From the NCBI GenBank assembly GCA_003054655.1, contig QAYZ01000011.1:62001-126000 (forward strand): a stretch of 64,000 nucleotides of DNA, in the 5' to 3' direction. Position 1 is the stretch's first letter; every line of letters starts with the position of its first letter. The position numbers and the translations under genes are program-made. Below are positions 1 to 64,000 of the stretch, one piece after another. The notes beneath the pieces are model-generated. The model was given only the letters and a program-made list of their open reading frames with translations, made no database searches and had not been told where the DNA came from. Source of the stretch: Spartobacteria bacterium LR76. Its GTDB lineage: Bacteria; Verrucomicrobiota; Verrucomicrobiia; Chthoniobacterales; Terrimicrobiaceae.

Positions 1-362
1 GTAAAGGCGGACCAGCCGCCGGGATTGCTGCCGGTCTGGTAGGCGACGATGGCCTCGGCGATCTTGCGGGAGTCGGGTGCGGCGATGTAGGCGAGGCGGG
101 CGTCTCCGCCGAGGCGGATGGCGACGGTGTTGATCGCCTCAAAAGTCGGGGCCTTGCGGATGTGGATCGACATGGGTTTGGTCAGGTCGGCATTGGTCAC
201 GAAGCGAATGCCGGTCTGGCGCTCGAGAGCCTTCACGACCTTGGCAGCGGGGACATTGTCAAAATCGAGGGTGACCCCGTCGTGCACGAAGAAAAGTCGC
301 CAGACAATAACCCCGGCGATGAGCACGATGGCGGCTGCGAGAACGTTCTGGCGAGTGAGCAT
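1..362 (-). CDS. STN-like membrane-anchored protein (C-terminus beyond window)
   Basis: The reading frame is open from an ATG at 362 down to the window edge, giving 120 residues of a longer protein. Residues 5-27 form one hydrophobic segment (signal anchor or signal peptide). It is followed by a stretch with the pattern of the secretin/TonB short N-terminal (STN) fold: LDFDNVPAAKVVKALERQTG, then a 'KPMSIHI' strand and a short helix. Such domains sit in the periplasm in secretins and TonB-linked proteins. A good Shine-Dalgarno (AGGAGG on the minus strand, 374-379) lies 11 nt upstream and supports this start over the overlapping plus-strand frames. The function of the whole protein cannot be told from this fragment. 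Confidence 0.7.
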   Translation of the reverse strand, partial: MLTRQNVLAAAIVLIAGVIVWRLFFVHDGVTLDFDNVPAAKVVKALERQTGIRFVTNADLTKPMSIHIRKAPTFEAINTVAIRLGGDARLAYIAAPDSRKIAEAIVAYQTGSNPGGWSAF

Positions 363-687
363 CGGGGAATAAACCTCCTACGGGGGAGTAAGTTGCGAGA
401 TTTTTCGGAGGTTGTAGAGGAGAAATGCCTCTTGCCAAGGGAGGCAATCTACGACAGCTTACGCAAGCCTCAGGCGTCTAGCGAAATGCAACAAGGAATC
501 GCCCCCTGTATCTGGAAGTTACTCATGGGGGCCACCTTGTGCATGGCTGTCTTTTTGTTTTCCGCTGCCCGGTTATTTCGGGTGCGTGTGGAAAAAACAG
601 CCCCGCCGGAGGCCCCAACAGATGGACCCCGCGTCCGGGAGATGAAAAATCCCGGGTCGGCGTCCTCCCACGTAACACAACATAGTA
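363..687. other. Divergent intergenic region
   Basis: This region separates the minus-strand STN-like gene from the RRM gene, so both promoters should be here. I see a 6-bp hairpin (TGCCTC 426-431 with GAGGCA 441-446). A short plus-strand frame starts at an ATG near 485 but runs straight into the RRM coding sequence in another frame. No convincing extra gene or RNA is visible. Confidence 0.4.
374..379 (-). promoter_or_regulatory. Shine-Dalgarno of the edge-truncated gene
   Basis: CCTCCT on the plus strand reads AGGAGG on the minus strand, 11 nt before the ATG at 362. It is one of the few canonical ribosome binding sites in this window and fixes the start and direction of the first gene. Confidence 0.6.
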
Positions 688-1293
688 ATGTCATCCGAAT
701 ACACACCCACCCGCGGTCGCCGTTCTCCTCGGCGAGGCGATCGCCGGTCCAGCCGCAATCGTGGCGGCTCCCGTCCGCGCCAGGAAACCCCAGCGAAACC
801 CCAGAAGAAAACCCTGTGGCAGAAGATCGTCGGCTTTTTTACCGGCGGAGACTCGGCGAAGAAGCCAGCCTCGAGCCGCAGCACGGTCAGCACCAGCAGC
901 GCCGGCAGCACCCAGGCCGCCGCGAGGAGCGAGCGTCCGGCGAGAGCCGCGAAGCAGCCCGTCGAGCGTCCCAGCGGCTTCCGCACTCCGGAAATCGTCG
1001 AGGTCACCAGTGCTCGCATCTACGTCGGTAACCTGTCGTTTGACGCGACGGAGAGCGACTTGTTCGAGCTCTTCAACGGCGTCGGCTCCGTCCAGAACGT
1101 CGAAGTGGTGGCCAACAAGTACACCATGAAGTCCAAAGGCTTCGCATTCATCCAGATGCAGAGCGTCGACGAGGCCAAGCGCGCCGTCGCCGAGCTGCAT
1201 GACAAGGAGTACATGGGCCGCAAGCTCGTGGTCAGCGGAGCCAAGGCAGTCGACGAAAAGCGCCCCGAGCGCCAGCGTCAGCCTGAGCAGTAA
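688..1293 (+). CDS. RNA-binding protein with one RRM domain
   Basis: This 201-residue protein has a basic, low-complexity N-terminal half (Arg/Ser/Pro-rich, residues 1-105). One RNA recognition motif follows at about residues 108-190, with RNP2 (IYVGNL) and RNP1 (KGFAFIQM) both intact. The extreme C-terminus is charged. Single-RRM proteins of this kind are found in cyanobacteria, Verrucomicrobiota and other bacteria and bind single-stranded RNA; some are cold induced. The basic tail probably adds nonspecific RNA affinity. The TAA lies inside the region where the miaA frame is already open, so the two genes are likely co-transcribed. Confidence 0.85.
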   Translation: MSSEYTPTRGRRSPRRGDRRSSRNRGGSRPRQETPAKPQKKTLWQKIVGFFTGGDSAKKPASSRSTVSTSSAGSTQAAARSERPARAAKQPVERPSGFRTPEIVEVTSARIYVGNLSFDATESDLFELFNGVGSVQNVEVVANKYTMKSKGFAFIQMQSVDEAKRAVAELHDKEYMGRKLVVSGAKAVDEKRPERQRQPEQ

Positions 1294-2191
1294 TTTACCC
1301 ATAATCGTTGCCGGCCCCACTGCGGTCGGCAAAACTCTTCTCGCCGCCGAGCTGGCTCACCAGTTCGGCGGCGAAATTGTTGGTGCGGATGCCTATCAGG
1401 TCTATGAAGGCCTGGCAGTCCTGACGAGCCAGCCCGACGCGGAGACGCGCGTGCGTGTGCCGCATCATCTTTTCGGTTTCCTTCCGGTCTCGGAACCCTT
1501 TGACGCCGCGCGGTTTGTGCAGTTGGCGCGGGAGACGATGGACGAGATTGCCGCCCGGGGAAAGATCCCCGTCATCTGCGGCGGATCGGGACTGTATATC
1601 AAGGCGCTTACTCACGGCATTGCCGACCTGCCTGCGCCCGATCCCGCATTGCGCCAGGAGCTCGACGCCCTCCCGCTGGAGGTTTTGCGCGAGCGGCTGG
1701 AAAAGGCCGACCCGGCGGCGGCAGCGAGCATTGATTTAAAGAACCCGCGCCGGGTGGTACGGGCGCTGGAGATTTTTTTGCTGACCGGGCGGTCGGCGGC
1801 GGATTTGCGCCAGGGGTGGAAGAACCCTGATGCTCCGGGTTTCCGTGGGATCATCCTCGAGCGCGAGCGCGGGGAGCTGGAGGCGCGCATCCGGGCCACG
1901 GTGGACGCGATGTTTGCCCGCGGCGCGGTGGACGAGGTGCGGGCGCTCGGGCCGGTGGGTCCGACGGCGCAGATGACCATCGGGCTGCGCGAGATCCAGG
2001 CGCTGCTGCGCGGAGAAATGACCGAGACGGAGTGCAAGGAGGCGATGGTTCTCTCGACCCGGCAGTATGCCAAGCGGCAGTCGACCTGGTTTCGGAACCA
2101 GTTTAGCTTTCCGCGCATCGATTTGACTGGTTCCCTCCCCGTGTCCGAGTCCCTCTTGCTCGCCCGGCAGGCGCTGGGCGCGAGCGCATGA
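1199..2191 (+). CDS. miaA: tRNA dimethylallyltransferase (MiaA)
   Basis: MiaA transfers the dimethylallyl group to A37 of tRNAs reading UNN codons. Visible family marks are the P-loop GPTAVGKT, the DAYQVYEGL substrate motif, VPHHLFGF, GGSGLYIKAL and the C-terminal TRQYAKRQSTWFRNQ. The family normally begins just before the IIVAGPTAVGKT strand. In this frame there is no ATG, GTG or TTG between 1199 and that strand (about 1301). The only standard start is ATG 1199, which adds about 33 residues and overlaps the RRM gene by 95 bp. A CTG at 1283 or ATA at 1301 would give the usual length. The product is certain; the start is not. Confidence 0.9.
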   Translation: MTRSTWAASSWSAEPRQSTKSAPSASVSLSSNLPIIVAGPTAVGKTLLAAELAHQFGGEIVGADAYQVYEGLAVLTSQPDAETRVRVPHHLFGFLPVSEPFDAARFVQLARETMDEIAARGKIPVICGGSGLYIKALTHGIADLPAPDPALRQELDALPLEVLRERLEKADPAAAASIDLKNPRRVVRALEIFLLTGRSAADLRQGWKNPDAPGFRGIILERERGELEARIRATVDAMFARGAVDEVRALGPVGPTAQMTIGLREIQALLRGEMTETECKEAMVLSTRQYAKRQSTWFRNQFSFPRIDLTGSLPVSESLLLARQALGASA

Positions 2192-2337
2192 CGGATTCCC
2201 GGCGCGCTCCTCACGGAAAGGCGATCCTGGTCGGCTGGGAGCATGCGTGGGACGACGTGCTGGAGACAGCGCATGTGCCTCCGGAGTTGAAATCCCGGCT
2301 GGCTCCGTATGATATTGAAACCGCGCCGTTAGTCTGA
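2188..2337 (+). CDS. Small 49-residue protein, translationally coupled to miaA
   Basis: An ATG overlaps the miaA stop (ATGA) and opens a frame of 49 codons ending at TGA 2335-2337, 15 bp before the rlpA-like gene. The peptide (starting MTDSRRAPHGKAILVGW) is soluble and mixed in charge, with several Trp and Pro residues and no membrane segment. The tight 4-bp coupling and lack of other content in this gap suggest a real small gene. I do not recognise the family. Confidence 0.45.
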   Translation: MTDSRRAPHGKAILVGWEHAWDDVLETAHVPPELKSRLAPYDIETAPLV

Positions 2338-2352
2338 TCCCCTAAGCCCCCC

Positions 2353-2850
2353 ATGCTACGACTGGTATTCCCCACTCTGGCCGTATTGCTGCTCGCGTCG
2401 TGCTCCACACTGCCGACGCAGCCGCCCGCGAGCCGCCACGTCAAGACGACGCTGTACGACTCGAAGCCGGTCAAGGTGGAGACGGGGATCGCCTCGTGGT
2501 ACAAGGACAAGCGCACCGCCAGCGGCGAGAGGTTTGATGTCAATGCGCTGACCGCCGCGCATAAGAAGCTCCCCTTTGGCACGAAGGTGAAGGTCGTCGA
2601 CCTGAAGACGAACAAATCCATCATCGTGCGCATCAACGACCGCGGGCCGTACAAGAGAGGCCGCGTGATTGATCTGACGATCGGCGCGGCGCGACGGCTC
2701 GGCATGTATGATCGCGGCATCGCCAAGGTGCGCCTCGAGGTGCTCAAGGAAATCCCGATCATGGACAAGCCCAACCTCCACTGGAAGCCCATGCGCGTGG
2801 ATGAATACGCCGAAGCCGACTCGTCCACGCCGAGGCAGGTGATACGGTGA
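2353..2850 (+). CDS. rlpA: RlpA-like septal ring lipoprotein (DPBB domain)
   Basis: This 165-residue lipoprotein has a signal peptide ending in the lipobox LASC, so it is membrane-attached in the periplasm. Residues 45-140 form a double-psi beta-barrel: GIASWYKDKRTASGERFD, the LPFGTKVKV strand, VRINDRGPYKRGRVIDLT and the SxxAARRLGM-like helix. RlpA proteins bind or cleave denuded glycan strands of peptidoglycan at the septum. The C-terminal SPOR domain of Proteobacterial RlpA is absent, so this is the short form. Whether it has lytic transglycosylase activity cannot be read from the sequence. Confidence 0.85.
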   Translation: MLRLVFPTLAVLLLASCSTLPTQPPASRHVKTTLYDSKPVKVETGIASWYKDKRTASGERFDVNALTAAHKKLPFGTKVKVVDLKTNKSIIVRINDRGPYKRGRVIDLTIGAARRLGMYDRGIAKVRLEVLKEIPIMDKPNLHWKPMRVDEYAEADSSTPRQVIR

Positions 2851-2876
2851 ATATCGTGGGTGGCCGTTGACATGAT

Positions 2877-4196
2877 ATGACGGCAAGATTGACCAAGCAC
2901 ACGTGGCGAACCCTCGCCGCCATCATGGCGGGATGGTGGGGAGTCATGTTCCTGGCCTTTCTTCCCGGGATGATCGTTCCGGCGGTGGTGGTATTGTTTG
3001 CTGGAGCCGTAAGCTGCTTCCTCTTGCGTGGGAGGGAGATTGGATTTGCCGTCTGGTTTCCGATAGCAGCGATCTTGACGGTATTTCTCCTGGCATTCTT
3101 TCCCCCATTCTGTGCGGAACTGAGGCTGCTTCCACGAAATCCAGCTCCGCTGGCCGGAGTGGCGATGATTTATGGTGCGGTTTTCGTAACCTTGGCAGTG
3201 GGACTGGGTGTCATTTGCGTTCTCACCCGGCCTCGCCTTTATTCGCCGCTGCTTTGCTGCCTTACGGTACTGAATACCGCCGCTGTCGGGTGGACGGCAT
3301 ATGCTCGATATGAGTCCAGCGTGGCAGAGCCTATCACAATTCGCTTTCTGGATTCGGCAGGCTCTCCGATTCCAGATGTGGGAGTTACTTATCAGGTGTT
3401 TGGTTATGGGCCGGGAGGGAGCAAGCCGTCCTCTCCAGCACGGACGGGAGGCCCTGATTTTTCAGGTGACGATGGCAAAGTGATGCTTCGTTCCAAAGCT
3501 GGGACCTACAGCGTCGAGATAACGGCGCGAAAACAGGGCTATGAAGATCTCTTTGTCGATCTGGGGATGCAGTACAATAAATGGCAGACTACGCGGCGAG
3601 CCAAGGTCTCGACGCTCGATATGGCGGTCGCCCATGCCGAAGTGCCGATAGCAAGGCCGATGGAATTTACGGTCTATCTGGCCAGGCCGGAGGAAATTGA
3701 ACATCCGGCGGAGTTTCATCAACTGGCATCCCGGTTTGTCGAAAATCAGGGGAAGACCCGTCTCGATTTATTGCAGTGCCGTTTTGTCGACAACGAGGAG
3801 GCTGATGTAAGATTCGAGTTCTTTCGGGAAATGGATGATCAAGGGTATTGGCGGTCGCGGTTGCGGGTGATCGCGATGAACGGTGCGGGAGTCCTCCAGG
3901 TTCCCTACTACAGTAACCTGGTATCTCCATTGTCTTCGTTTGAGAATGTCATGAAGATCGCGCCATCTGGCGGCTATTCCGAGTCGGTCGTTATAGTCGA
4001 TCCCGGAAGTTCACCGGGTCCCAATATCTATGTACGAGCGAGGGATGGGAGAACCTTCGCGAGACTTGGGATTTCTGGTCGCAGCAATCCCAAAAATCCC
4101 GAGGAGACGGCGCGCCTCAGCGTCAGTCTACTGAAAACCATGGATGGATCCCGCGCCCTTATGAGAGGGCAAGACCGGAGGTCTCCGCAATTCTAG
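2877..4196 (+). CDS. Membrane protein with carboxypeptidase-regulatory-like domain, unknown function
   Basis: This 439-residue protein has four predicted membrane segments in the first 140 residues (about 10-40, 48-75, 88-112 and 116-138). A large soluble part follows. Residues 150-235 have the look of a carboxypeptidase regulatory-like/Ig-type beta-sandwich ('FLDSAGSPIPDVGVTY', 'DDGKVMLRSKAGTYSVEI'). The last 170 residues match nothing I recognise. Base composition is lower in GC than neighbours (roughly 54 %), hinting at separate history. Function is unknown. Confidence 0.6.
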   Translation: MTARLTKHTWRTLAAIMAGWWGVMFLAFLPGMIVPAVVVLFAGAVSCFLLRGREIGFAVWFPIAAILTVFLLAFFPPFCAELRLLPRNPAPLAGVAMIYGAVFVTLAVGLGVICVLTRPRLYSPLLCCLTVLNTAAVGWTAYARYESSVAEPITIRFLDSAGSPIPDVGVTYQVFGYGPGGSKPSSPARTGGPDFSGDDGKVMLRSKAGTYSVEITARKQGYEDLFVDLGMQYNKWQTTRRAKVSTLDMAVAHAEVPIARPMEFTVYLARPEEIEHPAEFHQLASRFVENQGKTRLDLLQCRFVDNEEADVRFEFFREMDDQGYWRSRLRVIAMNGAGVLQVPYYSNLVSPLSSFENVMKIAPSGGYSESVVIVDPGSSPGPNIYVRARDGRTFARLGISGRSNPKNPEETARLSVSLLKTMDGSRALMRGQDRRSPQF

Positions 4197-4257
4197 CTGC
4201 GGGCATGGAGCCGCCGGAGAGTTTCTCCTCTTGTTATTTTTTCGCGGGGCGGATGGA

Positions 4258-5079
4258 TCAGTGCATACCGGAGGCGTTGCGCCTGCGGTAGTCCGACGGG
4301 GTGGAGCGGGTCTCGATGCGGAAGCGGCGGGAAAAGTACATCGCGTCGTCGAAGCCGGTTTGCGCGGCGATTTCTCCGATGGAGAGGCGGGTCTCGGCGA
4401 GGAGGCGGCAGGCCTGGCGGATGCGGAGGTTGAGGAGGAAGCGGCCGGGGGATTCGCCGGTGGTCTCGAACCAGCGGCGGCGCAGGGTCGAGGCGGACAT
4501 GCCGTGATGGCGCGCGACGGCGCCGAAGTCCCACGGCTGCGCGAGGTCTTCCTTCAATTCTCGGATGATTTTTTCCACCACGCTGTCGTCCGTGCGGCCC
4601 GGCCCGAGCAGGGTCTCAAGCACGAGGCGCTCGCAGGCCCGGTCCACGCGATCCACCTCCGCCTCGGGTTCGGGCGACTTCATCAGGGTGCAGAGTTTGT
4701 CGACCTGGAGGCGCACCTCATCGAGGTTGCGGATGGGCCAGACGGGGCGTGATGTATTGACTGTCCCCATCCGCCGGAACGCCGCCATGTGCTCCGGGCC
4801 ATAGATGAGGTAAAACTCCTCCCAGGCGGAGCCTTGCGACGGTCCATAATGGACGTGCTCGCCGGGCCATTGCGTGATCACGCACGGGGCGAGGACCTCG
4901 TGGCGTACTCCCTTGCGGTGAAACTCGCCCGCGCCCGAGAGAATGAGGGAGAAATTGCAGGAAGGAAAGGCGAGGTCGATCCACGTCGTCTTGGCCGGGA
5001 GATAGCCAGTGTTTTGCACCGGGGTGGGGGAGGGAAACTGCCGGGGATAGGCGGCCCAGTGGATGGTAATCGAGTCCAT
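4258..5079 (-). CDS. AraC family transcriptional regulator
   Basis: This 273-residue protein has an N-terminal cupin-like sensor domain (about residues 20-160). The C-terminal AraC/XylS DNA-binding domain (about 175-268) shows both helix-turn-helix units: 'DFGAVARHHGMSASTLRRRW' and 'IGEIAAQTGFDDAMYFSRRF', with the closing P-x-x-[YF]-R-x pattern (TPSDYRRR). It is divergent from the Gfo/Idh/MocA and ThuA genes across a 75-bp gap, so it probably controls them in response to a sugar-derived ligand; this is inference from layout. Confidence 0.88.
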   Translation of the reverse strand: MDSITIHWAAYPRQFPSPTPVQNTGYLPAKTTWIDLAFPSCNFSLILSGAGEFHRKGVRHEVLAPCVITQWPGEHVHYGPSQGSAWEEFYLIYGPEHMAAFRRMGTVNTSRPVWPIRNLDEVRLQVDKLCTLMKSPEPEAEVDRVDRACERLVLETLLGPGRTDDSVVEKIIRELKEDLAQPWDFGAVARHHGMSASTLRRRWFETTGESPGRFLLNLRIRQACRLLAETRLSIGEIAAQTGFDDAMYFSRRFRIETRSTPSDYRRRNASGMH

Positions 5080-5154
5080 ATATTCGGCAATCCAGTCTAT
5101 TCCATCAGGGGTGATGGGTTGTGTACGGTGGAAAAATAATCAAAACACCAGGTA
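5080..5154. promoter_or_regulatory. Divergent promoter region of araC-type regulator and oxidoreductase
   Basis: Only 75 bp separate the two divergent starts, so both promoters and any AraC binding sites must lie here or inside the genes. No clear direct-repeat half-sites could be assigned by eye. Confidence 0.35.
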
Positions 5155-6276
5155 ATGGCGAAAATAATCTCCTCCAAACTTCCCCTCCGTGTCGGCCTCA
5201 TCGGCTGCGGGGCGATCAGCGATGCGTACTTTGAAAACATGGCTCCCTACGCGGGATACGCGCGCATCGTTTCCTGCGCGGACCTCAACCCGAAACAGGC
5301 CGAAGCCAAGGCGGAAAAGCATGGCGTGCCAAAGGTCTGTTCGGTCGCGGAGCTGCTGGCCGATGACGGGATCGACATCGTGCTGAACCTCACGATCCCG
5401 CAGGCTCACGTGGAGATCAACCTCGCCGCGCTGCGGGCGGGGAAGCATGTGTATTGCGAGAAGCCGTTTTCACTCACCACGGCGGAGGGCCGCAAGGTGC
5501 TCGCGGAGGCGCGCAAGCGAGGGCTCTACGTGGGCTGCGCTCCGGATACCGTGCTGGGCGGAGGCATTCAGACCTGCCGGAAACTGATCACAGACGGCGA
5601 GATCGGAAGGCCGCTGGCCGCGACGGCCAACATGGTGTGCCACGGGCATGAGAGCTGGCACCCCAACCCGGCCTTTTACTATCACAAGGGCGGCGGGCCG
5701 CTGTTTGACATGGGGCCGTATTACCTCACCTCCCTCGTGACGATGCTGGGGCCAGTCAAGAAGGTGACGGGTTTTTCGCAGATCGGTTTCAAGGAGCGGG
5801 TGATCACGAGCCGGCCGCTGCAGGGCAGGAAGATCAAGGTGGAGACCCCGACGCACATCAGCGGCCTGCTGGAGTTTGCCAGCGGCGTGCAGGCGATGCT
5901 GACGATGAGTTTTGACGTGTGGAAGCACAACCTGCCGCTGATGGAGGTTTACGGCACGGAGGGTTCGCTCTCGTGTCCGGACCCGAATACCTTCGGCGGC
6001 GCGGTGCGGGTGTTTCGCCAAGGGGATGCGGACTGGAGCGATGCGCCGCTGGCTTTTGAGGACAAAGTCGGGCGCGGCTATGGCGTTGCGGAGATGGCGG
6101 TGGCCATCACGAAGAAACGGGCCTGTCGCGCCAGCGGCGAACTCGCCCTGCATATTGTCGACATCATGGAGTCGATCCTGCGCTCCGGCGAGACCGGGCG
6201 CGCGATGACGCTGAAAACCACCTGCCGCCAGCCGGTGGCGATGCCGTCTGGGCTTACCTTGGGAGAACTTAAATAA
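5155..6276 (+). CDS. Gfo/Idh/MocA family oxidoreductase
   Basis: This 373-residue protein has an N-terminal Rossmann fold with [17 protein letters not shown] (GxGxxx nucleotide-binding turn, residues 13-22). The signature CEKPFSLT follows at about residue 100, where the Lys is the usual catalytic/cofactor-contacting residue. The C-terminal alpha/beta domain is of the GFO_IDH_MocA_C type. Members oxidise or reduce sugars and inositols with NAD(P). It is 7 bp upstream of the ThuA-domain gene; such pairs are frequent in sugar catabolism loci of Verrucomicrobiota and Planctomycetota. The substrate is unknown. Confidence 0.9.
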
Positions 6277-6283
6277 CGAAACT

Positions 6284-6931
6284 ATGAAACGTGCTTTAAT
6301 TATTTACGGAGGCTGGGAAGGCCATGAACCGGAGAAGACCGCGGCGATCGCGGCGGAGGACTTGCGCGCGGCGGGGTTTGCTGTCGAGCTATCCACCACG
6401 CTGGAGACGCTGGAGGATGAGGCGGCTTTGCAGAAGTACGACCTGATCGTGCCAAACTGGACGATGGGAACCCTGACGGAGAGTCAGCAAAACGCGCTGC
6501 TCGGGGCGATCAAGTCCGGCGTCGGGCTGGGCGGTTTCCATGGCGGCATGGGCGACGCTTTTCGCAATAGCCCTTCGTACCAATACGCGGTCGGCGGCCA
6601 GTGGGTGGCGCACCCCGATAATATCACGGACTACACGGTGCAGATCACCAAGCCCGCCGACCCGATCGTGGCGGGGCTGGCGGATTTTACCGTGCAATCC
6701 GAGCAATACTACATGCACGTCGATCCCTCGAACGAAGTGCTGGCCACGACGGTGTTTCACCCGCAGAGCGATCCGTGGGTCGACGGCACGGTGATGCCGG
6801 TGGTATGGAAGCGGCGGTTCGGCCTGGGTCGGGTGTTCTATTCCTCCATCGGCCATACGGCGAAGGAGTTCGAAATTCCCGAGGTGCGCGAGATCACGCG
6901 GCGCGGGCTGTTCTGGGCCGCTCGGGGTTAG
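6284..6931 (+). CDS. ThuA domain protein
   Basis: This 215-residue protein is a single ThuA (class I glutamine amidotransferase-like) domain: an N-terminal strand [17 protein letters not shown], the [11 protein letters not shown] loop near residue 87, the [10 protein letters not shown] strand and EQYYMHVDP. ThuA proteins are linked to trehalose or other disaccharide utilisation and often accompany Gfo/Idh/MocA enzymes, as here. The classical amidotransferase Cys is not present at the expected elbow, as is usual in this family. It is cytoplasmic, with no signal peptide. Confidence 0.85.
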
Positions 6932-6944
6932 TCTCCCCGTAAGC

Positions 6945-7373
6945 CTAGGGCGTTCCTACCACGAGTCCGGTCTCGGGATTGAAAGGGAGGGAGACGTGCT
7001 CGTGGGTGACGAGCCAGCGGCCGTGTTCGCGACGGAGAGTGACGGTGAGGCGGATGTGGAGATTCTCCATCGGGTGGCCAGCGGGCGCGCCGTCGAAGCG
7101 TTGCACGCGATGCATCACGGCGAGATCGCCGCTCGACTCGATTTTTTCGTCGATGGCGGAGTAGGTAATTCCCGGCGGGAAACAGGAGAATGCCTCCTCC
7201 CACACGGCGCGGATGTTGTCGAGGCCACAAATCTGGAACGGTGGCTTCACGTCATACATCACGGCGTCGGCTGCGTAGGTGGCCATGAGGGCGGCGAGAT
7301 CGCGGCGGAGGAAGGCATCTTTCCAAAGGCCGAAAGCCTGCTGGAGCGTGGGGTCGGAGGGGTGGGCGGACAT
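6945..7373 (-). CDS. NTF2/SnoaL-like domain protein
   Basis: This is an alpha+beta barrel of the nuclear transport factor 2-like superfamily (SgcJ/YybH type). It has an N-terminal helix 'LQQAFGLWKDAFLRRDLAAL', then MATYAADAVMYD and FSCFPPGITYS, and C-terminal strands LTVTLRREHGRWLVTHEH. I start it at ATG 7373 (MSAHPSDPTL) because the family begins there; an upstream in-frame ATG at 7442 adds 23 residues with no likeness to the fold. Members are small isomerases or hydrolases or have no enzyme activity. The role is unknown. It is convergent with the ThuA gene. Confidence 0.7.
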   Translation of the reverse strand: MSAHPSDPTLQQAFGLWKDAFLRRDLAALMATYAADAVMYDVKPPFQICGLDNIRAVWEEAFSCFPPGITYSAIDEKIESSGDLAVMHRVQRFDGAPAGHPMENLHIRLTVTLRREHGRWLVTHEHVSLPFNPETGLVVGTP

Positions 7374-7501
7374 CGGTTTGCGTGGGGAGTTCCTTGCATA
7401 CCGGTTGGTATGTTTGGTTGTAAAGCGGGAAGAAACGAGCAAGTGGAAATCGCGGGCATGGAATTTTCCGGCGGGATGTGATTAATTTCCCCGAACTACC
7501 C

Positions 7502-8614
7502 ATGCACGATCCTCGTTTTGACAAGCTCGCCAAGGTCCTGATCGGTCACTCCACCAAGTTGCAGAAGGGAGAGCGCGTGCTGATCGAGCTCTTTGACGTG
7601 CCGGACGAGATGGGCGTGGCGCTGGTGCGCGCGGTGCGTGAGGTGGGCGGGGTGCCGTTCGTGGGGATTCATCACGCGAAGCTCTCGCGCGAGATCGCGA
7701 TGGGCGCGACGGAGGATCAGCTCACGGTCACGAGCGGCGTGGAGCTGGCCCGTATGAAGAAGATGCAGGCCTACATCGCCCTGCGCGGCAGTCACAACAT
7801 CACGGAACTCTCCGACGTGCCGGAGGACAAGATGCGCCTCGTGGCGGGGAAGATGCGCCCGGTGATGGACTGGCGCATCAACAAGACAAAGTGGGTGGTG
7901 CTTCGCTGGCCGACCTCGTCGATGGCGCAGCAGGCGCAGATGAGCACGGAGGCTTTTGAGGATTATTATTTCAAGGTCTGCACGCTGGACTATGGCCGGA
8001 TGATCCCGGGCATGAAGGCGCTGAAAGACCTGATGGATCGCACGGATCGCGTGCATCTGAAGGGCCCCGGCACCGACCTGCGCTTCTCGATCAAGGGCAT
8101 CGGCGCGGTGGTCTGCGGCGGCGACCGCAACATCCCGGACGGCGAGGTTTTCTCCTGCCCGACGAAGTACAGCGTGGAGGGTCATGTGACCTTCAACGCG
8201 CCGACGATTTACCAGGGGACGGCGTTTGACAACATCCGGCTCGACTTTGAGCGCGGCAAGATCGTGAAGGCCACGGGCAACAACCCGGAGAAGCTCAACG
8301 AGATCCTCGATAGCGACGAGGGCGCGCGCTACATCGGCGAGTTTTCGCTCGGGTTCAACCCGTACATCCTGCACCCGATGCGCGACATCCTCTTTGACGA
8401 GAAGATCGCGGGTTCCTTCCACTTCACCCCGGGCCAGGCCTACGAGGTCGGCGGCAACGGCAACAAGAGCCGCATCCACTGGGACATGGTGAACATCCAG
8501 CGCCCGGACTACGGCGGCGGCGAGGTGTGGTTCGACGGCAAGCTGATCCGCAAGGACGGGCTCTTCGTCGTGCCTGCGCTGAAGAAGCTGAATCCCGAGT
8601 ATCTCGGGAAGTAG
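7502..8614 (+). CDS. M29 family aminopeptidase
   Basis: This 370-residue protein resembles the thermophilic metalloaminopeptidases (peptidase family M29, AmpS/AmpT/PepS). It has the N-terminal [20 protein letters not shown] alpha/beta domain, then the metal-site strands [32 protein letters not shown], '[10 protein letters not shown]' and the C-terminal [17 protein letters not shown]. Length is close to the family norm. It is cytoplasmic and releases N-terminal residues from peptides. The start chosen is ATG 7502 (MHDPRFDKL), where the family begins; a GTG at 7478 would add eight residues. Confidence 0.88.
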
Positions 8615-8620
8615 GCTTTT

Positions 8621-8983
8621 ACAGAAGGCAGCGAAGGAAACGAAGGGGAAGGCAAAAAGGCCTTTAACAGAAGGGCGCAAAGGACACAAAGGTCTGCATT
8701 GCGCTCGGTCGGAGCGGCGTTTCTGTCGGACGGTGCGATCTCGTGAAGATGCAGGGTCGGCATTCGGCCGACCTATTTGCGGGGTGGACTGAAAAGGAAA
8801 AACAGCCGCCTTTGAAATTTTGCGCCGGACTTAAGCGGGCGGCCCGCCCTGCGCCGCAGAACGAACGCTTTTATTGCAAAATCGCCGCTTCGCTCGCGCG
8901 AAAAGCAGACCTTTGTGTCCTTTGCGACCTTCTGTAAGAAGTCTTCTGTCTCCCTTCGTTTCCTTCTGTTGAAAAGGTTTTGC
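8621..8983. repeat. Inverted pair of dispersed intergenic repeats
   Basis: The left arm (8621-8697) and right arm (8905-8983) are near-perfect inverted copies of a purine-rich element. The best conserved parts are CGCAAAGGACACAAAGGTC and GAAGGAAACGAAGGG in the left arm, and their complements in the right arm. The 207-bp loop between them is GC-rich and holds smaller inverted repeats (for example GGTCGGCATTCGGCCGACC) but no gene I can support. A related element precedes uvrC (17943-18140). Together the arms fill most of the 377-bp gap between the convergent aminopeptidase and rarA genes. Confidence 0.8.
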
Positions 8984-8991
8984 TTTGGCTG

Positions 8992-10338
8992 TTAACCGGG
9001 TGAGTCCTTTTTCTGGGCGGCTTCGTAGAGGGAGCGCCAGTAGTCGAGGCGTTCCTTGATGCGTTTTTCCAGGCCGTTCTCGGTGGGTTCGTAGTAGGTG
9101 CGGCCCTCGGGGAGGTAGGCCTGCGGGACGTAGGCACCCTCGTAGTCGTGGCTGTATTTGTAGCCTTCGCCGTGGCCGAGGTTTTTTGCGCCTTTGTAAT
9201 GGGCGTCGCGGAGGTGGGTGGGGACGGCGAGAGTGCGGCCTTCGCGGACCTCGGTGAGCGCCTTGCCGATGGCGGTGGTGCAGCGGTTGCTCTTCGGCGC
9301 GGTGGCGACGTAGATGGTGGCGTGGGAAAGAATGAGCTGCGCCTCGGGGAGGCCGACGAATTCGATGGCCTGGAGCGCCGACGTCGCGACGACGAGGGCA
9401 TTGGAATCCGCCATGCCGACATCCTCGCTGGCGCAGATGATGATGCGGCGGGCGATGAAGCGGATGTCCTCCCCGGCATGCAGCATTTTCGCCAGCCAGT
9501 AGAGGGCGGCGTCGGGATCGGAGCCGCGCATGCTCTTGATAAAGGCGCTGATGGTGTCGTAGTGCGCGTCGCCGTCGCCATCGTAGACGACGGCTTTTTT
9601 CTGGATGCTCTCCTCCGCGACGGAAAGGGTGATGTGGATGACGCCATCCGGTCCGGGCGGGGTGGTGCGGGCGGCGATCTCGAGGGCGTTGAGGCACTTG
9701 CGTCCATCACCGTCGCTCACGGTGGCGAGGTGGCGGGCGGCGCTGTCGTCGAGGCGCACGTCGAACGTTCCCAGCCCGCGCTCGTCGTGCAGGGCGCGCT
9801 GCATCATCTCGAGGAGGTCGTCGGTGTTGAGCGGTTCCAACTGGAAGACCTGGGAGCGCGAGACGAGCGGGCTGTTGACGTAGAAAAAGGGATTGTGCGT
9901 GGTCGCGCCGATGAGGCGGAGCAGGCCGCTCTCCACATCGGGGAGCAGTACGTCCTGCTGGGCCTTGTTGAAGCGGTGGATCTCGTCGATGAAGAGGATT
10001 GTCTTCGCGCCGCCATTGCGCAGGCGGTTCCCGGCGGTGGCGACGACGCGGCGGATGTCGCCGACATTGCTCTCCACGCCGCTGAGGCGCTCGAAGTGGG
10101 AGTTCGTCGAGGCGGCGATGATCTGGGCGAGGCTGGTTTTGCCTGTTCCCGGCGGGCCGTAGAGAATGACGGAGCTGATGCGGTCGGCCTCGATGGCGCG
10201 GCGCAGGAGCTTGCCCTCGCCGAGGATGTGCCGCTGCCCGACGTAGTCATCCAATCCCCGCGGCCGCATGCGGGTGGCGAGCGGTGCGTCGATCGGACTG
10301 GCCTGCGTCTCGGGCTCTGTCCGGAAAAGGTCGTCCAT
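8992..10338 (-). CDS. rarA: Replication-associated recombination protein A (RarA/MgsA)
   Basis: This 448-residue AAA+ ATPase acts at stalled replication forks and belongs with the clamp-loader/RuvB clade. Motifs are the N-terminal RPRGLDDYVGQRHILGEGKL, Walker A YGPPGTGKT (about residue 55), Walker B TILFIDEIHRF, sensor 1 IGATTHNP and sensor 2 region. The C-terminal MgsA tetramerisation domain has RIIICASEDVGMADSNALVV and GEGYKYSHDYEGAYVPQAYLP. Length matches the family. It is divergent from the universal stress protein gene. Confidence 0.95.
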   Translation of the reverse strand: MDDLFRTEPETQASPIDAPLATRMRPRGLDDYVGQRHILGEGKLLRRAIEADRISSVILYGPPGTGKTSLAQIIAASTNSHFERLSGVESNVGDIRRVVATAGNRLRNGGAKTILFIDEIHRFNKAQQDVLLPDVESGLLRLIGATTHNPFFYVNSPLVSRSQVFQLEPLNTDDLLEMMQRALHDERGLGTFDVRLDDSAARHLATVSDGDGRKCLNALEIAARTTPPGPDGVIHITLSVAEESIQKKAVVYDGDGDAHYDTISAFIKSMRGSDPDAALYWLAKMLHAGEDIRFIARRIIICASEDVGMADSNALVVATSALQAIEFVGLPEAQLILSHATIYVATAPKSNRCTTAIGKALTEVREGRTLAVPTHLRDAHYKGAKNLGHGEGYKYSHDYEGAYVPQAYLPEGRTYYEPTENGLEKRIKERLDYWRSLYEAAQKKDSPG

Positions 10339-10458
10339 GCCCCACTATAACAAAACCGTCCGCGCTCAACAGCAGATCGCGCATGGCGATGCAATCAGCG
10401 GGGCCGCGAGATGCGAAAAATAGTGAGCAACCCCCTGAAACCTGCTATTTCTTTTTCC

Positions 10459-10914
10459 ATGAAAACCCTCCTGGTGCCGGTTGATTTCAGCGAGTCGACG
10501 AATCTTTTGGTGGAGAAGGCAGGGGCCATCGCAGGGGAGCTGGGCGCACGTGTCGCACTGCTGCACGTGACGGAGCCGATGGCGTCGTATGTGCCCGTGG
10601 GCGCGTCGATGGACGTGCTGACCCCCACGCCGCCGCCGACCGAGGTGCTGGATGTCTCGATATTGCAGGAGCGGATCGATGCCCTGGTGTCCGACTTGAG
10701 GGCCAAAGGGCTTCAAGCTGATGGGAAGGCCATATCCGGCCTGGCGGTGGACGACATCCTCGACCAGGCCGCGGTGGAAAAGGCGGACTACATCGTGCTC
10801 GGCTCGCATGGGCACGGGGCGCTATTTCATCTCTTCAGCGGCAGTGTGGTGACCGGCGTGCTGAAGCGTGCGACCTGCCCGGTCATCGTAGTGCCGGTGC
10901 GGCGGGAGAGCTGA
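10459..10914 (+). CDS. Universal stress protein (UspA family)
   Basis: This 151-residue protein is one Usp domain: N-terminal strand MKTLLVPVDFSESTNLLVEKA, the central 'VDDILDQAAVEKADYIVLGS' segment, and the nucleotide-binding C-terminus GSHGHGALFHLFSGSVV...CPVIVVP (G-2X-G-9X-G-[S/T] pattern of ATP-binding Usps). It was started at ATG 10459, where the fold begins; an upstream in-frame ATG at 10411 adds 16 residues unlike the family. A single-domain cytoplasmic stress protein, expressed divergently from rarA. Confidence 0.9.
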   Translation: MKTLLVPVDFSESTNLLVEKAGAIAGELGARVALLHVTEPMASYVPVGASMDVLTPTPPPTEVLDVSILQERIDALVSDLRAKGLQADGKAISGLAVDDILDQAAVEKADYIVLGSHGHGALFHLFSGSVVTGVLKRATCPVIVVPVRRES

Positions 10915-10961
10915 ATTTCTCCAGCAACGGGAAGTTTTCCCGGCTCAGGGACTCTCCGGGC

Positions 10962-11004
10962 AAAAAAAAGCCTGCGGATCGCGATGGCAATCCGCAGGGC
11001 TTGA
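10962..11004 (-). terminator. Rho-independent terminator of the H1-like gene
   Basis: A 9-bp perfect stem (CCTGCGGAT 10971-10979 with ATCCGCAGG 10990-10998) can extend by a few pairs with one bulge. On the minus strand it is followed by a run of eight T. It lies 22 bp after the stop of the minus-strand gene ending at 11026, the classical arrangement. It may also limit read-through from the convergent stress protein gene. Confidence 0.85.
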
Positions 11005-11025
11005 AAGCCTGGCTTTCGTATCAGG

Positions 11026-11541
11026 TTATTTCTTCTTCGCGCGGGCCTTGGGAGCCTTTTTGGCCTTGGGCGTACGGGCGGAGCGCTTCGCTGCCTTGGG
11101 AGCGGGAGCTGCTTCGACAGGAGCCGAGGCCTCGGGCTTGGAGCCGTTGTGGCCGTTGAGGCGGAAGATGCCGGGGCCGACCTTCTGGATTTCCTTGATG
11201 GTCTTGCCCGTGGTGGCAAACCAGACGTGGATGTTGCCGGGCTTGACGCCGAGGCTGGAGGCGAGGTCCTTCACGGCGACTCCGGCTTCACCGGCGGCCT
11301 GGAGCGTGTCGAGGATGAACCCCTTGATGGCTCCGCGCTTGCCGTTGGCGGCCTTGGCCGGGCGACCGGCCTTGACGACCGAGGCCTTGCGGCCGGGCTT
11401 GATCGAGACGGCGGCGGAAGGGCTGGCCTTGAGGGCTGCGCTGAGGCGCGCCTCGATAGCTTCCAATTCTGCGGTTAGCTTTTCACGTTTCTCTGCCAGG
11501 CCAATTAGCTGGCGGAGTGTTGCGACTGATGGTGTTGGCAT
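11026..11541 (-). CDS. Winged-helix protein with histone H1-like Lys/Ala/Pro tail
   Basis: This 171-residue protein has an N-terminal coiled helix (residues 5-40, RQLIGLAEKREKLTAELEA). A basic linker rich in K, G and R follows, then a small winged-helix-like domain (about 62-120: GAIKGFILDTLQAAGEAGVA and the VWFATTGKTIKEIQKVGPG wing). The last 45 residues consist almost only of K, A, P and R. Such tails are typical of bacterial histone H1-like nucleoid proteins. I infer DNA binding and nucleoid organisation. Start ATG 11541 was chosen; an ATG at 11622 would add 27 residues of no family likeness. A strong terminator follows. Confidence 0.65.
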   Translation of the reverse strand: MPTPSVATLRQLIGLAEKREKLTAELEAIEARLSAALKASPSAAVSIKPGRKASVVKAGRPAKAANGKRGAIKGFILDTLQAAGEAGVAVKDLASSLGVKPGNIHVWFATTGKTIKEIQKVGPGIFRLNGHNGSKPEASAPVEAAPAPKAAKRSARTPKAKKAPKARAKKK

Positions 11542-11809
11542 GGCGGCGTTTATACGGATATTTTTTCCGGTTGCTAGCGGTTCTTTATCCATCATCGGAC
11601 GGGACTCGTGGAAAGGATGCATTTTTTTAGCGAATTTCGAAAATGATATCCTGTATGCATCTGATCCGTCCGAACCTTGATATCAAGAGGCTCGACGGGC
11701 GAATAGGGAAAGTTTCTCCCGGTGTTAAGCGCGGGAGGGGAGGGGGTGTGAAACCTGTTACGCGGGCTGGATTGCTATCGGAGCCGGCTGATTAGCCTAA
11801 CAGGCCCCG

Positions 11810-12514
11810 TTACGTGTCGATACGTGGCAGCGGGCGCTTGTTGGCGGCGCGGAAGAAGTTGCCAAAGTGCTTTTTCAGCGCCTCGGTGAAGCTCAAATAA
11901 CGGCCCTCCGGCACGCCGCCCCGGCGGATGGCGGCGAGGAGGGCGGGTACGCTTAGCTCGTCCATTTCAAAGGCGGTGCAGCTTACACCGATGGCGGAAG
12001 CATGGTGGGCATCGCTGGCGGCGGTCATGGAAAGGCCTCGTTTCGTGGCGTAGGCGGCAGCGTGGTCGTTGTATTTGCGCGAGGATACGGCGGCGTTGAA
12101 GACCTCGATGGCGTGAATGTCCATCGTATCGAGCACCTCGGTGCAGATGCCGCTGCGCCAGCGGTCGTAGGGATGGGCAGGGATGGCGATGCCGCCCATA
12201 TCATGAATCGCGGCGGCGACGGCGGCGGCGGGCTGGCCCTGGAGCTTCGGCAAGATCGCGCCGATGCAGAGCAGATGCCCGTCGGCGGTGGAGACCTCGA
12301 CCCCAGGAACGACGAGGAAGCCGTCCACGGGTTGGCCATCGGCGCGCTCCAATCCTTTCTCGCGGAGATATTTATGAACCTCGCACGAGTCGTGGTCGGT
12401 GATGGCGATGCCGCTCAGGCCGCGGGCTTTGGCCTTGGCGATGAGATCCTCGGGCGCGTCCGCAGCGTCGGCGGAGTAAAAAGAATGGCAGTGGAGATCG
12501 AAGCGGTAGCGCAT
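11810..12514 (-). CDS. PHP domain metal-dependent phosphoesterase
   Basis: This 234-residue protein is a PHP domain of the YciV/TrpH type. Metal-site motifs in order are DLHCHSFYSADA (motif I), ITDHDS (motif II), VVPGVEVST, IPAHPYDRW and the C-terminal SDAHHASAIG. Relatives are 5'-3' RNA/DNA exonucleases or 3',5'-nucleotide phosphatases acting with Mn or Fe/Zn. The start at ATG 12514 is where the domain begins; the frame stays open upstream only because it crosses the DUF1802 gene on the other strand. The two genes are divergent with a 27-bp gap. Confidence 0.85.
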   Translation of the reverse strand: MRYRFDLHCHSFYSADAADAPEDLIAKAKARGLSGIAITDHDSCEVHKYLREKGLERADGQPVDGFLVVPGVEVSTADGHLLCIGAILPKLQGQPAAAVAAAIHDMGGIAIPAHPYDRWRSGICTEVLDTMDIHAIEVFNAAVSSRKYNDHAAAYATKRGLSMTAASDAHHASAIGVSCTAFEMDELSVPALLAAIRRGGVPEGRYLSFTEALKKHFGNFFRAANKRPLPRIDT

Positions 12515-12541
12515 AGGACAAATATCATTTCGTTTTGACGG

Positions 12542-13117
12542 ATGCACACTGTAAAGCATGAATATCCGAACTATATGAGCGCAGCCTTCAAAGAATGGGC
12601 CGTGGTGTGTGAGGCCCTCGGCAGCGGACGCCAGAGCGTGATCATCCGCAAGGGTGGGATCGCCGAGGGGCGGGAGGGATTTGCCTTCCGCTTCAACGAG
12701 TTTCTGCTTTTTCCCACCTGGTTCCACGAACAACTGGGCAAGACGATCCTGCCCGAGGGAACACCGGTTCCCGACGAGCCGGGCGAGGATCTGGAAATCC
12801 GCTACCTCGCGACGGTCGAGTGGACGCAACTCGTGACCGACTGGCCCATGGTACAGAAGCTCAAGGATTACCACATCTGGCAGGAAAACGTGCTGGAGGA
12901 GCGTTTTCACTATGATGACCTCAAGGGCGTGCATGTCGCCTTTGTGCGCATTTACCGGCTGGAACCTGCGCTGAAGCTGAAAAACGAGAAGAAATACGGC
13001 GGCTGCCGGTCCTGGCTCGACCTGCCGGACCTCGATGGCAGCGCCCTCGTCTCCGTGCTCAGCGACGAGGAGCATGAGAAGCGCCGCGACGCGCTGCGCG
13101 CCTTGCTCGGACTGTAA
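12542..13117 (+). CDS. DUF1802 family protein
   Basis: This 191-residue cytoplasmic protein begins with the family pattern AFKEWAVVCEALGSGRQSVI and IRKGGIAEGREGF, followed by FLLFPTWFHEQ and a C-terminal strand/helix region. DUF1802 proteins are widespread in cyanobacteria and other bacteria; no activity is known to me. ATG 12575 (MSAAFKEW) is an alternative and perhaps better start, since the first 11 residues of the longer form are outside the domain. Confidence 0.75.
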   Translation: MHTVKHEYPNYMSAAFKEWAVVCEALGSGRQSVIIRKGGIAEGREGFAFRFNEFLLFPTWFHEQLGKTILPEGTPVPDEPGEDLEIRYLATVEWTQLVTDWPMVQKLKDYHIWQENVLEERFHYDDLKGVHVAFVRIYRLEPALKLKNEKKYGGCRSWLDLPDLDGSALVSVLSDEEHEKRRDALRALLGL

Positions 13118-13306
13118 CAGCCATTAGTAACAACTGCCGGAACGGCGGTGGTTAACAGGCCCGCCGGCCCGCCTGAAGCGGGGCTGCAGGCTGGAGAGAG
13201 GTCGCAAATCGCCTGCGGCCGGGCTGCCTGTTTGTCCGGGAATTGTCAAACTCGCGAAACCAAAGCTTGCGCGAGGGGCCTAAATTCTTCATTCCCATGA
13301 ACCGTT
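13118..13306. other. Intergenic region before the liv operon
   Basis: This 189-bp GC-rich stretch lies between the DUF1802 gene and livK. It holds several small inverted repeats (for example ACTGCCG GAA CGGCGGT near 13137) and a CTCGCG...CGCGAG pair close to livK. A promoter for the liv operon is expected here, but I could not define one. Confidence 0.35.
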
Positions 13307-14461
13307 ATGAAAATTTTGCGCTTCGCCGGGATCGTGCCGTTGATCGGGTTGCTCGCAGGCTGCGGGAGCGGTGCTCCCTCGGCGAAGATCGGCCTTAACG
13401 TCGAGCTGACCGGGGAAATGCCCGCCGTCGGCGCATCGGCCAAGAACGCGGCGGAGTTGTTTATTAGTCAACAAAACGCTGCGGGCGGCATTCCGATCGG
13501 CGACCAGAAGGTGCCCCTTGAACTGGTGATCGGCGACAACGCCGCCAAGGCCGACCAGGCGGCAGCCGTGGCCAACAAGCTCATTGTTCAGGACGATGTG
13601 CTGGCAATGGTCGGACCAAATGCGAGCGCCTGCGCCATTCCTGCCTCGGAAATCGCCGAGGCGCTGAAGTGCCCGATGATCTCGCCCTGGTCGACGAATC
13701 CGAAGACGACGATCGACGTAACGACGGGCAAGCCCAAGGACTATGTCTTCCGCGCGTGTTTCACCGATACCTTCCAGGCCCGGGTGCTGGCGAAATTTGT
13801 CCTGAACAACCTGAAAAAGACCTCCGCTGCCGCGCTCTACGACGTGGCCTCGGAGGCGCCGAACGGGCAGGCCAATCTCTTCCGCGAGACCTTTGAGGCC
13901 AATGGCGGCAAGATTGTGGCCTTTGAGACCTACACGACGGGCGACCGCGATTTCTCCGCGCAACTGACCAAGATCAAGGCGGCGAACCCGGCGGTGATCT
14001 TCCTCCCGTGCTACTATAATGACGTGCCGCTCATCGTGCAGCAGGCGCGCCGGCTCGGCATCACGGCGGACTTTGTCGGCAGCGACACATGGAGCACACC
14101 GGAGATCATCAAGCTCGGCGGTGACGAGATCAACGGTTCGTACTTCTGTAATCACTACTCGGCAAAAATCCTTACCGATACGGCTCGCAAGTTCATGAGC
14201 GACTACAAATCTCGGTACGGACAGGATCCTGACGACATCGCTGCGTTGACCTACGATGCCTTTGGCATTTTGACAGAAGCTATCAAGACTGCTGGGAAAA
14301 TGGATCGACAAGCGGTACGTGGCGCTCTGAGCAAGATTTCTGCCTACGACGGCGTGACGGGGTCATTCAAGTATGAGGGTTCAGGTGATCCGGTCAAAAG
14401 TGCCGTGATTCTTCAGATCAAGGATGGTCAATTCGTCTGGGTAGCCAACGCTACGCCGTAA
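13307..14461 (+). CDS. livK: Branched-chain amino-acid ABC transporter, substrate-binding lipoprotein
   Basis: This 384-residue protein has a lipoprotein signal ending LLAGC, so it is tethered in the periplasm. The rest is a type I periplasmic binding protein (Peripla_BP_6): KIGLNVELTGEMPAVGASAKNA, AGGIPIGDQKVPLELVIGDN, VGPNASACAIPASEIAE. It heads a five-gene operon with two permeases and two ATPases. Binding proteins of this family take Leu/Ile/Val but also urea, amides or other amino acids, so the ligand is open. Base composition drops sharply from about 14150 on. Confidence 0.9.
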   Translation: MKILRFAGIVPLIGLLAGCGSGAPSAKIGLNVELTGEMPAVGASAKNAAELFISQQNAAGGIPIGDQKVPLELVIGDNAAKADQAAAVANKLIVQDDVLAMVGPNASACAIPASEIAEALKCPMISPWSTNPKTTIDVTTGKPKDYVFRACFTDTFQARVLAKFVLNNLKKTSAAALYDVASEAPNGQANLFRETFEANGGKIVAFETYTTGDRDFSAQLTKIKAANPAVIFLPCYYNDVPLIVQQARRLGITADFVGSDTWSTPEIIKLGGDEINGSYFCNHYSAKILTDTARKFMSDYKSRYGQDPDDIAALTYDAFGILTEAIKTAGKMDRQAVRGALSKISAYDGVTGSFKYEGSGDPVKSAVILQIKDGQFVWVANATP

Positions 14462-14488
14462 TACATACGGGCGGAGACGACAGGAACG

Positions 14489-15364
14489 ATGGAATATTTT
14501 GCGCAGCAGGCGATCAATGCGATCCAATTGGGGGCAATTTACGCTCTCATAGCACTGGGTTACAGCTTGGTTTACGGTGTGCTCACCATGATCAATTTTG
14601 CGCATGGTGATCTCTTCATGGTGGGAGCATTTTTCTGTCTCATTATTGCGTCGCTGTTCCCGCTTCCGTTTGTTGTAATCCTTGTTTTGGTAATGCTTTC
14701 AACGGGGTTCCTTGGAGCCCTGATTGAGCGGGTGGCATACCGGCCACTCCGGAGCGCTCCCCGTGTATCGGCGATTATCACCGCGCTAGGGTGTGGGTTG
14801 GTCATTGAGAATCTTGTCTCCAGCCTTTCTCCTTATGCAAAACCGATGCCTGCCCTCTTCAGTGTAACCGGGTATAATCTTGGAGGACTCTCGATCTCTT
14901 CTCTGCAGATTTTGATCATCGGGGTGTCGATCTTACTGATGGTAGGTCTGGATTTCTTTATTCGCCGCACCTCATTTGGTATGGCGATGCGGGCGATTTC
15001 TTTTGACTCTCGAACGGTGCCGCTTCTCGGTATTCCTTTGAACAAGGTTATTTCGGTCACCTTTCTTATCGGGGCCGGCCTCGGCGGAGCAGCTGGGATG
15101 TTGTACGGATTGGCATACCCGGTCATTGCAGCTTCCATGGGCGTACTGGTTGGATGGAAGGCATTCATTGCCGCAGTCGTTGGGGGAATCGGCAGTATTC
15201 GAGGAGCTGTAGTCGGCGGTTTTATTCTTGGACTGGTGGAGGTGATGACCGTTGCTGTATTGCCCTCCACTTACCGGGATCTGATTGCTTACTCGCTTCT
15301 CCTGGTGATTCTCATATTCAAGCCCTACGGACTGTTGGGAAAGGCACCGAATCAGAAGGTCTAG
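14489..15364 (+). CDS. livH: Branched-chain amino-acid ABC transporter permease LivH
   Basis: This 291-residue inner-membrane permease of the LivH clade starts with AINAIQLGAIYALIALGYSLVYG and MINFAHGDLFMVGAF. It has eight or so membrane helices and the loop ...GGIGSIRGAVVGGFILGLVE that contacts the ATPase. It forms the pore with LivM. It lies 27 bp after livK and 3 bp before livM. Its GC content (about 50 %) is far below that of the operon's ATPase genes. Confidence 0.93.
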   Translation: MEYFAQQAINAIQLGAIYALIALGYSLVYGVLTMINFAHGDLFMVGAFFCLIIASLFPLPFVVILVLVMLSTGFLGALIERVAYRPLRSAPRVSAIITALGCGLVIENLVSSLSPYAKPMPALFSVTGYNLGGLSISSLQILIIGVSILLMVGLDFFIRRTSFGMAMRAISFDSRTVPLLGIPLNKVISVTFLIGAGLGGAAGMLYGLAYPVIAASMGVLVGWKAFIAAVVGGIGSIRGAVVGGFILGLVEVMTVAVLPSTYRDLIAYSLLLVILIFKPYGLLGKAPNQKV

Positions 15365-15367
15365 GAA

Positions 15368-16378
15368 ATGGGAAAGGTAATGGATTTCCTCAAAAAGCTC
15401 GGCGAAAATCGGGTTATACTTCCTGTGCTGCTCGTCGTTGGCTTCATCCTGACGTTGGCGATTTCCCAGTTTGCCCCCTTGGAACAGGGATTGCAGTCCG
15501 TGTTGCGCGAGTTGCATCTCAACACGTATGTCATAGCGCTGGTTGGGATTAATGTCATTCTGTGTGCCAGTCTAAATTTGGTGAATGGCTACATGGGGGA
15601 GTTCAGCGTAGGCCACGCAGGCTTCATGAGCCTTGGGGCGTATGCCTCTTCCATCGTGACAGTAAAACTGCTGCCAGACATGCCCGATGCATTGTTCTTC
15701 TTCCCCGTGATTGTCGGCGGCGTCGTGGCGGCTCTGGCGGGATTTCTGCTGGCGCTGCTATCCTTCAAGACACGTGGCGACTACCTCGCCATCATTACGC
15801 TGGCCTTTCTCATGATCGTGAAGTCGGCGCTGGAAAACATCCCGTACGTCGGCGGGCCGCGCGGCATGCTGGGCATCCCGAAGTTGACGACTCTTGCGTG
15901 GGCGTTCTTCTGGGCGGTGGTAACGATTTGGGTGCTGCGCAATCTGCTGTACTCGAAGTTTGGCCGGGCTATCGCGGCGATCCGCGAGGATGAAATCGCG
16001 GCAAATTCCATGGGAGTGAGGGTGCGTGAGGCCAAGATATTGGCCTTTTCCGTCTCTGCATTTTTCGCGGGGGTTGCTGGCGCGCTCTTTGCTCATCTTT
16101 TAGTGTTCGCGACTCCTGCTACTTTCGGCATTTTTACATCCACTGAAATCTTGGTGATGGTGTATTTAGGCGGCATTGGGTCGCTGGCGGGCTCCATCAT
16201 CGGAGCCGTGGTCTATACGCTGCTGTCGAACTGGCTTTTGCCGCTCGGCACGTGGCGCATGGTGATCATGCCGCTGATCCTGGTGCTGCTCATGCTGTTC
16301 CGGCCCAAAGGCATCATGGGATTCCGCGAGCTGCCGTGGTTCCTGCCGAAGCGCGAGGCGAGGAGGAAGGACTCATGA
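15368..16378 (+). CDS. livM: Branched-chain amino-acid ABC transporter permease LivM
   Basis: This 336-residue permease of the LivM clade has NLVNGYMGEFSVGHAGFMSLGA at about residue 70, the 'TRGDYLAIITLAFLMIV' segment and the EAA-like loop GGIGSLAGSIIGAVVYTLL. There are about nine to ten helices. It pairs with LivH. Its stop overlaps the livG start by 4 bp (ATGA). The first ~280 bp have the low GC of livH, whereas from about 15650 on the sequence returns to the high-GC style of the flanking genes. Confidence 0.93.
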   Translation: MGKVMDFLKKLGENRVILPVLLVVGFILTLAISQFAPLEQGLQSVLRELHLNTYVIALVGINVILCASLNLVNGYMGEFSVGHAGFMSLGAYASSIVTVKLLPDMPDALFFFPVIVGGVVAALAGFLLALLSFKTRGDYLAIITLAFLMIVKSALENIPYVGGPRGMLGIPKLTTLAWAFFWAVVTIWVLRNLLYSKFGRAIAAIREDEIAANSMGVRVREAKILAFSVSAFFAGVAGALFAHLLVFATPATFGIFTSTEILVMVYLGGIGSLAGSIIGAVVYTLLSNWLLPLGTWRMVIMPLILVLLMLFRPKGIMGFRELPWFLPKREARRKDS

Positions 16379-17145
16379 GCGCGCTGCTGGAGGTGCGGAA
16401 TGTCAGCCGGCACTTTGGCGGGCTGAAGGCGATCGCGGAGTGCGACTTCTCGGTGACGGAAGGCCACGCGCACGGGATCATCGGGCCGAATGGAGCAGGC
16501 AAGACGACGCTCTTCAATCTCATCACAGGCATCTACAAGCCCACGGCGGGTGAGATCGTTTTTGCGGGCGAGCGCCTCGACGGGCTGCGTCCGAGCCGCA
16601 TCGCGCTGAAGGGCATCGGGCGGACGTTTCAAAACATCCGGCTCTTCAAGCAGCTCACGGTGCTGGAGAATGTGCGCATCGCGTATGATTCGCAACTGCG
16701 GTATTCGCCGCTGGAGGCTCTGCTCACGCTGCCGCGCATGGGGCGCAACGAGGCGGAGTCCATCGCGAAAAGCAGCGCGCTGCTGGAGGCCTTCGGGCTT
16801 GGGGCGCTGAGCGACAGCCTGGCGGGCGACCTGCCGTATGGCTTGCAGCGGAAGCTGGAGATCGCGCGCGCCATCGCCTTGAAACCGCGCCTGCTGCTGC
16901 TGGATGAACCGGCGGCGGGGTTGAACTCGGGCGAGACGGCGGCGCTGACGGAATTCCTGCGCTGGGTGCGCACGGAGTACAAGGTGACGCTGCTCCTCAT
17001 CGAGCACCATATGCACCTCGTGATGGGCCTGTGTGACCGCATCACGGTGCTGGACTTTGGACAAAAGATCGCCGAGGGCACGCCGGAGGAGATCCGGGGC
17101 AACAAGCGGGTGATCGAAGCCTACCTGGGAGCCGAGGAAGAATGA
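16375..17145 (+). CDS. livG: Branched-chain amino-acid ABC transporter ATPase LivG
   Basis: This 256-residue ATPase has Walker A GPNGAGKTT (about residue 39), the Q-loop segment IGRTFQNIRLFKQLTVLENV, a modified signature DLPYGLQRKLEIARAIA, Walker B LLLLDEPAAGLN and H-loop IEHHMHLV. The Leu-Pro-Tyr-Gly signature in place of LSGGQ is usual in LivG. It starts at the ATG overlapping the livM stop by 4 bp, and its own stop overlaps livF by 4 bp. Confidence 0.95.
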   Translation: MSALLEVRNVSRHFGGLKAIAECDFSVTEGHAHGIIGPNGAGKTTLFNLITGIYKPTAGEIVFAGERLDGLRPSRIALKGIGRTFQNIRLFKQLTVLENVRIAYDSQLRYSPLEALLTLPRMGRNEAESIAKSSALLEAFGLGALSDSLAGDLPYGLQRKLEIARAIALKPRLLLLDEPAAGLNSGETAALTEFLRWVRTEYKVTLLLIEHHMHLVMGLCDRITVLDFGQKIAEGTPEEIRGNKRVIEAYLGAEEE

Positions 17146-17849
17146 ACGCACTGGAAGTCCACGACCTGACGGTTTCCTACGGAGACATCCGCGCGGTGAA
17201 GGGGATATCCTTCACAGTGAAGCAGGGTGAGATTTTCACGCTTATCGGAGCCAATGGAGCAGGCAAAACCTCCACGCTGCGCGCGCTCTCGGGCATGCTG
17301 AAGTACGGCGGCAAGGTGGTTTACCAGGGAGCGGAGATCGACGACATCGCGGCGGACAAGCGCGTGGGCCTCGGGCTGGCGCATGTGCCGGAGGGGCGCG
17401 GCATCTTTGGCAACCTGACCGTGATGGAGAATCTCAAGCTCGGCGCGTGGTTGCGCAAGGACAAGACCGGCGTGGCTGAGGACCTGGAGCGCGGCCTGAC
17501 GGCCTTTCCCCGCCTGCGCGAGCGCAAGGACCAGGCGGCGGGCACGCTCTCCGGCGGCGAGCAGCAGATGCTCGCGGTGGCGCGCGCCCTGATGAGCCGC
17601 CCGAAGACGCTCCTCCTCGACGAGCCCTCCATGGGTCTGGCGCCGAAGCTGGTGCAGGATATCTACCGCGTGGTGCGCGAGATCAACGCCCAGGGCGTGA
17701 CCATCGTGCTGGTCGAGCAAAACGCCAACCTTGCCCTCAAGATCGCCCACAGCGCGGCGGTTCTCGAAACCGGCTCGATCTCACTCACGGGCACCGGCGC
17801 GGAACTCCTCAGCGACCCACGCGTGCAGGCCGCCTACCTCGGCGCGTAG
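17142..17849 (+). CDS. livF: Branched-chain amino-acid ABC transporter ATPase LivF
   Basis: This 235-residue ATPase has Walker A GANGAGKTST, the LivF-type Q-loop region GLAHVPEGRGIFGNLTVMENL, signature LSGGEQQMLAVARALM, Walker B LLLDEPSMGLAP and H-loop VEQNANLALKIA. It is the last gene of the liv operon. Downstream comes 337 bp of repeat-rich intergenic DNA with no clear terminator hairpin. Confidence 0.95.
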   Translation: MNALEVHDLTVSYGDIRAVKGISFTVKQGEIFTLIGANGAGKTSTLRALSGMLKYGGKVVYQGAEIDDIAADKRVGLGLAHVPEGRGIFGNLTVMENLKLGAWLRKDKTGVAEDLERGLTAFPRLRERKDQAAGTLSGGEQQMLAVARALMSRPKTLLLDEPSMGLAPKLVQDIYRVVREINAQGVTIVLVEQNANLALKIAHSAAVLETGSISLTGTGAELLSDPRVQAAYLGA

Positions 17850-17860
17850 GGCAGGCGGAG

Positions 17861-17888
17861 TTTTCAGGTTTCAGTGTTCAGTTTTCAG
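17861..17888. repeat. Short TTTCAG-type degenerate tandem repeat
   Basis: Four degenerate units of the kind TTTCAG/GTTCAG stand in a row directly after livF (first 20 bases TTTTCAGGTTTCAGTGTTCA). Runs of this type are common intergenic junk-like repeats in several phyla. No function is suggested by the sequence. Confidence 0.55.
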
Positions 17889-17942
17889 ACGTCGTGGCGC
17901 GTTGCCGATGCGCAGGGAGGTAGGGTTCCCTGCTGATTCAAC

Positions 17943-18140
17943 GCCTTCTGCCTTTCCTTTGTTTCCTTCGCTGCGTTGGCTCCGCCGGTCTCGCAAGCTC
18001 GGCTCTGTTCAAACTGCCTTCCAGACCGTCGCCACGCAGTCGCCCGATTGAGTCCGGGGCGCAGCGGGATCAATGTCAATCGGCCCAACCCTTTGTGACC
18101 TTTGCGGCCTTCTGTAAATGCCTTCTGTTCCCCGCGTTTT
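17943..18140. repeat. Dispersed intergenic repeat, two same-direction copies before uvrC
   Basis: Two blocks match the repeat family found at 8621-8983. The first is at 17943-17973 (core CCTTTCCTTTGTTTCCTTCG). The second is at 18089-18140 (core CTTTGTGACCTTTGCGGCC followed by TTCTGTAAATG). The second block aligns base for base, with few mismatches, to the right arm at 8909-8963. The 115 bp between them show no gene. The second block runs to within 47 bp of the uvrC start. Confidence 0.75.
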
Positions 18141-18186
18141 CCGGGAGGAAATTGCTGGGCGGGTGTGTTATGGTGTCTGTCCTCCG

Positions 18187-19740
18187 ATGACCCAGCCCGA
18201 CCACCAGCTCAAGCTCCGCGACGTGCCGCACAAGCCGGGCGTGTATGTGATGCGTGATCGTTTCAAGAAGGTGATCTATGTCGGGAAGGCGCGCGACCTG
18301 CGGCGTCGGCTGGCGAATTACTTCACCCCCTCGCGGCAAAACAAGGCCGATCTCAAGACGCGCGCGCTCATCGAGAGCATCTGGGATTTTGAGTGGCACA
18401 TCGTGCGCAGCGATGCCGAGGCGGTGCTGTACGAGGGGCGGCTGATCAAGGAATTCCGGCCCAAGTACAACATCAGCTTTCGCGACGACAAGCGGTTCCT
18501 CCTCGTGCGGGTAAACATGAACGAGCCGTGGCCGAGGTTTGCGCTCACTCGCCTGAGGAAGGACGACGGGGCGAAGTACTTCGGCCCCTTTGCGCACTCC
18601 GGCGCGCTGCGGTCGACGCTGAATGCCGTGCGCAAACGCTTCGGCCTGCGGTCGTGCCGGCCTCCGGAGCCGAACGAGCGGGATTACAAGCACTGCCTCG
18701 ACCATGTGATCAAAAACTGCACCGCGCCGTGCATCGCGCGCATCACGCGGGACGCCTATCTCGCGAAGGTGGCGGAGGCCTGCGAGTTTCTCGATGGCGA
18801 GTCGCGCCACATGGTCGAGCAGGTCGAGGCCGAGATGAAGGCGGCGGCGGAGAAGCTGGATTTTGAAAAGGCTGCGCAGTTGCGCAACCTGCTCGCGGAC
18901 CTGAAGCAGACGACGAAGCCGATGACGCGCTTCACCCGCAAGACACTGCCGACGACGATCAACCCCGAGGAGGATCTCGCCGCCCTGGCCGATGCGCTCG
19001 GGCTGAAGGCTCCGCCGCAGACGATGGAGTGTTTTGACATTTCCAACATCTCCAACACGCACATCGTCGCGAGCATGGTGCGGTTCAAGGACGGCGTGCC
19101 GGATCGCGCGAACTACCGCCGGTATCGCATTCGCGGCACGGAGGGGCAGGACGACTTTGCCAGCATGGCCGAGGTGGTGCGGCGGCGCTACAGCCGCCTG
19201 CTCATCGACGGCGCGGCAGCGGATCCCGATGCGGAATATTCGCAGGAGCCGCAGATGGAGGCGATGGAGCGCGCCACCGCCGCGCGGGGAAATCGTTTTG
19301 TGTCCCTGCCCGATCTCATCATTGTGGATGGCGGCAAGGGTCAGCTCTCCAGCGCGTGCAAGGAACTCCAGAGGCTCGGCATGTACGACCAGCCGATCAT
19401 CGGACTGGCGAAGGAATTTGAGGAAATCTACCGCCCCGGGCGTCCGCTCCCGCTGCAACTCCCCGAGGACAGCGGCGCGCTGAAGCTGCTCCAGCGCATC
19501 CGCGACGAAGCCCACCGCTTCGCCAACGGCTACCACAGCCTGCTCTTGAAAAAGCGCATCAGCGAGAGCGTGCTCGACGACATTCCCGGCGTGAGCGAAT
19601 CCCGCAAAAAGGCCCTCCTCGCCGCCTTTGGCTCCGTCGACCGCATCAAGAAAGCGGCCCCCGACGACATCGCCGCCGTGTCCGGCATCGGCCCGCGCCT
19701 CGGTGAGCAGATCGCGGAGTATTTCTCGCGGGGGGCGTGA
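18187..19740 (+). CDS. uvrC: Excinuclease ABC subunit C
   Basis: This 517-residue nuclease makes both incisions in nucleotide excision repair. The order is the GIY-YIG domain (residues 12-100: KPGVYVMRDRFKKVIYVGKA), a UVR motif (EKLDFEKAAQLRNLLADLKQ, about 225), the RNase H-like 5'-nuclease with MECFDISNISNTH, GQDDFASM, IIVDGGKGQLSSA and DEAHRFANGYH (the D-D-D-H set is intact), and tandem helix-hairpin-helix at the end (IPGVSESRKKALLAAFGSVD). It is shorter than the usual ~600 residues but nothing essential is missing. Start ATG 18187 was chosen; the in-frame ATG at 18118 lies within a dispersed repeat. Confidence 0.95.
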   Translation: MTQPDHQLKLRDVPHKPGVYVMRDRFKKVIYVGKARDLRRRLANYFTPSRQNKADLKTRALIESIWDFEWHIVRSDAEAVLYEGRLIKEFRPKYNISFRDDKRFLLVRVNMNEPWPRFALTRLRKDDGAKYFGPFAHSGALRSTLNAVRKRFGLRSCRPPEPNERDYKHCLDHVIKNCTAPCIARITRDAYLAKVAEACEFLDGESRHMVEQVEAEMKAAAEKLDFEKAAQLRNLLADLKQTTKPMTRFTRKTLPTTINPEEDLAALADALGLKAPPQTMECFDISNISNTHIVASMVRFKDGVPDRANYRRYRIRGTEGQDDFASMAEVVRRRYSRLLIDGAAADPDAEYSQEPQMEAMERATAARGNRFVSLPDLIIVDGGKGQLSSACKELQRLGMYDQPIIGLAKEFEEIYRPGRPLPLQLPEDSGALKLLQRIRDEAHRFANGYHSLLLKKRISESVLDDIPGVSESRKKALLAAFGSVDRIKKAAPDDIAAVSGIGPRLGEQIAEYFSRGA

Positions 19741-19850
19741 GTTCTGGATGATTTAAATAGTCGCGGTAATTCCCGCTAAAGGCATAATTTGCGACAAAGT
19801 TTAATCAGATCTTGGTTGCTATTGATTAGAAATGTCATAAATTTTCCCCT
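19741..19850 (+). promoter_or_regulatory. Upstream region of the AbiE pair
   Basis: This is 110 bp of distinctly AT-rich DNA between uvrC and the AbiEi gene. It should hold the promoter of the pair and, as in known AbiE systems, sites bound by the AbiEi antitoxin. I could not settle a repeat pair by eye. Confidence 0.3.
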
Positions 19851-20609
19851 ATGAAGGGTGTGCAACGACATTCGCTAATCAAGGCGTTGTACTCGACGCT
19901 TCCTCATGGGTCGCCTTTTGATCTTGATGATCTGAAATCGGTCGATGTTTCGGCAAAACTTGCAGCCCGGTATGTAGAGAGCGGATGGCTGGTGCGGTTG
20001 GGGCACGGTGTATATGCCTTTCCTGGTGACACCCTTGGCCTGCACGGGTGCATCAAGCTTCTGCAAAAGCGGACGGATGGTCTTCATATTGCGGGGAAAA
20101 GCGCCCTTGCCTTGCAGGGAGTGCGTCACAACATCGGTGTACGGGAGCAGGTAGTACTGTGGGGTGACTTGCGGTTTGTTCTGCCGGAGTGGTTTGTCTC
20201 GCGCTTTTCAGCGAGGTATTCCCACTCGCAGTTGTTCCATTGGCGAGATGCGACGCAAGCCCGGAAGAGCCTGGGTACACCGCCAGGAGTGATGGATGGC
20301 TTGCTGGTCTCCATACCGGAACGAGCCGTGCTGGAAATGCTCGCAGAGGCGGGGCGCTCGCAGGGGATGGAGGAGGCACGAAATATATTCGACGGTTTCC
20401 GCAGTCCGCGAGTTGAGATACTGGGCAATTTGTTAACCCGCTGTACGCGCATCAAGGCGGTGCGCCTATTTTTGACGTGGGCCAGGGAGACGCAGGTGGT
20501 CGATGTGGATCATTTGCTTGCCAGTTACGAGATCCCCGTAGGCAGCGGAAGCCGATGGATGACTCGTCTTAAGGACGGGACACTGCTGAGTTTAAAGCCA
20601 AATGGATAA
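19851..20609 (+). CDS. AbiEi-type antitoxin (type IV toxin-antitoxin)
   Basis: This 252-residue protein has an N-terminal winged helix (residues 5-60: LIKALYSTLPHGSPFDLDDL, then RYVESGWLVRLGHGVYAFP). The AbiEi C-terminal domain follows (HIAGKSALALQGVRHNIG..., 'PERAVLEMLAEAG'). In the type IV AbiE system the antitoxin represses the operon and neutralises the nucleotidyltransferase toxin without stable complex formation. The stop overlaps the toxin start by 8 bp. GC is lower than in neighbours, consistent with mobility. Confidence 0.88.
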   Translation: MKGVQRHSLIKALYSTLPHGSPFDLDDLKSVDVSAKLAARYVESGWLVRLGHGVYAFPGDTLGLHGCIKLLQKRTDGLHIAGKSALALQGVRHNIGVREQVVLWGDLRFVLPEWFVSRFSARYSHSQLFHWRDATQARKSLGTPPGVMDGLLVSIPERAVLEMLAEAGRSQGMEEARNIFDGFRSPRVEILGNLLTRCTRIKAVRLFLTWARETQVVDVDHLLASYEIPVGSGSRWMTRLKDGTLLSLKPNG

Positions 20610-21516
20610 GGCCTATATTGATACGGTCCGGCTGTTGCTATTGGCTGCTCCCGAGGTCTTTTCCGGGGAGATATTTGCCATGAAAGGCGGTACAGCCATC
20701 AACCTGATGGTGCGCGACATGCCTCGCCTGTCGGTTGATATCGATGTGGTCTATCGGCTCTGGCAGACAGAGCGCTCCCAAGCTTTGGCGGATATCAGCG
20801 GCGAGCTGGAAGCCGTAACCGGGCGACTAAAGAGGCTCGGGCTGCATTGTCATCCAGTTTCCAGCAAAGATATCGGGGATGTGAAGCTGGTGATCGAGGA
20901 CGAAACCAGCCAGATCAAGGTGGAGGTGAATGCCGTGTTCCGTGGCACTATCCTGCCGGTCGAGTTACGCAAACTCAGCGCTCGAACAGCCGAGGTCTTC
21001 AGCGCGGAAATGAGCCTTCCCGTTCTCGCGGTTGATGAACTTTATGGCAGCAAGCTGGTGGCCGCGCTGGATCGGCAGCATCCTCGCGACCTGTTCGACG
21101 TATGGCAGCTCCGTGAGGCTGGCGGGCTGTCAGAGGAGGCGGTGGAGTGTTTTGTGACCTATCTGGCGGGACATAACCGACCGATTCACGAAGTCCTGTT
21201 TGGAAATGACAAGAATATTGCCGACGATTTCCGGGATAATTTTATCGGAATGACTTCGGAGGCGGTGAGTCTGGATACTTTGCTTCAGGCTCGGGAATGG
21301 CTGCGCTCCGAACTCGCTGCTCGATTGACGGAGAATCAACGACAGTTTCTTAAAACCCTGTCACGAGCGGAGCCTGATTGGAGTTTGTTGCGCTGCCCTC
21401 ACGCGGAGAGCCTTCCTGCATTACGATGGAAGCTGGCTAATCTTAAGATCTTCCAGGCGCGGCGTCCGAAAGATTTTGCCAAGCATGTGCAGATACTCGA
21501 TGAAAAGCTTGGGTGA
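20602..21516 (+). CDS. AbiEii-type nucleotidyltransferase toxin
   Basis: This 304-residue protein is of the AbiEii/AbiGii toxin family. Visible motifs are MKGGTAINLMVRDMPRLSVD with SVDIDVV (motifs I and II, the two catalytic Asp), 'SQIKVEVNAVFRG' (motif III) and DRQHPRDLFDVWQL (motif IV). Relatives transfer nucleotides to RNA, blocking growth and aborting phage infection. All four motifs are intact, so the toxin should be active. It overlaps its antitoxin gene by 8 bp. Confidence 0.9.
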   Translation: MDKAYIDTVRLLLLAAPEVFSGEIFAMKGGTAINLMVRDMPRLSVDIDVVYRLWQTERSQALADISGELEAVTGRLKRLGLHCHPVSSKDIGDVKLVIEDETSQIKVEVNAVFRGTILPVELRKLSARTAEVFSAEMSLPVLAVDELYGSKLVAALDRQHPRDLFDVWQLREAGGLSEEAVECFVTYLAGHNRPIHEVLFGNDKNIADDFRDNFIGMTSEAVSLDTLLQAREWLRSELAARLTENQRQFLKTLSRAEPDWSLLRCPHAESLPALRWKLANLKIFQARRPKDFAKHVQILDEKLG

Positions 21517-21539
21517 GTTTCGGGCGGACGGGAGATTGC

Positions 21540-22793
21540 CTAGCTCTCCTCCCCGCTGAGCTTCCACCTGTGGTGGAGGAACTGGATGGTGGGGCCGAGA
21601 AGGAGGCTGGTGACGACGGCGAGGAGGACCACGGCGACGAAGATGGGCGGCGAGATCAGCCCCGCGCCCAGGGCGACCGTGCCGAGGACGATCTCCTGCC
21701 CGCCACGCGCGGTGAGGCTGAGGCCGGTGGCATAGGCCTGACGGCGCGGAAGCCCGGCCCAGATCCCACCGAGGCTGCCGCCGATGAATTTGCTAGCGAT
21801 GGCGAGGGCAAAGACGAGCGCGATGAGGGGCAGGTGAAAGTTGGTGACAAAGTTCACCTTCAACCCGATGGCGACGAAGAAGAGCGGGGCGAAAATGGAC
21901 GAGATGAACCGGAGGAACTCCTCCTTGAGTTCACGTGTGACGACGGGGGAATCGCCGAGCGCGACCCCTGCGACGAAGGCGCCGAAGACGGCCTCGAGGC
22001 CGAGGAATTGCGTGACGGCGGCGGCGACGAGGCCGAAGCCGGTGGCCAGCCCGAGGAAGCTGGCGGGCCAGACGAGATGACGGTTCACGAGCGGAAAGAT
22101 GCGATTGGCTGCCCAGCGCACTGCGGTGAGCATGAAGAGGGCAAAGACGACGGCTCCGGCGAGATTGAGAAAGACGTTGCCTTGCAAACGGCCGTCGATG
22201 AGGCCGAGGGTGACGGCAAAGAGGACCCAGCCGATGATGTCGTCGATCATGGAGGCGGAGATGACGACCATGCCAAAGCGGGTGCGCAGCAGCCCGGTGT
22301 CGAGAAAGGTGCGTACGGTGACCGAGAGCGCCGAGATGGCGAGGGCGGTGCAGAAGAACAGGGCAAACGCGAGCTTGTTGGGATGGACGGCATTTTCCCC
22401 GAGGAGCTTGGGCACCAGGTAGGCGGTGGCAAAGCCCGCAAGGACGGGGATGGTGATGCCGAGCGCGCCGATCTTGAGCGCGGCTGGGAGATTGCCGACG
22501 ACGGTGCGGAGATTGATCTCCAACCCGGCGGCGAACATGAGCAGCACGATGGAGATCTGGATGAGGACTCGCATCATGTCCCCGGCTCCGCCCGCGGCAG
22601 GATAGATCGCGGCGGTCACCTGCGGGGAAAAGTGCCCGATGATGCTCGGCCCGAGCACGATGCCGAGCAGGATCTCGGAGACGAGCGGACTCACCCCGAC
22701 CTTGCGCAGCGGATCACCAAAGAGCCGCGCCAGCAGGATGATGGTTCCCACGGCAAAAAACACCTTTGCCAACTCAATGCTCTGCTGATCCAT
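21540..22793 (-). CDS. Cation:proton antiporter (CPA2/Kef type)
   Basis: This 417-residue polytopic protein has about 12 membrane helices, starting with an N-terminal SPLVSEILLGIVLGPSIIGH. The unwound-helix motif is LLMFAAGLEINL, and the ion-site helix carries two Asp (SASMIDDIIGWVLFAV). The C-terminal TrkA-N/RCK regulatory domains seen in KefB/C are absent, so it is the bare transporter form exchanging Na+ or K+ for protons. Single transcription unit, convergent with the AbiE pair. Confidence 0.88.
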   Translation of the reverse strand: MDQQSIELAKVFFAVGTIILLARLFGDPLRKVGVSPLVSEILLGIVLGPSIIGHFSPQVTAAIYPAAGGAGDMMRVLIQISIVLLMFAAGLEINLRTVVGNLPAALKIGALGITIPVLAGFATAYLVPKLLGENAVHPNKLAFALFFCTALAISALSVTVRTFLDTGLLRTRFGMVVISASMIDDIIGWVLFAVTLGLIDGRLQGNVFLNLAGAVVFALFMLTAVRWAANRIFPLVNRHLVWPASFLGLATGFGLVAAAVTQFLGLEAVFGAFVAGVALGDSPVVTRELKEEFLRFISSIFAPLFFVAIGLKVNFVTNFHLPLIALVFALAIASKFIGGSLGGIWAGLPRRQAYATGLSLTARGGQEIVLGTVALGAGLISPPIFVAVVLLAVVTSLLLGPTIQFLHHRWKLSGEES

Positions 22794-22837
22794 GCGGCGA
22801 GGATGGTATGGCGGGGCAGTCAGGCCGCAAGTCTTGA

Positions 22838-23665
22838 TTAGGGCGATGACCGGGCCTGGGAGCTTCTTGCGGCGAGCTCTTCAGGGGTGATGAACTCGGC
22901 TCCCTGAGCGGTGAGAAAGTCGATGATGCGGACAAACTCGGCGAATTCCGAATCACCCCAGAATGAAGGGTGCCCCTGCAGCACCAGGTAGGGAGGGGGA
23001 GCCGGGCTGATCTTTCGGAAGCTTTTTTCAAAGGCCGCGAAATCCGGCTTCAGAGCCGTCGGCTCCAGGACAATGCCTTTCGGCCTGAGAGCAATGAAGA
23101 TGGCTGGCGGCGTCTTTCCTGGCTCTCCATACAGCCACACTTTGCAGTCGGGATCGGCGGCCAGCAGGCGCGCTGTGGCGTCGTCTGTCTGGTTAAAAGG
23201 TGCTCCGAAGGTACGGAAGGTAATTCCGAGCTTATCGCGAGCCAGGGCCGCGCTTTTTTCCAGGTGGAGCTTTTGCTCATCTTCACTGGTTCCCGCAAAC
23301 TCCCATTTCGGCGTGCCGGTGTTGTCGGTCCATCGCTTGTGGTCGTACCCGTGATTCCAGAACTCGAAGGAGCCGCTCGCGTGGAGCTTCCTGATCCAGT
23401 CGAAGTACGCGGGTTTGTCCCCTTCGAGCGAGCGAGAGATGATGCCAATGCCTGCTTTCATCTGGCGGGAGACGATAAAGTCAACAAACCGCTGCCAGCC
23501 GGGATGGATGCCCCTCTTTTCATCGGTGAGGTCGTCGGCCTTGATGACGACCAGCAGGGGGCGGCCTCCGTCCAACGGCTGAGCGGGAGCCTGCCGCCAG
23601 GCGATGAAAGTGAACATCCCAAGCATGAGGGCAATGGCTGGCGGAGGGAGTCTTGTGGGAAACAT
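22838..23665 (-). CDS. Secreted polysaccharide deacetylase-like protein
   Basis: About 275 residues with an N-terminal signal peptide (start ATG 23665, MFPTRLPPP...AQP). The body follows the NodB/DUF2334 carbohydrate esterase fold: VVIKADDLTDEKRG (motif 1, catalytic Asp pair), FEFWNHGYDHKRW (motif 2, H-x3-H metal ligands), FGAPFNQTDDATARLL (motif 3) and YLVLQGHPSFW (motif 5). It probably removes acyl groups from an extracellular glycan. An open frame extends upstream to 23776, but those residues lie before the signal peptide. Confidence 0.78.
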   Translation of the reverse strand: MFPTRLPPPAIALMLGMFTFIAWRQAPAQPLDGGRPLLVVIKADDLTDEKRGIHPGWQRFVDFIVSRQMKAGIGIISRSLEGDKPAYFDWIRKLHASGSFEFWNHGYDHKRWTDNTGTPKWEFAGTSEDEQKLHLEKSAALARDKLGITFRTFGAPFNQTDDATARLLAADPDCKVWLYGEPGKTPPAIFIALRPKGIVLEPTALKPDFAAFEKSFRKISPAPPPYLVLQGHPSFWGDSEFAEFVRIIDFLTAQGAEFITPEELAARSSQARSSP

Positions 23666-23785
23666 GATGCAAGCATGGGAAGATTTGCTCCTTCGAAGAG
23701 CCTTGTCGGCAGAGAAGTGCTGTTGTTTAAAAGAAAACAGCAGGCCGGTCTTTGAAGACCTCCGGGATGCTTTCAAAATTCATTC

Positions 23786-24886
23786 ATGACCCTCATTCCT
23801 CAGAACTCCCTGGCGGCACGAGTGGCCGAGAAAATCAAAGGCATGATCGCCGATGGCGTGCTGAGAGAGTGGCTGCCGGGTGAAAGGATGCTTAGCCAAT
23901 CGCTGCAGGTGAGTCATAGCACGCTGCGGGGCGCGCTGCAGATGCTGAAGGAGGATGGGATGATCGAATCCCGGCATGGAGTGGGGACCCGCATCGTGGC
24001 GGCTGCAGTTGATCGGGTATTGACCGTTCAGGACGGCGCGCCCGGTGTCGGTCTGCTCATTCCGGAGACGATGCGGAGCCTGCGGCCATTCTCGCTTTGG
24101 CTGGATGTGTTTCACAATCAGCTTGTGGAGGCGGGGTGGAGGCTCAGGATTTACCAGGGCAGGCAGTATTACCGGACCAACCCGTCCCGCATCTTGGAGC
24201 GCCTGGTGGCGGGGAGTCCATGTGCCTGCTGGGTGCTGGTGCTTTCCACGCCGTCGATGCAGAGGTGGTTTGAGGCGAGGAAGATCCCCTGCGTGCTCGC
24301 GGGGAGCTGCCATGCCGGGGTGAGCCTGCCATCGGTGGACGTGGATCACCGGGCGGTGAGCCGCCATGCGGCCGGGGAACTGCTGCGCGCCGGGCATCGC
24401 TATTTGGCGCTGTTCAATCCTTCCTCGCGCAATGCAGGTGACCAGCAGACCGAGATCGGGTTCTTTGAAGGCATACGGCAGTCGCCTCATGCCGATGAAG
24501 CCACGGCCAGCGTGGTCTATCATGACGTGGACGCAGGGAGCGTGGAGAAGTGCCTGCAGCGCACCTTTCAGACAGGCAATCCGCACAGTCCGACGGCGTT
24601 GATCATTAGCAATGCCTATGCCTACCTGACGACGGTCAGCTTTCTGGCCATGCGGCGGTTGCGCGTGCCGGAGGATGTTTCGCTGATCTCGCGGGATGAT
24701 GATCCGTTTCTTGATTATGTGCGGCCCACTCCGGCTCGTTACCGTAATCAGCCGGAGGCCTTTGCCCGCAAGCTGACCACCCAGGTGCTGGAGGTCGCGG
24801 CCAGGCGCAAGGCGAATGCGGGGAAGATCCTCCTGCTGCCGGAGTTCTTCGCCGGAAGCTCTATCGCCGAGATCGCGGCGTCGTAG
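23786..24886 (+). CDS. GntR/LacI hybrid transcriptional regulator
   Basis: This 366-residue protein has an N-terminal GntR winged helix (residues 5-72: 'SLAARVAEKIKGMIADGV', GERMLSQSLQVSHSTLRGAL, MIESRHGVGTRIV). A LacI-type periplasmic-binding-protein-like effector domain follows (about 85-360), with VGLLIPETMRSL, SVDVDHRAVSRHAAGELLRA, HRYLALFNPSS and ISRDDDPFLDYVRPTPA. Such hybrids are typical of Verrucomicrobiota and Lentisphaerota and sit next to sugar-use genes. It is the first gene of a same-strand series running to the NanA-like gene at 30931, which it probably controls. Confidence 0.9.
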   Translation: MTLIPQNSLAARVAEKIKGMIADGVLREWLPGERMLSQSLQVSHSTLRGALQMLKEDGMIESRHGVGTRIVAAAVDRVLTVQDGAPGVGLLIPETMRSLRPFSLWLDVFHNQLVEAGWRLRIYQGRQYYRTNPSRILERLVAGSPCACWVLVLSTPSMQRWFEARKIPCVLAGSCHAGVSLPSVDVDHRAVSRHAAGELLRAGHRYLALFNPSSRNAGDQQTEIGFFEGIRQSPHADEATASVVYHDVDAGSVEKCLQRTFQTGNPHSPTALIISNAYAYLTTVSFLAMRRLRVPEDVSLISRDDDPFLDYVRPTPARYRNQPEAFARKLTTQVLEVAARRKANAGKILLLPEFFAGSSIAEIAAS

Positions 24887-25122
24887 CATATTCTTAGAAA
24901 AGGCGGGGCCGACTTCGGGCTGCTCGCCGGTTTTCTGCCTGCCGTCGTGTAGTGCTCGTCAATTCCGGCTAATCAGCCCTGAGCATGGTTCGGCGGAGGG
25001 GAATGTGTTTCGGAGGGATTGCTGAGTGTTATATAAAAAATAACAGGGCAATTCCATTGCCGGGGGCATTGCTTCGTAGTTCCTTTGGGGCAGCTTTCAG
25101 CCTCTTCCCCACCCTCCCGGAT
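24887..25122. other. Intergenic region before the pseudopilin gene
   Basis: These 236 bp include an AT-rich island (TTATATAAAAAATAACAGGG near 25029) inside otherwise high-GC DNA. That makes it the best candidate for a promoter or regulator site for the downstream cluster. No defined hairpin terminator for the regulator gene is seen. Confidence 0.35.
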
Positions 25123-25866
25123 ATGAAAACGTACTTTAGCTACAGGCCCGATGCATTCTGCTCCGAGCGGTCGGATGAGTTCAGAATGTCGCGAGGGAGG
25201 GATGCCTTTACGCTGCTTGAGGTGCTGGTGACGGTGTTGACGGTCGCCCTGCTGGCCACGCTGGTCATCCCGGCGTTTTCCCGGGCTCAGGCGTCGATGC
25301 AATCGGCGCGATGTCTTTCCAATCTGCGCCAGCTACAGCAGGCTAATATGGCCTATGCGGCGAGCCACGATGGCGCGTTTGTGCCGGTCTTCATCAATGG
25401 AGCATCCTCCGCGTCGGAGGGGCGCGTGTTATGGACGGGAAATGCGGATTTTCTCAGCCAGCTCGGCATCTCTCGTGCCGTCTCATCGACGAGTGACCTG
25501 ATGAAGGCATGGCCGCGCCAGATGCTCTGCCCGAGGGCCACGATAGACGGAGGCCGGATCGACCGGTGCTATGCTTATAATCGCACCGGCCTTTCGGCGT
25601 TGTACAGCAAGCCCGGCGCAAGCGCCGTGGTGCGGACGGCCGAGATCGCGCGCCCGTCCCGGGTCATCGCCTTCATCGACGCGGTGAACTGGATGATGGA
25701 TTACGATACGCCGCTGGGGGATTACAAAGGGGAGGAGACGCAAAGCAACACCGTGGCTTTGCGGCATGGAGGCCGGGCGAATGCCGTGTTCTTCGACGGG
25801 CATGCCGAGCAGCTCTCCGCGGAGCGTGTGACGGATGAGGCCGAGCTATGGCGCATCAAATATTAG
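25123..25866 (+). CDS. Type II/IV pseudopilin-like protein with C-terminal H-X9-DG-type motif
   Basis: The N-terminus carries a prepilin methylation motif, FTLLEVLVTVLTVALLATLV, starting with A-F-T-L-L-E; it would be cut by prepilin peptidase and assembled into a pseudopilus or remain an inner-membrane anchor. Near the C-terminus RHGGRANAVFFDGHAE gives the H-x(8-9)-DG processing-associated signature. ATG 25123 leaves a long leader; ATG 25186 (MSRGRDAF) would give the usual short leader and may be the true start. Proteins of this class occur in large paralogous sets in Planctomycetota and Verrucomicrobiota. It is followed by a PEP-CTERM gene after 58 bp. Confidence 0.82.
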   Translation: MKTYFSYRPDAFCSERSDEFRMSRGRDAFTLLEVLVTVLTVALLATLVIPAFSRAQASMQSARCLSNLRQLQQANMAYAASHDGAFVPVFINGASSASEGRVLWTGNADFLSQLGISRAVSSTSDLMKAWPRQMLCPRATIDGGRIDRCYAYNRTGLSALYSKPGASAVVRTAEIARPSRVIAFIDAVNWMMDYDTPLGDYKGEETQSNTVALRHGGRANAVFFDGHAEQLSAERVTDEAELWRIKY

Positions 25867-25924
25867 AATTTCAAGTCGTCGTTTCCCAAGACCGAAATCA
25901 ACAACCATCCCAACCAACCCCACC

Positions 25925-26836
25925 ATGAATATCCTCAAAAAGACCAAAGCTTCCCCGGGGCTCCTGCTTGCCGCGGGAGCCGTTGCCGCCTGTATCTCCT
26001 TGTCCTCGGCCCCCGCTGCCACGGTTTTCAGCTTCGGCCCGTCCACCGACTATGTGACGAGCGATACGAACTACTCGCGGTCGGCGACGAGGACGGGCAG
26101 CGGCCCGTGGACCTACCTGAATGCATTCAGCAGCAGCGCGGCACTGAGTCCGTCGTCCGGATACACCGGCCCGACATTCTACGGGGGCTATACGCTGACA
26201 TCGTCCTCTGTGCAGGGGTCGAGTCTCACCGGGGCGGTGCTGAACAATTGGTCGCTCATCGGCGGCAATGACGCCTTGCGTGTCTACGCATCGGTGAGCT
26301 CGGGCTGGAGCGGCAGCACGCTGGGTTTTGCCTCGGCCTATCTGTTCAAGCAGAGTGATTTTGCGGCACCCTATAATACGGGAAACTTTGCTCTCGACGG
26401 GTTGAGCGTGACGTACCGGGCCTCCGGTGCGGGAGGGGCTTTCGTTCCGACCGGTCGGTGGCTGGTCGAGGTGAATAATGTATATTACCTTTCCGAGGCG
26501 ACGATCAGCTCCGCATATAATACGACCTCCACCGTGTCGATCTCCTCCGCGACGCTAAGCGCCACCAAGTGGACGGTCTACGACCCGAGCGCGAGCCTCT
26601 TTCTGTCATCGGCGGCGACATATTCGGCCCTGGATTTGTCGCATGTGACAGCGGTGGGCGTGTATTTTGAAAAGGATGCGTATGTCGGGACATCCGACAC
26701 ATCGGCCGCGCTGCTTGCCATCTCGGCTTTTTCCGCATCGGGTGCCGTGGTTCCCGAGCCCTCGACGACCGGGCTGATCGTGCCAGGAATGCTGGTGGTC
26801 GGTTTGATGCTGAAGGGGCGTATCGGACGGCGCTAG
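25925..26836 (+). CDS. PEP-CTERM sorting domain protein
   Basis: This 303-residue secreted protein has a signal peptide (residues 1-38, ending SSAPAAT), then a Ser/Thr/Gly/Tyr-rich beta-type body with no recognisable enzyme domain. The C-terminal PEP-CTERM sorting signal is VVPEPSTTGLIVPGMLVVGL followed by a basic tail RIGRR. Such proteins are processed by exosortase and end up at the surface or in extracellular polymer. No exosortase gene is in this window. Start ATG 25925 was chosen over upstream frames because it begins the signal peptide. Confidence 0.85.
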   Translation: MNILKKTKASPGLLLAAGAVAACISLSSAPAATVFSFGPSTDYVTSDTNYSRSATRTGSGPWTYLNAFSSSAALSPSSGYTGPTFYGGYTLTSSSVQGSSLTGAVLNNWSLIGGNDALRVYASVSSGWSGSTLGFASAYLFKQSDFAAPYNTGNFALDGLSVTYRASGAGGAFVPTGRWLVEVNNVYYLSEATISSAYNTTSTVSISSATLSATKWTVYDPSASLFLSSAATYSALDLSHVTAVGVYFEKDAYVGTSDTSAALLAISAFSASGAVVPEPSTTGLIVPGMLVVGLMLKGRIGRR

Positions 26837-26855
26837 GCGCCCGCGAGGGAATCCC

Positions 26856-28304
26856 GTGTCGCAAACAATGATGCCTCCGCCGCGGATGGAGGGAATCCGC
26901 CATGAGACCGTGCCGGGGGATCGCGTATCCTGGCGCGAGAAGCTGGGGTTGGGATTTGGCAATGCCGCGGCGGGCTGCCCGGCCACGTTTCACACGCTGG
27001 TCGGGCCGATCTTCAATATGACGCTCGGGATGAACCCCGCGCTCATCAGCACGATACTCTTCATCCAGCGGATATGGGATGCGTTCAGCGATCCGGTGAT
27101 CGGGCAGTACTCGGACAACTTCCGGTCTCGCTGGGGGAGGCGGCTGCCGCTGATGGCGGGAGCGGCGCTCCCCATGTGCGGGCTGTTCCTGGCCCTCTGG
27201 TGGTTTCCCCGCCATGCGAGCGAGATGACGCTGTTCTGGTATCTGCTGGTGGTCTCCCTGGCGTTTTTCACCGCGCAGACGACGTACTCGATGTCGTTGA
27301 TCGGGCTGCGCATCGAGGCCACGGACGACTATCACGAGCGCACACGCGTGGCGATGGTGGTGATGGTCTTCGGGTTCGTCTTCCAGATACTCAGCCAGTG
27401 GCTTTTCCCGCTCACGCAGCTCGATGTGTTTGTCGACCCGGTGAATGGTCTGCGCTGGGTGATGGGCGGTGTGGCGGCGGTGTATTTCTTCATGGCAGTG
27501 ATCCCGATCGGCCTGTGCCGCGAGCGCAACTACCAGCAGGTGGCGGCGAGGCAGCCAAAAATCCGGCTGCGGGAGAGTTTTCGCCATGTCTGGACTAATC
27601 CGCCGCTGAAGCGGGTGGTGTTTGCCCGCCTGATCGAGAGCTTCGGCTATAACATCGTGGGGATGTTTGCTGTGTACATGAACACGTATTACCTTTTCGG
27701 AGGCGACCTGAAGCGGGCGGCGTGGGTTTATGGATTCATGGGATCGGCATTCATGATCTCGGCCATCTGCTGCTCGCTCTTTGTCTATCCTGCGTTGTCG
27801 CGGAGGCTGGGGAAGAAAACGACGTTTCAAATCGCGGTCGGGGTGCTGATGGCCGGGTGCGTCGCCAAGCTGGTCGTTTATCAGCCCGAGTGGCCCTGGC
27901 TTCAGCTCGTCGTGCTGGTGGCCAACGGGGCGGCGATCTCTGGAATCTCCATTATGGGAAACTCGATGCTGGCGGACATCGCGGATTACGAGGAGTGGCG
28001 CTCGGGCTGCCGCAACGAGGCGTTTCTTGCCGCCATCCTCGCGTGGTGCGACAAGGCGGGCAGTTCCATCGGCTCGCTGATCTGCGGGTTCATCCTGGTT
28101 TGGATCGGGTTTGACGCGGCGACGGGCAGACAGGGGGAGGGCACGCTGCAGATGATGAAGTTCTTCTATTTCCTCATGCCGTTTCTCGGCGCGGTGGCGG
28201 CGTTTTTTGTGATGCGTGATTACGAACTGAGCGAAGACCGGGTCTATGAGATCAAGGACGCCCTCGCTCGCCGACATCGATCCTCCCATGAGGCGCAATC
28301 CTGA
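26856..28304 (+). CDS. GPH-family (MelB-like) sugar:cation symporter
   Basis: This 482-residue major facilitator has 12 predicted helices. The glycoside-pentoside-hexuronide marks are IQRIWDAFSDPVIGQYSDN (helix 2 and loop, with the cation-site Asp residues), FRSRWGRRLPLMAGAALP and the later SMLADIADYEEWRSG. It starts at GTG 26856 with GAGGGA upstream; an ATG at 26868 is an alternative. Its place beside the glycosidase-like lipoprotein and the NanA-like aldolase points to uptake of a sugar acid or oligosaccharide. It overlaps the next gene by 17 bp. Confidence 0.9.
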   Translation: MSQTMMPPPRMEGIRHETVPGDRVSWREKLGLGFGNAAAGCPATFHTLVGPIFNMTLGMNPALISTILFIQRIWDAFSDPVIGQYSDNFRSRWGRRLPLMAGAALPMCGLFLALWWFPRHASEMTLFWYLLVVSLAFFTAQTTYSMSLIGLRIEATDDYHERTRVAMVVMVFGFVFQILSQWLFPLTQLDVFVDPVNGLRWVMGGVAAVYFFMAVIPIGLCRERNYQQVAARQPKIRLRESFRHVWTNPPLKRVVFARLIESFGYNIVGMFAVYMNTYYLFGGDLKRAAWVYGFMGSAFMISAICCSLFVYPALSRRLGKKTTFQIAVGVLMAGCVAKLVVYQPEWPWLQLVVLVANGAAISGISIMGNSMLADIADYEEWRSGCRNEAFLAAILAWCDKAGSSIGSLICGFILVWIGFDAATGRQGEGTLQMMKFFYFLMPFLGAVAAFFVMRDYELSEDRVYEIKDALARRHRSSHEAQS

Positions 28305-29949
28305 CCGGTTCATGGCAGCGGCGCGTTTCCTGGCCGTTGTCGGCCTCGCGAGTCTCTGGGCCGGCGGATGTTCCGATGGCGCGGATAAGGCATCCTCCTC
28401 CGGGAAGACGGCGAAGGAATGGCGACAGGCCGCAGTCGAGCGGCCTCGCCGGATCATCGTCAATAACGATGGCAATGAGCCGGTGATGATCATCCGGGAG
28501 CCAACCGCGGAGGCTCTGCTGGCACCGCGCGTCGGCCCGCTGGCGGGAACGCAGGTTGACAGCCTGTTTTACTGCACGTGGAGTTCTGGATTTGGCCTCT
28601 TCACGCATTTTACCAAGGTCGGCCAGGTCTTCACCAGTCGCGCCGACCGGCATGCCAATAATCAGATGGCGGCGCTGCGCGAGGCCGGGATCGACCCGCT
28701 GCGGGTGATGAACGAGTATGCCAGGGCGCATGGCATGGAGTTCTTCTGGTCGATGCGGATGAATGACAATCACGACGGATACGCCGACAAGTACGGGCCG
28801 GCGTTATTTGAAGCCAACGAGCTGAAGATGGCGCATCCCGAGTATTTGCTGGGAGCGCGCGGCCAGAAGCTCGCTTTTGGGTCGTGGTCGGCGGTCAACT
28901 ACGCGCGGCCCGAGATCCGCGATCTGGCCTTTCGCTATGTCGAGGAGGTGTGTCAGAACTATGATATAGATGGCGTAGAGCTGGATTTCTTCCGGCATCC
29001 GGTTTTCTTTCCCTCGACGACGCGGGGCGAGGTGGCGACGGCGGAGGAGTTGGAAATGATGACGGGCCTGCTCCGGCGCATACGGGCCATGGCCGACGAA
29101 GCGGGCCGCCGGTGCGGGCGGCCGATTCTCATTGCCGTGCGGGTGCCGGATTCGGTCGCGTATGCAAAGGCGGTCGGCCTGGATCTGGAAACCTGGCTGT
29201 CCGATGATCTGGCAGACCTCCTCATCGTCGGCGGCTATTTCCGGCTCAATGACTGGGAGCGCAGCGTGGAGCTGGCTCGGCGGCACGGGGTGAAGGTCTA
29301 CGCATCCCTGGACGATGCACGTGTTGCCGATCCCGATGGCCTCCGGCCTTCCCAGCGCATGACCGATGCCGCCTACCGGGGCCGGGCCGCTGTCGCGCGG
29401 GCGGCGGGCGTTGATGGGCTGTATTTCTTCAATCAATTCAACCCGAGGCGTCCCATCTGGCGGGAGGTGGGGGAGGCGGCGACACTGGATCGCCTGGACA
29501 AGGATTACTTTGCCTCAGTGCTGGGAGTGGGAAATACGCCGATGCGGAGCAATCTTCCGCTCGGGGGATATCGGACCGTGGAGACCCTGGCTCCGGATGC
29601 GCCCCGGGTCCTGACTGCTGGGCAGCCCGAGACGGCATCCATCCGGCTGGCGGAACCGGCGGATTCCCGGGAAGACCTGCGCCTCGATCTGCGCCTCCGC
29701 CTGGGCGCTCCGGAGATCACACCCGAGAGCCTGACGGTTGCGTGCAATGATGTGATATTGACCGACGCCAAAAGAGACGGTGCCTGGCTGGTCTATCGCC
29801 TGAGTGCCGGCTCGGTGCGGCAGGGTGTCAATGCCGTACGGGTGGAGCTGAAGCCCGGCGGAGTTTCCAGCGTCTCGTGGCTGGACCTGATGGTGAGCGC
29901 GAGACATGTGCGCGGCGAGGCCGGAGCGGACCTTATTCATGAAAACTAA
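28288..29949 (+). CDS. Glycoside hydrolase-like (family-10-type TIM barrel) lipoprotein
   Basis: About 553 residues. The N-terminus is a lipoprotein signal (…GLASLWAGGCSDGA), so it is anchored outside the cytoplasm. The central part looks like a TIM barrel of the GHL10/DUF187-like group: HGMEFFWSMRMND, 'YDIDGVELDFFRHPVFF', RPILIAVRVPDSV, VYASLDDARV and GVDGLYFFNQFNPRR, with acidic residues at strand ends. The last ~120 residues are beta-rich. It probably cleaves a glycan for import by the preceding transporter. ATG 28312, 7 nt after the transporter's stop, is an alternative start. Confidence 0.68.
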   Translation: MRRNPDRFMAAARFLAVVGLASLWAGGCSDGADKASSSGKTAKEWRQAAVERPRRIIVNNDGNEPVMIIREPTAEALLAPRVGPLAGTQVDSLFYCTWSSGFGLFTHFTKVGQVFTSRADRHANNQMAALREAGIDPLRVMNEYARAHGMEFFWSMRMNDNHDGYADKYGPALFEANELKMAHPEYLLGARGQKLAFGSWSAVNYARPEIRDLAFRYVEEVCQNYDIDGVELDFFRHPVFFPSTTRGEVATAEELEMMTGLLRRIRAMADEAGRRCGRPILIAVRVPDSVAYAKAVGLDLETWLSDDLADLLIVGGYFRLNDWERSVELARRHGVKVYASLDDARVADPDGLRPSQRMTDAAYRGRAAVARAAGVDGLYFFNQFNPRRPIWREVGEAATLDRLDKDYFASVLGVGNTPMRSNLPLGGYRTVETLAPDAPRVLTAGQPETASIRLAEPADSREDLRLDLRLRLGAPEITPESLTVACNDVILTDAKRDGAWLVYRLSAGSVRQGVNAVRVELKPGGVSSVSWLDLMVSARHVRGEAGADLIHEN

Positions 29950-30931
29950 CCAGATACCTGGAGTCCAGCCGAACCGCTTTCGCGGGCTGATCGCGGCTCC
30001 GTTTACGCCGTTCCATGCGGATGGCTCCCTGAACCTCGATGTGATACCCGACTATGCCTCCCTGTTGCGACGGCGGGGCGTCCAGTCGGTCTTTGTCTGC
30101 GGTACGACCGGGGAGGGAGCGTCGCTGACGACGGAGGAGCGCGAACTCGTGGCCGAGGCGTGGATGCGCAGTGCGGAGCCCGGGCTTTCAGTCATCGTGC
30201 ATGTGGGAGGCTGCGCTCTGGGCGAGGCCCGGCGGCTGGCGGGGCATGCCGCACGGATCGGGGCGGCGGCCTTTGCAGCGCTGGCTCCGTACTTTTTTAA
30301 ACCGGCATCGGCAGCCATGCTGGGGGAGTGGTGCGCCGGGGTGGCGTCCGCTGCGGCGTCGCTGCCCTTCTACTTCTACCACATTCCCTCCATGACGGGC
30401 GTGTCGCTGTCGATGCGGGAGTTCCTGGCGGCGGCGGAGGGCATTCCCAATCTGGCGGGCATCAAGTACACGCACGAGGATCTGGCGGATTATGCAGGGA
30501 GCCTTCACTACCGTGCCGGACGGTACGATCTGCTTTTCGGCCGGGATGAGCTTTTGTACGAGGGCTGGATGAACGGTGCGCGTGGCGCGGTGGGGAGCAC
30601 GTATAACTATGCCTCCCCGCTGTACCTCCAGCTCATCGCCTCGTTGGAGGAGGGTGACCTTGAGCGGGCCAGGATGCTGCAGGACAAATCCATCGAAATG
30701 ATCGCCATCTGCAACAGCGCCGGGGTGAGTCACCTCGCTGCTTCAAAGGCGTTGATGTCCTGGCTGGGGGTCGATTGTGGGCCGGTCCGGCTTCCACTCG
30801 CACCGATCGATGCGCAGCAGCTCCAGGCGCTGGAGGGCAGGCTGGAGGCGGCAGGGTATTTTGAACCCTCCTTCGGGATCGATCCTCTGTTTCAACCGGC
30901 TGGCGGCTATGCCTTTCGTTGCGGAGCCTGA
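29939..30931 (+). CDS. NanA/DapA-family aldolase (N-acetylneuraminate lyase-like)
   Basis: This 330-residue TIM-barrel class I aldolase has the 2-oxo-acid-binding loop CGTTGEGASLT, catalytic Tyr in PFYFYHIPS, and the Schiff-base Lys in AGIKYTHEDLADYAG. GIKYT-x-x-DL is the form seen in sialic acid lyases rather than dihydrodipicolinate synthases. It splits or makes a 2-keto-3-deoxy sugar acid with pyruvate. It starts at ATG 29939, overlapping the previous stop by 11 bp. With the GPH transporter and glycosidase-like protein it suggests use of sialic or related sugar acids; the rest of a Nan pathway is not seen. Confidence 0.85.
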   Translation: MKTNQIPGVQPNRFRGLIAAPFTPFHADGSLNLDVIPDYASLLRRRGVQSVFVCGTTGEGASLTTEERELVAEAWMRSAEPGLSVIVHVGGCALGEARRLAGHAARIGAAAFAALAPYFFKPASAAMLGEWCAGVASAAASLPFYFYHIPSMTGVSLSMREFLAAAEGIPNLAGIKYTHEDLADYAGSLHYRAGRYDLLFGRDELLYEGWMNGARGAVGSTYNYASPLYLQLIASLEEGDLERARMLQDKSIEMIAICNSAGVSHLAASKALMSWLGVDCGPVRLPLAPIDAQQLQALEGRLEAAGYFEPSFGIDPLFQPAGGYAFRCGA

Positions 30932-30991
30932 TGTACTTCCTGAAAAGGGGGGTGATCCCCGGGCAGCGGTTGCTTTTGCTGCGCTGCTGCC

Positions 30992-31882
30992 TCAGGCGAC
31001 ACGAGCGCGGCGGCGGATGCAGAGGAAGGCGGCGCCGAGACCGCAGAGGACGAGCAGCGCAGGACTGGGCTCGGGGACGGCGGTGCCGGTGAGCTGGATG
31101 TTGTCGAGGGCCTGGCTGCCCTGGGTATTTGAGGATGTGTACGTCAGACGCAGGTAGAAGCTCGACTGGTTATCGAGAGCTGATCCACTCAAGGTCGAGA
31201 GATTCAGGGTTTGGGTGAGGAACGTGGCGTTCGCGGTTGGACTGAGCGTGGTGAGAGTGAAATAGTTCACCCCATCGAGGCTGTAGCTCCAGACCTGGGA
31301 GGATGTGACGCTATTGGTCAGACGCGTTGCGTAAGTCAGAGACAACGAAGCGTAGCCTGCGCTGCTGAGGGAAAACGTGATGTATTTGTTGATCGCACCA
31401 CCTGAGGTATTCAGGAGAAGGAGGGAACCTCCTGTGGTGGAGTCAGTACCTACCCGGTTCACCGTCGAGTCTGCGAACGCTCCATAACCCGCTGCGCCGG
31501 TCGAAGTCGACGAGGGATAGGTGTAGCCCGACGATGCTGACAATCCATTGATCGTACCGGAGGAGATCGTACCGTAGTTGGCAAAGTCGATGTAGATCGA
31601 GGATCCGGAAAAGACAGCGCCATTCCCGGAGTTGCTGGAGAGCCTGCCCGGCACCGAGGCGCTGGTTTGCGAATAAGTCTCTCCGTATGCTGCTGATGTC
31701 GTGCTGAAGGACCCGATAAGTCCCGAGCTGCTGTTATAAGCAGGACTCACGTTATTGAAGTTCCAGTAGCTCAGGAGCGTCTGGGCGTGGGCGGCCGGCA
31801 GCGAGAGGAGGGTCGTGGCTACCAGGACGAGGGTGCCTTTCAGGGCGGCGTGACGAAGGAATGAGGTGGGGATGGTTTTCAC
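30992..31882 (-). CDS. PEP-CTERM sorting domain protein
   Basis: About 296 residues. A signal peptide (…LVATTLLSLPAAHA) is followed by a Ser/Thr/Tyr/Asn-rich beta-sandwich-like body with repeated NLSTLSG/SLTYATRL-type strands. The C-terminal sorting signal is VPEPSPALLVLCGLGAAFLC with a basic tail (RRRARVA). It is exported and probably handled by an exosortase. I take GTG 31882 (VKTIPTSF) as start; an ATG at 31972 would add 30 residues of Pro/Arg-rich sequence before the signal peptide. It converges on the NanA-like gene. Confidence 0.82.
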   Translation of the reverse strand: MKTIPTSFLRHAALKGTLVLVATTLLSLPAAHAQTLLSYWNFNNVSPAYNSSSGLIGSFSTTSAAYGETYSQTSASVPGRLSSNSGNGAVFSGSSIYIDFANYGTISSGTINGLSASSGYTYPSSTSTGAAGYGAFADSTVNRVGTDSTTGGSLLLLNTSGGAINKYITFSLSSAGYASLSLTYATRLTNSVTSSQVWSYSLDGVNYFTLTTLSPTANATFLTQTLNLSTLSGSALDNQSSFYLRLTYTSSNTQGSQALDNIQLTGTAVPEPSPALLVLCGLGAAFLCIRRRARVA

Positions 31883-32123
31883 GGGATGGGGTGGGGGCCG
31901 TATGCTGGGTGTGGAAGGGATTTTGGATTGCAGGCAACCTACCAAGCCGCCCCGACGAACCGTTAGGCACATCCCGACAAAAAATATGTCAAAACCCTAC
32001 ATTTCGATGGCTCGAAAAGATCGGAAAGTGTGGCGGAGGCCTCGATGGGATGCTCCCTGGCCCTGACCGAGGGTGGCGAAGTTGATTCGCCAGATGCCTT
32101 GTTCCGACCTCTCGGCAGGCTCT

Positions 32124-32864
32124 CTATCGCTGAGCCTGACTATCGATCTTCGGAGCGATGGCGAAGATGGCGCCGAAGTAATTGCTCGGCGGGATGTCGC
32201 CGGGATTGACGAACATGCGGCTGATGTCGCCATCGAGGAAGAGGGCATCCGGGCAGCCCTGGGAGCGGAAGAACTCGGCGAACTCGTGGAGATTCGCATA
32301 GCGCGGCTGGCCAAACTCCGTGATGGCAAAGACGACCGTGCCATCCGGGCGTACGCCGACGCCATTGCGATGGAGGTGGTTTTTGGAATCGGCGCGAAAG
32401 GCGGGGTGAACCTTTCCGTCGCGCAGCAGGAGCGGGCCAGACTGGATGGCGAGGCGGGCGCGGGGTTTGAGCCTGGCATACTCCTCGGAGGTGACGACGC
32501 GCGCGCCGTGCGAGTCGATGTAGAAGACGCCGTTGGGCTTGAGGAAGAAATTGCCTGCGCCCGGCGAGAGGTTGAGGGGATGGAGGACCTTGCCGTCGAT
32601 GACGCAGAGACCGGACGGCACGCCGCCCTCCTCGAAGATCCCGGCATTCATGATGAACGCCACTCGCCTCCCCTCGGTGCGGAGGTGTTGCTGGAGTTTG
32701 CTGAACTGGCCAAAGGGTTTGTCATCCGGCCCTTTCCAGAAGAGATCGATCTCGGCGGGTTTTGCCTCGTAGATGAAGAAGACGGTGCCGCCCCGCTCGA
32801 CGCGCTGCTGGGCGGGCAGATGGCAGGTCGATGCGATCAGGAGGGCGAGGGCGAGCGCGCGCAT
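32124..32864 (-). CDS. Secreted phosphodiester glycosidase domain protein (DUF2233/NAGPA-like)
   Basis: This 246-residue protein starts with a signal peptide (MRALALALLIAS...). The body carries the NAGPA fold marks 'VAFIMNAGIFEEGGVPSGL', 'GNFFLKPNGVFYID', 'AIQSGPLLLRDGKV', HRNGVGVRPDGTVVFAI and the DALFLDGDISRMF strand. Relatives uncover mannose-6-phosphate or cleave phosphodiester-linked sugars. Here it is presumably periplasmic. Start ATG 32864 begins the signal peptide. A second family member is at 41054-41842. Confidence 0.85.
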   Translation of the reverse strand: MRALALALLIASTCHLPAQQRVERGGTVFFIYEAKPAEIDLFWKGPDDKPFGQFSKLQQHLRTEGRRVAFIMNAGIFEEGGVPSGLCVIDGKVLHPLNLSPGAGNFFLKPNGVFYIDSHGARVVTSEEYARLKPRARLAIQSGPLLLRDGKVHPAFRADSKNHLHRNGVGVRPDGTVVFAITEFGQPRYANLHEFAEFFRSQGCPDALFLDGDISRMFVNPGDIPPSNYFGAIFAIAPKIDSQAQR

Positions 32865-32952
32865 GGGGAGAGATAAGGGCTGTCTGCACGGTATCAGCTT
32901 ATGGTCAAAAGACACTCGCTAAGATCAGCCGGAGGCAGCAAAGTGCCTTGCC

Positions 32953-33465
32953 ATGAAACTCCGTTTTTCCTGTCTCGTGCAAAGGGTGTCGTTTGCTGTC
33001 GCGGGAGCGATGTTTGCGGGTGCGTCGTTTTTTGCCTCGGCGAATGCCGCGACGGTCGACCTGCCTCAATATGGCTTTGCCATCGAGGCTCTCGACGGAA
33101 CGCCTTCCACCACGTCGGCCACGACGGCGCTGATGACCTTTCTGCCGCCTTCGGATGGATTCGCTCCGAATATCAATGTGAACATCCAGCCTTACCCGGG
33201 AGACATCGGGAGTTACGCCGCGATGTCGAAAGGTCAGTTCGCCAGCAAGCAGTGGGTCGTCGTGTCCGAGAAGCAGGTCGGCGGCAACGAATGGGTGATC
33301 GAGTACAGCGGCTCCATCCCGCAGAGCGGCAGCCTGCACTTCTATGCGCGCGCCATCGCGAAGGCCGGGAAGGTTTACCTGGTGACCGCCACCGCGAAGG
33401 AAACGCAATGGGGCGCGGTGTCAGCCGTGCTGCGCAAGCACGTGGATTCCTTTCAGGTGAAGTAA
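32953..33465 (+). CDS. Secreted hypothetical protein, PsbP/DcrB-like
   Basis: This 170-residue protein has a clear signal peptide (residues 1-32, ending ASANAAT). The mature ~138-residue domain alternates strands and helices in the manner of small PsbP/Mog1/DcrB-like proteins: 'YGFAIEALDG', NINVNIQPYPGDIGSYAAMS, WVVVSEKQVGGNEWVIEYSG and a closing VSAVLRKHVDSFQ helix. I do not recognise a specific family. It is likely periplasmic. Confidence 0.6.
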   Translation: MKLRFSCLVQRVSFAVAGAMFAGASFFASANAATVDLPQYGFAIEALDGTPSTTSATTALMTFLPPSDGFAPNINVNIQPYPGDIGSYAAMSKGQFASKQWVVVSEKQVGGNEWVIEYSGSIPQSGSLHFYARAIAKAGKVYLVTATAKETQWGAVSAVLRKHVDSFQVK

Positions 33466-33572
33466 CGGGAGCGCACGGGGCCTCGTCGGCGGGAAAGTGC
33501 GCCCTCAAGGGGGGGGCGGCGGGTTGAGAAAGGACTCGCGCTCAGTGGTTTTCCCTGCTTCCTTGTGCGCGA

Positions 33573-34250
33573 ATGATCTGCCACGAACGTCGATTCATCT
33601 TCGTGCACATCCCGAAAACAGCGGGGAGCAGTCTCGGCGAGGCGCTCGGCTGCGAGTGGCAGAATCACAAGGACATCCGCCGCTACCGGCGGGAACTGCC
33701 CTCGGAGCAGTTCCTGACGTATTTCAAGTTTGCCATCGTGCGAAATCCCTGGGCGCGCCTGCTGTCGGATTATAATTTCCAGATCCAGAAGAGCAGCCGC
33801 AGCGCGGACCGGCTCCATGTCTTTGACGAGCGGGGGAGGCAGCGGCCCTTCGGCGAATGGGTGCGGCTCGTGCTCGGCGGCCCGGTGCCGACGGATGCCC
33901 GATGTTGGGGCGGCTCAACCTCGTCCACTATCCATCGCTGGAGCCCGCAGTACGACTGGATCTCGATCGACGGCGAGAACGTCATGGACTACGTCGGTCG
34001 CATCGAATCGCTCGACGCCGACATGGACGTGATCTGCGACCGCATCGGCATTCCCCGCGTGAAGCTTCCCTCCAAGAAACGCCGGTTTCACCTGCACTAT
34101 TCCCACTACTACGACGAAACCTCCCGCGACCTTGTGGCCTCCTTCTACGCGAAGGACATCGCCGAGTTTGGCTACACCTTTGAACAAGCCCGCCCGCTGG
34201 CCAACTGGCAAAGGAAGCTGCTCGCGAGGTTTCATCCGAGTTTGCGGTAG
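33573..34250 (+). CDS. Sulfotransferase family 2 protein
   Basis: This 225-residue protein begins with the 5'-PSB loop that binds PAPS: RRFIFVHIPKTAGSSLGEAL (residues 5-24). The 3'-PB region is FAIVRNPWARLLSDYNFQI (about 52-70). This is the Sulfotransfer_2 family of carbohydrate sulfotransferases. The C-terminal part HLHYSHYYDETSRDLVASFY is also typical. It probably sulfates a cell-surface glycan; no signal peptide is present. No partner gene is nearby. Confidence 0.88.
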   Translation: MICHERRFIFVHIPKTAGSSLGEALGCEWQNHKDIRRYRRELPSEQFLTYFKFAIVRNPWARLLSDYNFQIQKSSRSADRLHVFDERGRQRPFGEWVRLVLGGPVPTDARCWGGSTSSTIHRWSPQYDWISIDGENVMDYVGRIESLDADMDVICDRIGIPRVKLPSKKRRFHLHYSHYYDETSRDLVASFYAKDIAEFGYTFEQARPLANWQRKLLARFHPSLR

Positions 34251-34278
34251 GGGAGATTATCGAACTGGCCCCTAGGTT

Positions 34279-34860
34279 TTACTTGCTCGTCAGGTTGGGA
34301 TTGGGGAATCCGTGCCAGCCGGGGATGTCGCCGTAGAGCAGGAGGGCGAGAATTTCCGAGGGGCGGAGATGCCAGCTGCCCCACGTCAACGGGGAGTCGC
34401 CGTTTGTGTCCTTGGCGGCTTTGTCTGCTCCGGCTTCGATCAAGGCCGAGATCATTTCGATATCTCCGTAGGCTGCCGCCCGGTGGAGCGGAGTCTCGCC
34501 ACGGGTACGTATGTCTCGCATGAAACACTCTGTCGGTACTCCAGGGATGGTCGCCCGGTTTACGCCGGCCCCGTGGGCGATCAGGCTTTTGACGATCCTG
34601 GTGCGTTCCGGAACGGATGTTGTCTTGGTGATGACCTGATGGAGGACCGTCTCGCCGGTGGGTTCGTGAAAGGTATTGGGATCGGCGCCGAGCTTCAGGA
34701 GGAGGTCGCAGGCATCGGATTGCGCGTTGTACGCTGCCGCCTCAAGGGCGCGGCCAATCTCGCGCGGCGGGATCTCCGCGCCGGAGTTCAGGATGTCTGC
34801 AATGTCCTGCAGCCGCCCATTCCATGCTGCGTCGAATAACTGGCCAGGGGTGTTGCTCAT
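34279..34860 (-). CDS. Ankyrin repeat protein
   Basis: This 193-residue protein has about four ankyrin repeats; the clearest are 'DACDLLLKLGADPNTFHEP', 'ETVLHQVITKTTS', VKSLIAHGAGVNRATI and GETPLHRAAAYGDIEMISAL followed by IEAGADKAAKDTNGDSPL. No signal peptide is visible, so it is probably a cytoplasmic protein-protein interaction module. The partner is unknown. Confidence 0.85.
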   Translation of the reverse strand: MSNTPGQLFDAAWNGRLQDIADILNSGAEIPPREIGRALEAAAYNAQSDACDLLLKLGADPNTFHEPTGETVLHQVITKTTSVPERTRIVKSLIAHGAGVNRATIPGVPTECFMRDIRTRGETPLHRAAAYGDIEMISALIEAGADKAAKDTNGDSPLTWGSWHLRPSEILALLLYGDIPGWHGFPNPNLTSK

Positions 34861-34924
34861 ATGGTGGCTGGCAAAGGATTCTCGGACGAGTCGAGTTTAA
34901 GACAGTCTCTATGGCGCATAAAGA

Positions 34925-36160
34925 TCAATCCCAAAGGACGAGCAGGGCGGCTCCGGCGAGGGCGATGAGGCCGAAGCCTGCGGCGACGCGGCGGGTGAGG
35001 CCGGGGGAGCGGACTCCGGCGACGATGAGGAACTTGAAGACGAAATTTGCCAGCGCCGCGATGAGGATGGCGCGCCAGGCGGTGGAGGCGTCGAGCTGGC
35101 CCCTGGCCGCGAGCTGGGCGGAGGAGAGCGTGATGGCGTCCATGTCGGTAAGGCCCGAGATAAGGGCGACGGCATAGAGCCCGGCGTCGCCGAGCTGTTC
35201 CTTCGAAAAGGCGACGGCGAGGAGGACGAGCGCATACAGGCCGCCGAAGACGAGGGCGGACTTGAGTTCGGCGGGGTTTTTCTGGGCGGGGAGGCGTTCC
35301 GTGGCATGGCTGCCGCGGAGGTAAAAGACGGCGGTGACGGCACAGGTGGCGGCGGCGAGTAGAGCGATGGGTGCGGCGATCTCGGGGAATTGCGCGGGGG
35401 CCATGATGGCGATCTCGACGAGGACGCGGCCGAGCGAGACGCACGAGGCGGTGAGGATGACGACGGCGGCGAGGCCCGCGAGGTGGGGCTGCGCGCCGCG
35501 CTTGGCAAAGCTCACGGTGGTGGCGGTGCTGGAGATGAGCCCGCCGATGACGCCGCCGAGGAGGGTGCCCGCGCGGCTGCCGAAGATCTTGTACGCGACA
35601 TAACCGCCGAGGCTGATGCCGACGATGAGCACGACCATGAGCCAGAGCTTGAAGGGATTCCACACGCCGTAGGGGCCGTAGTTTGCATTGGGCAGCACGG
35701 GGAGGATGACGAGGCTGAGGAGGACGAACTGCATGATGGCATGCATGTCCTTTTGCCCGACGGCTCCGGCGAAGCGGTGCAGCGGTTCCTTCATGTGCAG
35801 GACGATGACCATCACGCCCGCGAGCACGACGCCGGTGGTGATGTTGACCACGACGAGCAGCGCGCCGATGGCAAAGAGGAGCAGGGCGGCGACCTCGGTA
35901 GTGATACCGGGATCGGGCTCGCCGGTTTTGTTCTTGGCGAGGTTTGCCAGGATGAGGACGGCGGAAAGGGCAACGAGGCCGACGGCGACGATCCACCCGC
36001 CGAGGGGGCGGCTCAGTTGCGCGCAGACGGTGCCAAAGAGGGCGATGAGCGGAAAGGTGCGGATGCCCGCGATGGGGTCCTCCTTGCGCTCGCGTTCGAG
36101 GCCGAGGAGGAGGCCGAGCCCGAAGGCGACGGCGAGCTGGAGGATGACGTCGGGGGTCAC
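34925..36160 (-). CDS. MgtC/SapB family protein with DUF4010 domain
   Basis: This 411-residue membrane protein has about 12 helices. The N-terminal MgtC domain (residues 5-130) shows GLGLLLGLERERKEDPIAGI and RTFPLIALFGT. The DUF4010 part (180-400) follows: KLWLMVVLIVGISLGGYVAY and GTLLGGVIGGLISSTATTVS. The combined architecture is common in many bacteria; the function is unknown but a transport or ion-homeostasis role is usually assumed. Confidence 0.88.
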   Translation of the reverse strand: MTPDVILQLAVAFGLGLLLGLERERKEDPIAGIRTFPLIALFGTVCAQLSRPLGGWIVAVGLVALSAVLILANLAKNKTGEPDPGITTEVAALLLFAIGALLVVVNITTGVVLAGVMVIVLHMKEPLHRFAGAVGQKDMHAIMQFVLLSLVILPVLPNANYGPYGVWNPFKLWLMVVLIVGISLGGYVAYKIFGSRAGTLLGGVIGGLISSTATTVSFAKRGAQPHLAGLAAVVILTASCVSLGRVLVEIAIMAPAQFPEIAAPIALLAAATCAVTAVFYLRGSHATERLPAQKNPAELKSALVFGGLYALVLLAVAFSKEQLGDAGLYAVALISGLTDMDAITLSSAQLAARGQLDASTAWRAILIAALANFVFKFLIVAGVRSPGLTRRVAAGFGLIALAGAALLVLWD

Positions 36161-36359
36161 GGGGCTACTTTAGCGGATTTGCGGGGCGAATGCGTGGAAA
36201 ATCCGTCGAAGGCGGGAGTGGGGCTCGTTGGTGGCGCTGACTGTTAAAAAGAGCTTATTGCTGTCGCGGTGAATTGCTGCAATTAACTATAAACTTAAAC
36301 TGCAATGTATTTGTATGATTTTAATGGATGTTTCAAAGTAGATTTTCGAGATTCCTATT
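36161..36359. other. AT-rich flank of the NACHT gene
   Basis: Base composition changes abruptly near 36240, from high GC to roughly 33 % GC, and stays low through the NACHT gene. An interrupted palindrome AATTGC-T-GCAATT lies near 36272-36284. No tRNA, integrase or flanking direct repeat is evident. Confidence 0.45.
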
Positions 36360-38153
36360 TCAAATAAAAAGTTGAGTGGATTTTTCTTCATTTTCGACTT
36401 TGCTAACAGCTCTTATTCCTAACTCAAATAGCTGGACTGTTGCCAATCTGTATACGTCTATTAGTTCTATACCTGCATTTAAACTGTCTTCGAGTAAATA
36501 CTTTCGAAATGACATTTTCTTGTTGATGCTGTTCGAGTCTATTAGTGTTTCCTTTGTTTGGTGTCGCCATACTCCCTCTTTTGCTAGCATTTGAAGGAGA
36601 ATGGTGAAGTATCTATCCATAGTTGGCATAAATGCGCCAAAGTCCGGTTGATGGACTCCGGAAAGATAATTTTTTCCATTAAATTCAATTATTTCCAATG
36701 TCATTCTTTCGAATATATCTTGAATAGATTGAATGTGGTGATTTTTTGGTTCTTCTCTTAAATCTAAAGCTGTGATTCCGAATCTCTGTTTGAGGGCGGG
36801 AATGACGCCAAATTTATAAAATCGGTAAGCGTCTATTTCTTCCAAAAATTTAATTTCTTGAGTGAAGTTCCAGGGAGACTTGGATTTGAATAGATTTTGG
36901 AAAAAAGATTTTGCTATAATTTCAGGCTTATTTTTTATGTAGGAAGCAACGTAATATTCTTGAACGCTTTTATGAATAAACCTGTATGTTTCTCCATCAT
37001 TAACGAGTAGGCATGTTATTCCGACAATATCTTTTATATAAGATTCGGAATCCTCGTTGTCGTGGCCCTTTTCTTTAAGGGCGGATTCCGCGATAGAGTG
37101 TATCGTGGAATGCGTGAATTCGTTGTCGCGTTGCTTTTTAGAAAGAAAGCACATCGCTTCAAAAGTCTGACGATACTGCGTATCGTTTAAGCTGGTTCTT
37201 CGACGGCGCTGGTAGCCTGGTTTTGTGCCGTCATGACGTTGAAGGAGTACTTGAAATAGTGAATCGTAAAAGTCCGCTAACTGCTCGGGTAGCTCTTGGA
37301 ATGACTTATACCTTATTACAAGTAGTGTCACCAGTAGCGGAGTGATGAGTAGTTCTTTGATGCCTCCGGTGTGCTTTTTTATCCGGGCGATGAGGGATTG
37401 CGCTAGTTCTGCATCTTCCATGATGCGATCTATGACGTCGGCGTACTCATTTTTTTCAAGGTTGCTGAGTGAATAGGTGTCGAGAGAGGAACATGCGGAG
37501 ATTCCATTGTTTGGGCGAGACGATATGACGACGTTTACGCTCTCATGAGATAGTAAGAAATCTTCCATTTCTAGGACTAGTCTCGATTTGGAGTCATCAG
37601 GCGCTTCATCGAATGCATCCAGAAAAAGAATTAACTTTCCAGTGTTGGCCATGTGGGAAAGCGATTCCTTGTCAATATCCAAATGATAGGTTTTAAATGT
37701 TCGTATAAGAAAGTTTTCTAAGCTCTCGTTCTCGCTGATTTTTCTGAGTTCTGCAAAAATAGGAATCAGGTCGCCTTTCAAGAACTCGATGCTGCATAAA
37801 TATCGCAAAAAGATCGATTTTCCCTGACCTGCGATTCCCTCAATTAGAATCTTGTTTCCGCTCTTGAAATTGCTGAACGAATCGATTTTGGATCGATTTC
37901 CTTCGAAATATACGTGCGAACTGCAATAGAATGATGCCAGATCAACGGCCTTATCAACTTGGCCGAGAGTTTTTACCTTTCGGACCTTTCCGATCTGACT
38001 GCAGAATTTTCTTAATTGCGTTTCGTTTTTTAGACGGCGAAGTATTTTTTTAGCAGCCTCTGTCGAGGAATCGTAAATAGAGTTTACAGCCTTCTTTAAG
38101 GCGGTTTGTCCGGCCAAAGCACCGGCTGAAGCAAGTAGTTCGAGGCTTGTCAT
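36360..38153 (-). CDS. NACHT-domain STAND NTPase (bNACHT-like, probable antiphage protein)
   Basis: This 597-residue protein has an N-terminal ~95-residue helical region of unknown type. The NACHT NTPase follows: Walker A GIAGQGKS (residues 106-113), Walker B LILFLDAFDEA (174-184, extended acidic form), sensor NVVISSRPN and a winged-helix/superhelix zone with RFIHKSVQEYYVASYI. The C-terminal ~180 residues have no recognised repeats, so it lacks a long sensor array. Single-gene bacterial NACHT proteins are known antiphage NLR relatives. GC content is about 38 % against 60-65 % around it, a strong sign of acquisition. No partner gene sits beside it. Confidence 0.85.
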   Translation of the reverse strand: MTSLELLASAGALAGQTALKKAVNSIYDSSTEAAKKILRRLKNETQLRKFCSQIGKVRKVKTLGQVDKAVDLASFYCSSHVYFEGNRSKIDSFSNFKSGNKILIEGIAGQGKSIFLRYLCSIEFLKGDLIPIFAELRKISENESLENFLIRTFKTYHLDIDKESLSHMANTGKLILFLDAFDEAPDDSKSRLVLEMEDFLLSHESVNVVISSRPNNGISACSSLDTYSLSNLEKNEYADVIDRIMEDAELAQSLIARIKKHTGGIKELLITPLLVTLLVIRYKSFQELPEQLADFYDSLFQVLLQRHDGTKPGYQRRRRTSLNDTQYRQTFEAMCFLSKKQRDNEFTHSTIHSIAESALKEKGHDNEDSESYIKDIVGITCLLVNDGETYRFIHKSVQEYYVASYIKNKPEIIAKSFFQNLFKSKSPWNFTQEIKFLEEIDAYRFYKFGVIPALKQRFGITALDLREEPKNHHIQSIQDIFERMTLEIIEFNGKNYLSGVHQPDFGAFMPTMDRYFTILLQMLAKEGVWRHQTKETLIDSNSINKKMSFRKYLLEDSLNAGIELIDVYRLATVQLFELGIRAVSKVENEEKSTQLFI

Positions 38154-38274
38154 TTAAATAATAGGTGGATGGTGAAATTTCTGTCGGATCGCAGTCTTTT
38201 GACCTTGCCTCTAGGAGGAGTGGAAGCGTTTGAGGTTGTACTACCAAATACGTGACAATCTTTCTATATTATCC

Positions 38275-40083
38275 TTATTCGGTCATCCGGCGGTGGTGGA
38301 GCCACCATTCGAGGAGGATGAGGGTGGCGGCGGCAAGGGCGAGCCATTGCCAGAGTTGGAAACCGGCGAAGCGGGCGGCGGAGAGGAGGAGGCCGCCGGA
38401 GCCGGTGGCGGTGCGGAGGTCGGATTCGGCGGCGTCGGCGGTATTGACTGACAGCCAGGAGGACGAGTGGGCGTCGGTGCGTTCGTAGAAGCCGACGCGG
38501 TCGAGGAGGGTGGGGGTGGTGCTCCAGGCGTCGTGTTTTTCGCCCGGGGTGGTGGCGACGGATTCGCCTTCGGCGGGGAGGTAGACCTGTCCGGCGCGGA
38601 GGTTCGGCAGGGCGGCGGGTCCGGCGGCTAGCCAGTGGACGGTGTTGCTGATGAAGAGCGGGAAGGCGGCTTTCAGCGGGAAATTGGACCCGGCGACGGG
38701 GAAGGCGGTGGCGACGACGCGGCGGCCCTCGGGGGATTCCAGGGCGAGGACGAGCGGGCCGGAGGCGGAGGTGACGGCGGGTGTCGCGCGCCATCCGGCG
38801 GGGGCGGGCGGGAGAGGTGTGGCGTTGGCGAAGCGCGTGGTGGTGAAGTCGACATTCCACAGCAGCGGGCTGCGCGGGTCGGCGGTGAGGTCGGCGACGG
38901 GGAGCGGCTGGCCGGTTTCGCCAGGGACCTTGCCAAAGAAGAGGACGCCGGAGGCGGGGAGGTTGGCCAGGGTGAGGTCGGCGGGGAGCCAGTCGTCGAA
39001 GACCACGACGCGGAAGCTGGCGGCGAGCGAGGCGCGCCACGCGTCGGGGGTGAGGATTTCCAGCGCGATCGACGGGTCGGCCTTCAGCGCGCCTTCGAGG
39101 TAGGGATTGCCTGCGGAGATGAGGAGGACGGGCGTGCGGCGCTGGACGGGGAGCCATGTGCGGGCGGTGTCGTCGACGGGGAATTTGTCGCCGGAGGTGA
39201 GGCGGGCTTCGAGGAATCCGGTGAGGCTGTTCAGCGATTCGGCGGGAACGATGGAGGAAAAGTCGCGCTGTTCGCCGGGGGCGAGTTTTTGCGACTGGAG
39301 GTCGATGGTGCGGCCGTCGAGGCGGAGTTCCCACTCGATGTCGCGGGGGGCGGCGGCGAAGTTGGCGATCTTGACGAAGACCTCGGCGGATTGAGGGCTG
39401 GCGGGGAGCGGAGCCTGGGCGAGCTCGAGGATGGCGGCGTTGTCGAGCGGCGAGCCGGTGAGAATGACCTGCGTGGCGGCGGCGGGCGCGGGCGTCGCAG
39501 TGGATTCCGGCAACGGGCGGTCGGTAATGACGAGGAGGCGGGTCGCGCCGGGGCGTCCGGCGAGGAGATCGCGGGCGAGGCCGAGAGTTTCGTCGAGCGA
39601 ACCGCCGCCGTCGGAGGGCGTGAGGCTGGCGAGGCTCTGGCGGAGCTGGATGGGATCGGAGGAAAACGGCGAGATGATGCGCGGCGTACCGGCTGCGCCG
39701 AGGATGGCGATCTGTTCATCCGGCCCGGCCCCGGCGGAGGCCTGGCGGGCGGCGGCGATGGCGTCGAAGAAGGTATTCCCCGCCTGCATGCGCGAGCGGA
39801 GGTCGAGGACGATGACGGTGGAACGCTGGCTCTGCGGTCGGAAGAAATCGGGCCGGGCGAGGGCGAGGAGGAGGAGCAGGAAAATCAGGAGCTGAAGGAG
39901 GAGCGAGAGCCAGCGGCGGAGGCGGCCGAGGAAGCGGCGGCGCGGTTCGCGCTCCAGCACGCGCTGCCAGAGCATGAGGGAGGGCACCACGCGGAGGCGC
40001 TGGCGCGGGCGCTGGAGATACAGCGCGATGATGGCCGGGATGAGGACGGCGAGGAAAAAGGCGGCGGGGAAGAGGAAATTCAT
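38275..40083 (-). CDS. BatA-like membrane protein with degenerate von Willebrand A domain
   Basis: This 602-residue protein starts with the aerotolerance BatA N-terminal region: MNFLFPAAFFLAVLIPAIIA, then RVVPSLMLWQRV and a second helix LLLQLLIFLLLLLALARPD. A vWA-like domain (about 85-200) has DLRSRM where an intact MIDAS would read DxSxS, so metal binding is doubtful. A long beta-rich periplasmic part follows, with one C-terminal helix (about 578-598). Its start overlaps the DUF58 stop by 4 bp. Bat/DUF58 proteins act with MoxR ATPases as a chaperone-like system; no MoxR gene is adjacent. Confidence 0.82.
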   Translation of the reverse strand: MNFLFPAAFFLAVLIPAIIALYLQRPRQRLRVVPSLMLWQRVLEREPRRRFLGRLRRWLSLLLQLLIFLLLLLALARPDFFRPQSQRSTVIVLDLRSRMQAGNTFFDAIAAARQASAGAGPDEQIAILGAAGTPRIISPFSSDPIQLRQSLASLTPSDGGGSLDETLGLARDLLAGRPGATRLLVITDRPLPESTATPAPAAATQVILTGSPLDNAAILELAQAPLPASPQSAEVFVKIANFAAAPRDIEWELRLDGRTIDLQSQKLAPGEQRDFSSIVPAESLNSLTGFLEARLTSGDKFPVDDTARTWLPVQRRTPVLLISAGNPYLEGALKADPSIALEILTPDAWRASLAASFRVVVFDDWLPADLTLANLPASGVLFFGKVPGETGQPLPVADLTADPRSPLLWNVDFTTTRFANATPLPPAPAGWRATPAVTSASGPLVLALESPEGRRVVATAFPVAGSNFPLKAAFPLFISNTVHWLAAGPAALPNLRAGQVYLPAEGESVATTPGEKHDAWSTTPTLLDRVGFYERTDAHSSSWLSVNTADAAESDLRTATGSGGLLLSAARFAGFQLWQWLALAAATLILLEWWLHHRRMTE

Positions 40084-40982
40084 CGCAGCAAGCCGTCGCG
40101 GCGGAAGAGCCGCAGGACGACATCCTCAAAGGTCTGGCGGGTGTCGATGAAGGAATAGCCCGCGCCCGCGCGCTGGCACCAGGTTTTCACCCCGTCGCGG
40201 AAGCGCTCGACCTCGGCGGTGTAGGCGCGCAGGAGGGCGGGGCTGGCGGTGACGGCGATCTCCTCGCCGGTCTCGCTGTCGCGGAGCCGCAGGTCGCCCG
40301 TTTCGCCCAGGGCGGCCTCGGCGGGGTCCATGAGCTGGATGACGTGGAGGGCAAAGTGGCGGCCGAGGATGGCGGATAAGCCGCGCTCGTACCCGGCGGG
40401 ATCGAGGCAATCCGTGAGCACGATGGCCAGGCCGGGGCGGCGCTTCATGCGGGCAAAGCGCGTGAGGCTCTCGCCCAGGTCGGTGGCGGTGCGCGCGTCG
40501 GGCCGGTAATTGCGCAGGAACCGGATGACGCTGTGAAAATCCGACCGTCCGCGAAAGATGCCGCTCTCGGCGCGGAGGGCGGAGTCGAAAACCCACAGGC
40601 CCACGCGGTCCAGCCCGGTCAGCCCGAGGTAGGCGAGCGAGGCGGCCAGCTCGCGGGCGAGCGTCCACTTTTGCGAATCCGCCTGCCAGCGCATGGAGGT
40701 GCTGGCGTCGAGGAGGATGGCGACCTCGAGGTCCTCCTCCTCCTCGTAGAGCTTCGTCATGAGGCGGTCGATGCGGGCGTAGATGCTCCAGTCCACGCGG
40801 CGGAGGTCGTCGCCGGGGGCGTAGTTGCGGTAATCGGCGAATTCCAGGCTGGACCCGGTCTTGCGCGAGCGGCGCTCGGCGCGGAGGCTGCCGGAGAGCA
40901 CCTTGCGGACCTGCAGGTGCAGGTTCTCGAGGCGGCGCAGGAATGCGGCGTCGAATACTTCGGTCAGTTCAGCCTCGGCCAT
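40080..40982 (-). CDS. DUF58 domain protein
   Basis: This 300-residue protein shows the DUF58 core FADYRNYAPGDDLRRVDWSI plus YARIDRLMTKLYEEEEDLEV (about residues 45-90). A vWA fold with an intact MIDAS, LLDASTSMRW, follows. It probably binds metal and client proteins in a MoxR-DUF58-Bat system at the membrane. It is the upstream gene of a two-gene unit with the BatA-like gene (4-bp overlap). The divergent neighbour is a secreted glycosidase, so the MoxR partner must be encoded elsewhere. Confidence 0.9.
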   Translation of the reverse strand: MAEAELTEVFDAAFLRRLENLHLQVRKVLSGSLRAERRSRKTGSSLEFADYRNYAPGDDLRRVDWSIYARIDRLMTKLYEEEEDLEVAILLDASTSMRWQADSQKWTLARELAASLAYLGLTGLDRVGLWVFDSALRAESGIFRGRSDFHSVIRFLRNYRPDARTATDLGESLTRFARMKRRPGLAIVLTDCLDPAGYERGLSAILGRHFALHVIQLMDPAEAALGETGDLRLRDSETGEEIAVTASPALLRAYTAEVERFRDGVKTWCQRAGAGYSFIDTRQTFEDVVLRLFRRDGLLR

Positions 40983-41053
40983 CTGAGGGGAAACGATAGC
41001 CGGGACGGCGGCGGTGAAAAGCGTTTATCCTCGACAGGCTGGCGGGCCGGGAT

Positions 41054-41842
41054 TTGATGGCGGGCATGTTGCGCTGGCTGATCCATTCCCTTGTCTGTCT
41101 GGGTGTCGTGGCGTCGAGCCGCGGCGAATGGGTGCTGGGCGAGCGCCGCGAGGTGGGACGGCTGGCGGCGGGCGCGGTGGCGTGGGAGATCGAGGCCCGC
41201 GACGGCGCGACGCGCGCGATCATCACCGGCGTGTCGTTTTCCTCGGCCAATGCCACCCTGCGCGTGCTGGATAATCCGCCCGACGCCCGCACGGGATTCC
41301 TCGACCTGCTGCGCGGAGCGGGCGCTATCGCGGGGGTGAACGCGAGTTATTTCCACGAGGATTACCGTCCGCTCGGCCTCGTCGTGAGCGAGGGCAAAAC
41401 GATCCACGCTTTTGAAACGGCAAAGCTCCTGAGCGGTGTTTTCGCCGTGCGCGGCCATGGGTCCATGGAACTGGTGCGCTCCTCCGCCCTGGGTAAGACC
41501 GACGGACTGCGCGAGGCCGTGCAGTCCGGGCCTTGGCTGGTGGAAAATGGCGAGGCGGGCGCCACCCTGAACGCGGAAAAGCTCGCGCGGCGCACCGTCG
41601 TGGCGACGAATGGCAAGGGCGAGTGGGCGCTGGTGATTTTTTCCCCGCTGACGCTGGCGCAGACGGGGGCTCTTCTGACCGTGCCGCACCTCGCGGGAGA
41701 CTGGAAAATCCAGCGGGCGCTGAACCTCGACGGAGGCTCGTCCACGTCGCTGATCGCGCTGGAAAATGGGTCGCCGGTCGTGCAGATCGCGTCCTTCGGG
41801 CCGGTGCGAAATTACCTCGCCATAATCCCCCGCGCCCGATAA
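41054..41842 (+). CDS. Secreted phosphodiester glycosidase domain protein (NAGPA-like)
   Basis: This 262-residue protein has a signal peptide (…LIHSLVCLGVVASSRG). The NAGPA marks are AIAGVNASYFHEDYRPLGLV, AVQSGPWLVENGEAG, ARRTVVATNGKGEWALVIF and the catalytic-type NLDGGSSTSLI. It is closer to the canonical N-acetylglucosamine-1-phosphodiester alpha-N-acetylglucosaminidase pattern than its paralogue at 32124-32864. ATG 41066 (MLRW) is an alternative start. Probably periplasmic; substrate unknown. Confidence 0.87.
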   Translation: MMAGMLRWLIHSLVCLGVVASSRGEWVLGERREVGRLAAGAVAWEIEARDGATRAIITGVSFSSANATLRVLDNPPDARTGFLDLLRGAGAIAGVNASYFHEDYRPLGLVVSEGKTIHAFETAKLLSGVFAVRGHGSMELVRSSALGKTDGLREAVQSGPWLVENGEAGATLNAEKLARRTVVATNGKGEWALVIFSPLTLAQTGALLTVPHLAGDWKIQRALNLDGGSSTSLIALENGSPVVQIASFGPVRNYLAIIPRAR

Positions 41843-41898
41843 ACCGTAGGGTAGATTTCTTCCCTAGCGAGTTCCCCTGAAATTGTTACTGTAGTTGT

Positions 41899-42252
41899 AT
41901 GCAAATCCACCTGAGCCCGAGACACCTGACCCTGACCGCAGCCATCCATGGCCATGTCGCCGAAAAGATGAACCATCTTGAGACGCTGGCTGACAATATC
42001 CTGGGTGCGCATGTGGTCCTGCTCCACGATGAGACGAAGACGAAGAAATTCATCATCAAGGTCCATATCGGCCTGCCCGGCCCGGACGTGCATGCGGAGC
42101 AGGCGGCAGACGATCTTTACTCGGCCATCGACATGGTGACCGACAAGCTGGCGCAGCAGTTGCGCAAGCGCAAGACCCGCACCCGCGACGCGAAGAAGCA
42201 TCGCACGCAGCTTGCCACCGAAAGCAAGAAGCGCGGGTACACCCGTCGCTAA
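41899..42252 (+). CDS. hpf: Ribosome hibernation promoting factor (short HPF/YfiA)
   Basis: This 117-residue protein matches the HPF/RaiA N-terminal domain: MQIHLSPRHLTLTAAIHGHV, the 'VVLLHDETKTKKFIIKVHIG' strands and AEQAADDLYSAIDMVTDKLA with the basic C-terminal tail QQLRKRKTRTRDAKKH. It binds the decoding region of idle 30S subunits. The long-form C-terminal dimerisation domain is absent, so dimerisation would need a separate factor. It lies 30 bp upstream of scpA. Confidence 0.9.
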   Translation: MQIHLSPRHLTLTAAIHGHVAEKMNHLETLADNILGAHVVLLHDETKTKKFIIKVHIGLPGPDVHAEQAADDLYSAIDMVTDKLAQQLRKRKTRTRDAKKHRTQLATESKKRGYTRR

Positions 42253-42282
42253 CCGGCAGCCAGACCAGGGCATCCAAAGAGG

Positions 42283-43047
42283 GTGGTAGATTACAAGGTC
42301 AAACTCGAGGTCTTCGAGGGCCCGCTGGATTTGTTGCTCTACCTCATCAAGCGCGATGAGGTGGACATTTACGACATATCCATCGAGCGCATCACGAAGC
42401 AGTACCTCGAGTACATGGACGCCTTTCAGGTTCTGAATATCGAGCTGGCGGGCGAGTTTATCGTGATGGCGGCAAACCTGCTGTACATCAAGAGCCGCAC
42501 GCTGCTGCCGAAAGACCAGCAGATGGCGGAGGAAGACGCCGAGGAGGATGATCCGAGGTGGGAGCTGATCCGCCAGCTCATCGAGTACAAAAAATTCAAG
42601 GAAGCGGCGTCGCGTCTGCGCGGGCTGGAGGCGATGCAGGAGCAGATGTTCCCGCGTTTTCCTGCCACGCCCGAGCTGGCTCCGGCGGAGTCGCTGATGG
42701 TCGACGAGGTGGGCATTTTTGACCTGATCAATGCCTTCCAGAAGATCCTCAAGCGGCTGGAGAAGCAGAACAAGCAGGAGGACCTGCGCGAGATCTTTGC
42801 GGAGAACTTCACGGTCTCCGACAAGATGGAGTACCTGCTCAAGGTGATGGCGGCGGGAGTGCCGGTGCGCTTCGAGGAGTGCTTCGCCGAGGCCGCGACG
42901 CGCGGCGAGATCGTCGTGACCTTCCTCGCCATGCTGGAGCTGATCCGCATGAAGCAGCTCAAGGTGCGGCAGGAAAATGCGCTTGCCGAGATCTGGATCG
43001 TGCCCGTGAATACTCCTGCCCCGGAGCCTGAAGAAGCCGTCGCATGA
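42283..43047 (+). CDS. scpA: Segregation and condensation protein A
   Basis: This 254-residue kleisin of the SMC-ScpAB condensin opens with VDYKVKLEVFEGPLDLLLYL and LIKRDEVDIYDISI; the middle has FIVMAANLLYIKSRTLLP. A C-terminal winged helix binds the SMC head (VVTFLAMLELIRMKQLKVRQ). The start is GTG 42283 preceded by AAAGAGG. Its stop overlaps the scpB start by 4 bp (ATGA), fitting coupled synthesis of the two subunits. Confidence 0.94.
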   Translation: MVDYKVKLEVFEGPLDLLLYLIKRDEVDIYDISIERITKQYLEYMDAFQVLNIELAGEFIVMAANLLYIKSRTLLPKDQQMAEEDAEEDDPRWELIRQLIEYKKFKEAASRLRGLEAMQEQMFPRFPATPELAPAESLMVDEVGIFDLINAFQKILKRLEKQNKQEDLREIFAENFTVSDKMEYLLKVMAAGVPVRFEECFAEAATRGEIVVTFLAMLELIRMKQLKVRQENALAEIWIVPVNTPAPEPEEAVA

Positions 43048-44387
43048 GCAAAGCCAAACGAAAGAAGAAAACCGAGGCCAAACCGGCCCCGGAGGAAGCA
43101 GTCGTTGCGCCCGAGACTACCGCCGAGGCGCCTGCCGAGCCGCAGCCCTTGAGCGATGCTCCGGTGGACGGAGCGGTCGATGAGGCTGTCGTCGCCGCCG
43201 AGGATGGCGTGGCTCCCGTCGAGGCTGAACAGATTGACGAATCCGAAAACCCGCCCGGCGCAGAGGCTCCCGCTGCCGAGGGGGAAGAACCCGCCGAGGG
43301 TGAGGCATCGGAAGCCGCTCCGGCGGAAGGAGAGGCTGCTGAAACCGTAGCCGAGTCGACCGAGGGCGATGTTGTCGCCGAGGGTGAGGCTGTGGAAGGC
43401 GAAGCCGCCGAAGAGGGCGCATCGCTCGGACCGAAGTGGGAGCTGGCGCAAGTCGTGCAGGCGATCCTCTTTGCCTCGCAGAAACCGGTGTCGCCGAAGG
43501 AACTCCGCAATATTTTGAAAGGCGCAGCCGAGGCCGAGGAGGAAAACCTCTCGGTGAAGGCCTTCGCGAAAGTGAAGGAAGATCAACTGCGCGAAGCGAT
43601 CGAGGTGCTGGAAAACCGGTGCGCCGATCCGCAAAACGCCTACGAGGTGCGCGAGAGCGCCGCCGGATGGCAGCTCGTGACGAAGCCGGAGTACGCTCCG
43701 TGGCTCCGCCAGCTCTTCCCGGAGAACCGCCCGGCGCGACTGAGCGCCCCGGCGCTGGAGACGCTCGCCATCATCGCCTACCGCCAGCCGATCACCCGCG
43801 CCGACATCGAGGCCGTGCGCGGTGTGGCCGTCGACGGCGTGATGCAGACCCTCCTCGACCGTGGGCTGGTGAAGATCGCCGGTCGCGCGGAGATCCCGGG
43901 CCGTCCGCTCCTGTACGAGACGACGTCCGGGTTCATGGAGCACTTTGGCCTGAAGAATCTCGACGACCTGCCCAACGCGGGCGAACTGCGCAAGATCGCG
44001 CTCCCGACCGCGCCGATTCCCGAGGCCCCGGGTGCGAAGCCGGCCGAGACCCCGGCGGCGACGGAAACCCCTGCGCCCGAGGCTCCTGCCGTTGCGGCGG
44101 AGACTGCCAGCGAGGTCGCCCAGGAGGTGCCTGCCGCCGTGGAAACCGAGGCGGATAACGTTGAGCCCACTGGCGAAGCGCCGGAGGCAACGCCCGAGCC
44201 CACCGCGTCCTCGGAGCCGGTGGCGGAAATTTCCGACGCGGGAGAGGTTGCATCCGAGCCCGCTCCCACCGATGCTGTGGAGAGCGACCAGCCTGCCGTC
44301 GAGGTCGCGGAAACGGAAGCCCCCAGCGAGGCATCCGTTGACGAAACCGAACCTTTCAACGATACCGACTCTGAATCTCAAAAGTGA
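43044..44387 (+). CDS. scpB: Segregation and condensation protein B with long acidic extensions
   Basis: This 447-residue protein has an ScpB core only at about residues 130-320: two winged helices with ELAQVVQAILFASQKPVSPK, the 'APALETLAIIAYRQPITRAD' signature, IEAVRGVAVDGVMQTLLDRG and GRPLLYETTSGFMEHFGL. Typical ScpB proteins have about 180-220 residues. Here a ~130-residue N-terminal and a ~125-residue C-terminal extension, both rich in Glu, Ala, Pro and Val and surely disordered, flank the core. It dimerises and binds ScpA in condensin. It overlaps scpA and pheA by 4 bp each. Confidence 0.92.
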   Translation: MSKAKRKKKTEAKPAPEEAVVAPETTAEAPAEPQPLSDAPVDGAVDEAVVAAEDGVAPVEAEQIDESENPPGAEAPAAEGEEPAEGEASEAAPAEGEAAETVAESTEGDVVAEGEAVEGEAAEEGASLGPKWELAQVVQAILFASQKPVSPKELRNILKGAAEAEEENLSVKAFAKVKEDQLREAIEVLENRCADPQNAYEVRESAAGWQLVTKPEYAPWLRQLFPENRPARLSAPALETLAIIAYRQPITRADIEAVRGVAVDGVMQTLLDRGLVKIAGRAEIPGRPLLYETTSGFMEHFGLKNLDDLPNAGELRKIALPTAPIPEAPGAKPAETPAATETPAPEAPAVAAETASEVAQEVPAAVETEADNVEPTGEAPEATPEPTASSEPVAEISDAGEVASEPAPTDAVESDQPAVEVAETEAPSEASVDETEPFNDTDSESQK

Positions 44388-45232
44388 TGAACGACCTCGC
44401 CAGCCTGCGTGACAAGATCGACGCCATCGACACGGAACTCGTGCGCCTCCTCAACGAGCGCGCCGAGGTGGCCAAGGAAATCGGTACGATCAAGAACCGT
44501 GAAGGCCTGCCCATTTACTCGCCCGAGCGTGAGGACAAGGTGCTGCGCAGTCTCGTCCAGAAGAGCCAGGGTCCGCTGAGGCCCGAGGCGATCCGCGCCA
44601 TTTACTGCGAGATCATGTCGGCCTCGCTCGCGCTGGAAAAGGACGTCGCCATCGCGTGTCTCGGCCCGGCGGGAAGCAACTCGCACCAGGCGGCGAAGAA
44701 CAAATTTGGCTCCAGTGTGAGGTATCTCTTCCTCAGCGACGTGGCGGATGTCTTTCGCGAGGTGCGCAAGGATGAGGCGGATTGCGGAGTGGTGCCGATC
44801 GACGATCCCGATCACGGAGTGGCCAATTCCACGCTCGACCAGCTCGCGGAGTCCGACCTGGTGGTCTGCGCGCAGATCGCACTCCAGACGGAGAACTCCG
44901 ACAGTAATGTGTCGGCGGCGCGTTTCTTTGTCATCGGCAAGAATACGAATCCGCCCTCGGGCAACGACTGTACGATGCTGCTCCTGCGCATCGAGGACAA
45001 GCCGGGCGCGCTCGTTTCCGCGCTGGAACCGTTCAAGACGCTGAATATCAACCTGAGCCACTTCGCGAGCCGCCACGCGGCCAAGGGCAGCAACGACGTG
45101 TTTTTCTTCGTCGAGGCGGCTGGCCACACCCGCGACCTGCAAATGGTCGACCTCTTCCGCGAGCTCTCCAAGCGCTGCCGCGCCGTGAAGGTCCTCGGCA
45201 GCTTCCCCAAGGCCGCGTCGAGCGAGGTCTGA
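44384..45232 (+). CDS. pheA: Chorismate mutase / truncated prephenate dehydratase-like / ACT protein
   Basis: This 282-residue protein is laid out like bacterial P-proteins. Residues 5-86 form an AroQ chorismate mutase (LRDKIDAIDTELVRLLNERA, IGTIKNREG, SPEREDKVL). Residues 88-190 are only part of a prephenate dehydratase: CLGPAGSNSHQAAKNKF and VVPIDDPDHGVANSTLDQLA are there. The ~65-75 residues normally between the 'ESDL' strand and the T-R-F motif are missing, and the motif itself reads AARFFVI without the catalytic Thr. Residues 195-280 are an ACT domain with PGALVSAL intact but ESRP changed to ASRH. Chorismate mutase should work; dehydratase activity is doubtful. The start is GTG 44384 or ATG 44387. 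Confidence 0.85.
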   Translation: MMNDLASLRDKIDAIDTELVRLLNERAEVAKEIGTIKNREGLPIYSPEREDKVLRSLVQKSQGPLRPEAIRAIYCEIMSASLALEKDVAIACLGPAGSNSHQAAKNKFGSSVRYLFLSDVADVFREVRKDEADCGVVPIDDPDHGVANSTLDQLAESDLVVCAQIALQTENSDSNVSAARFFVIGKNTNPPSGNDCTMLLLRIEDKPGALVSALEPFKTLNINLSHFASRHAAKGSNDVFFFVEAAGHTRDLQMVDLFRELSKRCRAVKVLGSFPKAASSEV

Positions 45233-45282
45233 TCGGGAGCGTGGCTGTTCTGGATTCCAGATAGTATCAGAAATTTGGCTTG

Positions 45283-45306
45283 AAATATGTCAAAAGCGAC
45301 ATATTT
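45283..45306 (+). promoter_or_regulatory. Operator-like inverted repeat before higB-type toxin gene
   Basis: A perfect inverted repeat, AAATATGTC (45283-45291) and GACATATTT (45298-45306) with a 6-nt spacer, ends 9 bp before the toxin ATG at 45316. Its position fits an autoregulatory site bound by the XRE-type antitoxin. Using the TTG at 45280 as start would place the repeat inside the gene, which the toxin family's usual N-terminus does not support. Confidence 0.65.
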
Positions 45307-45315
45307 TTAAACCAG

Positions 45316-45666
45316 ATGGGCAAGCCCTTAACATGGTTGGCGGGCGAAGTAAAAACGCCTCCGATGAGCATGGCCGCCCGACGGGAAATGGGATTTCTGC
45401 TCAGGCTATTGCAGGAGGGAGAAAATCTCTCCATGCCCCACTCGCGTCCGATGCCTTCCATTGGCAAAGGGTGCCATGAGTTGAGAGTGAACGACGCTAA
45501 CAAGACGTGGCGCTTGTTCTACTTTCTGGATTCCGAGGCAATAGTGATTTTGGAAGTGGACGAGAAGAAAACCCGTCAGACACCCCTGACGAAAATCGAG
45601 ATCTGCAAAAAGAGATTGAAGAGCTATGAAGAAGCAAAAGGCCGAAAACAAAAAAGCGCAAAGTGA
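45316..45666 (+). CDS. HigB-like toxin (RelE/Gp49 family)
   Basis: This 116-residue protein belongs to the phage-derived Gp49-like/HigB group of RelE-superfamily toxins. It has KPLTWLAGEVKTPPMSMAAR, 'LSMPHSRPMPSIGKGCHELR' and TWRLFYFLDSEAIVILEV with a basic C-terminal helix. These are usually ribosome-dependent mRNA interferases. I start it at ATG 45316, where the family starts. It overlaps the antitoxin gene by 41 bp, with the toxin first, as in higBA loci. Confidence 0.85.
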   Translation: MGKPLTWLAGEVKTPPMSMAARREMGFLLRLLQEGENLSMPHSRPMPSIGKGCHELRVNDANKTWRLFYFLDSEAIVILEVDEKKTRQTPLTKIEICKKRLKSYEEAKGRKQKSAK

Positions 45667-45934
45667 ATGGGTGGAAGGTTCCGTGCAGGATTTTCTCGGG
45701 CTTTCCGCTGCGGACATGGAGTTTATCGAGACAAAACTTGCCATTAGCAGGCTTCTTAAGGCGACACGCCGGCAGCAGAAGCTGACTCAGCAAGCAGCGG
45801 CATCAAAACTCCATACCAGCCAGTCCCGGCTGGCGAAAATGGAAGCGGGGGACGCCTCCGTGTCTCTCGATTTGCTTATCAAGTCACTGTATTCCCTCGG
45901 CGTCAGCCGGAAGAAACTGGCCGCGATCTTTTAG
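45626..45934 (+). CDS. HigA-like XRE antitoxin
   Basis: This 102-residue protein has a charged N-terminal region and an XRE-type helix-turn-helix in the second half: KATRRQQKLTQQAAASKLHT and SQSRLAKMEAGDASVSLDLL, ending SLGVSRKKLAAIF. It should neutralise the upstream toxin and repress the pair through the inverted repeat at 45283-45306. Its stop overlaps the end of the convergent Fic gene by 4 bp. Confidence 0.87.
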   Translation: MKKQKAENKKAQSEWVEGSVQDFLGLSAADMEFIETKLAISRLLKATRRQQKLTQQAAASKLHTSQSRLAKMEAGDASVSLDLLIKSLYSLGVSRKKLAAIF

Positions 45935-47415
45935 TCCGCGAAGATCTCGCGGTAGGCTCGCTCGATGTCGGAAATCTCGGTGTCGGTGAGTTCGGGAAAT
46001 TCCGTTTCCCTTCGGCTCCTGGCAAGGGTTCCCCGGTTATTGTGCAGCCGTTTCAACAACTGATCCCGTTTGCGGTCCGGCATGTCGACGATCTCCGTGA
46101 CGGCGCGGCGGGCCTGATCGAGTTTTTGCAGGAAACGAAGCTCCTCCGGGATGGCTACCTGAATGGTGCGCTCCAGCATCTGCGCGAGGAATTCGCATTG
46201 AGGCGTGAGATCGGGGTATCGATAGAAGCCCTCGATCTCCCCAGGGTTCTGCACGGATAGGACACCCGCTTCATCGAGCGAGTAGTCGGCAGCCGCCACC
46301 AGAGGTTTGGAAAACTTCTCCAGGCAAAGATCATAGAGATGCATGTGCTGAAGAATTTCTGCGGAGACGGGCAGCAGCAAACCATTGCCGCCGATCTGCG
46401 AGCGAGCCAATACATCGTGAATCAGGTAACGATGGATGCGGCCGTTTCCATCCTCGAAGGGATGGACAAAGACGAACGCAAAAGAAATCGTGGCGGCGCG
46501 CAGGACGGGCGGGAAATCTTCGCTGGCGCGGAAAAACTCCGCCAGCCCCTCCATGAGGCTCGGCAAGCTGGACGGAGGAACCCCGAGGGAATGAATGATT
46601 TCGCGAAGATTGATCGTCGTCTGCCCCACGTAGTTTTGAGAGATACGGAAGCCGCTTTCCCGGTAGCGCTCATCCACGATGATATTCTGGAGAAGAGTCA
46701 ATACTGATTCGGTCAAAGGGTTTTCCTCAAAACCTGCCCGGTGCAGGGCAGCCACGAACTTGTCCGTGCGGGCGGCGCCGGCCTCTTCGCGCTCGATGGC
46801 GAAGGAAGATTTCGTTTCCTTGAAATAGAGGTAGGACAGGGCGCGATAGAGCGAATCCCGGGACGGTGTCCCCAGCGCCTGAGATATCATCATGCGCCAG
46901 TCGGTTTCTTCAGCCTTACGGATGGCTGGCGTCTTGCGAATGAGCGGCAGAAATCTGCGAGAGCCGATGGTATTGTCGAGAATGCGCCAGCGCGGATTTC
47001 GAGCAGGGTTTCGCGCTGTGACATATGCCTCGGAGTCGAGGAGAGGTTCATAGTTGCCCATGACTCGAACGGTCAGCGGGACTTTCTGGCTGGTCAGCTT
47101 CTCATACCAACACCCGATTTGCCGGGCGAATCGCCCCGAGGGCGTTTGGGCCACAAACTCAGCGATTTCGGATGGCGTGATGTGCTGAAAAACCTTGTGG
47201 AAAATATCCAGATCGACGCCATCGTACTTCAAGGCAAAAACGAGATGCTCGAGAGCGCTTTCGCCGGGTTGGTATTGGCGGCTGTAGTGCTCTTCCACCG
47301 TCCCATCGGAATGCTCGCGGCGGAGCATTTTCGGGCCGATAAATGATTGATGAACAAGGGGCCGCACTTTGAGGCGGTATCGTTCGATCAACCAGGTGTA
47401 GCCGACGGGGAGCAT
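45931..47415 (-). CDS. Fic domain protein (probable AMP transferase)
   Basis: This 494-residue Fic protein has the catalytic loop HPFEDGNGRIHRYLIHDVLA near residue 320, with the His, Asn/Gly and both Arg of HPFx[D/E]GNGRxxR intact. It should transfer AMP or another nucleotide to a target protein. Near residue 207 SSFAIERE resembles the inhibitory-helix motif [S/T]xxxE[G/N], with Arg in the last place, so the protein may hold its own inhibitory helix (class II). Long N- and C-terminal helical regions flank the Fic core. Two identical palindromic sites lie just upstream. No separate antitoxin is visible. Confidence 0.9.
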   Translation of the reverse strand: MLPVGYTWLIERYRLKVRPLVHQSFIGPKMLRREHSDGTVEEHYSRQYQPGESALEHLVFALKYDGVDLDIFHKVFQHITPSEIAEFVAQTPSGRFARQIGCWYEKLTSQKVPLTVRVMGNYEPLLDSEAYVTARNPARNPRWRILDNTIGSRRFLPLIRKTPAIRKAEETDWRMMISQALGTPSRDSLYRALSYLYFKETKSSFAIEREEAGAARTDKFVAALHRAGFEENPLTESVLTLLQNIIVDERYRESGFRISQNYVGQTTINLREIIHSLGVPPSSLPSLMEGLAEFFRASEDFPPVLRAATISFAFVFVHPFEDGNGRIHRYLIHDVLARSQIGGNGLLLPVSAEILQHMHLYDLCLEKFSKPLVAAADYSLDEAGVLSVQNPGEIEGFYRYPDLTPQCEFLAQMLERTIQVAIPEELRFLQKLDQARRAVTEIVDMPDRKRDQLLKRLHNNRGTLARSRRETEFPELTDTEISDIERAYREIFAD

Positions 47416-47433
47416 AAAAATCCTTAATCTCAG

Positions 47434-47478
47434 AATAAATTTATTACAAATCCCATATTTTGAAATAAATTTATTACA
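47434..47478 (-). promoter_or_regulatory. Two identical palindromic operator-like sites before the Fic gene
   Basis: The 15-bp word AATAAATTTATTACA occurs twice, at 47434-47448 and 47464-47478, exactly 30 bp apart. Its core AATAAATTTATT is a perfect palindrome. The pair sits 19 bp upstream of the Fic start on the minus strand. Identical, helically phased sites are typical of a dimeric repressor binding cooperatively. The AT-rich word may also serve as a -10 element. Confidence 0.65.
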
Positions 47479-47552
47479 TCCTCCCCCGATTAAGAGAGGG
47501 AAAGGTCAGTTTTGATGGCCCGGCGACAACATCCGACCCATGGTGCGAAATC

Positions 47553-47975
47553 ATGAATCGAAAAGGAGTGCTTCTCTGCCTTCTCGTATGTGTTTGTTTT
47601 GGATGGATCGGGTATCGCCTCGCGGTGGCGGCTCTCAATGAAGCGGCGGTGACGGCGACGCAATCCTGCCTGGGTTCCGTGGCGGCTGCCATCGAGGAGT
47701 CGGGTGGGAAGGATTTCATCGAGGTCACCCAGAGCGACAAGTGGCAGACGGTCAGCAGGGCTCAGATGAAGCAGTTCCTTCAAAACGTGGGCGGATCGCT
47801 GGATTGTCGGAAGTGCGCCGAAGGCGAGGTATGTGATGCCTGGGGGCGACCTCTCGTCATTACGTGGAAGCGAGCAGATGACGGGGTGTGGATCAAGGTG
47901 TCATCGGCTGGGCGCGATGGCATCAGCGCTTCGAAAGATGATGTGTTCGTCGAGGTGTTTCTGAGAAAACGCTGA
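47553..47975 (+). CDS. Membrane-anchored protein with pseudopilin-like C-terminus
   Basis: This 140-residue protein has one N-terminal hydrophobic segment (MNRKGVLLCLLVCVCFGWIG), then a helix and a compact end. The C-terminal CDAWGRPLVITWKRADDG and VSSAGRDGISASKDDVF resemble the DxWGxPl...SxGpDG-type calcium-loop region of major type II pseudopilins (GspG). A Cys pair (CRKCAEGEVC) is present. The E5-type prepilin leader is missing, so it is at most a distant relative. Function unknown. Confidence 0.55.
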   Translation: MNRKGVLLCLLVCVCFGWIGYRLAVAALNEAAVTATQSCLGSVAAAIEESGGKDFIEVTQSDKWQTVSRAQMKQFLQNVGGSLDCRKCAEGEVCDAWGRPLVITWKRADDGVWIKVSSAGRDGISASKDDVFVEVFLRKR

Positions 47976-48011
47976 CGGCCTGGCGTTGCTGCGTTTCGCT
48001 TGTGTGATGGG

Positions 48012-48041
48012 TTGTCAATTATCCATAAATATGGGAATATG
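48012..48041 (+). promoter_or_regulatory. Probable promoter/operator of vapBC
   Basis: TTGTCA (48012-48017) and GAATAT (48036-48041) with 18-bp spacing form a plausible sigma-70-type promoter. The inverted repeat CCATA-AA-TATGG (48023-48034) overlaps the spacer, where an antitoxin would bind to repress it. The vapB ATG follows after 5 bp, so the transcript would be nearly leaderless. Confidence 0.4.
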
Positions 48042-48046
48042 GGTTT

Positions 48047-48298
48047 ATGAAGACGACGCTGGAGATTCCGGATGAGCTTTACCGGCAGGCGAAGATTCGG
48101 GCGGCGAGCGAGAACCGGAAGATGAAGGATCTCGTGAGCGAGGGGCTGCGGCTTGTGCTGGAGTCGACCGCGAAGAATGCCCGGGGGCGTCGCATGGCCA
48201 AGGCTCCGGTGATCATTCGCAGGGGCAATGAGATTCCTGCGCTGAGCAATGACGAAATGGCGCGCATCCTGGAGCAATCGGGCGAGCGGCTGCCGTGA
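48047..48298 (+). CDS. VapB-like antitoxin
   Basis: This 83-residue protein has an N-terminal ribbon-helix-helix-type segment MKTTLEIPDELYRQAKIRAA and a following helix MKDLVSEGLRLVLES. A C-terminal tail (ALSNDEMARILEQSGERLP) would wrap the toxin. It overlaps the PIN toxin start by 4 bp (GTGA). Confidence 0.82.
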   Translation: MKTTLEIPDELYRQAKIRAASENRKMKDLVSEGLRLVLESTAKNARGRRMAKAPVIIRRGNEIPALSNDEMARILEQSGERLP

Positions 48299-48726
48299 GG
48301 TTCCTGCCCGACGTTAACGTGCTGTTCCCGCTGATGGTGAGCCGCCATGCCCATCGGAGCGCCGCGCTGGAGTGGTTTGATGGAGCAGATGCGGGGCAGA
48401 TTGCCGTGTGCCGGCTGACCAAACTCGGTGTCCTACGGCTGCTTTGCACTCCGCAGATCATGGGCGCGGATGTGCTGACTCCCAGGGCGGCCATCGAGGC
48501 GTTTGGCGTATTGGAGGACGATGAGCGCATCGTGTTCGCGATGGAACCCGAAGGCGTCGACGGCGTCCTCAAGCGACTCGTGGCCCGATGCGCCACGACG
48601 CCCAATCTCTGGAGCGACGCCTATCTTGCGGCTTTCGCGAAGCAGGCGAGGTTGCGGCTGGTTTCGTTCGACCGGGGGTTTGCGAAATTCCCCGGCTTCG
48701 ATTTTATCCGGCTTGAGGGGCAGTAG
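48295..48726 (+). CDS. VapC-like PIN domain toxin
   Basis: This 143-residue PIN-domain ribonuclease has the first catalytic Asp in MRFLPDVNVLFPLMVS and later acids in WSDAYLAAFA and LVSFDRGFAKFPGFDF. In the second motif the usual Glu is replaced (CRLTKLGVLRLL), as in one known subgroup. It starts at GTG 48295. Its last 13 codons are repeated in damaged form at 50069-50108. Confidence 0.87.
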   Translation: MRFLPDVNVLFPLMVSRHAHRSAALEWFDGADAGQIAVCRLTKLGVLRLLCTPQIMGADVLTPRAAIEAFGVLEDDERIVFAMEPEGVDGVLKRLVARCATTPNLWSDAYLAAFAKQARLRLVSFDRGFAKFPGFDFIRLEGQ

Positions 48727-48749
48727 AATCCTTGCAGGGCCTCGGGCAG

Positions 48750-48768
48750 GCTTGAGCCCGCCTCAAGC
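48750..48768. terminator. Hairpin between convergent vapC and amidase genes
   Basis: GCTTGAG (48750-48756) pairs perfectly with CTCAAGC (48762-48768) around a 5-nt loop, in the 76-bp gap between two convergent genes. No T-run follows on either strand, so it may be a weak or Rho-assisted terminator, or just a structural repeat. Confidence 0.35.
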
Positions 48769-48802
48769 AGGCGCTTCCTGATCATCGTCGCGGGGAAGCC
48801 GT

Positions 48803-49777
48803 CTAGAACTTGAACTCCTTGTAATTCGCGTGGCCGAAGAGCGGGGCGGAGCGGTATCTGGCGCGGGCGAAGTTGATCCTGCTCAGGTCGACCTTGCGGA
48901 TGTCGTAATTGTCGTAGGTGCGGAAGTAATAGATGCGGTTCTTCAGGTCGGCGACGATGGCGTAGGAGGTGAACTGAGGATGTTCGCTCACCCATTTCCA
49001 ATAGAGGATGCCCTGCGGGATATCGACGGTGTTGATCATCGACCAGGCACGGTTTACCGCCGCGAGGTCACTGGGCACCTTGGCCTGGGTGGCGTTGATC
49101 GCGGCCATGCGGCAGAAGCGGCCCTCCGGGGAATAGTCAAAAGCCTCGAACGTATCCTCGTTGAATGTCTTGCCGCGATATTTCGACCAGATGGCGAGCT
49201 GCTGCTCATACGGAGGATCGTTGGTCATGACGCCGACCTTGTTTTCGTAGATCTTCGTCTTGCCTTTGAGAAACTCCACGACGATCGAGCGTCCGCTCGG
49301 GTCTGAGATGGCAAAGTGCAGCGCCAGCGGGAGGCCGGGTGTCACCGCGGTGTCGGAGGTGTGGAAGGTTGTCTTCTGGATGAAGGCATTTGCCTCGTCG
49401 ATCGTGCGGGTATTGCCGAGGAGGTGACCCAGCAGTTCGGAGATGGGGGTGGTCGTCTTGCTCTTGGCGGGATAGGCGCTGGCCGACAGCCAGAGCGCGC
49501 TGACGGCGAGTCCGTGCTCGTTGATGCCATCGCTGAAGAGGCCGCCGTGGCTCATGCCGACAAAGCCATACTGAGTTTTGGTGTAGCCCAGGTCGTAGTT
49601 GCGTGGGACGAGGGTGATCTCTCCGTGCAGATCCCCGGGCCATTCCATCGTGCGCCCGACGAAGGGGTGGCCGAGGTCGTTGGTGAATTCAAACCATGTG
49701 CACGCCAGAGAGTGGGCAGAGCCCGAAAGAAGCAGAAGCGCGCCGAACAGGAGGGACTTCGCAGGGGGGATTTTCAT
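48803..49777 (-). CDS. Secreted choloylglycine hydrolase/penicillin V acylase-family amidase
   Basis: This 324-residue Ntn hydrolase has a signal peptide ending SLA. Cleavage would expose Cys26 (ACTWFEF) as the N-terminal nucleophile. The Arg-containing GRTMEWPGDL and the later NEHGLAVSALWLSAS and MTNDPPYEQQL segments are typical of linear amide C-N hydrolases (bile salt hydrolase / penicillin V acylase, peptidase C59). It likely acts in the periplasm on acylated amides such as quorum-signal or lipid amides; the substrate is not evident. Confidence 0.87.
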   Translation of the reverse strand: MKIPPAKSLLFGALLLLSGSAHSLACTWFEFTNDLGHPFVGRTMEWPGDLHGEITLVPRNYDLGYTKTQYGFVGMSHGGLFSDGINEHGLAVSALWLSASAYPAKSKTTTPISELLGHLLGNTRTIDEANAFIQKTTFHTSDTAVTPGLPLALHFAISDPSGRSIVVEFLKGKTKIYENKVGVMTNDPPYEQQLAIWSKYRGKTFNEDTFEAFDYSPEGRFCRMAAINATQAKVPSDLAAVNRAWSMINTVDIPQGILYWKWVSEHPQFTSYAIVADLKNRIYYFRTYDNYDIRKVDLSRINFARARYRSAPLFGHANYKEFKF

Positions 49778-50091
49778 TTTGGGGAGGAACCGAACGGGTT
49801 CTTGCCCGTTAGCATATAGTTTATGCTTAGTGATTCGTCAAGAAAGCTTGGCGCGTCTGGCGGTGGCGGGCTTTGTTGGTGGAGGTTGTGTCTTGCTGGG
49901 AGGAAGGATGGCTAAAGGAGTTGCGGGGCAGGCCTAATGATAATGAGACTGAATTTCCGTAAGTGATGCGCTGAATTAGGATTGTCGGACGGGCTTGTGC
50001 GCGAGGGGGGCTGGTTTGCGCGCAGGGGAAGCGAACCCCGGCGGAGAACAGGGCTCAGGCCGCTGATGTGCGAAATTTCCCGGCCTCGATT
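49778..50091. other. Intergenic region with hairpins upstream of the amidase gene
   Basis: The 314 bp between two minus-strand genes hold a hairpin AACGGG-TTCTTG-CCCGTT close to the amidase start and an inverted repeat AGCATA (49811-49816) / TATGCT (49822-49827), possible regulatory sites. The end nearest the next gene carries a 40-bp fragment of a vapC gene. No other gene is seen. Confidence 0.45.
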
Positions 50092-50108
50092 TTATTCGGC
50101 CTGCGGGG
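50069..50108 (+). pseudogene. C-terminal remnant of a VapC/PIN toxin gene
   Basis: Positions 50069-50108 match 48681-48720, the end of the intact vapC, at 35 of 40 bases. In the matching frame the remnant reads AKFPGLDFIRPAG against AKFPGFDFIRLEG. Two of the five changes are silent. Nothing upstream of 50069 matches, and the last 17 bp overlap the 3' end of the minus-strand gene at 50092. It looks like the tail of a lost or partly copied second vapC. Confidence 0.6.
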
Positions 50109-51123
50109 TGGGGGCTGAGGCGGGGGCCTTGCCGTGGTTGGTCATGTCCTGCACGGGGACCTTGGCAATGTCGATCTGGTCGGGGTTGGGGGACTCGATG
50201 AGTTGAACGCCTCGGTGCCGGTTGATGGTATTGCCTGCGCTGTCGATGATGGTTTCGCTTTTTCCCGGGATGGTGTGGCGGGTATAGAGGAGCTTGCCTC
50301 CGGGCGTGTAGCAGCTTTCGGTGATTTCGTTGGTCTTTTTGTCGATCCGCCAGCTTTGGCTGCAGGTGATGATGTTTTTCTTGATGAGGAAGGACTGGGT
50401 CACGCGCTCGTTGTCGTTGTCCGTAAGGGTGGCGGTGACGGTGTAGAATTCCAGAGCTTTGCTGTCTTTCCCCAAGTAGGAGTCCAGTCTCAGGTCTGGC
50501 GTGTAGATGGCCTGGAGGATGTGTTTTCCAAAGTCGTAGTATTCCGCACGAATCTCGTTCGGGCCTTGCGGCAGGGGAGAGGCTATCGGGGCATCGCCGT
50601 CTATGGGAGGCTTGAGCAGCGTTACCTTGTCGAGGTCGACGGATTGGGGGGGCTTGAGGGTGAACAAATCCATGGCCTGCTCGGGAGTGAGCGGCTTGCC
50701 TGCCGCGTCTGAGGCGGTTTGCTCCATCTTGCCCGAGTGGTACTTTCTCAAGGCGACTCCGCGCAGCGATCCATCGGGCTCGTAGACTTGCATGCGATAG
50801 TCCGGCGTGCCGCTCGCGTGCGTGGAGATGATGCTGCTCGATGGGACGTCGCCGACAAGGATCATATCGCGTCGGACTTGTTCATTTCCCTCGCCTGGAA
50901 GGACCCCGAAAAGTGAGTGCATCGACGGAGTGGCGGCGTTCTTTGTAACCACGGTGGTTTCTCCGAACGACGTCATGGAAATCGTGGTGGATACTGCGTT
51001 TCCCATGTCCATACGCTGGACGCGGACTTCGTTGGGAGGGACCGGCGCGGTCGTCGTGGGGAATGAGGTTTCCGCGAGGGCGCAGGAGGTCGCGAGCAGG
51101 AGGGCGGCGAGGAGCGGGCGCAT
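50092..51123 (-). CDS. Secreted protein of unknown function
   Basis: This 343-residue protein has a signal peptide (MRPLLAALLLATSCALAETS). The mature part is rich in strands and polar residues: 'LRGVALRKYHSGKMEQTASD', 'GPNEIRAEYYDFGKHILQAI', CYTPGGKLLYTRHTIPGKSE and SAGNTINRHRGVQLIE. The repeated 'xxYxxDGxL'-type pieces loosely recall antitoxin-like/MORN-type or YD-style strands, but I recognise no family. The last codons overlap a VapC remnant on the opposite strand. Confidence 0.6.
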   Translation of the reverse strand: MRPLLAALLLATSCALAETSFPTTTAPVPPNEVRVQRMDMGNAVSTTISMTSFGETTVVTKNAATPSMHSLFGVLPGEGNEQVRRDMILVGDVPSSSIISTHASGTPDYRMQVYEPDGSLRGVALRKYHSGKMEQTASDAAGKPLTPEQAMDLFTLKPPQSVDLDKVTLLKPPIDGDAPIASPLPQGPNEIRAEYYDFGKHILQAIYTPDLRLDSYLGKDSKALEFYTVTATLTDNDNERVTQSFLIKKNIITCSQSWRIDKKTNEITESCYTPGGKLLYTRHTIPGKSETIIDSAGNTINRHRGVQLIESPNPDQIDIAKVPVQDMTNHGKAPASAPTPQAE

Positions 51124-51150
51124 GATCTGGGGAATGCGGGTATCGTAATT

Positions 51151-52467
51151 CTAGAAAGTCGACATGGTGAGCGGGATCATGTCGGAGTCGCCGTCCGGCG
51201 TGAGAGAGATTTTCTCGACGACGTTTTCGCGGAGCTCCGCGGCGCGTTGATTGTAGGAGACGACGATCTGGTTGCGCGTATCCAGCAGTTCCGTGAGTCT
51301 GGTACGGTTGCGGGCGGAGCTGATTTTTGGGGCGACGTTTTTGCGCCAATAAGAAGCGTCGAGAGTGTTGATGTTGGCGGATTGGGTCTTTGGGTTCTTG
51401 GTGTCGAAAATGTAGGTGACGGTTTTTTGGTCGATGCCGGAATCCAGCAGATGCTGGCGGATGTCCTCTTCCACGCCGCCGAGTTTGTCGAGGGCGTCGC
51501 GATAGGCCTCGTAGCCGGGCGTCTCGCGGGTGGGTTTGAGGTCGATGGGCTGGGCAATTTTGAAATAGGTGGCTCGCGGGCCGAAGAAATATTTCTTCCC
51601 GTACCAGCTATCCCCCGAGGCATAGCGCAGTTCATAGGAGCCGGTGGGCAGTTTGCAGGTGAGAGGGTCGCCTCCGGTGAGATAGGCGATGAGTTCCGGC
51701 GAGCCGCCCTCCGCAGGGGTAAGGATGATGAAGTAGTCGAGCCCCGGATCTGTGCTGATTTCCAGCGTGGCGTATTTTTTGCCTTCCTTGTTGGAGAAAA
51801 GGATGCCGGACGCGGGGCGGGTGATCTCGGGCGCGGAGAAATGAGGGAGATTGAGCGTGATGGCCTCTGGCGGGGCGGCGAAGGCGGGGTTGGATTTGCG
51901 GGATGCGGGAGTAGCCGCAGGAGCGAGGTTGGGGGGTGGCGTTGGTTGATGCCGGTCGATGGTCGCTCGGGGCTTGGAGATATTCGCCGCGACGACAGGC
52001 AGGAATAAAGGCAGGAAAATGAGGGCGGAAATCCCGATCACAACCAGGCTAAAGCAACAGATGATGATGATGAATATCGTGTTGGAGCTGGGACCGGAGG
52101 GGGCTGGGCTGACGCTTTTGGCTGTTGTTGGGAGAATGGGCAGCGGGACAGTGGCGGCAGGCAGGCTGGGGCGATCCGATAGTGGAGGGACGGGAGGTGG
52201 GACGGGCGCAGCAGGGACCGAAGTTTCCGGGATCGGCGCGAGTGTTGTCGCGGCAGGCAGGGTGGCGTCGTAGGCCTGGCGGCGTGCGGGATCGTCGAGG
52301 GTTTCCAGGGCCGCGTTGAGGGAGCGCCACGAGCCGGGGGGCAGGGTGGCCTGCATACGGGCGTCCATGTACCGACGAGCCTGGGTGAGGTAGGCGCGGC
52401 GGATGTCCTCGCGCGAGGCGGCGCGGGAAACCTCGAGGATTTCGTAGCAGGTGCGATCGTCGGACAT
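51151..52467 (-). CDS. Membrane protein with degenerate J domain
   Basis: This 438-residue protein has a J-domain-like start (residues 5-70: CYEILEVSRAASREDIRRAY and SLNAALETLDDPARRQAYDA). The HPD motif needed to stimulate Hsp70 is replaced (ARRYMDARMQ). A Pro-rich linker, one transmembrane helix (about 128-155, NTIFIIIICCFSLVVIGISA), a second Pro-rich stretch and a ~230-residue extracytoplasmic domain follow. The topology puts the J-like domain in the cytoplasm. It lies just downstream of, and on the same strand as, the secreted protein at 52508-53431. Function unknown. Confidence 0.65.
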   Translation of the reverse strand: MSDDRTCYEILEVSRAASREDIRRAYLTQARRYMDARMQATLPPGSWRSLNAALETLDDPARRQAYDATLPAATTLAPIPETSVPAAPVPPPVPPLSDRPSLPAATVPLPILPTTAKSVSPAPSGPSSNTIFIIIICCFSLVVIGISALIFLPLFLPVVAANISKPRATIDRHQPTPPPNLAPAATPASRKSNPAFAAPPEAITLNLPHFSAPEITRPASGILFSNKEGKKYATLEISTDPGLDYFIILTPAEGGSPELIAYLTGGDPLTCKLPTGSYELRYASGDSWYGKKYFFGPRATYFKIAQPIDLKPTRETPGYEAYRDALDKLGGVEEDIRQHLLDSGIDQKTVTYIFDTKNPKTQSANINTLDASYWRKNVAPKISSARNRTRLTELLDTRNQIVVSYNQRAAELRENVVEKISLTPDGDSDMIPLTMSTF

Positions 52468-52507
52468 GGTTGCGGCGGGATTCCTTCGGAAGTGGGTGCT
52501 GGCTTGG

Positions 52508-53431
52508 TTACTTGCGCCGTTTGGTCAGGACGGCTTGGCTTTCATCGGAGGTGTCGAGCACGTAGACGGTTCCCGGGCTTTGTGCCGGCTCCCAGGAAAT
52601 CGGGGTAATGAACTGATCCATTCCGGTTGATCGGTCGCTGCGCGACGGCGTGTAATTAGGAGTGTACCCAACGGTGCGGGAAATCTCCTTGATCAGAGCG
52701 GTGATGTATTTCGAGGACGGGTTGTGGAAGATGATTTCGGCGGAATTCACCGTGCCGTTTGAGAACTTGAGGACGACGAATTTGTTGGTGGAGGCTTTCC
52801 AGCCGAGGTCGGTGAGAGGCGTGTCGGCAAATATGGGGGGAATTTCGTCGCCTTCGTAAGTGAAAGGCTCGGCGTGGGGGAAGCGCCCGACCGCATCGCG
52901 CCATGAGCTTCCCAGCGAGGTCTCCCAGAACGAAGCGGGAACGAGCGGCTCAGCGTCGGGAATGGCGGTGATCTTTTCCCGAAAGAACGGCGAGGTGATG
53001 GATTTTGCCGCGAGCGGCGACATGCCGGACTCATTGGAGAGGAGATTCTCGCTCTCGAAGACGGGCGACCAGTCTTTAGCCTTCGTGATCTTGTTGGAGA
53101 TCTCAAAGTATCTCTTATCGCTCGCTGTGAGATTGCGGAGATTCTTGGAACTCTCGTATTTCTTCAGCAGTTCGCGGGCCTCGGGGATATCGCAGTCAGC
53201 GGCGATCCGATACCAGGCGAGGGCATTGATGGCGGGGAGGTAGCCGTCCTCTGCGGCCTCCCGGATACGGGAGAAACCCTCCTTTTGCACGGAAACGTCA
53301 CCGGCGCTCACCATGGCGGCAGATTTCTTCAGCTCAATCGCGAAATTCGCGGGATTCGTTTCCGAAGAGGCGTTGCCGAGCGAGATGAGGCAGGCCAGGA
53401 CGGCGGAGACAGAGATTCGCAAGGCGGACAT
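52508..53431 (-). CDS. Secreted protein of unknown function
   Basis: About 307 residues with a signal peptide (MSALRISVSAVLACLISLGN). The region after it, 'FSRIREAAEDGYLPAINALA' and WYRIAADCDIPEARELLKKY, has the alpha-alpha hairpin pattern of Sel1/TPR-like repeats. The rest is mixed and unrecognised. It is divergent from the ubiquitin-like operon across 191 bp, so they may share regulation. Start ATG 53431 begins the signal peptide; a longer frame to 53476 is less likely. Confidence 0.6.
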   Translation of the reverse strand: MSALRISVSAVLACLISLGNASSETNPANFAIELKKSAAMVSAGDVSVQKEGFSRIREAAEDGYLPAINALAWYRIAADCDIPEARELLKKYESSKNLRNLTASDKRYFEISNKITKAKDWSPVFESENLLSNESGMSPLAAKSITSPFFREKITAIPDAEPLVPASFWETSLGSSWRDAVGRFPHAEPFTYEGDEIPPIFADTPLTDLGWKASTNKFVVLKFSNGTVNSAEIIFHNPSSKYITALIKEISRTVGYTPNYTPSRSDRSTGMDQFITPISWEPAQSPGTVYVLDTSDESQAVLTKRRK

Positions 53432-53622
53432 CGTGGCTGCAAAGAATGGGAACGGGCGATAAGGTGTCAATTCCAAAGGGGGCCGGGGAGGGACGCTTAT
53501 ACTTTTGGTTCGACTCGGGTGGGCTTTCCGCTAAACGGAGGGGCGTTTGCCTGAACGGAAATGCATAGAAGGAAATCGATTTCTCAGCATCAGCTTGTGA
53601 AGTCCGCCGGGAAGGGGCTGGC

Positions 53623-53994
53623 GTGACGAAGATCGTGATTTCCGATCAGGATCTCGCGGCGGCGGGGCCGGGAGCGGCGAGCGTGGCTGGACGGGATGCG
53701 GGGGATATTTCACCCGCGTGGAGATGGGGGCTGCTGGCCTCGGCTTTTGTGCTGCCGATCCTGTGTATTGCTTGTGCGGGAGCGCTGATTGCGGTACGCA
53801 CCAAGCCCGCCGAGATGCGGGCGGGAATGGCTCGATATTGCTGTGTGCTGCTGATCGTGAGCGGGTTGGTGACGTCGGTCTTTACCGTGGCGGGATGGGC
53901 CCTGGCGGGAAAGAGTCCTCCCTGGGAGGGAAGCCGCGGGCGCATGCATGTGATGGAACGAAATCTGAAGGGAGAGAACTTATGCCAAGTATAG
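53623..53994 (+). CDS. Small two-helix membrane protein, first gene of the Ubl operon
   Basis: This 123-residue protein has a soluble, Ala/Gly-rich N-terminus and two membrane helices (about 33-57 WGLLASAFVLPILCIACAGA and 70-93 YCCVLLIVSGLVTSVFTVAG). It starts at GTG 53623 with GAAGGGG in front. Its 3' end overlaps the ubiquitin-fold gene by 13 bp, so it belongs to the same transcript. I recognise no family; a membrane scaffold or small regulator of the conjugation system is a guess from context. Confidence 0.65.
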   Translation: MTKIVISDQDLAAAGPGAASVAGRDAGDISPAWRWGLLASAFVLPILCIACAGALIAVRTKPAEMRAGMARYCCVLLIVSGLVTSVFTVAGWALAGKSPPWEGSRGRMHVMERNLKGENLCQV

Positions 53995-54251
53995 AGGTGA
54001 CTGTGTATGACTCGACGGAGAACAAGCGCGTGCCGGTCGAGTTGCCGGACGACGCTCCGGCGAACAAGCTTATCGCCATCCTGGTGGAAAAGCTGAATTT
54101 GCCGCGCAATGGCCCGGACGGCGCGCCGCTAAGCTATAAGTTTCACCACAAGAACAGCGGCCGCCAGATCCAGGATGCGCAGACTCTGGAGGCGGCGGGG
54201 GTTGCGACGGGCGATATCCTCAGGTTGCAGCCGGAGATCACGGCGGGCTGA
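53982..54251 (+). CDS. Ubiquitin-like protein, YukD/EsaB type, with C-terminal Ala-Gly
   Basis: This 89-residue protein is a complete beta-grasp domain: strand 1 PSIEVTVYDSTENKRVPVEL, helix DDAPANKLIAILVEKLNLP, then LSYKFHHKNSGRQIQ and QTLEAAGVATGDILRLQPE. The pattern matches the YukD/EsaB/WXG100-secretion ubiquitin-like family. It ends ...EITAG, so the terminal Gly is free without any cleavage and could be adenylated directly by the E1-like enzyme encoded 22 bp downstream. GGAGAG 6 nt before the ATG gives a clear ribosome site. Role inferred: the protein tag of the pathway. Confidence 0.85.
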   Translation: MPSIEVTVYDSTENKRVPVELPDDAPANKLIAILVEKLNLPRNGPDGAPLSYKFHHKNSGRQIQDAQTLEAAGVATGDILRLQPEITAG

Positions 54252-54273
54252 TACGTAAACCACGCTTCGCAAG

Positions 54274-55506
54274 GTGATTCAAATTTCCGCAGAGGAGCTG
54301 AATGAGGACAGGTTCAGCCGTTTCCGCCTGATCGGCTGGTGGGACCAGCAGAGGCTGAGATCGGCCAATGTCGTCGTGATCGGCGCGGGCGCACTGGGCA
54401 ACGAGATCGTCAAAAATCTCGTGCTGCTGGGCGTGGAGCATCTGCTCGTGGTGGATTGCGACCGGATCGAGCATTCGAATCTCTCGCGCAGCGTGCTCTT
54501 TCGCACGGCGGACGTGGGGAAATCCAAGGCGCGCACGGCGGCGGAGGCGGCGCGGGAGTTGAGCGATGGGCAGACGACGGCGCATTACCTCGATGCCAAT
54601 GTGATGGCGGAGGTCGGGCTGGGGGTTTTTGGCTGGGCGGATGTGATCATCGCCGGCCTGGACAATCGCGAGGCGCGGCTGTGGATCAATCGCTGCGCGT
54701 GGAAGATGGACCGTCCCTGGGTGGATGGCGCGATCGAGGGGATCAACGGCGTGGCCCGCGTGTTCCTGCCGGGGCGGGCTCCCTGCTACGAGTGCACGCT
54801 GGGAGAGACGGACTGGCAGATCCTGGAGCGGCGCATGTCGTGCAATCTGCTGACCCGCGAGGAGATGCTGGGCGGCAAGGTGCCGACGACGCCCACGACG
54901 GGATCTGTCATTGCCGGGATCGAGGTGCAGGAGGCGGTGAAGCTGCTGCACGGCCTGCCGGTGCTGGCGGGGCAGGGGTTCGTCTTCGACGGGCTGCATC
55001 ACACCTCCTACGTGGTCGAGTATACGGAGAATCCTGACTGCCTCAGCCACGAGGTCTACGAGGAGGTGATGATTTTTCCCGGGCGGTCGGATGAGACGAC
55101 GCTCGCTGCGCTGCTGGACTTTGGCCGGGAACGGCTGGGCGCGGAGAGCGGCGTGGTGGTGGAGTTCAGCCGTGATGTGATCCGGGAACTACGCTGCCCC
55201 CGGTGTGGAGTGGCGGACGAGGTATTCGCCCCCGTGGGAACGATCTCGGCGGCGCAGGGACGCTGCCCGCGCTGCGAGACGATGCGCGAGGTGGTGGCGC
55301 TGCATGGATTTCACGGTGAGCCGGAGCTGGCGGAGCGGAGGCTTTCGCAACTCGGGCTCCCGGCTTTCGATGTTTTCACGGCGCGCAAGGGCGGCCGACA
55401 GGTGGCGATCCTGATCGATGGTGATCGCGCGGACGTGCTCGGTCCTCTGGCGGAGAAGCCGCCCGGCGTGTGGCCGGAGGCGAGGAGGGCGTATGCCGGA
55501 GAGTGA
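54274..55506 (+). CDS. E1-like (ThiF/MoeB fold) Ubl-activating enzyme with zinc ribbon
   Basis: This 410-residue protein starts DRFSRFRLIGWWDQQRLRSA and has the nucleotide loop GAGALG (37-42), D61/D63, the Arg-finger region N69-L-S-R72, K85 and D130 of adenylating E1s. C171-x2-C174 and C256 take the place of the usual two CxxC zinc pairs. C190, just before the TREEMLGGKVPTTPTTGS crossover region, is the best candidate for a thioester cysteine. A C-terminal extension adds a zinc ribbon, C308-x2-C311 and C331-x2-C334. It starts at GTG 54274. It should adenylate the Ubl C-terminus and pass it to the E2-like protein. Confidence 0.88.
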   Translation: MIQISAEELNEDRFSRFRLIGWWDQQRLRSANVVVIGAGALGNEIVKNLVLLGVEHLLVVDCDRIEHSNLSRSVLFRTADVGKSKARTAAEAARELSDGQTTAHYLDANVMAEVGLGVFGWADVIIAGLDNREARLWINRCAWKMDRPWVDGAIEGINGVARVFLPGRAPCYECTLGETDWQILERRMSCNLLTREEMLGGKVPTTPTTGSVIAGIEVQEAVKLLHGLPVLAGQGFVFDGLHHTSYVVEYTENPDCLSHEVYEEVMIFPGRSDETTLAALLDFGRERLGAESGVVVEFSRDVIRELRCPRCGVADEVFAPVGTISAAQGRCPRCETMREVVALHGFHGEPELAERRLSQLGLPAFDVFTARKGGRQVAILIDGDRADVLGPLAEKPPGVWPEARRAYAGE

Positions 55507-56188
55507 AGCCAGCGCACCTGCCGCGCCCTGCCGGGTCGAGATCGACGCGCAGGTGCTCACGGAAATCCGCCAGCATGCCCGTAGCGCGATGGCGGAGGAA
55601 ATCTGCGGCGTGCTCATCGGCGAGGTGGCTGAGGGCGTGACGAAGGTTTCGGCGCGCATCCCGGGCGAGGGAGCTGCGCAGGCGGGAGCGCAGGTGACGT
55701 TCACCCAGGAAGCCTGGGAGCATATCTACCGGGTGAAGGACGAGCAGTATCCCGACCTCGCGGTGGTGGGGTGGTATCACTCGCACCCGGGGTTTGGCAT
55801 TTTCTTCTCGGACTACGACGAGTTCATCCATGCGAATTTTTTCAACGCGCCGCATCAGGTCGGCTGGGTGTGCGACCCGCACTCCGGCGACGAGGGGTGC
55901 TTTGGCTGGGTGGAGGGCGAGGTACGGCTGCTCGGGCTGGTCGGCGTGACGCGGCCCGGAGGCGACTGCCGGGTGGAGGAGCAGCCTGCCCCTGTGCCGC
56001 CCAAGGCGACATGGCGATGGGTCGGCCAGGCCTGGAAGGTGCTGGAAATCCTGCTCATCGTGCTGCTGGCGTTTTTCATCGGTGTATTGGCGCGTCCTCT
56101 GGTGGATCGCTGGGACGTGCTGCCGTCGTGGTTGCGCCTGCCGCATCACGCGCCGGTACAGATCGGAGGGATTTTTGGACATGAGTGA
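55493..56188 (+). CDS. Membrane-anchored JAMM/MPN+ isopeptidase (deubiquitinase-like)
   Basis: This 231-residue protein has a JAMM metalloprotease domain with all catalytic residues: E36 in AEEICGVLIGE, H96-S-H98-P and S106/D109 in WYHSHPGFGIFFSDYDEF, with the standard 11-residue step from H98 to D109. A hydrophobic helix (VLEILLIVLLAFFIGVLARP, about 180-200) anchors it to the membrane near the C-terminus, with the catalytic domain inside. Since the Ubl already ends in Gly, the likely role is removing it from targets rather than maturing it. It overlaps the E1 gene by 14 bp and the FHA gene by 8 bp. Confidence 0.9.
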   Translation: MPESEASAPAAPCRVEIDAQVLTEIRQHARSAMAEEICGVLIGEVAEGVTKVSARIPGEGAAQAGAQVTFTQEAWEHIYRVKDEQYPDLAVVGWYHSHPGFGIFFSDYDEFIHANFFNAPHQVGWVCDPHSGDEGCFGWVEGEVRLLGLVGVTRPGGDCRVEEQPAPVPPKATWRWVGQAWKVLEILLIVLLAFFIGVLARPLVDRWDVLPSWLRLPHHAPVQIGGIFGHE

Positions 56189-57236
56189 GGAAAAGATCAG
56201 GATCACGACGGAGGATATCGCGGCGCTCGACATCGCGGAGGTCTCGGCTCCGGTGCCAGCGCAGGGAGCGAAAGCCGAGGACGGCGTCTGGGGCACGGTG
56301 GGAGAGGAAGACCAGGGCGGAGAGGCCAAGGCCAGCTTCTGGCTGAAGTCGTGGGTTTATCTCGGGCTGGCGGGCGCGGCGGGAGCACTCGTCGGCTGGA
56401 TGATTTTTGAGCCGTGGTTTGATGATTACCCCGTTCGCTCTTTAGTCGGCAACATGGTCTTCCTGCCCGGCGTGATGGCGATGATCGCGGTCGCGCTCGG
56501 GTTGGCGGATAGCCTGGTCGAGCGATCATGGACGAAGGTGGCGATGGCTGCGTGCCTGTCGTTTCCGCTCGGTGCGGTCTTTGGTTTTGTCTTTGGGTTC
56601 GTGTCCAATATTACATTCTATCTGGAAAAGCAGATTCTATTGGAGGCGGGTGTCGTGGTGGCGAAGGACAGCCCGGCGTTGTGGATAGCGAGGGCGCTGG
56701 TGTGGATGATATTTGGTATCGGAGGCGGCGTGTGCTTCGGTCTGGCGGGAAGGTCCGGAAGGAAATGCCTGTACGGTGTGGCTGGAGGAGTCGTGGGAGC
56801 GTTCATCGGGGGCATCCTGTTTGATCCGATCTCGATCGTGGCGCATGGCGCAGAGGCGAGCCGCGCTCTCGGGATGGTTTGCTTCGGGCTGGCCTCCGGG
56901 ATTGCGATCGGCTTCGTGGAGAGCGCCCTGAAAGACCGCTGGCTGTATGTGGTGGCGGGGCCGCTGGCGGGCAAGCAGTTCGTCATCTACAAGGAGGTGA
57001 CCCAGGTCGGGCGGCGGCAGACGAATGACATCTATCTCTTCAAGGACGAGACGATCGAACCGCTGCATGCGCGAATCGAGCGGCGCGGCGCGGCCAGCAT
57101 GCTGGTGGCCCAAGGACCCGTCTATGTCGGAGGCCAGCCGGTAACGCAACGCGCCCTGCGGACAGGGGATCTGATCAAGATCGGGCGCTACACTTTCCGG
57201 TACGAAGAAAAACCCGTGAAGAAGAAAAATGGTTGA
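56181..57236 (+). CDS. Multi-pass membrane protein with C-terminal FHA domain
   Basis: This 351-residue protein has an acidic N-terminus (1-50), then about six Gly/Ala-rich membrane segments between residues 54 and 258 (for example WVYLGLAGAAGALVGWMIF and IARALVWMIFGIGGGVCFGL). A cytoplasmic FHA domain (about 262-345) shows VTQVGRRQTNDIYLFKDETI, with the Gly-Arg and His-Ala (LHARIERRG) positions that bind phosphothreonine. It may recruit phosphorylated partners to the membrane site of conjugation. It overlaps the JAMM and the RING genes by 8 bp each. Confidence 0.85.
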   Translation: MSEEKIRITTEDIAALDIAEVSAPVPAQGAKAEDGVWGTVGEEDQGGEAKASFWLKSWVYLGLAGAAGALVGWMIFEPWFDDYPVRSLVGNMVFLPGVMAMIAVALGLADSLVERSWTKVAMAACLSFPLGAVFGFVFGFVSNITFYLEKQILLEAGVVVAKDSPALWIARALVWMIFGIGGGVCFGLAGRSGRKCLYGVAGGVVGAFIGGILFDPISIVAHGAEASRALGMVCFGLASGIAIGFVESALKDRWLYVVAGPLAGKQFVIYKEVTQVGRRQTNDIYLFKDETIEPLHARIERRGAASMLVAQGPVYVGGQPVTQRALRTGDLIKIGRYTFRYEEKPVKKKNG

Positions 57237-58011
57237 GAAATGTCCCTATTGCCGCGAGGCGGTCGAAGAAGACGATCGGATGATCTGCCCCTCATGCAAG
57301 ACGCCGCATCATCCCGACTGCTGGCATGAGAACGAAGGCTGTACGATCTTTGGCTGCGAAAATACGCCCGTGGAGGAGCCCAAGGTCGCGGTGACCGAGC
57401 TGGATGTCACTCCAATGGCCGCCAACTCGCCGACGGCGAAGTATTTCCTGGCCCGTGGCGGGGAGAAGTCTGGGCCATTCAGTTTCGAAGAGGTGCTTGA
57501 ACGGCATCGCCGCGGATTTAGCGCGGACTCCGATCTGTGCTGGAGAGAAGGGACGCGTGAGTGGGTGCCGTTGTCGCGAGTGCTGGCTGCGCCCATCGAT
57601 TCGGAACCGGCGAAAGTTCCCGAGGTATTGGAGGAGGAGGCGGACCCGATGGCCGGGGTGCCGCGTTTTGGACGGCGGGTGTACTTTTCGTGGCTGTTCG
57701 GAATGCTCATTGTTTCCAAGCTCTTCATGATCAGCGAGTCGACGGTTCTCGTGGGTGCGCTGGCGGTGCTGGTGGGGTGGTCGATCATTGCCTACAAGCG
57801 CCTCCGCGATCTTGGATATGCGGGCTGGTACCTGGTACTATTCTTTGTGCCGATCGTTAATATCCTGATCGGTTTTCATCTGCTCTTTTCGCCGCGGGGC
57901 TACGCGATTACGAAAAAACGGGACTGGGTGCAGATCACGGGGATCATCCTGTGCCTTGGATTTTTCCTCCTGATTGTCCTGGGGATTGCCCTGCCAAATC
58001 TGTCCCGATGA
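57229..58011 (+). CDS. Prokaryotic RING + GYF_2 + DUF805-like membrane protein (E3-like)
   Basis: This 260-residue protein begins with a treble-clef RING-type zinc domain: C5-x2-C8, C20-x2-C23, H27/H28, C31, C38 and C43 (MICPSCKTPHHPDCWHENEG). This matches the prokaryotic RING family 1 pattern. Residues 64-115 are a GYF_2 domain (YFLARGGEKSGPFSFEEVLE, WREGTREWVPLSRVL), which binds Pro-rich peptides. Residues 135-260 carry four membrane helices of DUF805 type with YKRLRDLGYAGWYLVLFFVP. In context it is the best candidate for an E3 ligase-like adaptor. It overlaps both neighbours (8 and 4 bp). Confidence 0.85.
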   Translation: MVEKCPYCREAVEEDDRMICPSCKTPHHPDCWHENEGCTIFGCENTPVEEPKVAVTELDVTPMAANSPTAKYFLARGGEKSGPFSFEEVLERHRRGFSADSDLCWREGTREWVPLSRVLAAPIDSEPAKVPEVLEEEADPMAGVPRFGRRVYFSWLFGMLIVSKLFMISESTVLVGALAVLVGWSIIAYKRLRDLGYAGWYLVLFFVPIVNILIGFHLLFSPRGYAITKKRDWVQITGIILCLGFFLLIVLGIALPNLSR

Positions 58012-59018
58012 GCAGTCCGCGCATACGACGGTTGATGCTGGATCAGCAGCATCTGAACAGACGGTTCTCCGGGTGGACTCCGATCGAGGTCGTGCCGGTC
58101 TCCGGCGACCCGGCGGAGCTTTACCGGGTGACGTATCGGGTGAAGGGACTCTACACCGAGCCCGGCGGGCGCATCGTGGAGCGCCGCGAGCATGTGATGG
58201 AGGTGAGTCTGTCGCTGGGGTATCCGCGCCGTGCGCCGCAGTGCAAGATGCTTACGCCGGTGTTTCATCCGAACTTTGACGAGGCGAGCGTGTGCATCGG
58301 CGACTTCTGGGCGGCATCGGAGGGGCTCGATGACCTGATCGTTCGCATCGGGCGGATGATCGCCTACCAGGAGTATAATACCCGCAGCCCGCTCAATGGG
58401 CTCGCCGCGAAGTGGGCCGAGCAAAACATGGCCCGCCTGCCGGTCGATGATGTCGAGATTGCTCCTCCGGTCGAGAATCTCGAGGCCGTGGCGGAGGAAA
58501 AGATCGTCGTGCAGGTGGATGAACCTGCTGCTGCCATCGAGACGGTAAGGCGGGATGTATTGCCTGTTGCTCCCCCGGCATCAATGCCAAGTCCGCCCCG
58601 ACCTCCGTCGCCCGCGTTTTCTCCTGTTCCAACGCCTGAGAGTTCCTTTGCCCCGCCCTCGGTGGTTTCCATGGGAATGGGATTGGTGCGGGTCGGCGGG
58701 GTGCCCGGCAACCCGGCGGCGGTCGCGCCGATCGGAGGTACGCTCCGGCTGAATTTCGGCCCGCTCGCGATCGGGCTGCCTGATGGGCGTCCGCTCAAAA
58801 TCGGGAGCCGCCCCGGCAACGACATCGTGATCGCAGACCCGAGCCTGTCTGCGGTACATGCCGATGTCACACGGCGGGGAGATCGGGTAACCGTGAAGGA
58901 TCTCGGGTCGGCCCGGGGTACGCGGCTCAATGGCCTGCCCGTCCTGCAATCTCTCGTGGAGACCGGAGACAAGATCGTCTTTGGCGAGATCCAGGCTGTG
59001 CTTGAGGACGGCGAATAG
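58008..59018 (+). CDS. E2-like ubiquitin-conjugating (UBC fold) protein fused to FHA domain
   Basis: This 336-residue protein has a UBC-like domain at residues 1-150: N-terminal helix IRRLMLDQQHLNRRF, strands, the Pro-rich GYPRRAPQCKMLTPVFHPNF with H87-P88-N89, and the active-site-type cysteine C96 (SVCIGDFWA), seven residues after Asn89 (eight in most eukaryotic E2s). A Pro/Ala-rich linker (165-240) leads to a C-terminal FHA domain (about 250-335) with GSRPGNDIVIADPSLSAVHA and DLGSARGTRLNG. It should accept the Ubl from the E1 as a thioester, while the FHA domain may direct it to phosphorylated targets. ATGA overlap with the RING gene; last gene of the operon. Confidence 0.88.
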   Translation: MSSPRIRRLMLDQQHLNRRFSGWTPIEVVPVSGDPAELYRVTYRVKGLYTEPGGRIVERREHVMEVSLSLGYPRRAPQCKMLTPVFHPNFDEASVCIGDFWAASEGLDDLIVRIGRMIAYQEYNTRSPLNGLAAKWAEQNMARLPVDDVEIAPPVENLEAVAEEKIVVQVDEPAAAIETVRRDVLPVAPPASMPSPPRPPSPAFSPVPTPESSFAPPSVVSMGMGLVRVGGVPGNPAAVAPIGGTLRLNFGPLAIGLPDGRPLKIGSRPGNDIVIADPSLSAVHADVTRRGDRVTVKDLGSARGTRLNGLPVLQSLVETGDKIVFGEIQAVLEDGE

Positions 59019-59074
59019 TCTGATCCCGCCGCGTCTGGTTTTTCAGCGGACGCGGCACGATTTTCGAAGCCTCC

Positions 59075-60448
59075 CTACCGCTCGATGAAGCCTTGGGGCA
59101 GCTCGGGCTGGCTGGAGATTTCGTCGAGCATGCTGGATTCCTCCGAGGTCTCGATGAGGCCTTTGTAGAAGAGGGCGGAGGGGCGGAGGAGGCGGCGCTT
59201 CGTGACTGGGTCCATGCGGGACATGCCGAAGGGGGCCTTGTAGCCATGATGCCACTCGTAGTTGTCGACCAGCGTCCAGACGAAATACCCGCGTACGTCC
59301 GCGCCGTCGGCCATGGCTTCCTTCACCTCCAGCATGTGATTGAAGAGATAGCGCACACGCTTGATGTCGCGGGAGGTGGCAATACCGTTTTCGGTGATGA
59401 CGATGGGCTTGCCGTAGCGCTTGGCGACGATGTTGATCTGCTTGTAGAGCGAGTGGGGCTGGATGACCCAGCCGAGGAGGCTGTAGTTGCGGCCGCGCCG
59501 GGCCTTGAGGGCGAGGAGGGCGGTGAAGTCGGCGTACTCGGTGTAGTAGTAGTTGAACCCGATCAAATCACACACGTCGTAGGTGCGGTCGAGGTGTGAG
59601 AAGTTGATGCGCTGCATGAAATTGTAATACGCGCTGGTCGGGTCCCAGAAGGTGCGGATCCAGTAGGGCAGGGCGACGACGGCCATGACGAGGGCGTCCT
59701 TGCGGTTCTGCTTGATGATTTTCGCGGCCTCGCGGAATCCCCAGGTGCTCTGGGTGAGGGCGCGGGCGTGCATGTTGAAGTCGAGGAACATGCCTGGCGG
59801 CCAGACGGAGCTGATGTAGCCGAGGGCGAGGTCGCCGTTGGGTTCATTCTGCGGCACGTAGGTGCGCACGTAGGGCGACATGGCGCGGGTGACCTTGTCG
59901 ACAAAGAGCGGCCAGCGTTCGCGGTAGTAGGGGCTGAGCCAGCGGGAGCGACCGGGCTTGCCCTTGACGACCATCCAGTCGGGGAAGGTGAAGTGCCAGA
60001 GGGTGACGACGGGTTCGATGCCGGCGGCCTTGAGCTTGCGGGCAAAGTCGACGTAGCGGCGGAGGGCGGCTTCGTTGTACTGGCCGGGGCGCGGCTCGAT
60101 GCGGGCCCACTCGACGCCAAAGCGGTAGTGGTTCACGCCGATTTTCTTGAGAGCCTCGAGGTCCTTGTCAAACTGGCTCCAGCTAAACGTGGCATCGTCG
60201 CCCTTGGGAGGGACGCGCCCGGCCTCGGCAAAGAGATCCCAGTCGGTCTTGAAGTAATTGGGCGAGCCGGGCATCTCCCCGCGGTCCTCGGTCTGGAAGG
60301 CGCTCGACGAGATGCCCCACCAGAAGGGGCCGGTATCGGGCTTGGCCTCCGGGTTGTTGCGCTTGATGCGCGGCGGGATGGGCGGAGTGATGCAGCCCGA
60401 TAGCATGGCTGCTGCGAGAAGGCCGAGGATCCAACGCCCGTAGTGCAT
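59075..60448 (-). CDS. Glycoside hydrolase family 1 lipoprotein (beta-glucosidase-like)
   Basis: This 457-residue protein begins with a lipoprotein signal ending LSGC, unusual for GH1 enzymes, which are mostly cytoplasmic. The barrel is complete: FWWGISSSAFQTED, VNHYRFGVEWARIEPRPGQY, EPVVTLWHFTFPDWM, the acid/base Glu in YVPQNEPNGD and the nucleophile Glu in IVITENGIA, with DNYEWHHGYKAPFGMSRMD near the end. It likely hydrolyses a beta-glycoside outside the cytoplasm. It converges with the ubiquitin-like operon (56-bp gap). Confidence 0.9.
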   Translation of the reverse strand: MHYGRWILGLLAAAMLSGCITPPIPPRIKRNNPEAKPDTGPFWWGISSSAFQTEDRGEMPGSPNYFKTDWDLFAEAGRVPPKGDDATFSWSQFDKDLEALKKIGVNHYRFGVEWARIEPRPGQYNEAALRRYVDFARKLKAAGIEPVVTLWHFTFPDWMVVKGKPGRSRWLSPYYRERWPLFVDKVTRAMSPYVRTYVPQNEPNGDLALGYISSVWPPGMFLDFNMHARALTQSTWGFREAAKIIKQNRKDALVMAVVALPYWIRTFWDPTSAYYNFMQRINFSHLDRTYDVCDLIGFNYYYTEYADFTALLALKARRGRNYSLLGWVIQPHSLYKQINIVAKRYGKPIVITENGIATSRDIKRVRYLFNHMLEVKEAMADGADVRGYFVWTLVDNYEWHHGYKAPFGMSRMDPVTKRRLLRPSALFYKGLIETSEESSMLDEISSQPELPQGFIER

Positions 60449-60570
60449 GGCTCCGCCTGTAGCGGATGCGCGGGTATACGTAAACGCTGGAGTTTTGTTC
60501 TAAGCATTATGGGGGAGTCGGGGCCGAGATGCTGGACAAACGACCGGGCCGGGTTAATGGGTAAGGAGAA

Positions 60571-61047
60571 ATGAGCAAGGGGGAGCGGATCGAGGCGTAT
60601 TTGCGGTCGCTGGGGCTGGAAGGCTCGCAGTACGACCCGTGCTATCTGGCGTACTTCGGGTGCTTCAATGCGCAGGACTATTACGAGGCGCACGATGTGC
60701 TGGAGCACCTGTGGCTCGGGGTGCGGGATGGGGATTACGCGTTTTACAAAGGGCTCATCCAACTCGCGGGAGCCTTCGTTCACCTCAAGAAACAACACGC
60801 CCGCCCGTGGCATCCCAAGGATGGACGTCGCATGCACCCGGCGGTACGGCTTTTTGTCCTGGCGGAGGGAAATCTCCTGCCGTACGGGAGGAGCCACCTC
60901 GGCCTCGACCTCGATGAGGTGCTGGCGCTCATTCACCGCCACGTCGGCGCGATCAAGGAGAGCGACTACACGCGCAACCCGTGGGTCCCCGAGGATGCGC
61001 CGGTGCTGAAGGTGCCGGGTGCAGCTAGGCCTGCCACGACACGCTGA
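60571..61047 (+). CDS. DUF309 family protein
   Basis: This 158-residue, mainly helical protein has the DUF309 core FNAQDYYEAHDVLEHLWLGV and 'FYKGLIQLAGAFVHLKK'. The conserved Glu-Ala-His-Asp / Glu-His-Leu-Trp residues suggest a metal or ligand site, but no activity is known to me. A good ribosome site (AAGGAGA) precedes the ATG. It overlaps the 3' end of the convergent winged-helix gene by 23 bp. Confidence 0.8.
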   Translation: MSKGERIEAYLRSLGLEGSQYDPCYLAYFGCFNAQDYYEAHDVLEHLWLGVRDGDYAFYKGLIQLAGAFVHLKKQHARPWHPKDGRRMHPAVRLFVLAEGNLLPYGRSHLGLDLDEVLALIHRHVGAIKESDYTRNPWVPEDAPVLKVPGAARPATTR

Positions 61048-62050
61048 GTTCCGAGAGGAAGGCCCCGGCGAAATCAATGCCGGAGGCATGAGCGGTGCGG
61101 GTGAAGCCCCCGGCCAATCCTGTGCGGGACAGCGCGGGGTAGTGCTGCTCGTAGATTTCCCGGCAGCGGAGCGCGGTGCTCAGATCGGCGGGGCCGGATT
61201 TCCCAGCGAGGAGGCGCAGAGCGTCCTGCACGAGAGCGAATCGAACCGGCCACTCCACCCAGCTTGGAAAATACGGCGGCTCCCAGGTGATGAGGAACCG
61301 CCAGTCGTGCGGACGGAGGGCGAAGTGCTTCTCTCGCAAGCCGGGAACCCTTGCCCCCGCGACATGCCCGGAGAGGGCCATTTCGTTGAGGTTGTCCTGC
61401 ACGGTGCGGGGGAGATAGCCGATACGGTGGGCGAGGGCGGATGGGTGGGCGGTTTCCTCGGTGAGCAGGGCGGCGATGATCTCGGCGCGGGCGCTGACGC
61501 CGAAGAGCGCGCGGAGCTTGAGGAGGAGCGTTCCGGGTTCGTCGATCTGCGGCGACCGGGCGTCGGAGCGCGGCTTTTGCAATCCACGGGTGAGTCCGTA
61601 GGATGCATAGACCGGGTCGATGGGGCCATGGGTGGGCAGGTCGCCGCCGTCCTCACGGAGAAAAAGCGCCCGCGGCTCCGGTGGAGGTTCGGCCAAAGAT
61701 GCGAGGGTTTTCCACTTCGCCATGCGGGCGTTTTGCAGGAGCGTCGCGGCGAGAGCGGAGAGCGCGGCGGTATCGCCGAGGCGATGGGTGTGGTGCAGGG
61801 TCTTCAGGCGCTGCACATTGATCAGGCGGGCGTATTGCCGGAGCCAGTTTGTCACCTCATCCAGCAGGCGGGCGTCATAGCGGCCAAGCTCGGTAGTGAA
61901 AAGCAGCAGCGCCTCGGGGTCGATGATGCGGGCATCGGTCGACATCGTGTCTTGCGAACGGCCGGGGACGCCGAGGATGGTCCACTGGCACCAGAGGAGA
62001 TCGAGCGCGGAATGCAGCAGATCCGCTCTAGAGTTTTCCAGCGACATCAT
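61025..62050 (-). CDS. Winged-helix protein paired with a nucleotidyltransferase gene
   Basis: About 341 residues (ATG 62050 or 62047). The N-terminal half is helical. Near residue 195 a winged-helix stretch appears: 'AEIIAALLTEETAHPSALAH' and RIGYLPRTVQDNLNEMALSG. The C-terminal half is mixed. It overlaps the end of the upstream nucleotidyltransferase gene by 23 bp. A regulator/nucleotidyltransferase pair of this kind recalls type IV or MNT-type toxin-antitoxin modules, but the gene order is toxin first and the family of this protein is not known to me. The start is fixed by overlap and coding pattern; the open frame reaches 62206. Confidence 0.6.
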   Translation of the reverse strand: MMSLENSRADLLHSALDLLWCQWTILGVPGRSQDTMSTDARIIDPEALLLFTTELGRYDARLLDEVTNWLRQYARLINVQRLKTLHHTHRLGDTAALSALAATLLQNARMAKWKTLASLAEPPPEPRALFLREDGGDLPTHGPIDPVYASYGLTRGLQKPRSDARSPQIDEPGTLLLKLRALFGVSARAEIIAALLTEETAHPSALAHRIGYLPRTVQDNLNEMALSGHVAGARVPGLREKHFALRPHDWRFLITWEPPYFPSWVEWPVRFALVQDALRLLAGKSGPADLSTALRCREIYEQHYPALSRTGLAGGFTRTAHASGIDFAGAFLSELSVSWQA

Positions 62051-62657
62051 GATGGCCGAGATCGATGAGGGTTGAGCGCACGATGGCGGGGAAATCCTGT
62101 CCGGCATCCTGGGAGAGCACCCAGCGGGCAGCGGCGAGGAGTTCGTCCTGGGTCGGAGTGAGCGCCGCAAGATCCTGGAGGTGTTTGCCGGGACCTTGGT
62201 CGACAAGGGCGAAAAGCTTCAGATGGATCAGGTCGTAGCGGTCTGTGAAGTGGACGCGGAGAGAGGGGCCGAATTCCGCGCCATGGAGACGATCAACAAA
62301 ACCCGCCGGAAGGCCGCACTGAAGCTGATCGGCAGGCTCGGCATTCAACCAGTTCGGCGGCAGATCAAGGAGGCGTCCGATGCGGGCGGCAATGGCGAGC
62401 AATGCCGGAGAGAGGGGGCGGGGTTCCACGAGGTTTCGCTCGGCATCTTACCGGGCGATGACGTCGACGTCGCGAGTGGTGCGGCGGGAGAAATTCAGTG
62501 CCAGCAGAGCCGAGCCGCCGCAAACCACGAGATCGTGGGGTTCTATGCCCTCCCGTTCCATCTCGGACGCCAAGAGAGAGAGGGCTTGATGAAGGTAATC
62601 TGGAGAAAATGGCGGCATGAGTGCAATAAAACTCTCTAAACGCGAATTTAATTGCAC
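62028..62657 (-). pseudogene. Nucleotidyltransferase (DUF6036/AbiEii-like) gene with in-frame stop
   Basis: Two adjoining frames on the minus strand, 62657-62448 and 62447-62028, are in the same phase and are parted only by one TAA (62450-62448). Upstream are LVVCGGSALLALNFSRRTTR and DVDVIA, the GG-S-x-L and D-x-D motifs of nucleotidyltransferases; downstream the frame runs on as DAERNLVEPRPLSPALLAIA with family-like sequence (HFTDRYDLIHLKLFALVDQG). Read through, the protein would be about 209 residues, or 196 from Met14. A nonsense mutation after the catalytic motifs is the simplest explanation; a sequencing error or recoding cannot be excluded. It overlaps the winged-helix partner by 23 bp. 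Confidence 0.75.
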
Positions 62658-62719
62658 ATTAACTGCGATGCAATTCGTCTTTTTTACGGATTTGGAGAAT
62701 TTCAGGGTGGGGCTTCGCC

Positions 62720-63160
62720 CTAGACGGCGATGTCTTCGTTCCAGAGTTCCGGGCGGTCAGCGATGAACTGGCGCATCATGGCGATGCATTCCTCATCCTG
62801 GGCGACGACGAGCTCGACGCCCTGGGATTTCAGCCAGTCCTCGGCTCCGAGGAAGGTCACATTTTCGCCGATGACGATTTTCGGGATTTTATAGAGGAGC
62901 GAGGTGCCGCTGCACATCGGGCAGGGCGAGAGGGTGGTGTAGAGGACGCACTCGCGGTAGACGGAGGCGGGCTGGCGGCCGGCCTGCTGAAAGGCGCTCA
63001 TCTCGCCGTGGAGGAGCGGGTCGCCTTTCTGGACGCGCATATTGTGGCCGCGGCCGATGATGCGGCCCTGGTGAACGATGACGGAGCCAATCGGGATGCC
63101 GCCCTCGGCCAGCCCCTGGCGGGCTTCGTCGATGGCGGCCTGGAGAAACGGATCGCGCAT
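62720..63160 (-). CDS. Cytidine deaminase-fold nucleobase deaminase, similar to yeast cytosine deaminase
   Basis: This 146-residue protein has the zinc site HGEMSAF (His and catalytic Glu) and SPCPMCSGT (two Cys). Beyond these, long stretches recall yeast Fcy1: GGIPIGSVIV, GRGHNMRVQKGDPLLHGE, CVLYTTLSPC, IVIGENVTFLGAEDWLKSQG and the C-terminal RQFIADRPELWNEDI. This points to cytosine deaminase activity of the fungal type rather than guanine or tRNA-adenosine deamination. Cytoplasmic single gene. Confidence 0.85.
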   Translation of the reverse strand: MRDPFLQAAIDEARQGLAEGGIPIGSVIVHQGRIIGRGHNMRVQKGDPLLHGEMSAFQQAGRQPASVYRECVLYTTLSPCPMCSGTSLLYKIPKIVIGENVTFLGAEDWLKSQGVELVVAQDEECIAMMRQFIADRPELWNEDIAV

Positions 63161-63451
63161 GGTGCGTGGGAGGGTAGCGCGGTGCGCCGTCCGTTTCCAG
63201 CATGCAGTTGACCGGCCTGGGGGAACTACGCGGAACGCATCGGGTTGCTTCTACAGTGAGACAATCGAGGCCCTTGCTGGCGGGCGGGGGATGGGGTTAG
63301 GGGTTGCCAAGATCACCGCCAGTGGCGGATGCGCGAGTCTCGGAAACGGTGGGAATGCGCCGTGGCCGGTTGAACGGCGCGTTGACGGCCTCTGGCGAAA
63401 CCATGCAGGCGGGCGGCGAAATCGCCGTCTGCCGATCACCCCCCCCGAACC
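63161..63451. other. Intergenic region before the alginate-lyase-like gene
   Basis: These 291 bp lie between divergent genes, so both promoters should be here. A run of eight C (63439-63446) lies just before the start of the next gene. No RNA gene, repeat family member or convincing small ORF is seen. Confidence 0.35.
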
Positions 63452-64000
63452 ATGAAAATCCTCCTCGCGGCGCTTGGCGCCTTTTCGCTGGCTATTGCCT
63501 CATCCCAGGGACTCGTCGTTACCGGAACGTCCGATCTCCCGGCGGTGAAGAGCTATGTGCAAAACCTCGCCATCGTGCACGACGGCAGCATGATGAACTC
63601 CCAGGCGGAGCTGGATTTCATCAAGGACAAGATCCAGAACAACGTCGAGCCGTGGAAGACCTACTACACGAACCTGACGAAGAGCGGTCATTCCAAGCTC
63701 ACCCGTACACCCCAGGCCATGGCGGAGCCGACGACGCAATCGGGCTTCCTGGGAGACTCCTATGCGGCCTACAACCAGGCGCTGATCTTCTATTTCACCG
63801 GCGATGTACAGTATGCTCAGAATGCCCGGACGCTGATCCTGGCCTGGGCGTCGACGTTGCAGAACTTTGGGCAGGTCGGGGCAAACTGGTATCTGGCTCC
63901 GGCGTGGGCGGCATCGGTTTTCGCTCCGGCGGCCGAGTTGCTGCGCAATACGCCGGGGTCGGGCTGGACGGCGGCGGACACGGCAAGCGTGCAGGCGATG
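63452..64000 (+). CDS. Secreted alginate-lyase-domain protein (N-terminal part)
   Basis: Open from ATG 63452 to the window edge (183 codons). A signal peptide (MKILLAALGAFSLAIASSQG) is followed by the start of an (alpha/alpha) toroid-like domain: 'KDKIQNNVEPWKTYYTNL', SYAAYNQALIFYFTGDVQYA, 'ARTLILAWASTLQNFGQVGA' and NWYLAPAWAASVFAPAAELL. The pattern W-x-x-Y near the start and the helical repeats fit Pfam Alginate_lyase proteins, which cleave uronate-containing polysaccharides outside the cytoplasm. The catalytic part is beyond the edge. Confidence 0.72.
   Translation, partial: MKILLAALGAFSLAIASSQGLVVTGTSDLPAVKSYVQNLAIVHDGSMMNSQAELDFIKDKIQNNVEPWKTYYTNLTKSGHSKLTRTPQAMAEPTTQSGFLGDSYAAYNQALIFYFTGDVQYAQNARTLILAWASTLQNFGQVGANWYLAPAWAASVFAPAAELLRNTPGSGWTAADTASVQAM

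Follow-up and report, generated by a model that had tools for sequence, protein, structure and literature searches.

Architecture and conservation of the operon

The window (the whole 64,000-nucleotide stretch of Spartobacteria bacterium LR76 DNA analysed here) carries a plus-strand block of seven genes at 53623-59018, encoding in order a putatively truncated trypsin-like (TRYP) protein (gene 1), a ubiquitin-like protein (Ubl), an E1, a JAMM peptidase, an FHA-TM protein, a RING-type protein and an E2. The ORF coordinates bear out the six genes claimed in the original prediction, with a 22-bp gap between Ubl and E1 and overlaps of 14, 8, 8 and 4 bp at the E1/JAMM, JAMM/FHA-TM, FHA-TM/RING and RING/E2 junctions. 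The first gene (53623-53994, 123 aa, no Pfam match), which lay in the same interval but was left out of that prediction's title, overlaps Ubl by 13 bp and belongs to the operon. All Pfam matches given below for operon proteins exceed the curated cut-offs, including those to YukD, ThiF, Prok-JAB, Prok-RING_1, FHA and UQ_con. Together with the folds and residue conservation, they uphold the reading of a complete pathway operon with every component class present and key residues intact.

A scan of 84,980 genomes yielded 153 relatives, and residue conservation was assessed from the best 80 of these 153. In this set there is hardly any variation in the catalytic residues or in the PEITAG end of the Ubl; the catalytic residues are invariant over seven or more phyla. 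The gene order TRYP-Ubl-E1-JAMM-FHA-RING-E2 is kept in relatives. Ubl, E1, JAMM and FHA-TM are each found in 36/36 well-covered loci, RING in 34/36, E2 in 31/36 and a TRYP-type gene in 25/36. Where E2 (5/36) or RING (2/36) was not detected, the cascade may not need them, or the genes may lie outside the stretch taken. The operon family occurs widely in the Acidobacteriota and Planctomycetota, and culturable hosts therefore exist (Edaphobacter aggregans, L065; Lacipirellula limnantheis, L107).

The Ubl (53982-54251, plus strand, 89 aa; YukD 1.7e-15) ends in RLQPEITAG; no other protein of the genome matches YukD. Its description as YukD-like with a terminal Gly stands for this gene, and the PEITAG end is held in nearly all loci; in about half of the relatives, however, L051 with PEITAG|AWAF among them, the gene extends some codons beyond the Gly, which is thus the likely mature end and not always the encoded one. 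The end is a single Gly (AG) and not GlyGly, a feature that counts against a conjugation cascade.

The E1 (54274-55506, plus strand, GTG start; ThiF 1.3e-48) comprises an adenylation domain, Cys190, a zinc site (C171/C174/C256/H259) and a C-terminal UFD with a zinc-ribbon-like insertion. The candidate thioester residue Cys190 is invariant (81/81). In the AlphaFold (AF2) model (pLDDT 90.5), MoeB/ThiF are matched over residues 9-260 and UBA3/Uba1 over 9-384, and it is the whole-model alignment with UBA3 and Uba1 that identifies the predicted E2-recruiting UFD at the C-terminus.

The E2 (58008-59018, plus strand; UQ_con 1.5e-07) consists of a UBC fold with HPN at 87-89 and Cys96, a proline-rich linker and a C-terminal FHA domain (7.3e-14). 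The best PDB matches of its AF2 model (pLDDT 90.9) are all E2 enzymes (Foldseek E 1.5e-07); against many E2 chains, 127-135 residues align with Z 12-13 and rmsd about 3, and the model falls among eukaryotic E2s. HPN is conserved in 48/48 relatives and C96 in 47/47, with a spacing of HPN-x6-C, which falls one residue short of the usual HPN-x7-C. The prediction had named the UBC profile or fold, Cys96 and the Ubl C-terminal Gly as the points on which it could fail, and it stands on each. Of the two FHA domains that it took as distinguishing, both are present, but the second, on the E2, is peculiar to a small branch (2/50 E2 ORFs).

Three further proteins complete the set. The JAMM peptidase (55493-56188, plus strand; JAB 1.2e-13, Prok-JAB 1.5e-12) satisfies the E + HxH-x7-S-x2-D pattern; E36, H96, H98, S106 and D109 are each conserved in 81/81, as anticipated for all but the Ser. 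The FHA-TM protein (56181-57236, plus strand) begins with the motif KIRITTEDI and ends in an FHA domain (5.3e-07). The RING-type protein (57229-58011, plus strand; Prok-RING_1, PF14446, 9.9e-10, 38.7 bits against a cut-off of 29.1; GYF_2 5.1e-10) retains the full set of predicted zinc ligands (C5, C8, C20, C23, H28, C31, C38 and C43), all eight being conserved. Kyte-Doolittle hydropathy places one C-terminal TM segment in JAMM (residues 186-204), six in FHA-TM and four in RING, and finds none in the Ubl, E1 or E2 of this operon; among relatives, TM segments are predicted in 69/80 JAMM, 71/74 FHA-TM and 76/80 RING proteins. With six and four segments, FHA-TM and RING each have their two ends on the same side, so that, we infer, the FHA and RING domains must be cytoplasmic.

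Gene 1 has an N-terminal motif (KIVISDQDL) and two Kyte-Doolittle TM segments, and is without a protease domain. It aligns with the N-terminal part of a protein from a relative (L051, 8586-9680) that carries Trypsin_2 (7.7e-18), and in many relatives a membrane trypsin-like protease lies upstream of Ubl, mostly 350-400 aa long in Acidobacteriota and Verrucomicrobiota relatives against 123 aa here. On this alignment gene 1 is read as a truncated membrane trypsin-like protein and a member of the operon; the loss of the protease domain may mean that the copy is partly degraded.

Genomic setting and a shared N-terminal motif

The operon and two divergent genes form a block (51126-59073) that is missing at the orthologous place in two congeners. 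In blastn comparison of the window with the flanks in G042 and G067, similarity stops at 51125 and restarts at 59074; the flanks are contiguous, and in place of the 7.95-kb block the empty site holds 117 bp in G042 and several hundred bp in G067. Since both congeners have the empty site and the E2 occurs in only 4/388 genomes of Verrucomicrobiota, the block is accessory. The GC content (0.632 against 0.610 for the window) does resemble the surroundings as claimed, but the conclusion of a settled chromosomal system fails on both available congeners and on the E2 count. The divergent minus-strand genes, one with a DnaJ domain (51151-52467; 1.3e-08, one hydrophobic segment) and one with no Pfam match (52508-53476), have no relatives at 80 other loci; they were rejected as parts of the system and are probably passengers. 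No E1 or E2 relatives were found in viral contigs, and a plasmid search returned only one distant ThiF protein; a phage or mobile-element origin was rejected on these results.

Several non-homologous operon proteins share an N-terminal motif, [KPR][IL]x[IV][ST]xx[DE][LVI]. It occurs in 48/65 FHA-TM N-termini against 0.6 in shuffles; the pattern itself was built on these same FHA-TM sequences and those of TRYP, and about four versions of differing strictness were tried. Independent checks drew on flanks, 400 kb of host DNA and accessory genes: the motif appears in 1/607 flanking ORFs when matched strictly, that one within a relative's operon, and in 0/309 host ORFs sampled from the 400 kb. T or S occupies position 5 in 50/56 FHA-TM and 26/29 TRYP motifs, with D/E three residues further; the IxI strand is the most constant part, and the key T position is often S, D or G. 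The Lys of the motif was rejected as a conjugation site because P, R or T replaces it in many copies.

Proposed mechanism and alternative readings

Taken together, the sequence and model evidence makes it probable that the operon encodes a Ubl conjugation and deconjugation cascade that assembles at the inner membrane, on its cytoplasmic side. The C-terminal Gly of the Ubl would be activated by the E1, as an adenylate and then a thioester on Cys190, and passed to Cys96 of an E2 docked on the UFD. Ligation to substrates would be aided by the RING protein, which its four TM segments anchor in the membrane, while the JAMM peptidase, tethered by its one helix, would take the Ubl off and probably also mature it in relatives with a tail past the Gly. 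The FHA domains of the six-TM protein and of the E2 may recruit the machinery to membrane partners that carry phosphothreonine, and the N-terminal motif may bind the Ubl non-covalently, as SUMO-interacting motifs bind SUMO. The analysis shows the gene content and its conserved order, the folds and residues, TM segments by hydropathy, the enrichment of the motif and the patchy presence; activity, the E3 role of RING, motif function, substrates and biological role are the parts of this cascade that we infer. Proteasomal targeting was rejected, a search confined to PF00227 (proteasome family) having found no match in the 96% complete genome; with no proteasome-family gene found, the role would lie in membrane protein regulation or a stress or defence response rather than in proteasomal breakdown.

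In eukaryotic SUMO-interacting motifs, a flexible tail carries a short hydrophobic core (IxI) and, after it, acidic residues. The operon motif shares this arrangement, but lies at the extreme N-terminal end of membrane proteins in bacteria, and Ubl binding is proposed by analogy. Tentatively, it could be a bacterial counterpart, a transferable Ubl-binding tag on FHA-TM, trypsin-like and accessory proteins and E1 that gathers them on the Ubl and marks partners or substrates, although it could also serve another purpose. It is rather unlikely, for instance, that the motif serves the FHA domains of the operon itself as a phosphothreonine docking site and that the operon is mainly a phospho-signalling scaffold with the Ubl as output. 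Such docking would suit the [ST]xx[DE] core, given the pTxxD preference of FHA domains and the frequency of T or S at position 5, and FHA domains are present in all well-covered loci; however, FHA domains as a rule do not accept the S, D or G that often replaces the key T, the IxI strand and not the T is most constant, and the operon is without a kinase gene.

Anti-phage defence in the manner of Bil/Bub, in which infection would lead the cascade to tag either a structural protein of the phage or a target in the cell, is a somewhat better but still doubtful candidate. The component classes Ubl, E1, E2 and JAMM are the same, the distribution is patchy with an empty site in congeners, one relative (L047) adjoins a type I restriction subunit as judged by eye, and matches to pAgo, HamC and DruK models come from single genes in the flanks. 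Nevertheless, PADLOC has no matching model for Ubl, FHA, RING or E2, and E1 and JAMM match only through general domains (ThiF-type matches such as BilD, 1.7e-11 over 114 residues; no BilA, BilB or BilC model; the 2023 library may be without Bub models). Defence genes are few among 106 flanking proteins (raw count), leaving a defence-island reading from the flanks weak, and Phycisphaerae loci have non-defence neighbours in common. We know of no counterpart in Bil/Bub of the multi-TM FHA and RING proteins or of the N-terminal motif. That the copy is decaying and the system on its way out is improbable: the shortened gene 1 and the absence from congeners would fit, but the remaining ORFs show no damage, retain all key residues and join by overlaps, gene 1 too is an uninterrupted ORF, and planctomycetal and other loci keep the rest without a separate TRYP gene there. 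Least credible is a type VII secretion accessory, in which the YukD-like protein would be part of a secretion machine and not conjugated. To its credit are the YukD match, one WXG100 match elsewhere in the genome and the YukD of Bacillus subtilis, reportedly not conjugated according to work cited in PMC1779556, which also counts against the cascade. It was rejected because YukD is not linked to WXG100 or EssC/EccC: the genome's only YukD match is on contig C14 and the WXG100 gene on C11, Pfam finds no EssC/EccC among the operon proteins, and the Ubl invariably adjoins E1 and JAMM with an invariant PEITAG end unlike that of a structural subunit.

Relation to known systems and significance

The operon is a further instance of an already known bacterial Ubl/E1/E2/RING/JAB type. 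Burroughs, Iyer and Aravind (2011; Mol. BioSyst. 7:2261) reportedly described a YukD-like Ubl, a UFD in E1 and sporadic occurrence in Acidobacteria and Planctomycetes. The component set, Prok-RING_1, the YukD-like Ubl, the E1 UFD and sporadic presence are common to that type and the present operon, while the FHA domain on the E2 and the truncated TRYP gene are features of this one. PMC4197634 and PMC5654768 credit Burroughs et al. (2011) with such operons, in line with the expectation that the kind was known from comparative genomics, and papers citing that work describe them as sporadic and often missing in close relatives. The RING protein hence does not set the operon apart, as had been proposed; Pfam, moreover, holds Prok-RING_1.

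The Caldiarchaeum subterraneum operon has the same Ub, E1, E2, small RING and Rpn11/JAMM in one region; its cascade was reconstituted in vitro, where Rpn11/JAMM matures pro-ubiquitin and deconjugates (PMC5654768). Unlike the present operon, it is archaeal, with a eukaryote-like ubiquitin ending in GlyGly and soluble components, and no FHA-TM or TRYP protein is noted. The Bil (BilABCD)/Bub and 6d-type operons of Iyer 2006 likewise have Ubl, E1, E2 and JAMM in a compact operon (PMC1779556, PMC11354881), but are without RING or FHA-TM; BilA contains a pair of Ubl domains and the E2 active site of BilB differs (PMC11354881), whereas the present E2 keeps the canonical HPN.

Complete bacterial cascades with a RING component bear on the origin of the eukaryotic ubiquitin system. 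Furthermore, the shared motif lends itself to a direct, inexpensive binding assay and allows partner proteins to be predicted; if the proposed Ubl binding is true, bacteria would possess a non-covalent Ubl ‘reader’ code beside the covalent cascade.

Operon architecture and predicted folds

The six open reading frames of the original prediction, together with the 22-bp Ubl-E1 gap and the remaining overlaps, were recovered at the positions it had given on the + strand: Ubl (53982-54251), E1 (54274-55506), JAMM (55493-56188), the six-TM FHA protein FHA-TM (56181-57236), RING (57229-58011) and E2 (58008-59018). A seventh frame (gene 1, 53623-53994) is the first gene of the block. The component classes assigned from key residues are borne out by Pfam matches above the curated cut-offs for every component (YukD, ThiF, JAB, FHA, Prok-RING_1 with GYF_2, and UQ_con with FHA), a complete set which, at the level of profile matches, is far beyond chance.

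The proposed E2 fold was modelled from an alignment of 40 relatives (pLDDT 90.9), and the top structural matches are eukaryotic E2s only, namely Rad6, UbcH10 and Ube2N (Z ~13, 129 residues, rmsd ~3). The E1 model (pLDDT 90.5) aligns with MoeB and ThiF over residues 9-260 (Z 29), and with UBA3, SAE2 and Uba1 over residues 9-384; E1 thus comprises an adenylation domain followed by a C-terminal UFD, which in eukaryotic E1s is the E2-recruiting part. Hydropathy analysis gave TM segments for JAMM (one), FHA-TM (six), RING (four) and gene 1 (two), and found none in Ubl, E1 and E2; the pattern in relatives agrees. As the TM numbers are even and FHA and RING domains act in the cytoplasm, both termini of FHA-TM and RING are predicted on the cytoplasmic side.

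Conservation among relatives

A search of 84,980 genomes (one per species) with an E1 alignment yielded 153 relatives; the best 80 of the 153 were kept and fall in Acidobacteriota, Planctomycetota, Verrucomicrobiota, Lentisphaerota, Kiritimatiellota, Armatimonadota and Riflebacteria, along with single MAGs labelled Bacillota, Bacteroidota and Aminicenantes. The genes keep their order across these loci. In the 36 well-covered loci (at least 2.5 kb upstream and at least 7 kb downstream of E1, whose own presence is by construction as the query), Ubl, JAMM and FHA-TM each occur in 36/36, RING in 34/36, E2 in 31/36 and TRYP, a membrane trypsin-like protein upstream of Ubl, in 25/36. The key residues of the original prediction are invariant among relatives, as are the E1 zinc ligands C171, C174, C256 and H259, so that Cys190 is the one Cys of the E1 core that is a candidate for catalysis and does not serve as a ligand.

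Conservation of the Ubl C-terminal Gly also holds, with nearly all relatives ending in PEITAG or carrying a few to ~40 variable residues beyond it. Such tails would fit a JAMM that trims them, as in C. subterraneum (PMC5654768); some tails may instead represent translation overlap with the E1 start.

Variations on the layout were also observed. In two Armatimonadota loci (L109, L128) the operon is enlarged: E2 is present twice, JAMM in two or three copies and RING in at least three, which suggests a branched cascade. In Acidobacteriota operons (L056-L091), at least one stand-alone GYF_2 membrane protein lies between RING and E2, whereas in the window GYF_2 is fused to RING. Six Phycisphaerae loci (L086, L092, L098, L102, L119, L123) have in common a large ~700-residue protein upstream on the - strand; AAA_31/CbiA and Wzz matches, recorded for the flanks as a group, suggest a Wzc-like polysaccharide kinase. 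The closest relative (L046) carries a divergent neighbouring cluster (8317-16002) in which an FHA-like protein, matching Double-GTPase 2 weakly (4.9e-05, below cut-off), is followed by two large proteins; the cluster may constitute a separate GTPase-based system.

Distribution and genomic setting

E2 was detected in 4/388 genomes of the phylum, and E1 is absent from both other genomes of the genus; it was likewise not found in a genus mate of another Verrucomicrobiota carrier. In both congeners, similarity to the window breaks off after 51125 and picks up at 59074 (~92% identity on the right side), with 117 bp between the two flanks in one of them (G042), so that the 7.95-kb block (51126-59073), which includes two divergent genes not conserved elsewhere, was either gained here or lost in both congeners. 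In the E1 tree, the window and a Spartobacteria MAG fall together in a clade that mixes Verrucomicrobiota and Acidobacteriota. The tree also joins L052, from Verrucomicrobiota, to L053, from Acidobacteriota, a pairing that suggests exchange, with the caveat that bins may hold foreign contigs.

No proteasome-family gene was found in the genome, in which the operon's Ubl is the one YukD match. No relatives were found among viral contigs, and few defence models matched among 106 flanking proteins. Elsewhere in the window, 22834-30987 is another ~8-kb stretch to which the orthologous region of the congeners shows no similarity. At 48047-48726, a small antitoxin-like frame precedes one for a PIN-domain protein (PF01850, 6.5e-09), likely a VapBC-type pair; similar DNA occurs in the second congener (G067), and G042 has no reported match before 48802.

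The truncated protease and the N-terminal motif

In the relative L051, the gene at the place of gene 1 shares its N-terminus and TM hairpin and then continues into a Trypsin_2 domain (7.7e-18); the window's gene 1 ends after the hairpin, without the protease domain. GxSGG[PA] is retained in 32/43 TRYP-type proteins.

Side-by-side comparison of N-termini revealed a short motif that recurs on FHA-TM and TRYP, on many of the E1s and on accessory membrane proteins that lie between JAMM and FHA-TM in L052, L083, L085, L088 and L114; some proteins have two or three copies. The window's versions are KIVISDQDL in gene 1, IQISAEEL in E1 and KIRITTEDI in FHA-TM; across FHA-TM proteins the logo is [K/P/R][I/L][R/K]I[T/S]x[D/E]D L. 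It lies within the first 60 residues of 48/65 FHA-TM proteins, where 500 shuffles gave 0.6 on average and at most 4, though these proteins are mutually homologous and not 65 independent events; the weight of the evidence is its recurrence on unrelated proteins. The strict pattern occurs in 1/607 flanking frames, that one being an operon gene of L088, and near the start of 0/309 frames from 400 kb of host DNA. The motif looks like a SUMO-interacting motif and may bind in that manner; alternatively, it may be an FHA docking site or have a targeting role.

Conjugation of YukD-like Ubls was reportedly proposed by Burroughs et al. in 2011. Bacterial operons that combine Ubl, E1, E2, JAB and RING are credited to the same work (PMC4197634, PMC5654768), and the window operon belongs to this already known kind. 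No earlier report was found, in partial literature coverage, of three features added here: the N-terminal motif, the truncated protease and the empty site.

Follow-up and report, generated by a model that had tools for sequence, protein, structure and literature searches.

Operons that combine a YukD-type ubiquitin-like protein (Ubl), an E1, an E2, a JAB peptidase and a RING protein in prokaryotes were reportedly described by Burroughs, Iyer and Aravind in Mol BioSyst in 2011, with the proposal that YukD-like Ubls are conjugated; that account is not known to include an FHA domain fused to the E2, a motif common to four of the proteins or a linked trypsin-like protease. In eukaryotes, RNF8 and CHFR are ligases that unite an FHA domain with a RING. 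An earlier survey in Genome Biology (2006) defined the operon types 6a-6e, in which bacterial Ubl, E1, E2 and JAB occur together; there the E2 is often fused to the E1, YukD is treated as unconjugated and the term FHA has 0 occurrences (PMC1779556). FHA domains are described as having five mostly conserved residues, Gly, Arg, Ser, His and Asn; three of these, Arg, Ser and Asn, touch the bound phosphopeptide (PMC4037201).

The DNA studied here, which we call the window, is a stretch of 64,000 nucleotides from Spartobacteria bacterium LR76. It holds an operon in which a YukD-like Ubl, E1, JAB, E2 and Prok-RING protein are all encoded, the same gene kinds as in the operons reportedly described in 2011. 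The co-location of Ubl, E1, E2 and JAB is also that of types 6a-6e, whereas the E2 of the window is fused to an FHA domain. We place the E2–FHA gene as a form with FHA on the E2, confined to one clade, within the already known prokaryotic RING/E1/E2/JAB/YukD-Ubl operons. In the open literature, the coverage of which stops short of the 2011 paper on these operons, we recognised no description of an E2–FHA protein. On balance, we favour the explanation that this gene encodes the E2 of a membrane-associated Ubl conjugation system and that its FHA domain acts in docking, as a module specific to this clade, and not as a standard phosphothreonine reader.

Gene content and distribution of the operon

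The genes of the operon lie on the same (+) strand and overlap or nearly touch at their ends. The first is the remnant of a truncated protease gene (53623..53994), recognised by a profile match to proteins of 340-420 aa in relatives. It is followed by the YukD-type Ubl (53982..54251; Pfam YukD, E 1.7e-15), which ends in QPEITAG directly before the stop, by an E1-like activating enzyme with a ThiF domain and C-terminal Cys pairs (54274..55506; Pfam ThiF, E 1.3e-48) and by a JAB/JAMM peptidase with a C-terminal hydrophobic segment (55493..56188; Pfam JAB, E 1.4e-13). Then come a membrane FHA protein (56181..57236; Pfam FHA, E 5.3e-7), which has the N-terminal motif EEKIRITTEDI, six long helices and, at the C-terminus, a non-canonical FHA domain, and a candidate E3 (57229..58011), which has a Prok-RING_1 zinc finger, a GYF_2 domain (Pfam E 9.9e-10 and 5.1e-10) and hydrophobic segments; the start codons of the JAB and membrane FHA genes are our choice. 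The E2–FHA gene (58008..59018) had been called the last gene in a preliminary description of the sequence, which is true of the operon but not of the window, where more genes follow downstream.

A genome scan with an alignment of the E2 yielded 119 relatives, and 80 loci were kept; the pattern used to pick loci contained T-P-x-x-H-P, so these columns are biased. Together with the window, L016 and L019 (L and G numbers are our handles for loci and genomes), this makes 83 distinct loci. Three duplicates, L018 (of L080) and L012 and L017 (both of L052), stand outside the counts, and L018 is the additional row of the 84-row E2 alignment. The E2 is present in all 83 loci, the RING protein in 72, the membrane FHA protein in 63, the JAB in 58, the E1 in 56 and the Ubl in 48. 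All six occur together in 47 of the 83, many of the other loci being cut by contig ends, and 24 of the 83 have the protease gene in addition to the six. The gene order Ubl-E1-JAB-membrane FHA-RING-E2 is nearly constant. Record titles of the loci include Acidobacteria, Verrucomicrobia, Planctomycetes, Riflebacteria, KSB1, Sumerlaeota and Bacteroidales; among the cultured relatives are Edaphobacter aggregans DSM 19364 (L037) and Acidobacteriaceae ZG23-2 (L033). Of 387 genomes in the window's phylum, 5 gave an E2 match. Apart from the window genome these are four more, and the match in one of the four, G127, appears to be spurious (E 2e-4, open frame of 61 residues). Within the phylum of L033, matches occurred in 20 of 396 genomes.

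Two loci deserve separate mention. A diverged set of E1, E2 (30% identical) and JAB lies next to a conjugation gene on pCRI9333.03, a plasmid of the cyanobacterium Crinalium epipsammum (L016:8239-11716). A Bacteroidales locus has two neighbouring genes of the membrane-FHA type (L100:4678-7061), the first of which is a profile match without an FHA match.

The operon also invites comparison with two systems of other kinds. Type VII secretion loci have a YukD-type Ubl, as this operon does, and their EssC is a membrane protein with FHA domains devoid of phosphothreonine-binding residues (PMC4925161). EssC, however, is a secretion ATPase and there is no ATPase domain here; among the ten window proteins scanned, no EssC or WXG100 genes were found beside the Ubl. 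As for the Bil/BUB anti-phage systems, our E1 matches the PADLOC models E1-E2 (3e-16) and BilD (1.7e-11), and the JAB gives weak matches; the Ubl, E2, RING and membrane FHA proteins match no model of PADLOC-DB 2.0.0, a library that may lack newer BUB types.

Domains and catalytic site of the E2–FHA protein

The gene is a single open frame of 336 aa. From the letters alone, the preliminary description had proposed a UBC-like domain with an HPN motif and an active-site-type Cys96, joined through a Pro-rich linker to a C-terminal FHA domain, and each of these parts was recovered. The E2 (UBC) domain occupies residues 1-150 (58008..58457), with the Pfam UQ_con match at residues 58-141 (E 1.5e-7); the FHA domain covers about residues 246-334 (58743..59009), with the Pfam match at residues 264-326 (E 7.3e-14). 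Both matches are above cut-off. The best PDB sequence matches are UBE2C for the N-terminal part (E 7e-7) and GarA for the C-terminal part (E 3.9e-6), and a family profile from a 59-row alignment of relatives reaches UBE2C at 1.8e-11. We made an AlphaFold2 model of the protein, in which residues 1-150 take the UBC fold at high confidence (pLDDT 89-98 in ten-residue blocks, with one block at 75). This part superposes on UBE2T (8juc) with Z 12.3 and rmsd 2.4 over 124 residues (VIA-align), and Foldseek matches it to human E2s at E 1.7e-6. The linker is disordered over most of its length, with pLDDT below 50 at residues 160-185 and in most of 213-249; the FHA part is modelled strand-rich with a weak stretch at residues 251-282, and residues 241-280 have a pLDDT of 39-51.

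The HPN motif lies at residues 87-89 (58266..58274) and the predicted catalytic Cys96 at 58293..58295; both N89 and C96 are conserved, each of them in 83 of the 84 family rows. The lone row without the Cys motif is L092, where the E2-like domain sits inside a very long repeat protein (L092:5065-10971; Sel1-like by eye). The Asn-Cys distance is indeed 7, as had been counted, and this is a rule of the clade and not an oddity of the E2–FHA protein: of the 83 rows in which the motif is found, 78 have the same spacing, and the other five (L016, L019, L081, L082 and L095) have 8. A six-frame search of the whole genome found a single UQ_con match, the E2–FHA gene itself, and four FHA matches above cut-off; the FHA search misses the membrane FHA protein, in which a Pfam scan of the protein does detect the domain.

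Phosphate-pocket residues of the FHA domains

To compare the FHA domains, we built an alignment of 74 FHA rows taken from the loci and read off the five pocket columns. The E2–FHA protein of the window has Gly266, Ser267 for Arg, Ser281, His284 and Arg303 for Asn. That of L023, the only other E2–FHA protein among the loci, has G, H, S, H and N, with His for Arg and the Asn kept. The phosphate-binding Arg is absent from both copies and the Ser of SxxH is present in both. The preliminary description had made phospho-reading depend on conservation of Arg and Ser, and the answer is divided: the Arg is lost, whereas Ser281 is retained. GarA and OdhI are the best sequence matches of the E2–FHA domain and the best fold matches of the membrane FHA domain; in the alignment GarA has all three of Arg, Ser and Asn, but the FHA copies of the window do not. 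In a gap-free alignment with GarA (E 5e-7), Ser267 stands opposite the Arg and Arg268 follows one residue on, so that an Arg displaced by one position could still contribute; the quality of the model at about residues 251-282 is too low to show the direction of Arg268. With the Ser kept twice, the Asn in L023 and the nearby Arg in the window, some phospho-binding by these domains is conceivable.

The second FHA domain, two genes upstream (56181-57236), is real: the protein is modelled with a mean pLDDT of 87.9 (AlphaFold2) and its FHA domain matches OdhI with Z 18.2. It had been thought to strengthen a link to kinase signalling, a role that its pocket does not bear out. The window copy reads G, R, E and H with a gap in the fifth column, that is, Arg without Ser and Asn, and among 62 rows of the membrane FHA family Gly is found in 60, His in 62, Arg in 3, Ser in 4 and Arg together with Ser in 0. 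We discarded this domain as support for phospho-signalling on the strength of the last count.

The FHA domains linked to Prok-RING proteins in ten planctomycete loci (L060, L061, L062, L065, L073, L079, L081, L082, L090 and L095) have canonical Arg and Ser in 10 of 10 cases and Asn as well in 5 of 10. We take this architecture to resemble that of RNF8 and CHFR. As in those ligases, the FHA domain of the window sits on a ubiquitin-type enzyme, and the planctomycete FHA-RING proteins are the closest parallel; here, by contrast, the domain is on the E2 and has no Arg. The presence of an FHA domain by itself is thus no evidence for phospho-reading, the residues being lost on the E2 and membrane proteins and kept on the planctomycete RING proteins.

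These observations bear on the idea, put forward in the preliminary description, that a Hanks-type kinase phosphorylates proteins on threonine and that the E2 FHA binds these, phosphorylation selecting the substrates for tagging. The domain is clearly an FHA domain with Ser281 and His284 in place, the wider system may phospho-read given the planctomycete RING-FHA proteins, and Hanks-type kinases are encoded in the genome, where 6 open frames hold 8 PF00069 matches, 7 of them above cut-off. A search of the window with five usable kinase queries detected no kinase, in agreement with the expectation that any such enzyme would be encoded elsewhere. Kinases occur near the operon in only 5 of the 83 loci (L041, L044, L054, L059 and L088), a count by which we rejected kinase linkage as a feature of the operon; it is not one, and a kinase link in the cell is possible. 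Against phospho-selection also stand the Arg position, occupied by Ser in the window copy and by His in that of L023, the Arg at the Asn position of the window and the degenerate upstream family. The loss of two of the three phosphopeptide contacts, combined with this degeneracy, weakens the case for phospho-guided reading by the E2. We consider such substrate selection unlikely, and a direct link of the E2–FHA protein to kinase signalling, judged from these residues, doubtful. If the FHA domain is instead a docking module, as we favour, its altered phosphothreonine pocket makes unphosphorylated or unusual ligands likelier than standard phosphothreonine peptides.

Rarity and history of the fusion

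The fusion of E2 and FHA is present in 2 of the 83 distinct loci, the window and L023 (the positive control of the search), and in 0 of 30 planctomycete E2 loci, which come from 42 matches in 392 genomes and include some loci of the first set. Across 197 genomes of the window's order, only the window genome and G442 have a full E2 among the matches listed; G442 shares contig number and coordinates with the genome of L023. A third genome of the order, G556, has a 44-residue piece of the E2. In a tree of E1 and E2 from 49 loci, the window and L023 are sisters (support 100/99), and one fusion is consequently the simplest history. The nearest free-standing FHA proteins of the order, L104 (49% identity) and L107 (42%), keep Arg, Ser and Asn, which suggests that an ordinary FHA domain was recruited to the E2 and altered afterwards.

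Other parts are attached to the E2 in relatives. The E2 of L041 carries a TPR (Pfam), and zinc-ribbon-like Cys pairs can be seen by eye before or behind the E2, for example in L045, L052, L053, L060 and L062. The E2 tails are long and Cys-rich in Riflebacteria and several Planctomycetes and bare in most Acidobacteria. Since FHA, TPR and zinc-ribbon-like parts interchange on the E2, this position appears to host docking modules of different kinds.

Alternatively, the E2 FHA could be a decaying passenger, fused once, with its ligand site lost and little function left. The two sisters share only 31% identity in their FHA domains and about 71% in their E2 domains, their pocket residues differ and the fusion is known in two genomes only, all of which would suit such decay. 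FHA domains in general diverge fast, however, and both copies are still readily recognised by Pfam (E 7e-14 in the window, 6e-18 in L023), with no internal stop in either. We regard a passenger as somewhat less probable still than phospho-selection of substrates and retain docking as the favoured role.

Evidence for Ubl conjugation and a proposed pathway

The explanation that we favour is supported by the gene content, the conserved order, the conserved catalytic residues, the E2 fold and the end of the Ubl, which is near-invariant across phyla. Of 49 Ubl open frames, 48 have PEI[TI]AG at this end, 45 of them as QPEITAG; the sole exception is one of the two frames of L048. Of these 48, 26 stop directly after the motif and 22, such as those of L060 and L097, carry 1 to 51 varied extra residues. 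A conserved C-terminal Gly with tails in 22 of 48 proteins is expected of a modifier that is trimmed to Gly, and on these sequence features the YukD-type Ubl looks like a processed, conjugated modifier. Cys171, Cys174 and Cys190 of the E1 are kept in 54 of 54 rows; by analogy with UBA3, Cys190 is presumably the thioester residue. In the JAB (numbered from 55442), H113, H115, S123 and D126 are found in 57 of 57 rows and E53 in 56 of 57.

The pathway, of which we infer every transfer step as well as the substrates, might run as follows. The JAB would trim the Ubl to its TAG end where a tail is present; the E1 would adenylate the Ubl and take it over as a thioester, with Cys190 as the predicted acceptor; the Ubl would then pass to Cys96 of the E2, and the membrane-anchored RING protein would direct it to substrates, from which the JAB could later remove it. 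The E2 FHA would keep the E2 on a partner within the system, a role that TPRs or zinc ribbons may have in relatives. That there is no protein conjugation at all, the Ubl being a sulfur carrier or having a structural role like that of YukD in type VII secretion, is very improbable: the E1 resembles ThiF/MoeB too, and YukD is reported in the 2006 survey as not covalently conjugated (PMC1779556), but an E2 with Cys96, a RING protein and a JAB are encoded in the same operon and the Ubl tails after the conserved Gly fit JAB processing.

If the Ubl is conjugated, the operon would encode a eukaryote-like E1-E2-RING cascade that is anchored to the membrane and, in many relatives, tied to an HtrA-like protease. 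Such a cascade would span Acidobacteria, Planctomycetes, Verrucomicrobia and other groups, and would offer a genetically simple test bed for the question of how RING tagging, membrane quality control and FHA modules came to be linked.

The protease gene and a shared short motif

In relatives, the gene before the Ubl encodes a membrane-anchored trypsin-like protease (Trypsin_2; E 5.4e-23 in L034 and 3.6e-23 in L054), for which the nearest NCBIfam names, all below their cut-offs, are DegP/HtrA/DegS. The motif G-x-S-G-G is present in 19 of 24 protease rows; those without it are the window, L022, L031, L048 and L057, and the frames of L031 and L057 are short. The remnant in the window has the N-terminal motif TKIVISDQDL and, by eye, two hydrophobic segments, and the trypsin-like domain is absent. 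In a search of the window's own genome, only the N-terminal part of the protease was found, at 53623-53994. We count the absence of the protease domain from this genome against the explanation that we favour.

A short motif, K-I-x-I-[ST]-x-x-[DE], is common to the protease, membrane FHA, RING and E2 proteins, which are not homologous. The protease N-termini start (M)EKIVIS..E[VI] and the membrane FHA proteins start KIRIT.[ED][DE][LV]; in the RING proteins EPK[LIV]S[VI]S..[DE]L lies downstream of the zinc finger, and the E2 tail reads DPW..KIVIS in many Acidobacteria. In the E2–FHA protein the motif is EEKIVVQVDE at residues 163-172 (58494..58523, + strand), within the disordered linker (matrix, shuffle p 0.003); the RING instance of the window, EPKVAVTELDV, is not significant alone (p 0.13).

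A matrix was trained on 21 membrane-FHA instances, a shuffle p of 0.01 or less being counted as a match. With it, matches were found in 16 of 24 protease N-termini, 14 of 44 RING linkers, 15 of 57 E2 C-flanks and 4 of 50 E2 N-flanks, counts that come from related sequences and do not represent independent events. The controls gave 1 of 85 for the E2 core, 0 of 59 for the E1, 2 of 58 for the JAB core, 0 of 52 and 0 of 39 for the JAB flanks, 0 of 49 for the Ubl and 0 of 74 for the FHA core. With a second matrix, made from the N-termini of the proteases, there were matches in 29 of 59 starts of membrane FHA proteins, in 7 of 44 RING linkers and in 15 of 57 E2 flanks; a control set of 300 other long open frames gave 0.

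The motif resembles, in our judgement, a SUMO-interaction motif. We tentatively suggest that K-[IV]-x-[IV]-[ST]-x-x-[DE]-[LIV] could be a bacterial analogue that binds the Ubl or the degenerate FHA domains and gathers E2, RING protein and protease on the membrane as a single machine for tagging and proteolysis, the FHA domains of the E2 and membrane proteins acting as non-phospho receptors. As an alternative, [ST]-x-x-[DE] within the motif could be a phosphosite read by those FHA domains that have Arg and Ser, although E2 tails ending at the Ser do not fit this. No docking of the motif on domains of its own protein was seen in the two AlphaFold2 models, the motif region having a pLDDT below 50 in the E2–FHA protein. 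In the membrane FHA protein the N-terminal motif is modelled at pLDDT 65-69 with no strand, and the linker at 43-52.

Upstream of the operon and divergent from it lies a gene (51151-52467, - strand) whose product has a DnaJ domain (Pfam E 1.3e-8), then a hydrophobic segment and finally a long C-terminal part. Further upstream, two small genes (48047-48726, + strand) resemble, as judged by eye, a toxin-antitoxin pair of the VapB/VapC kind.
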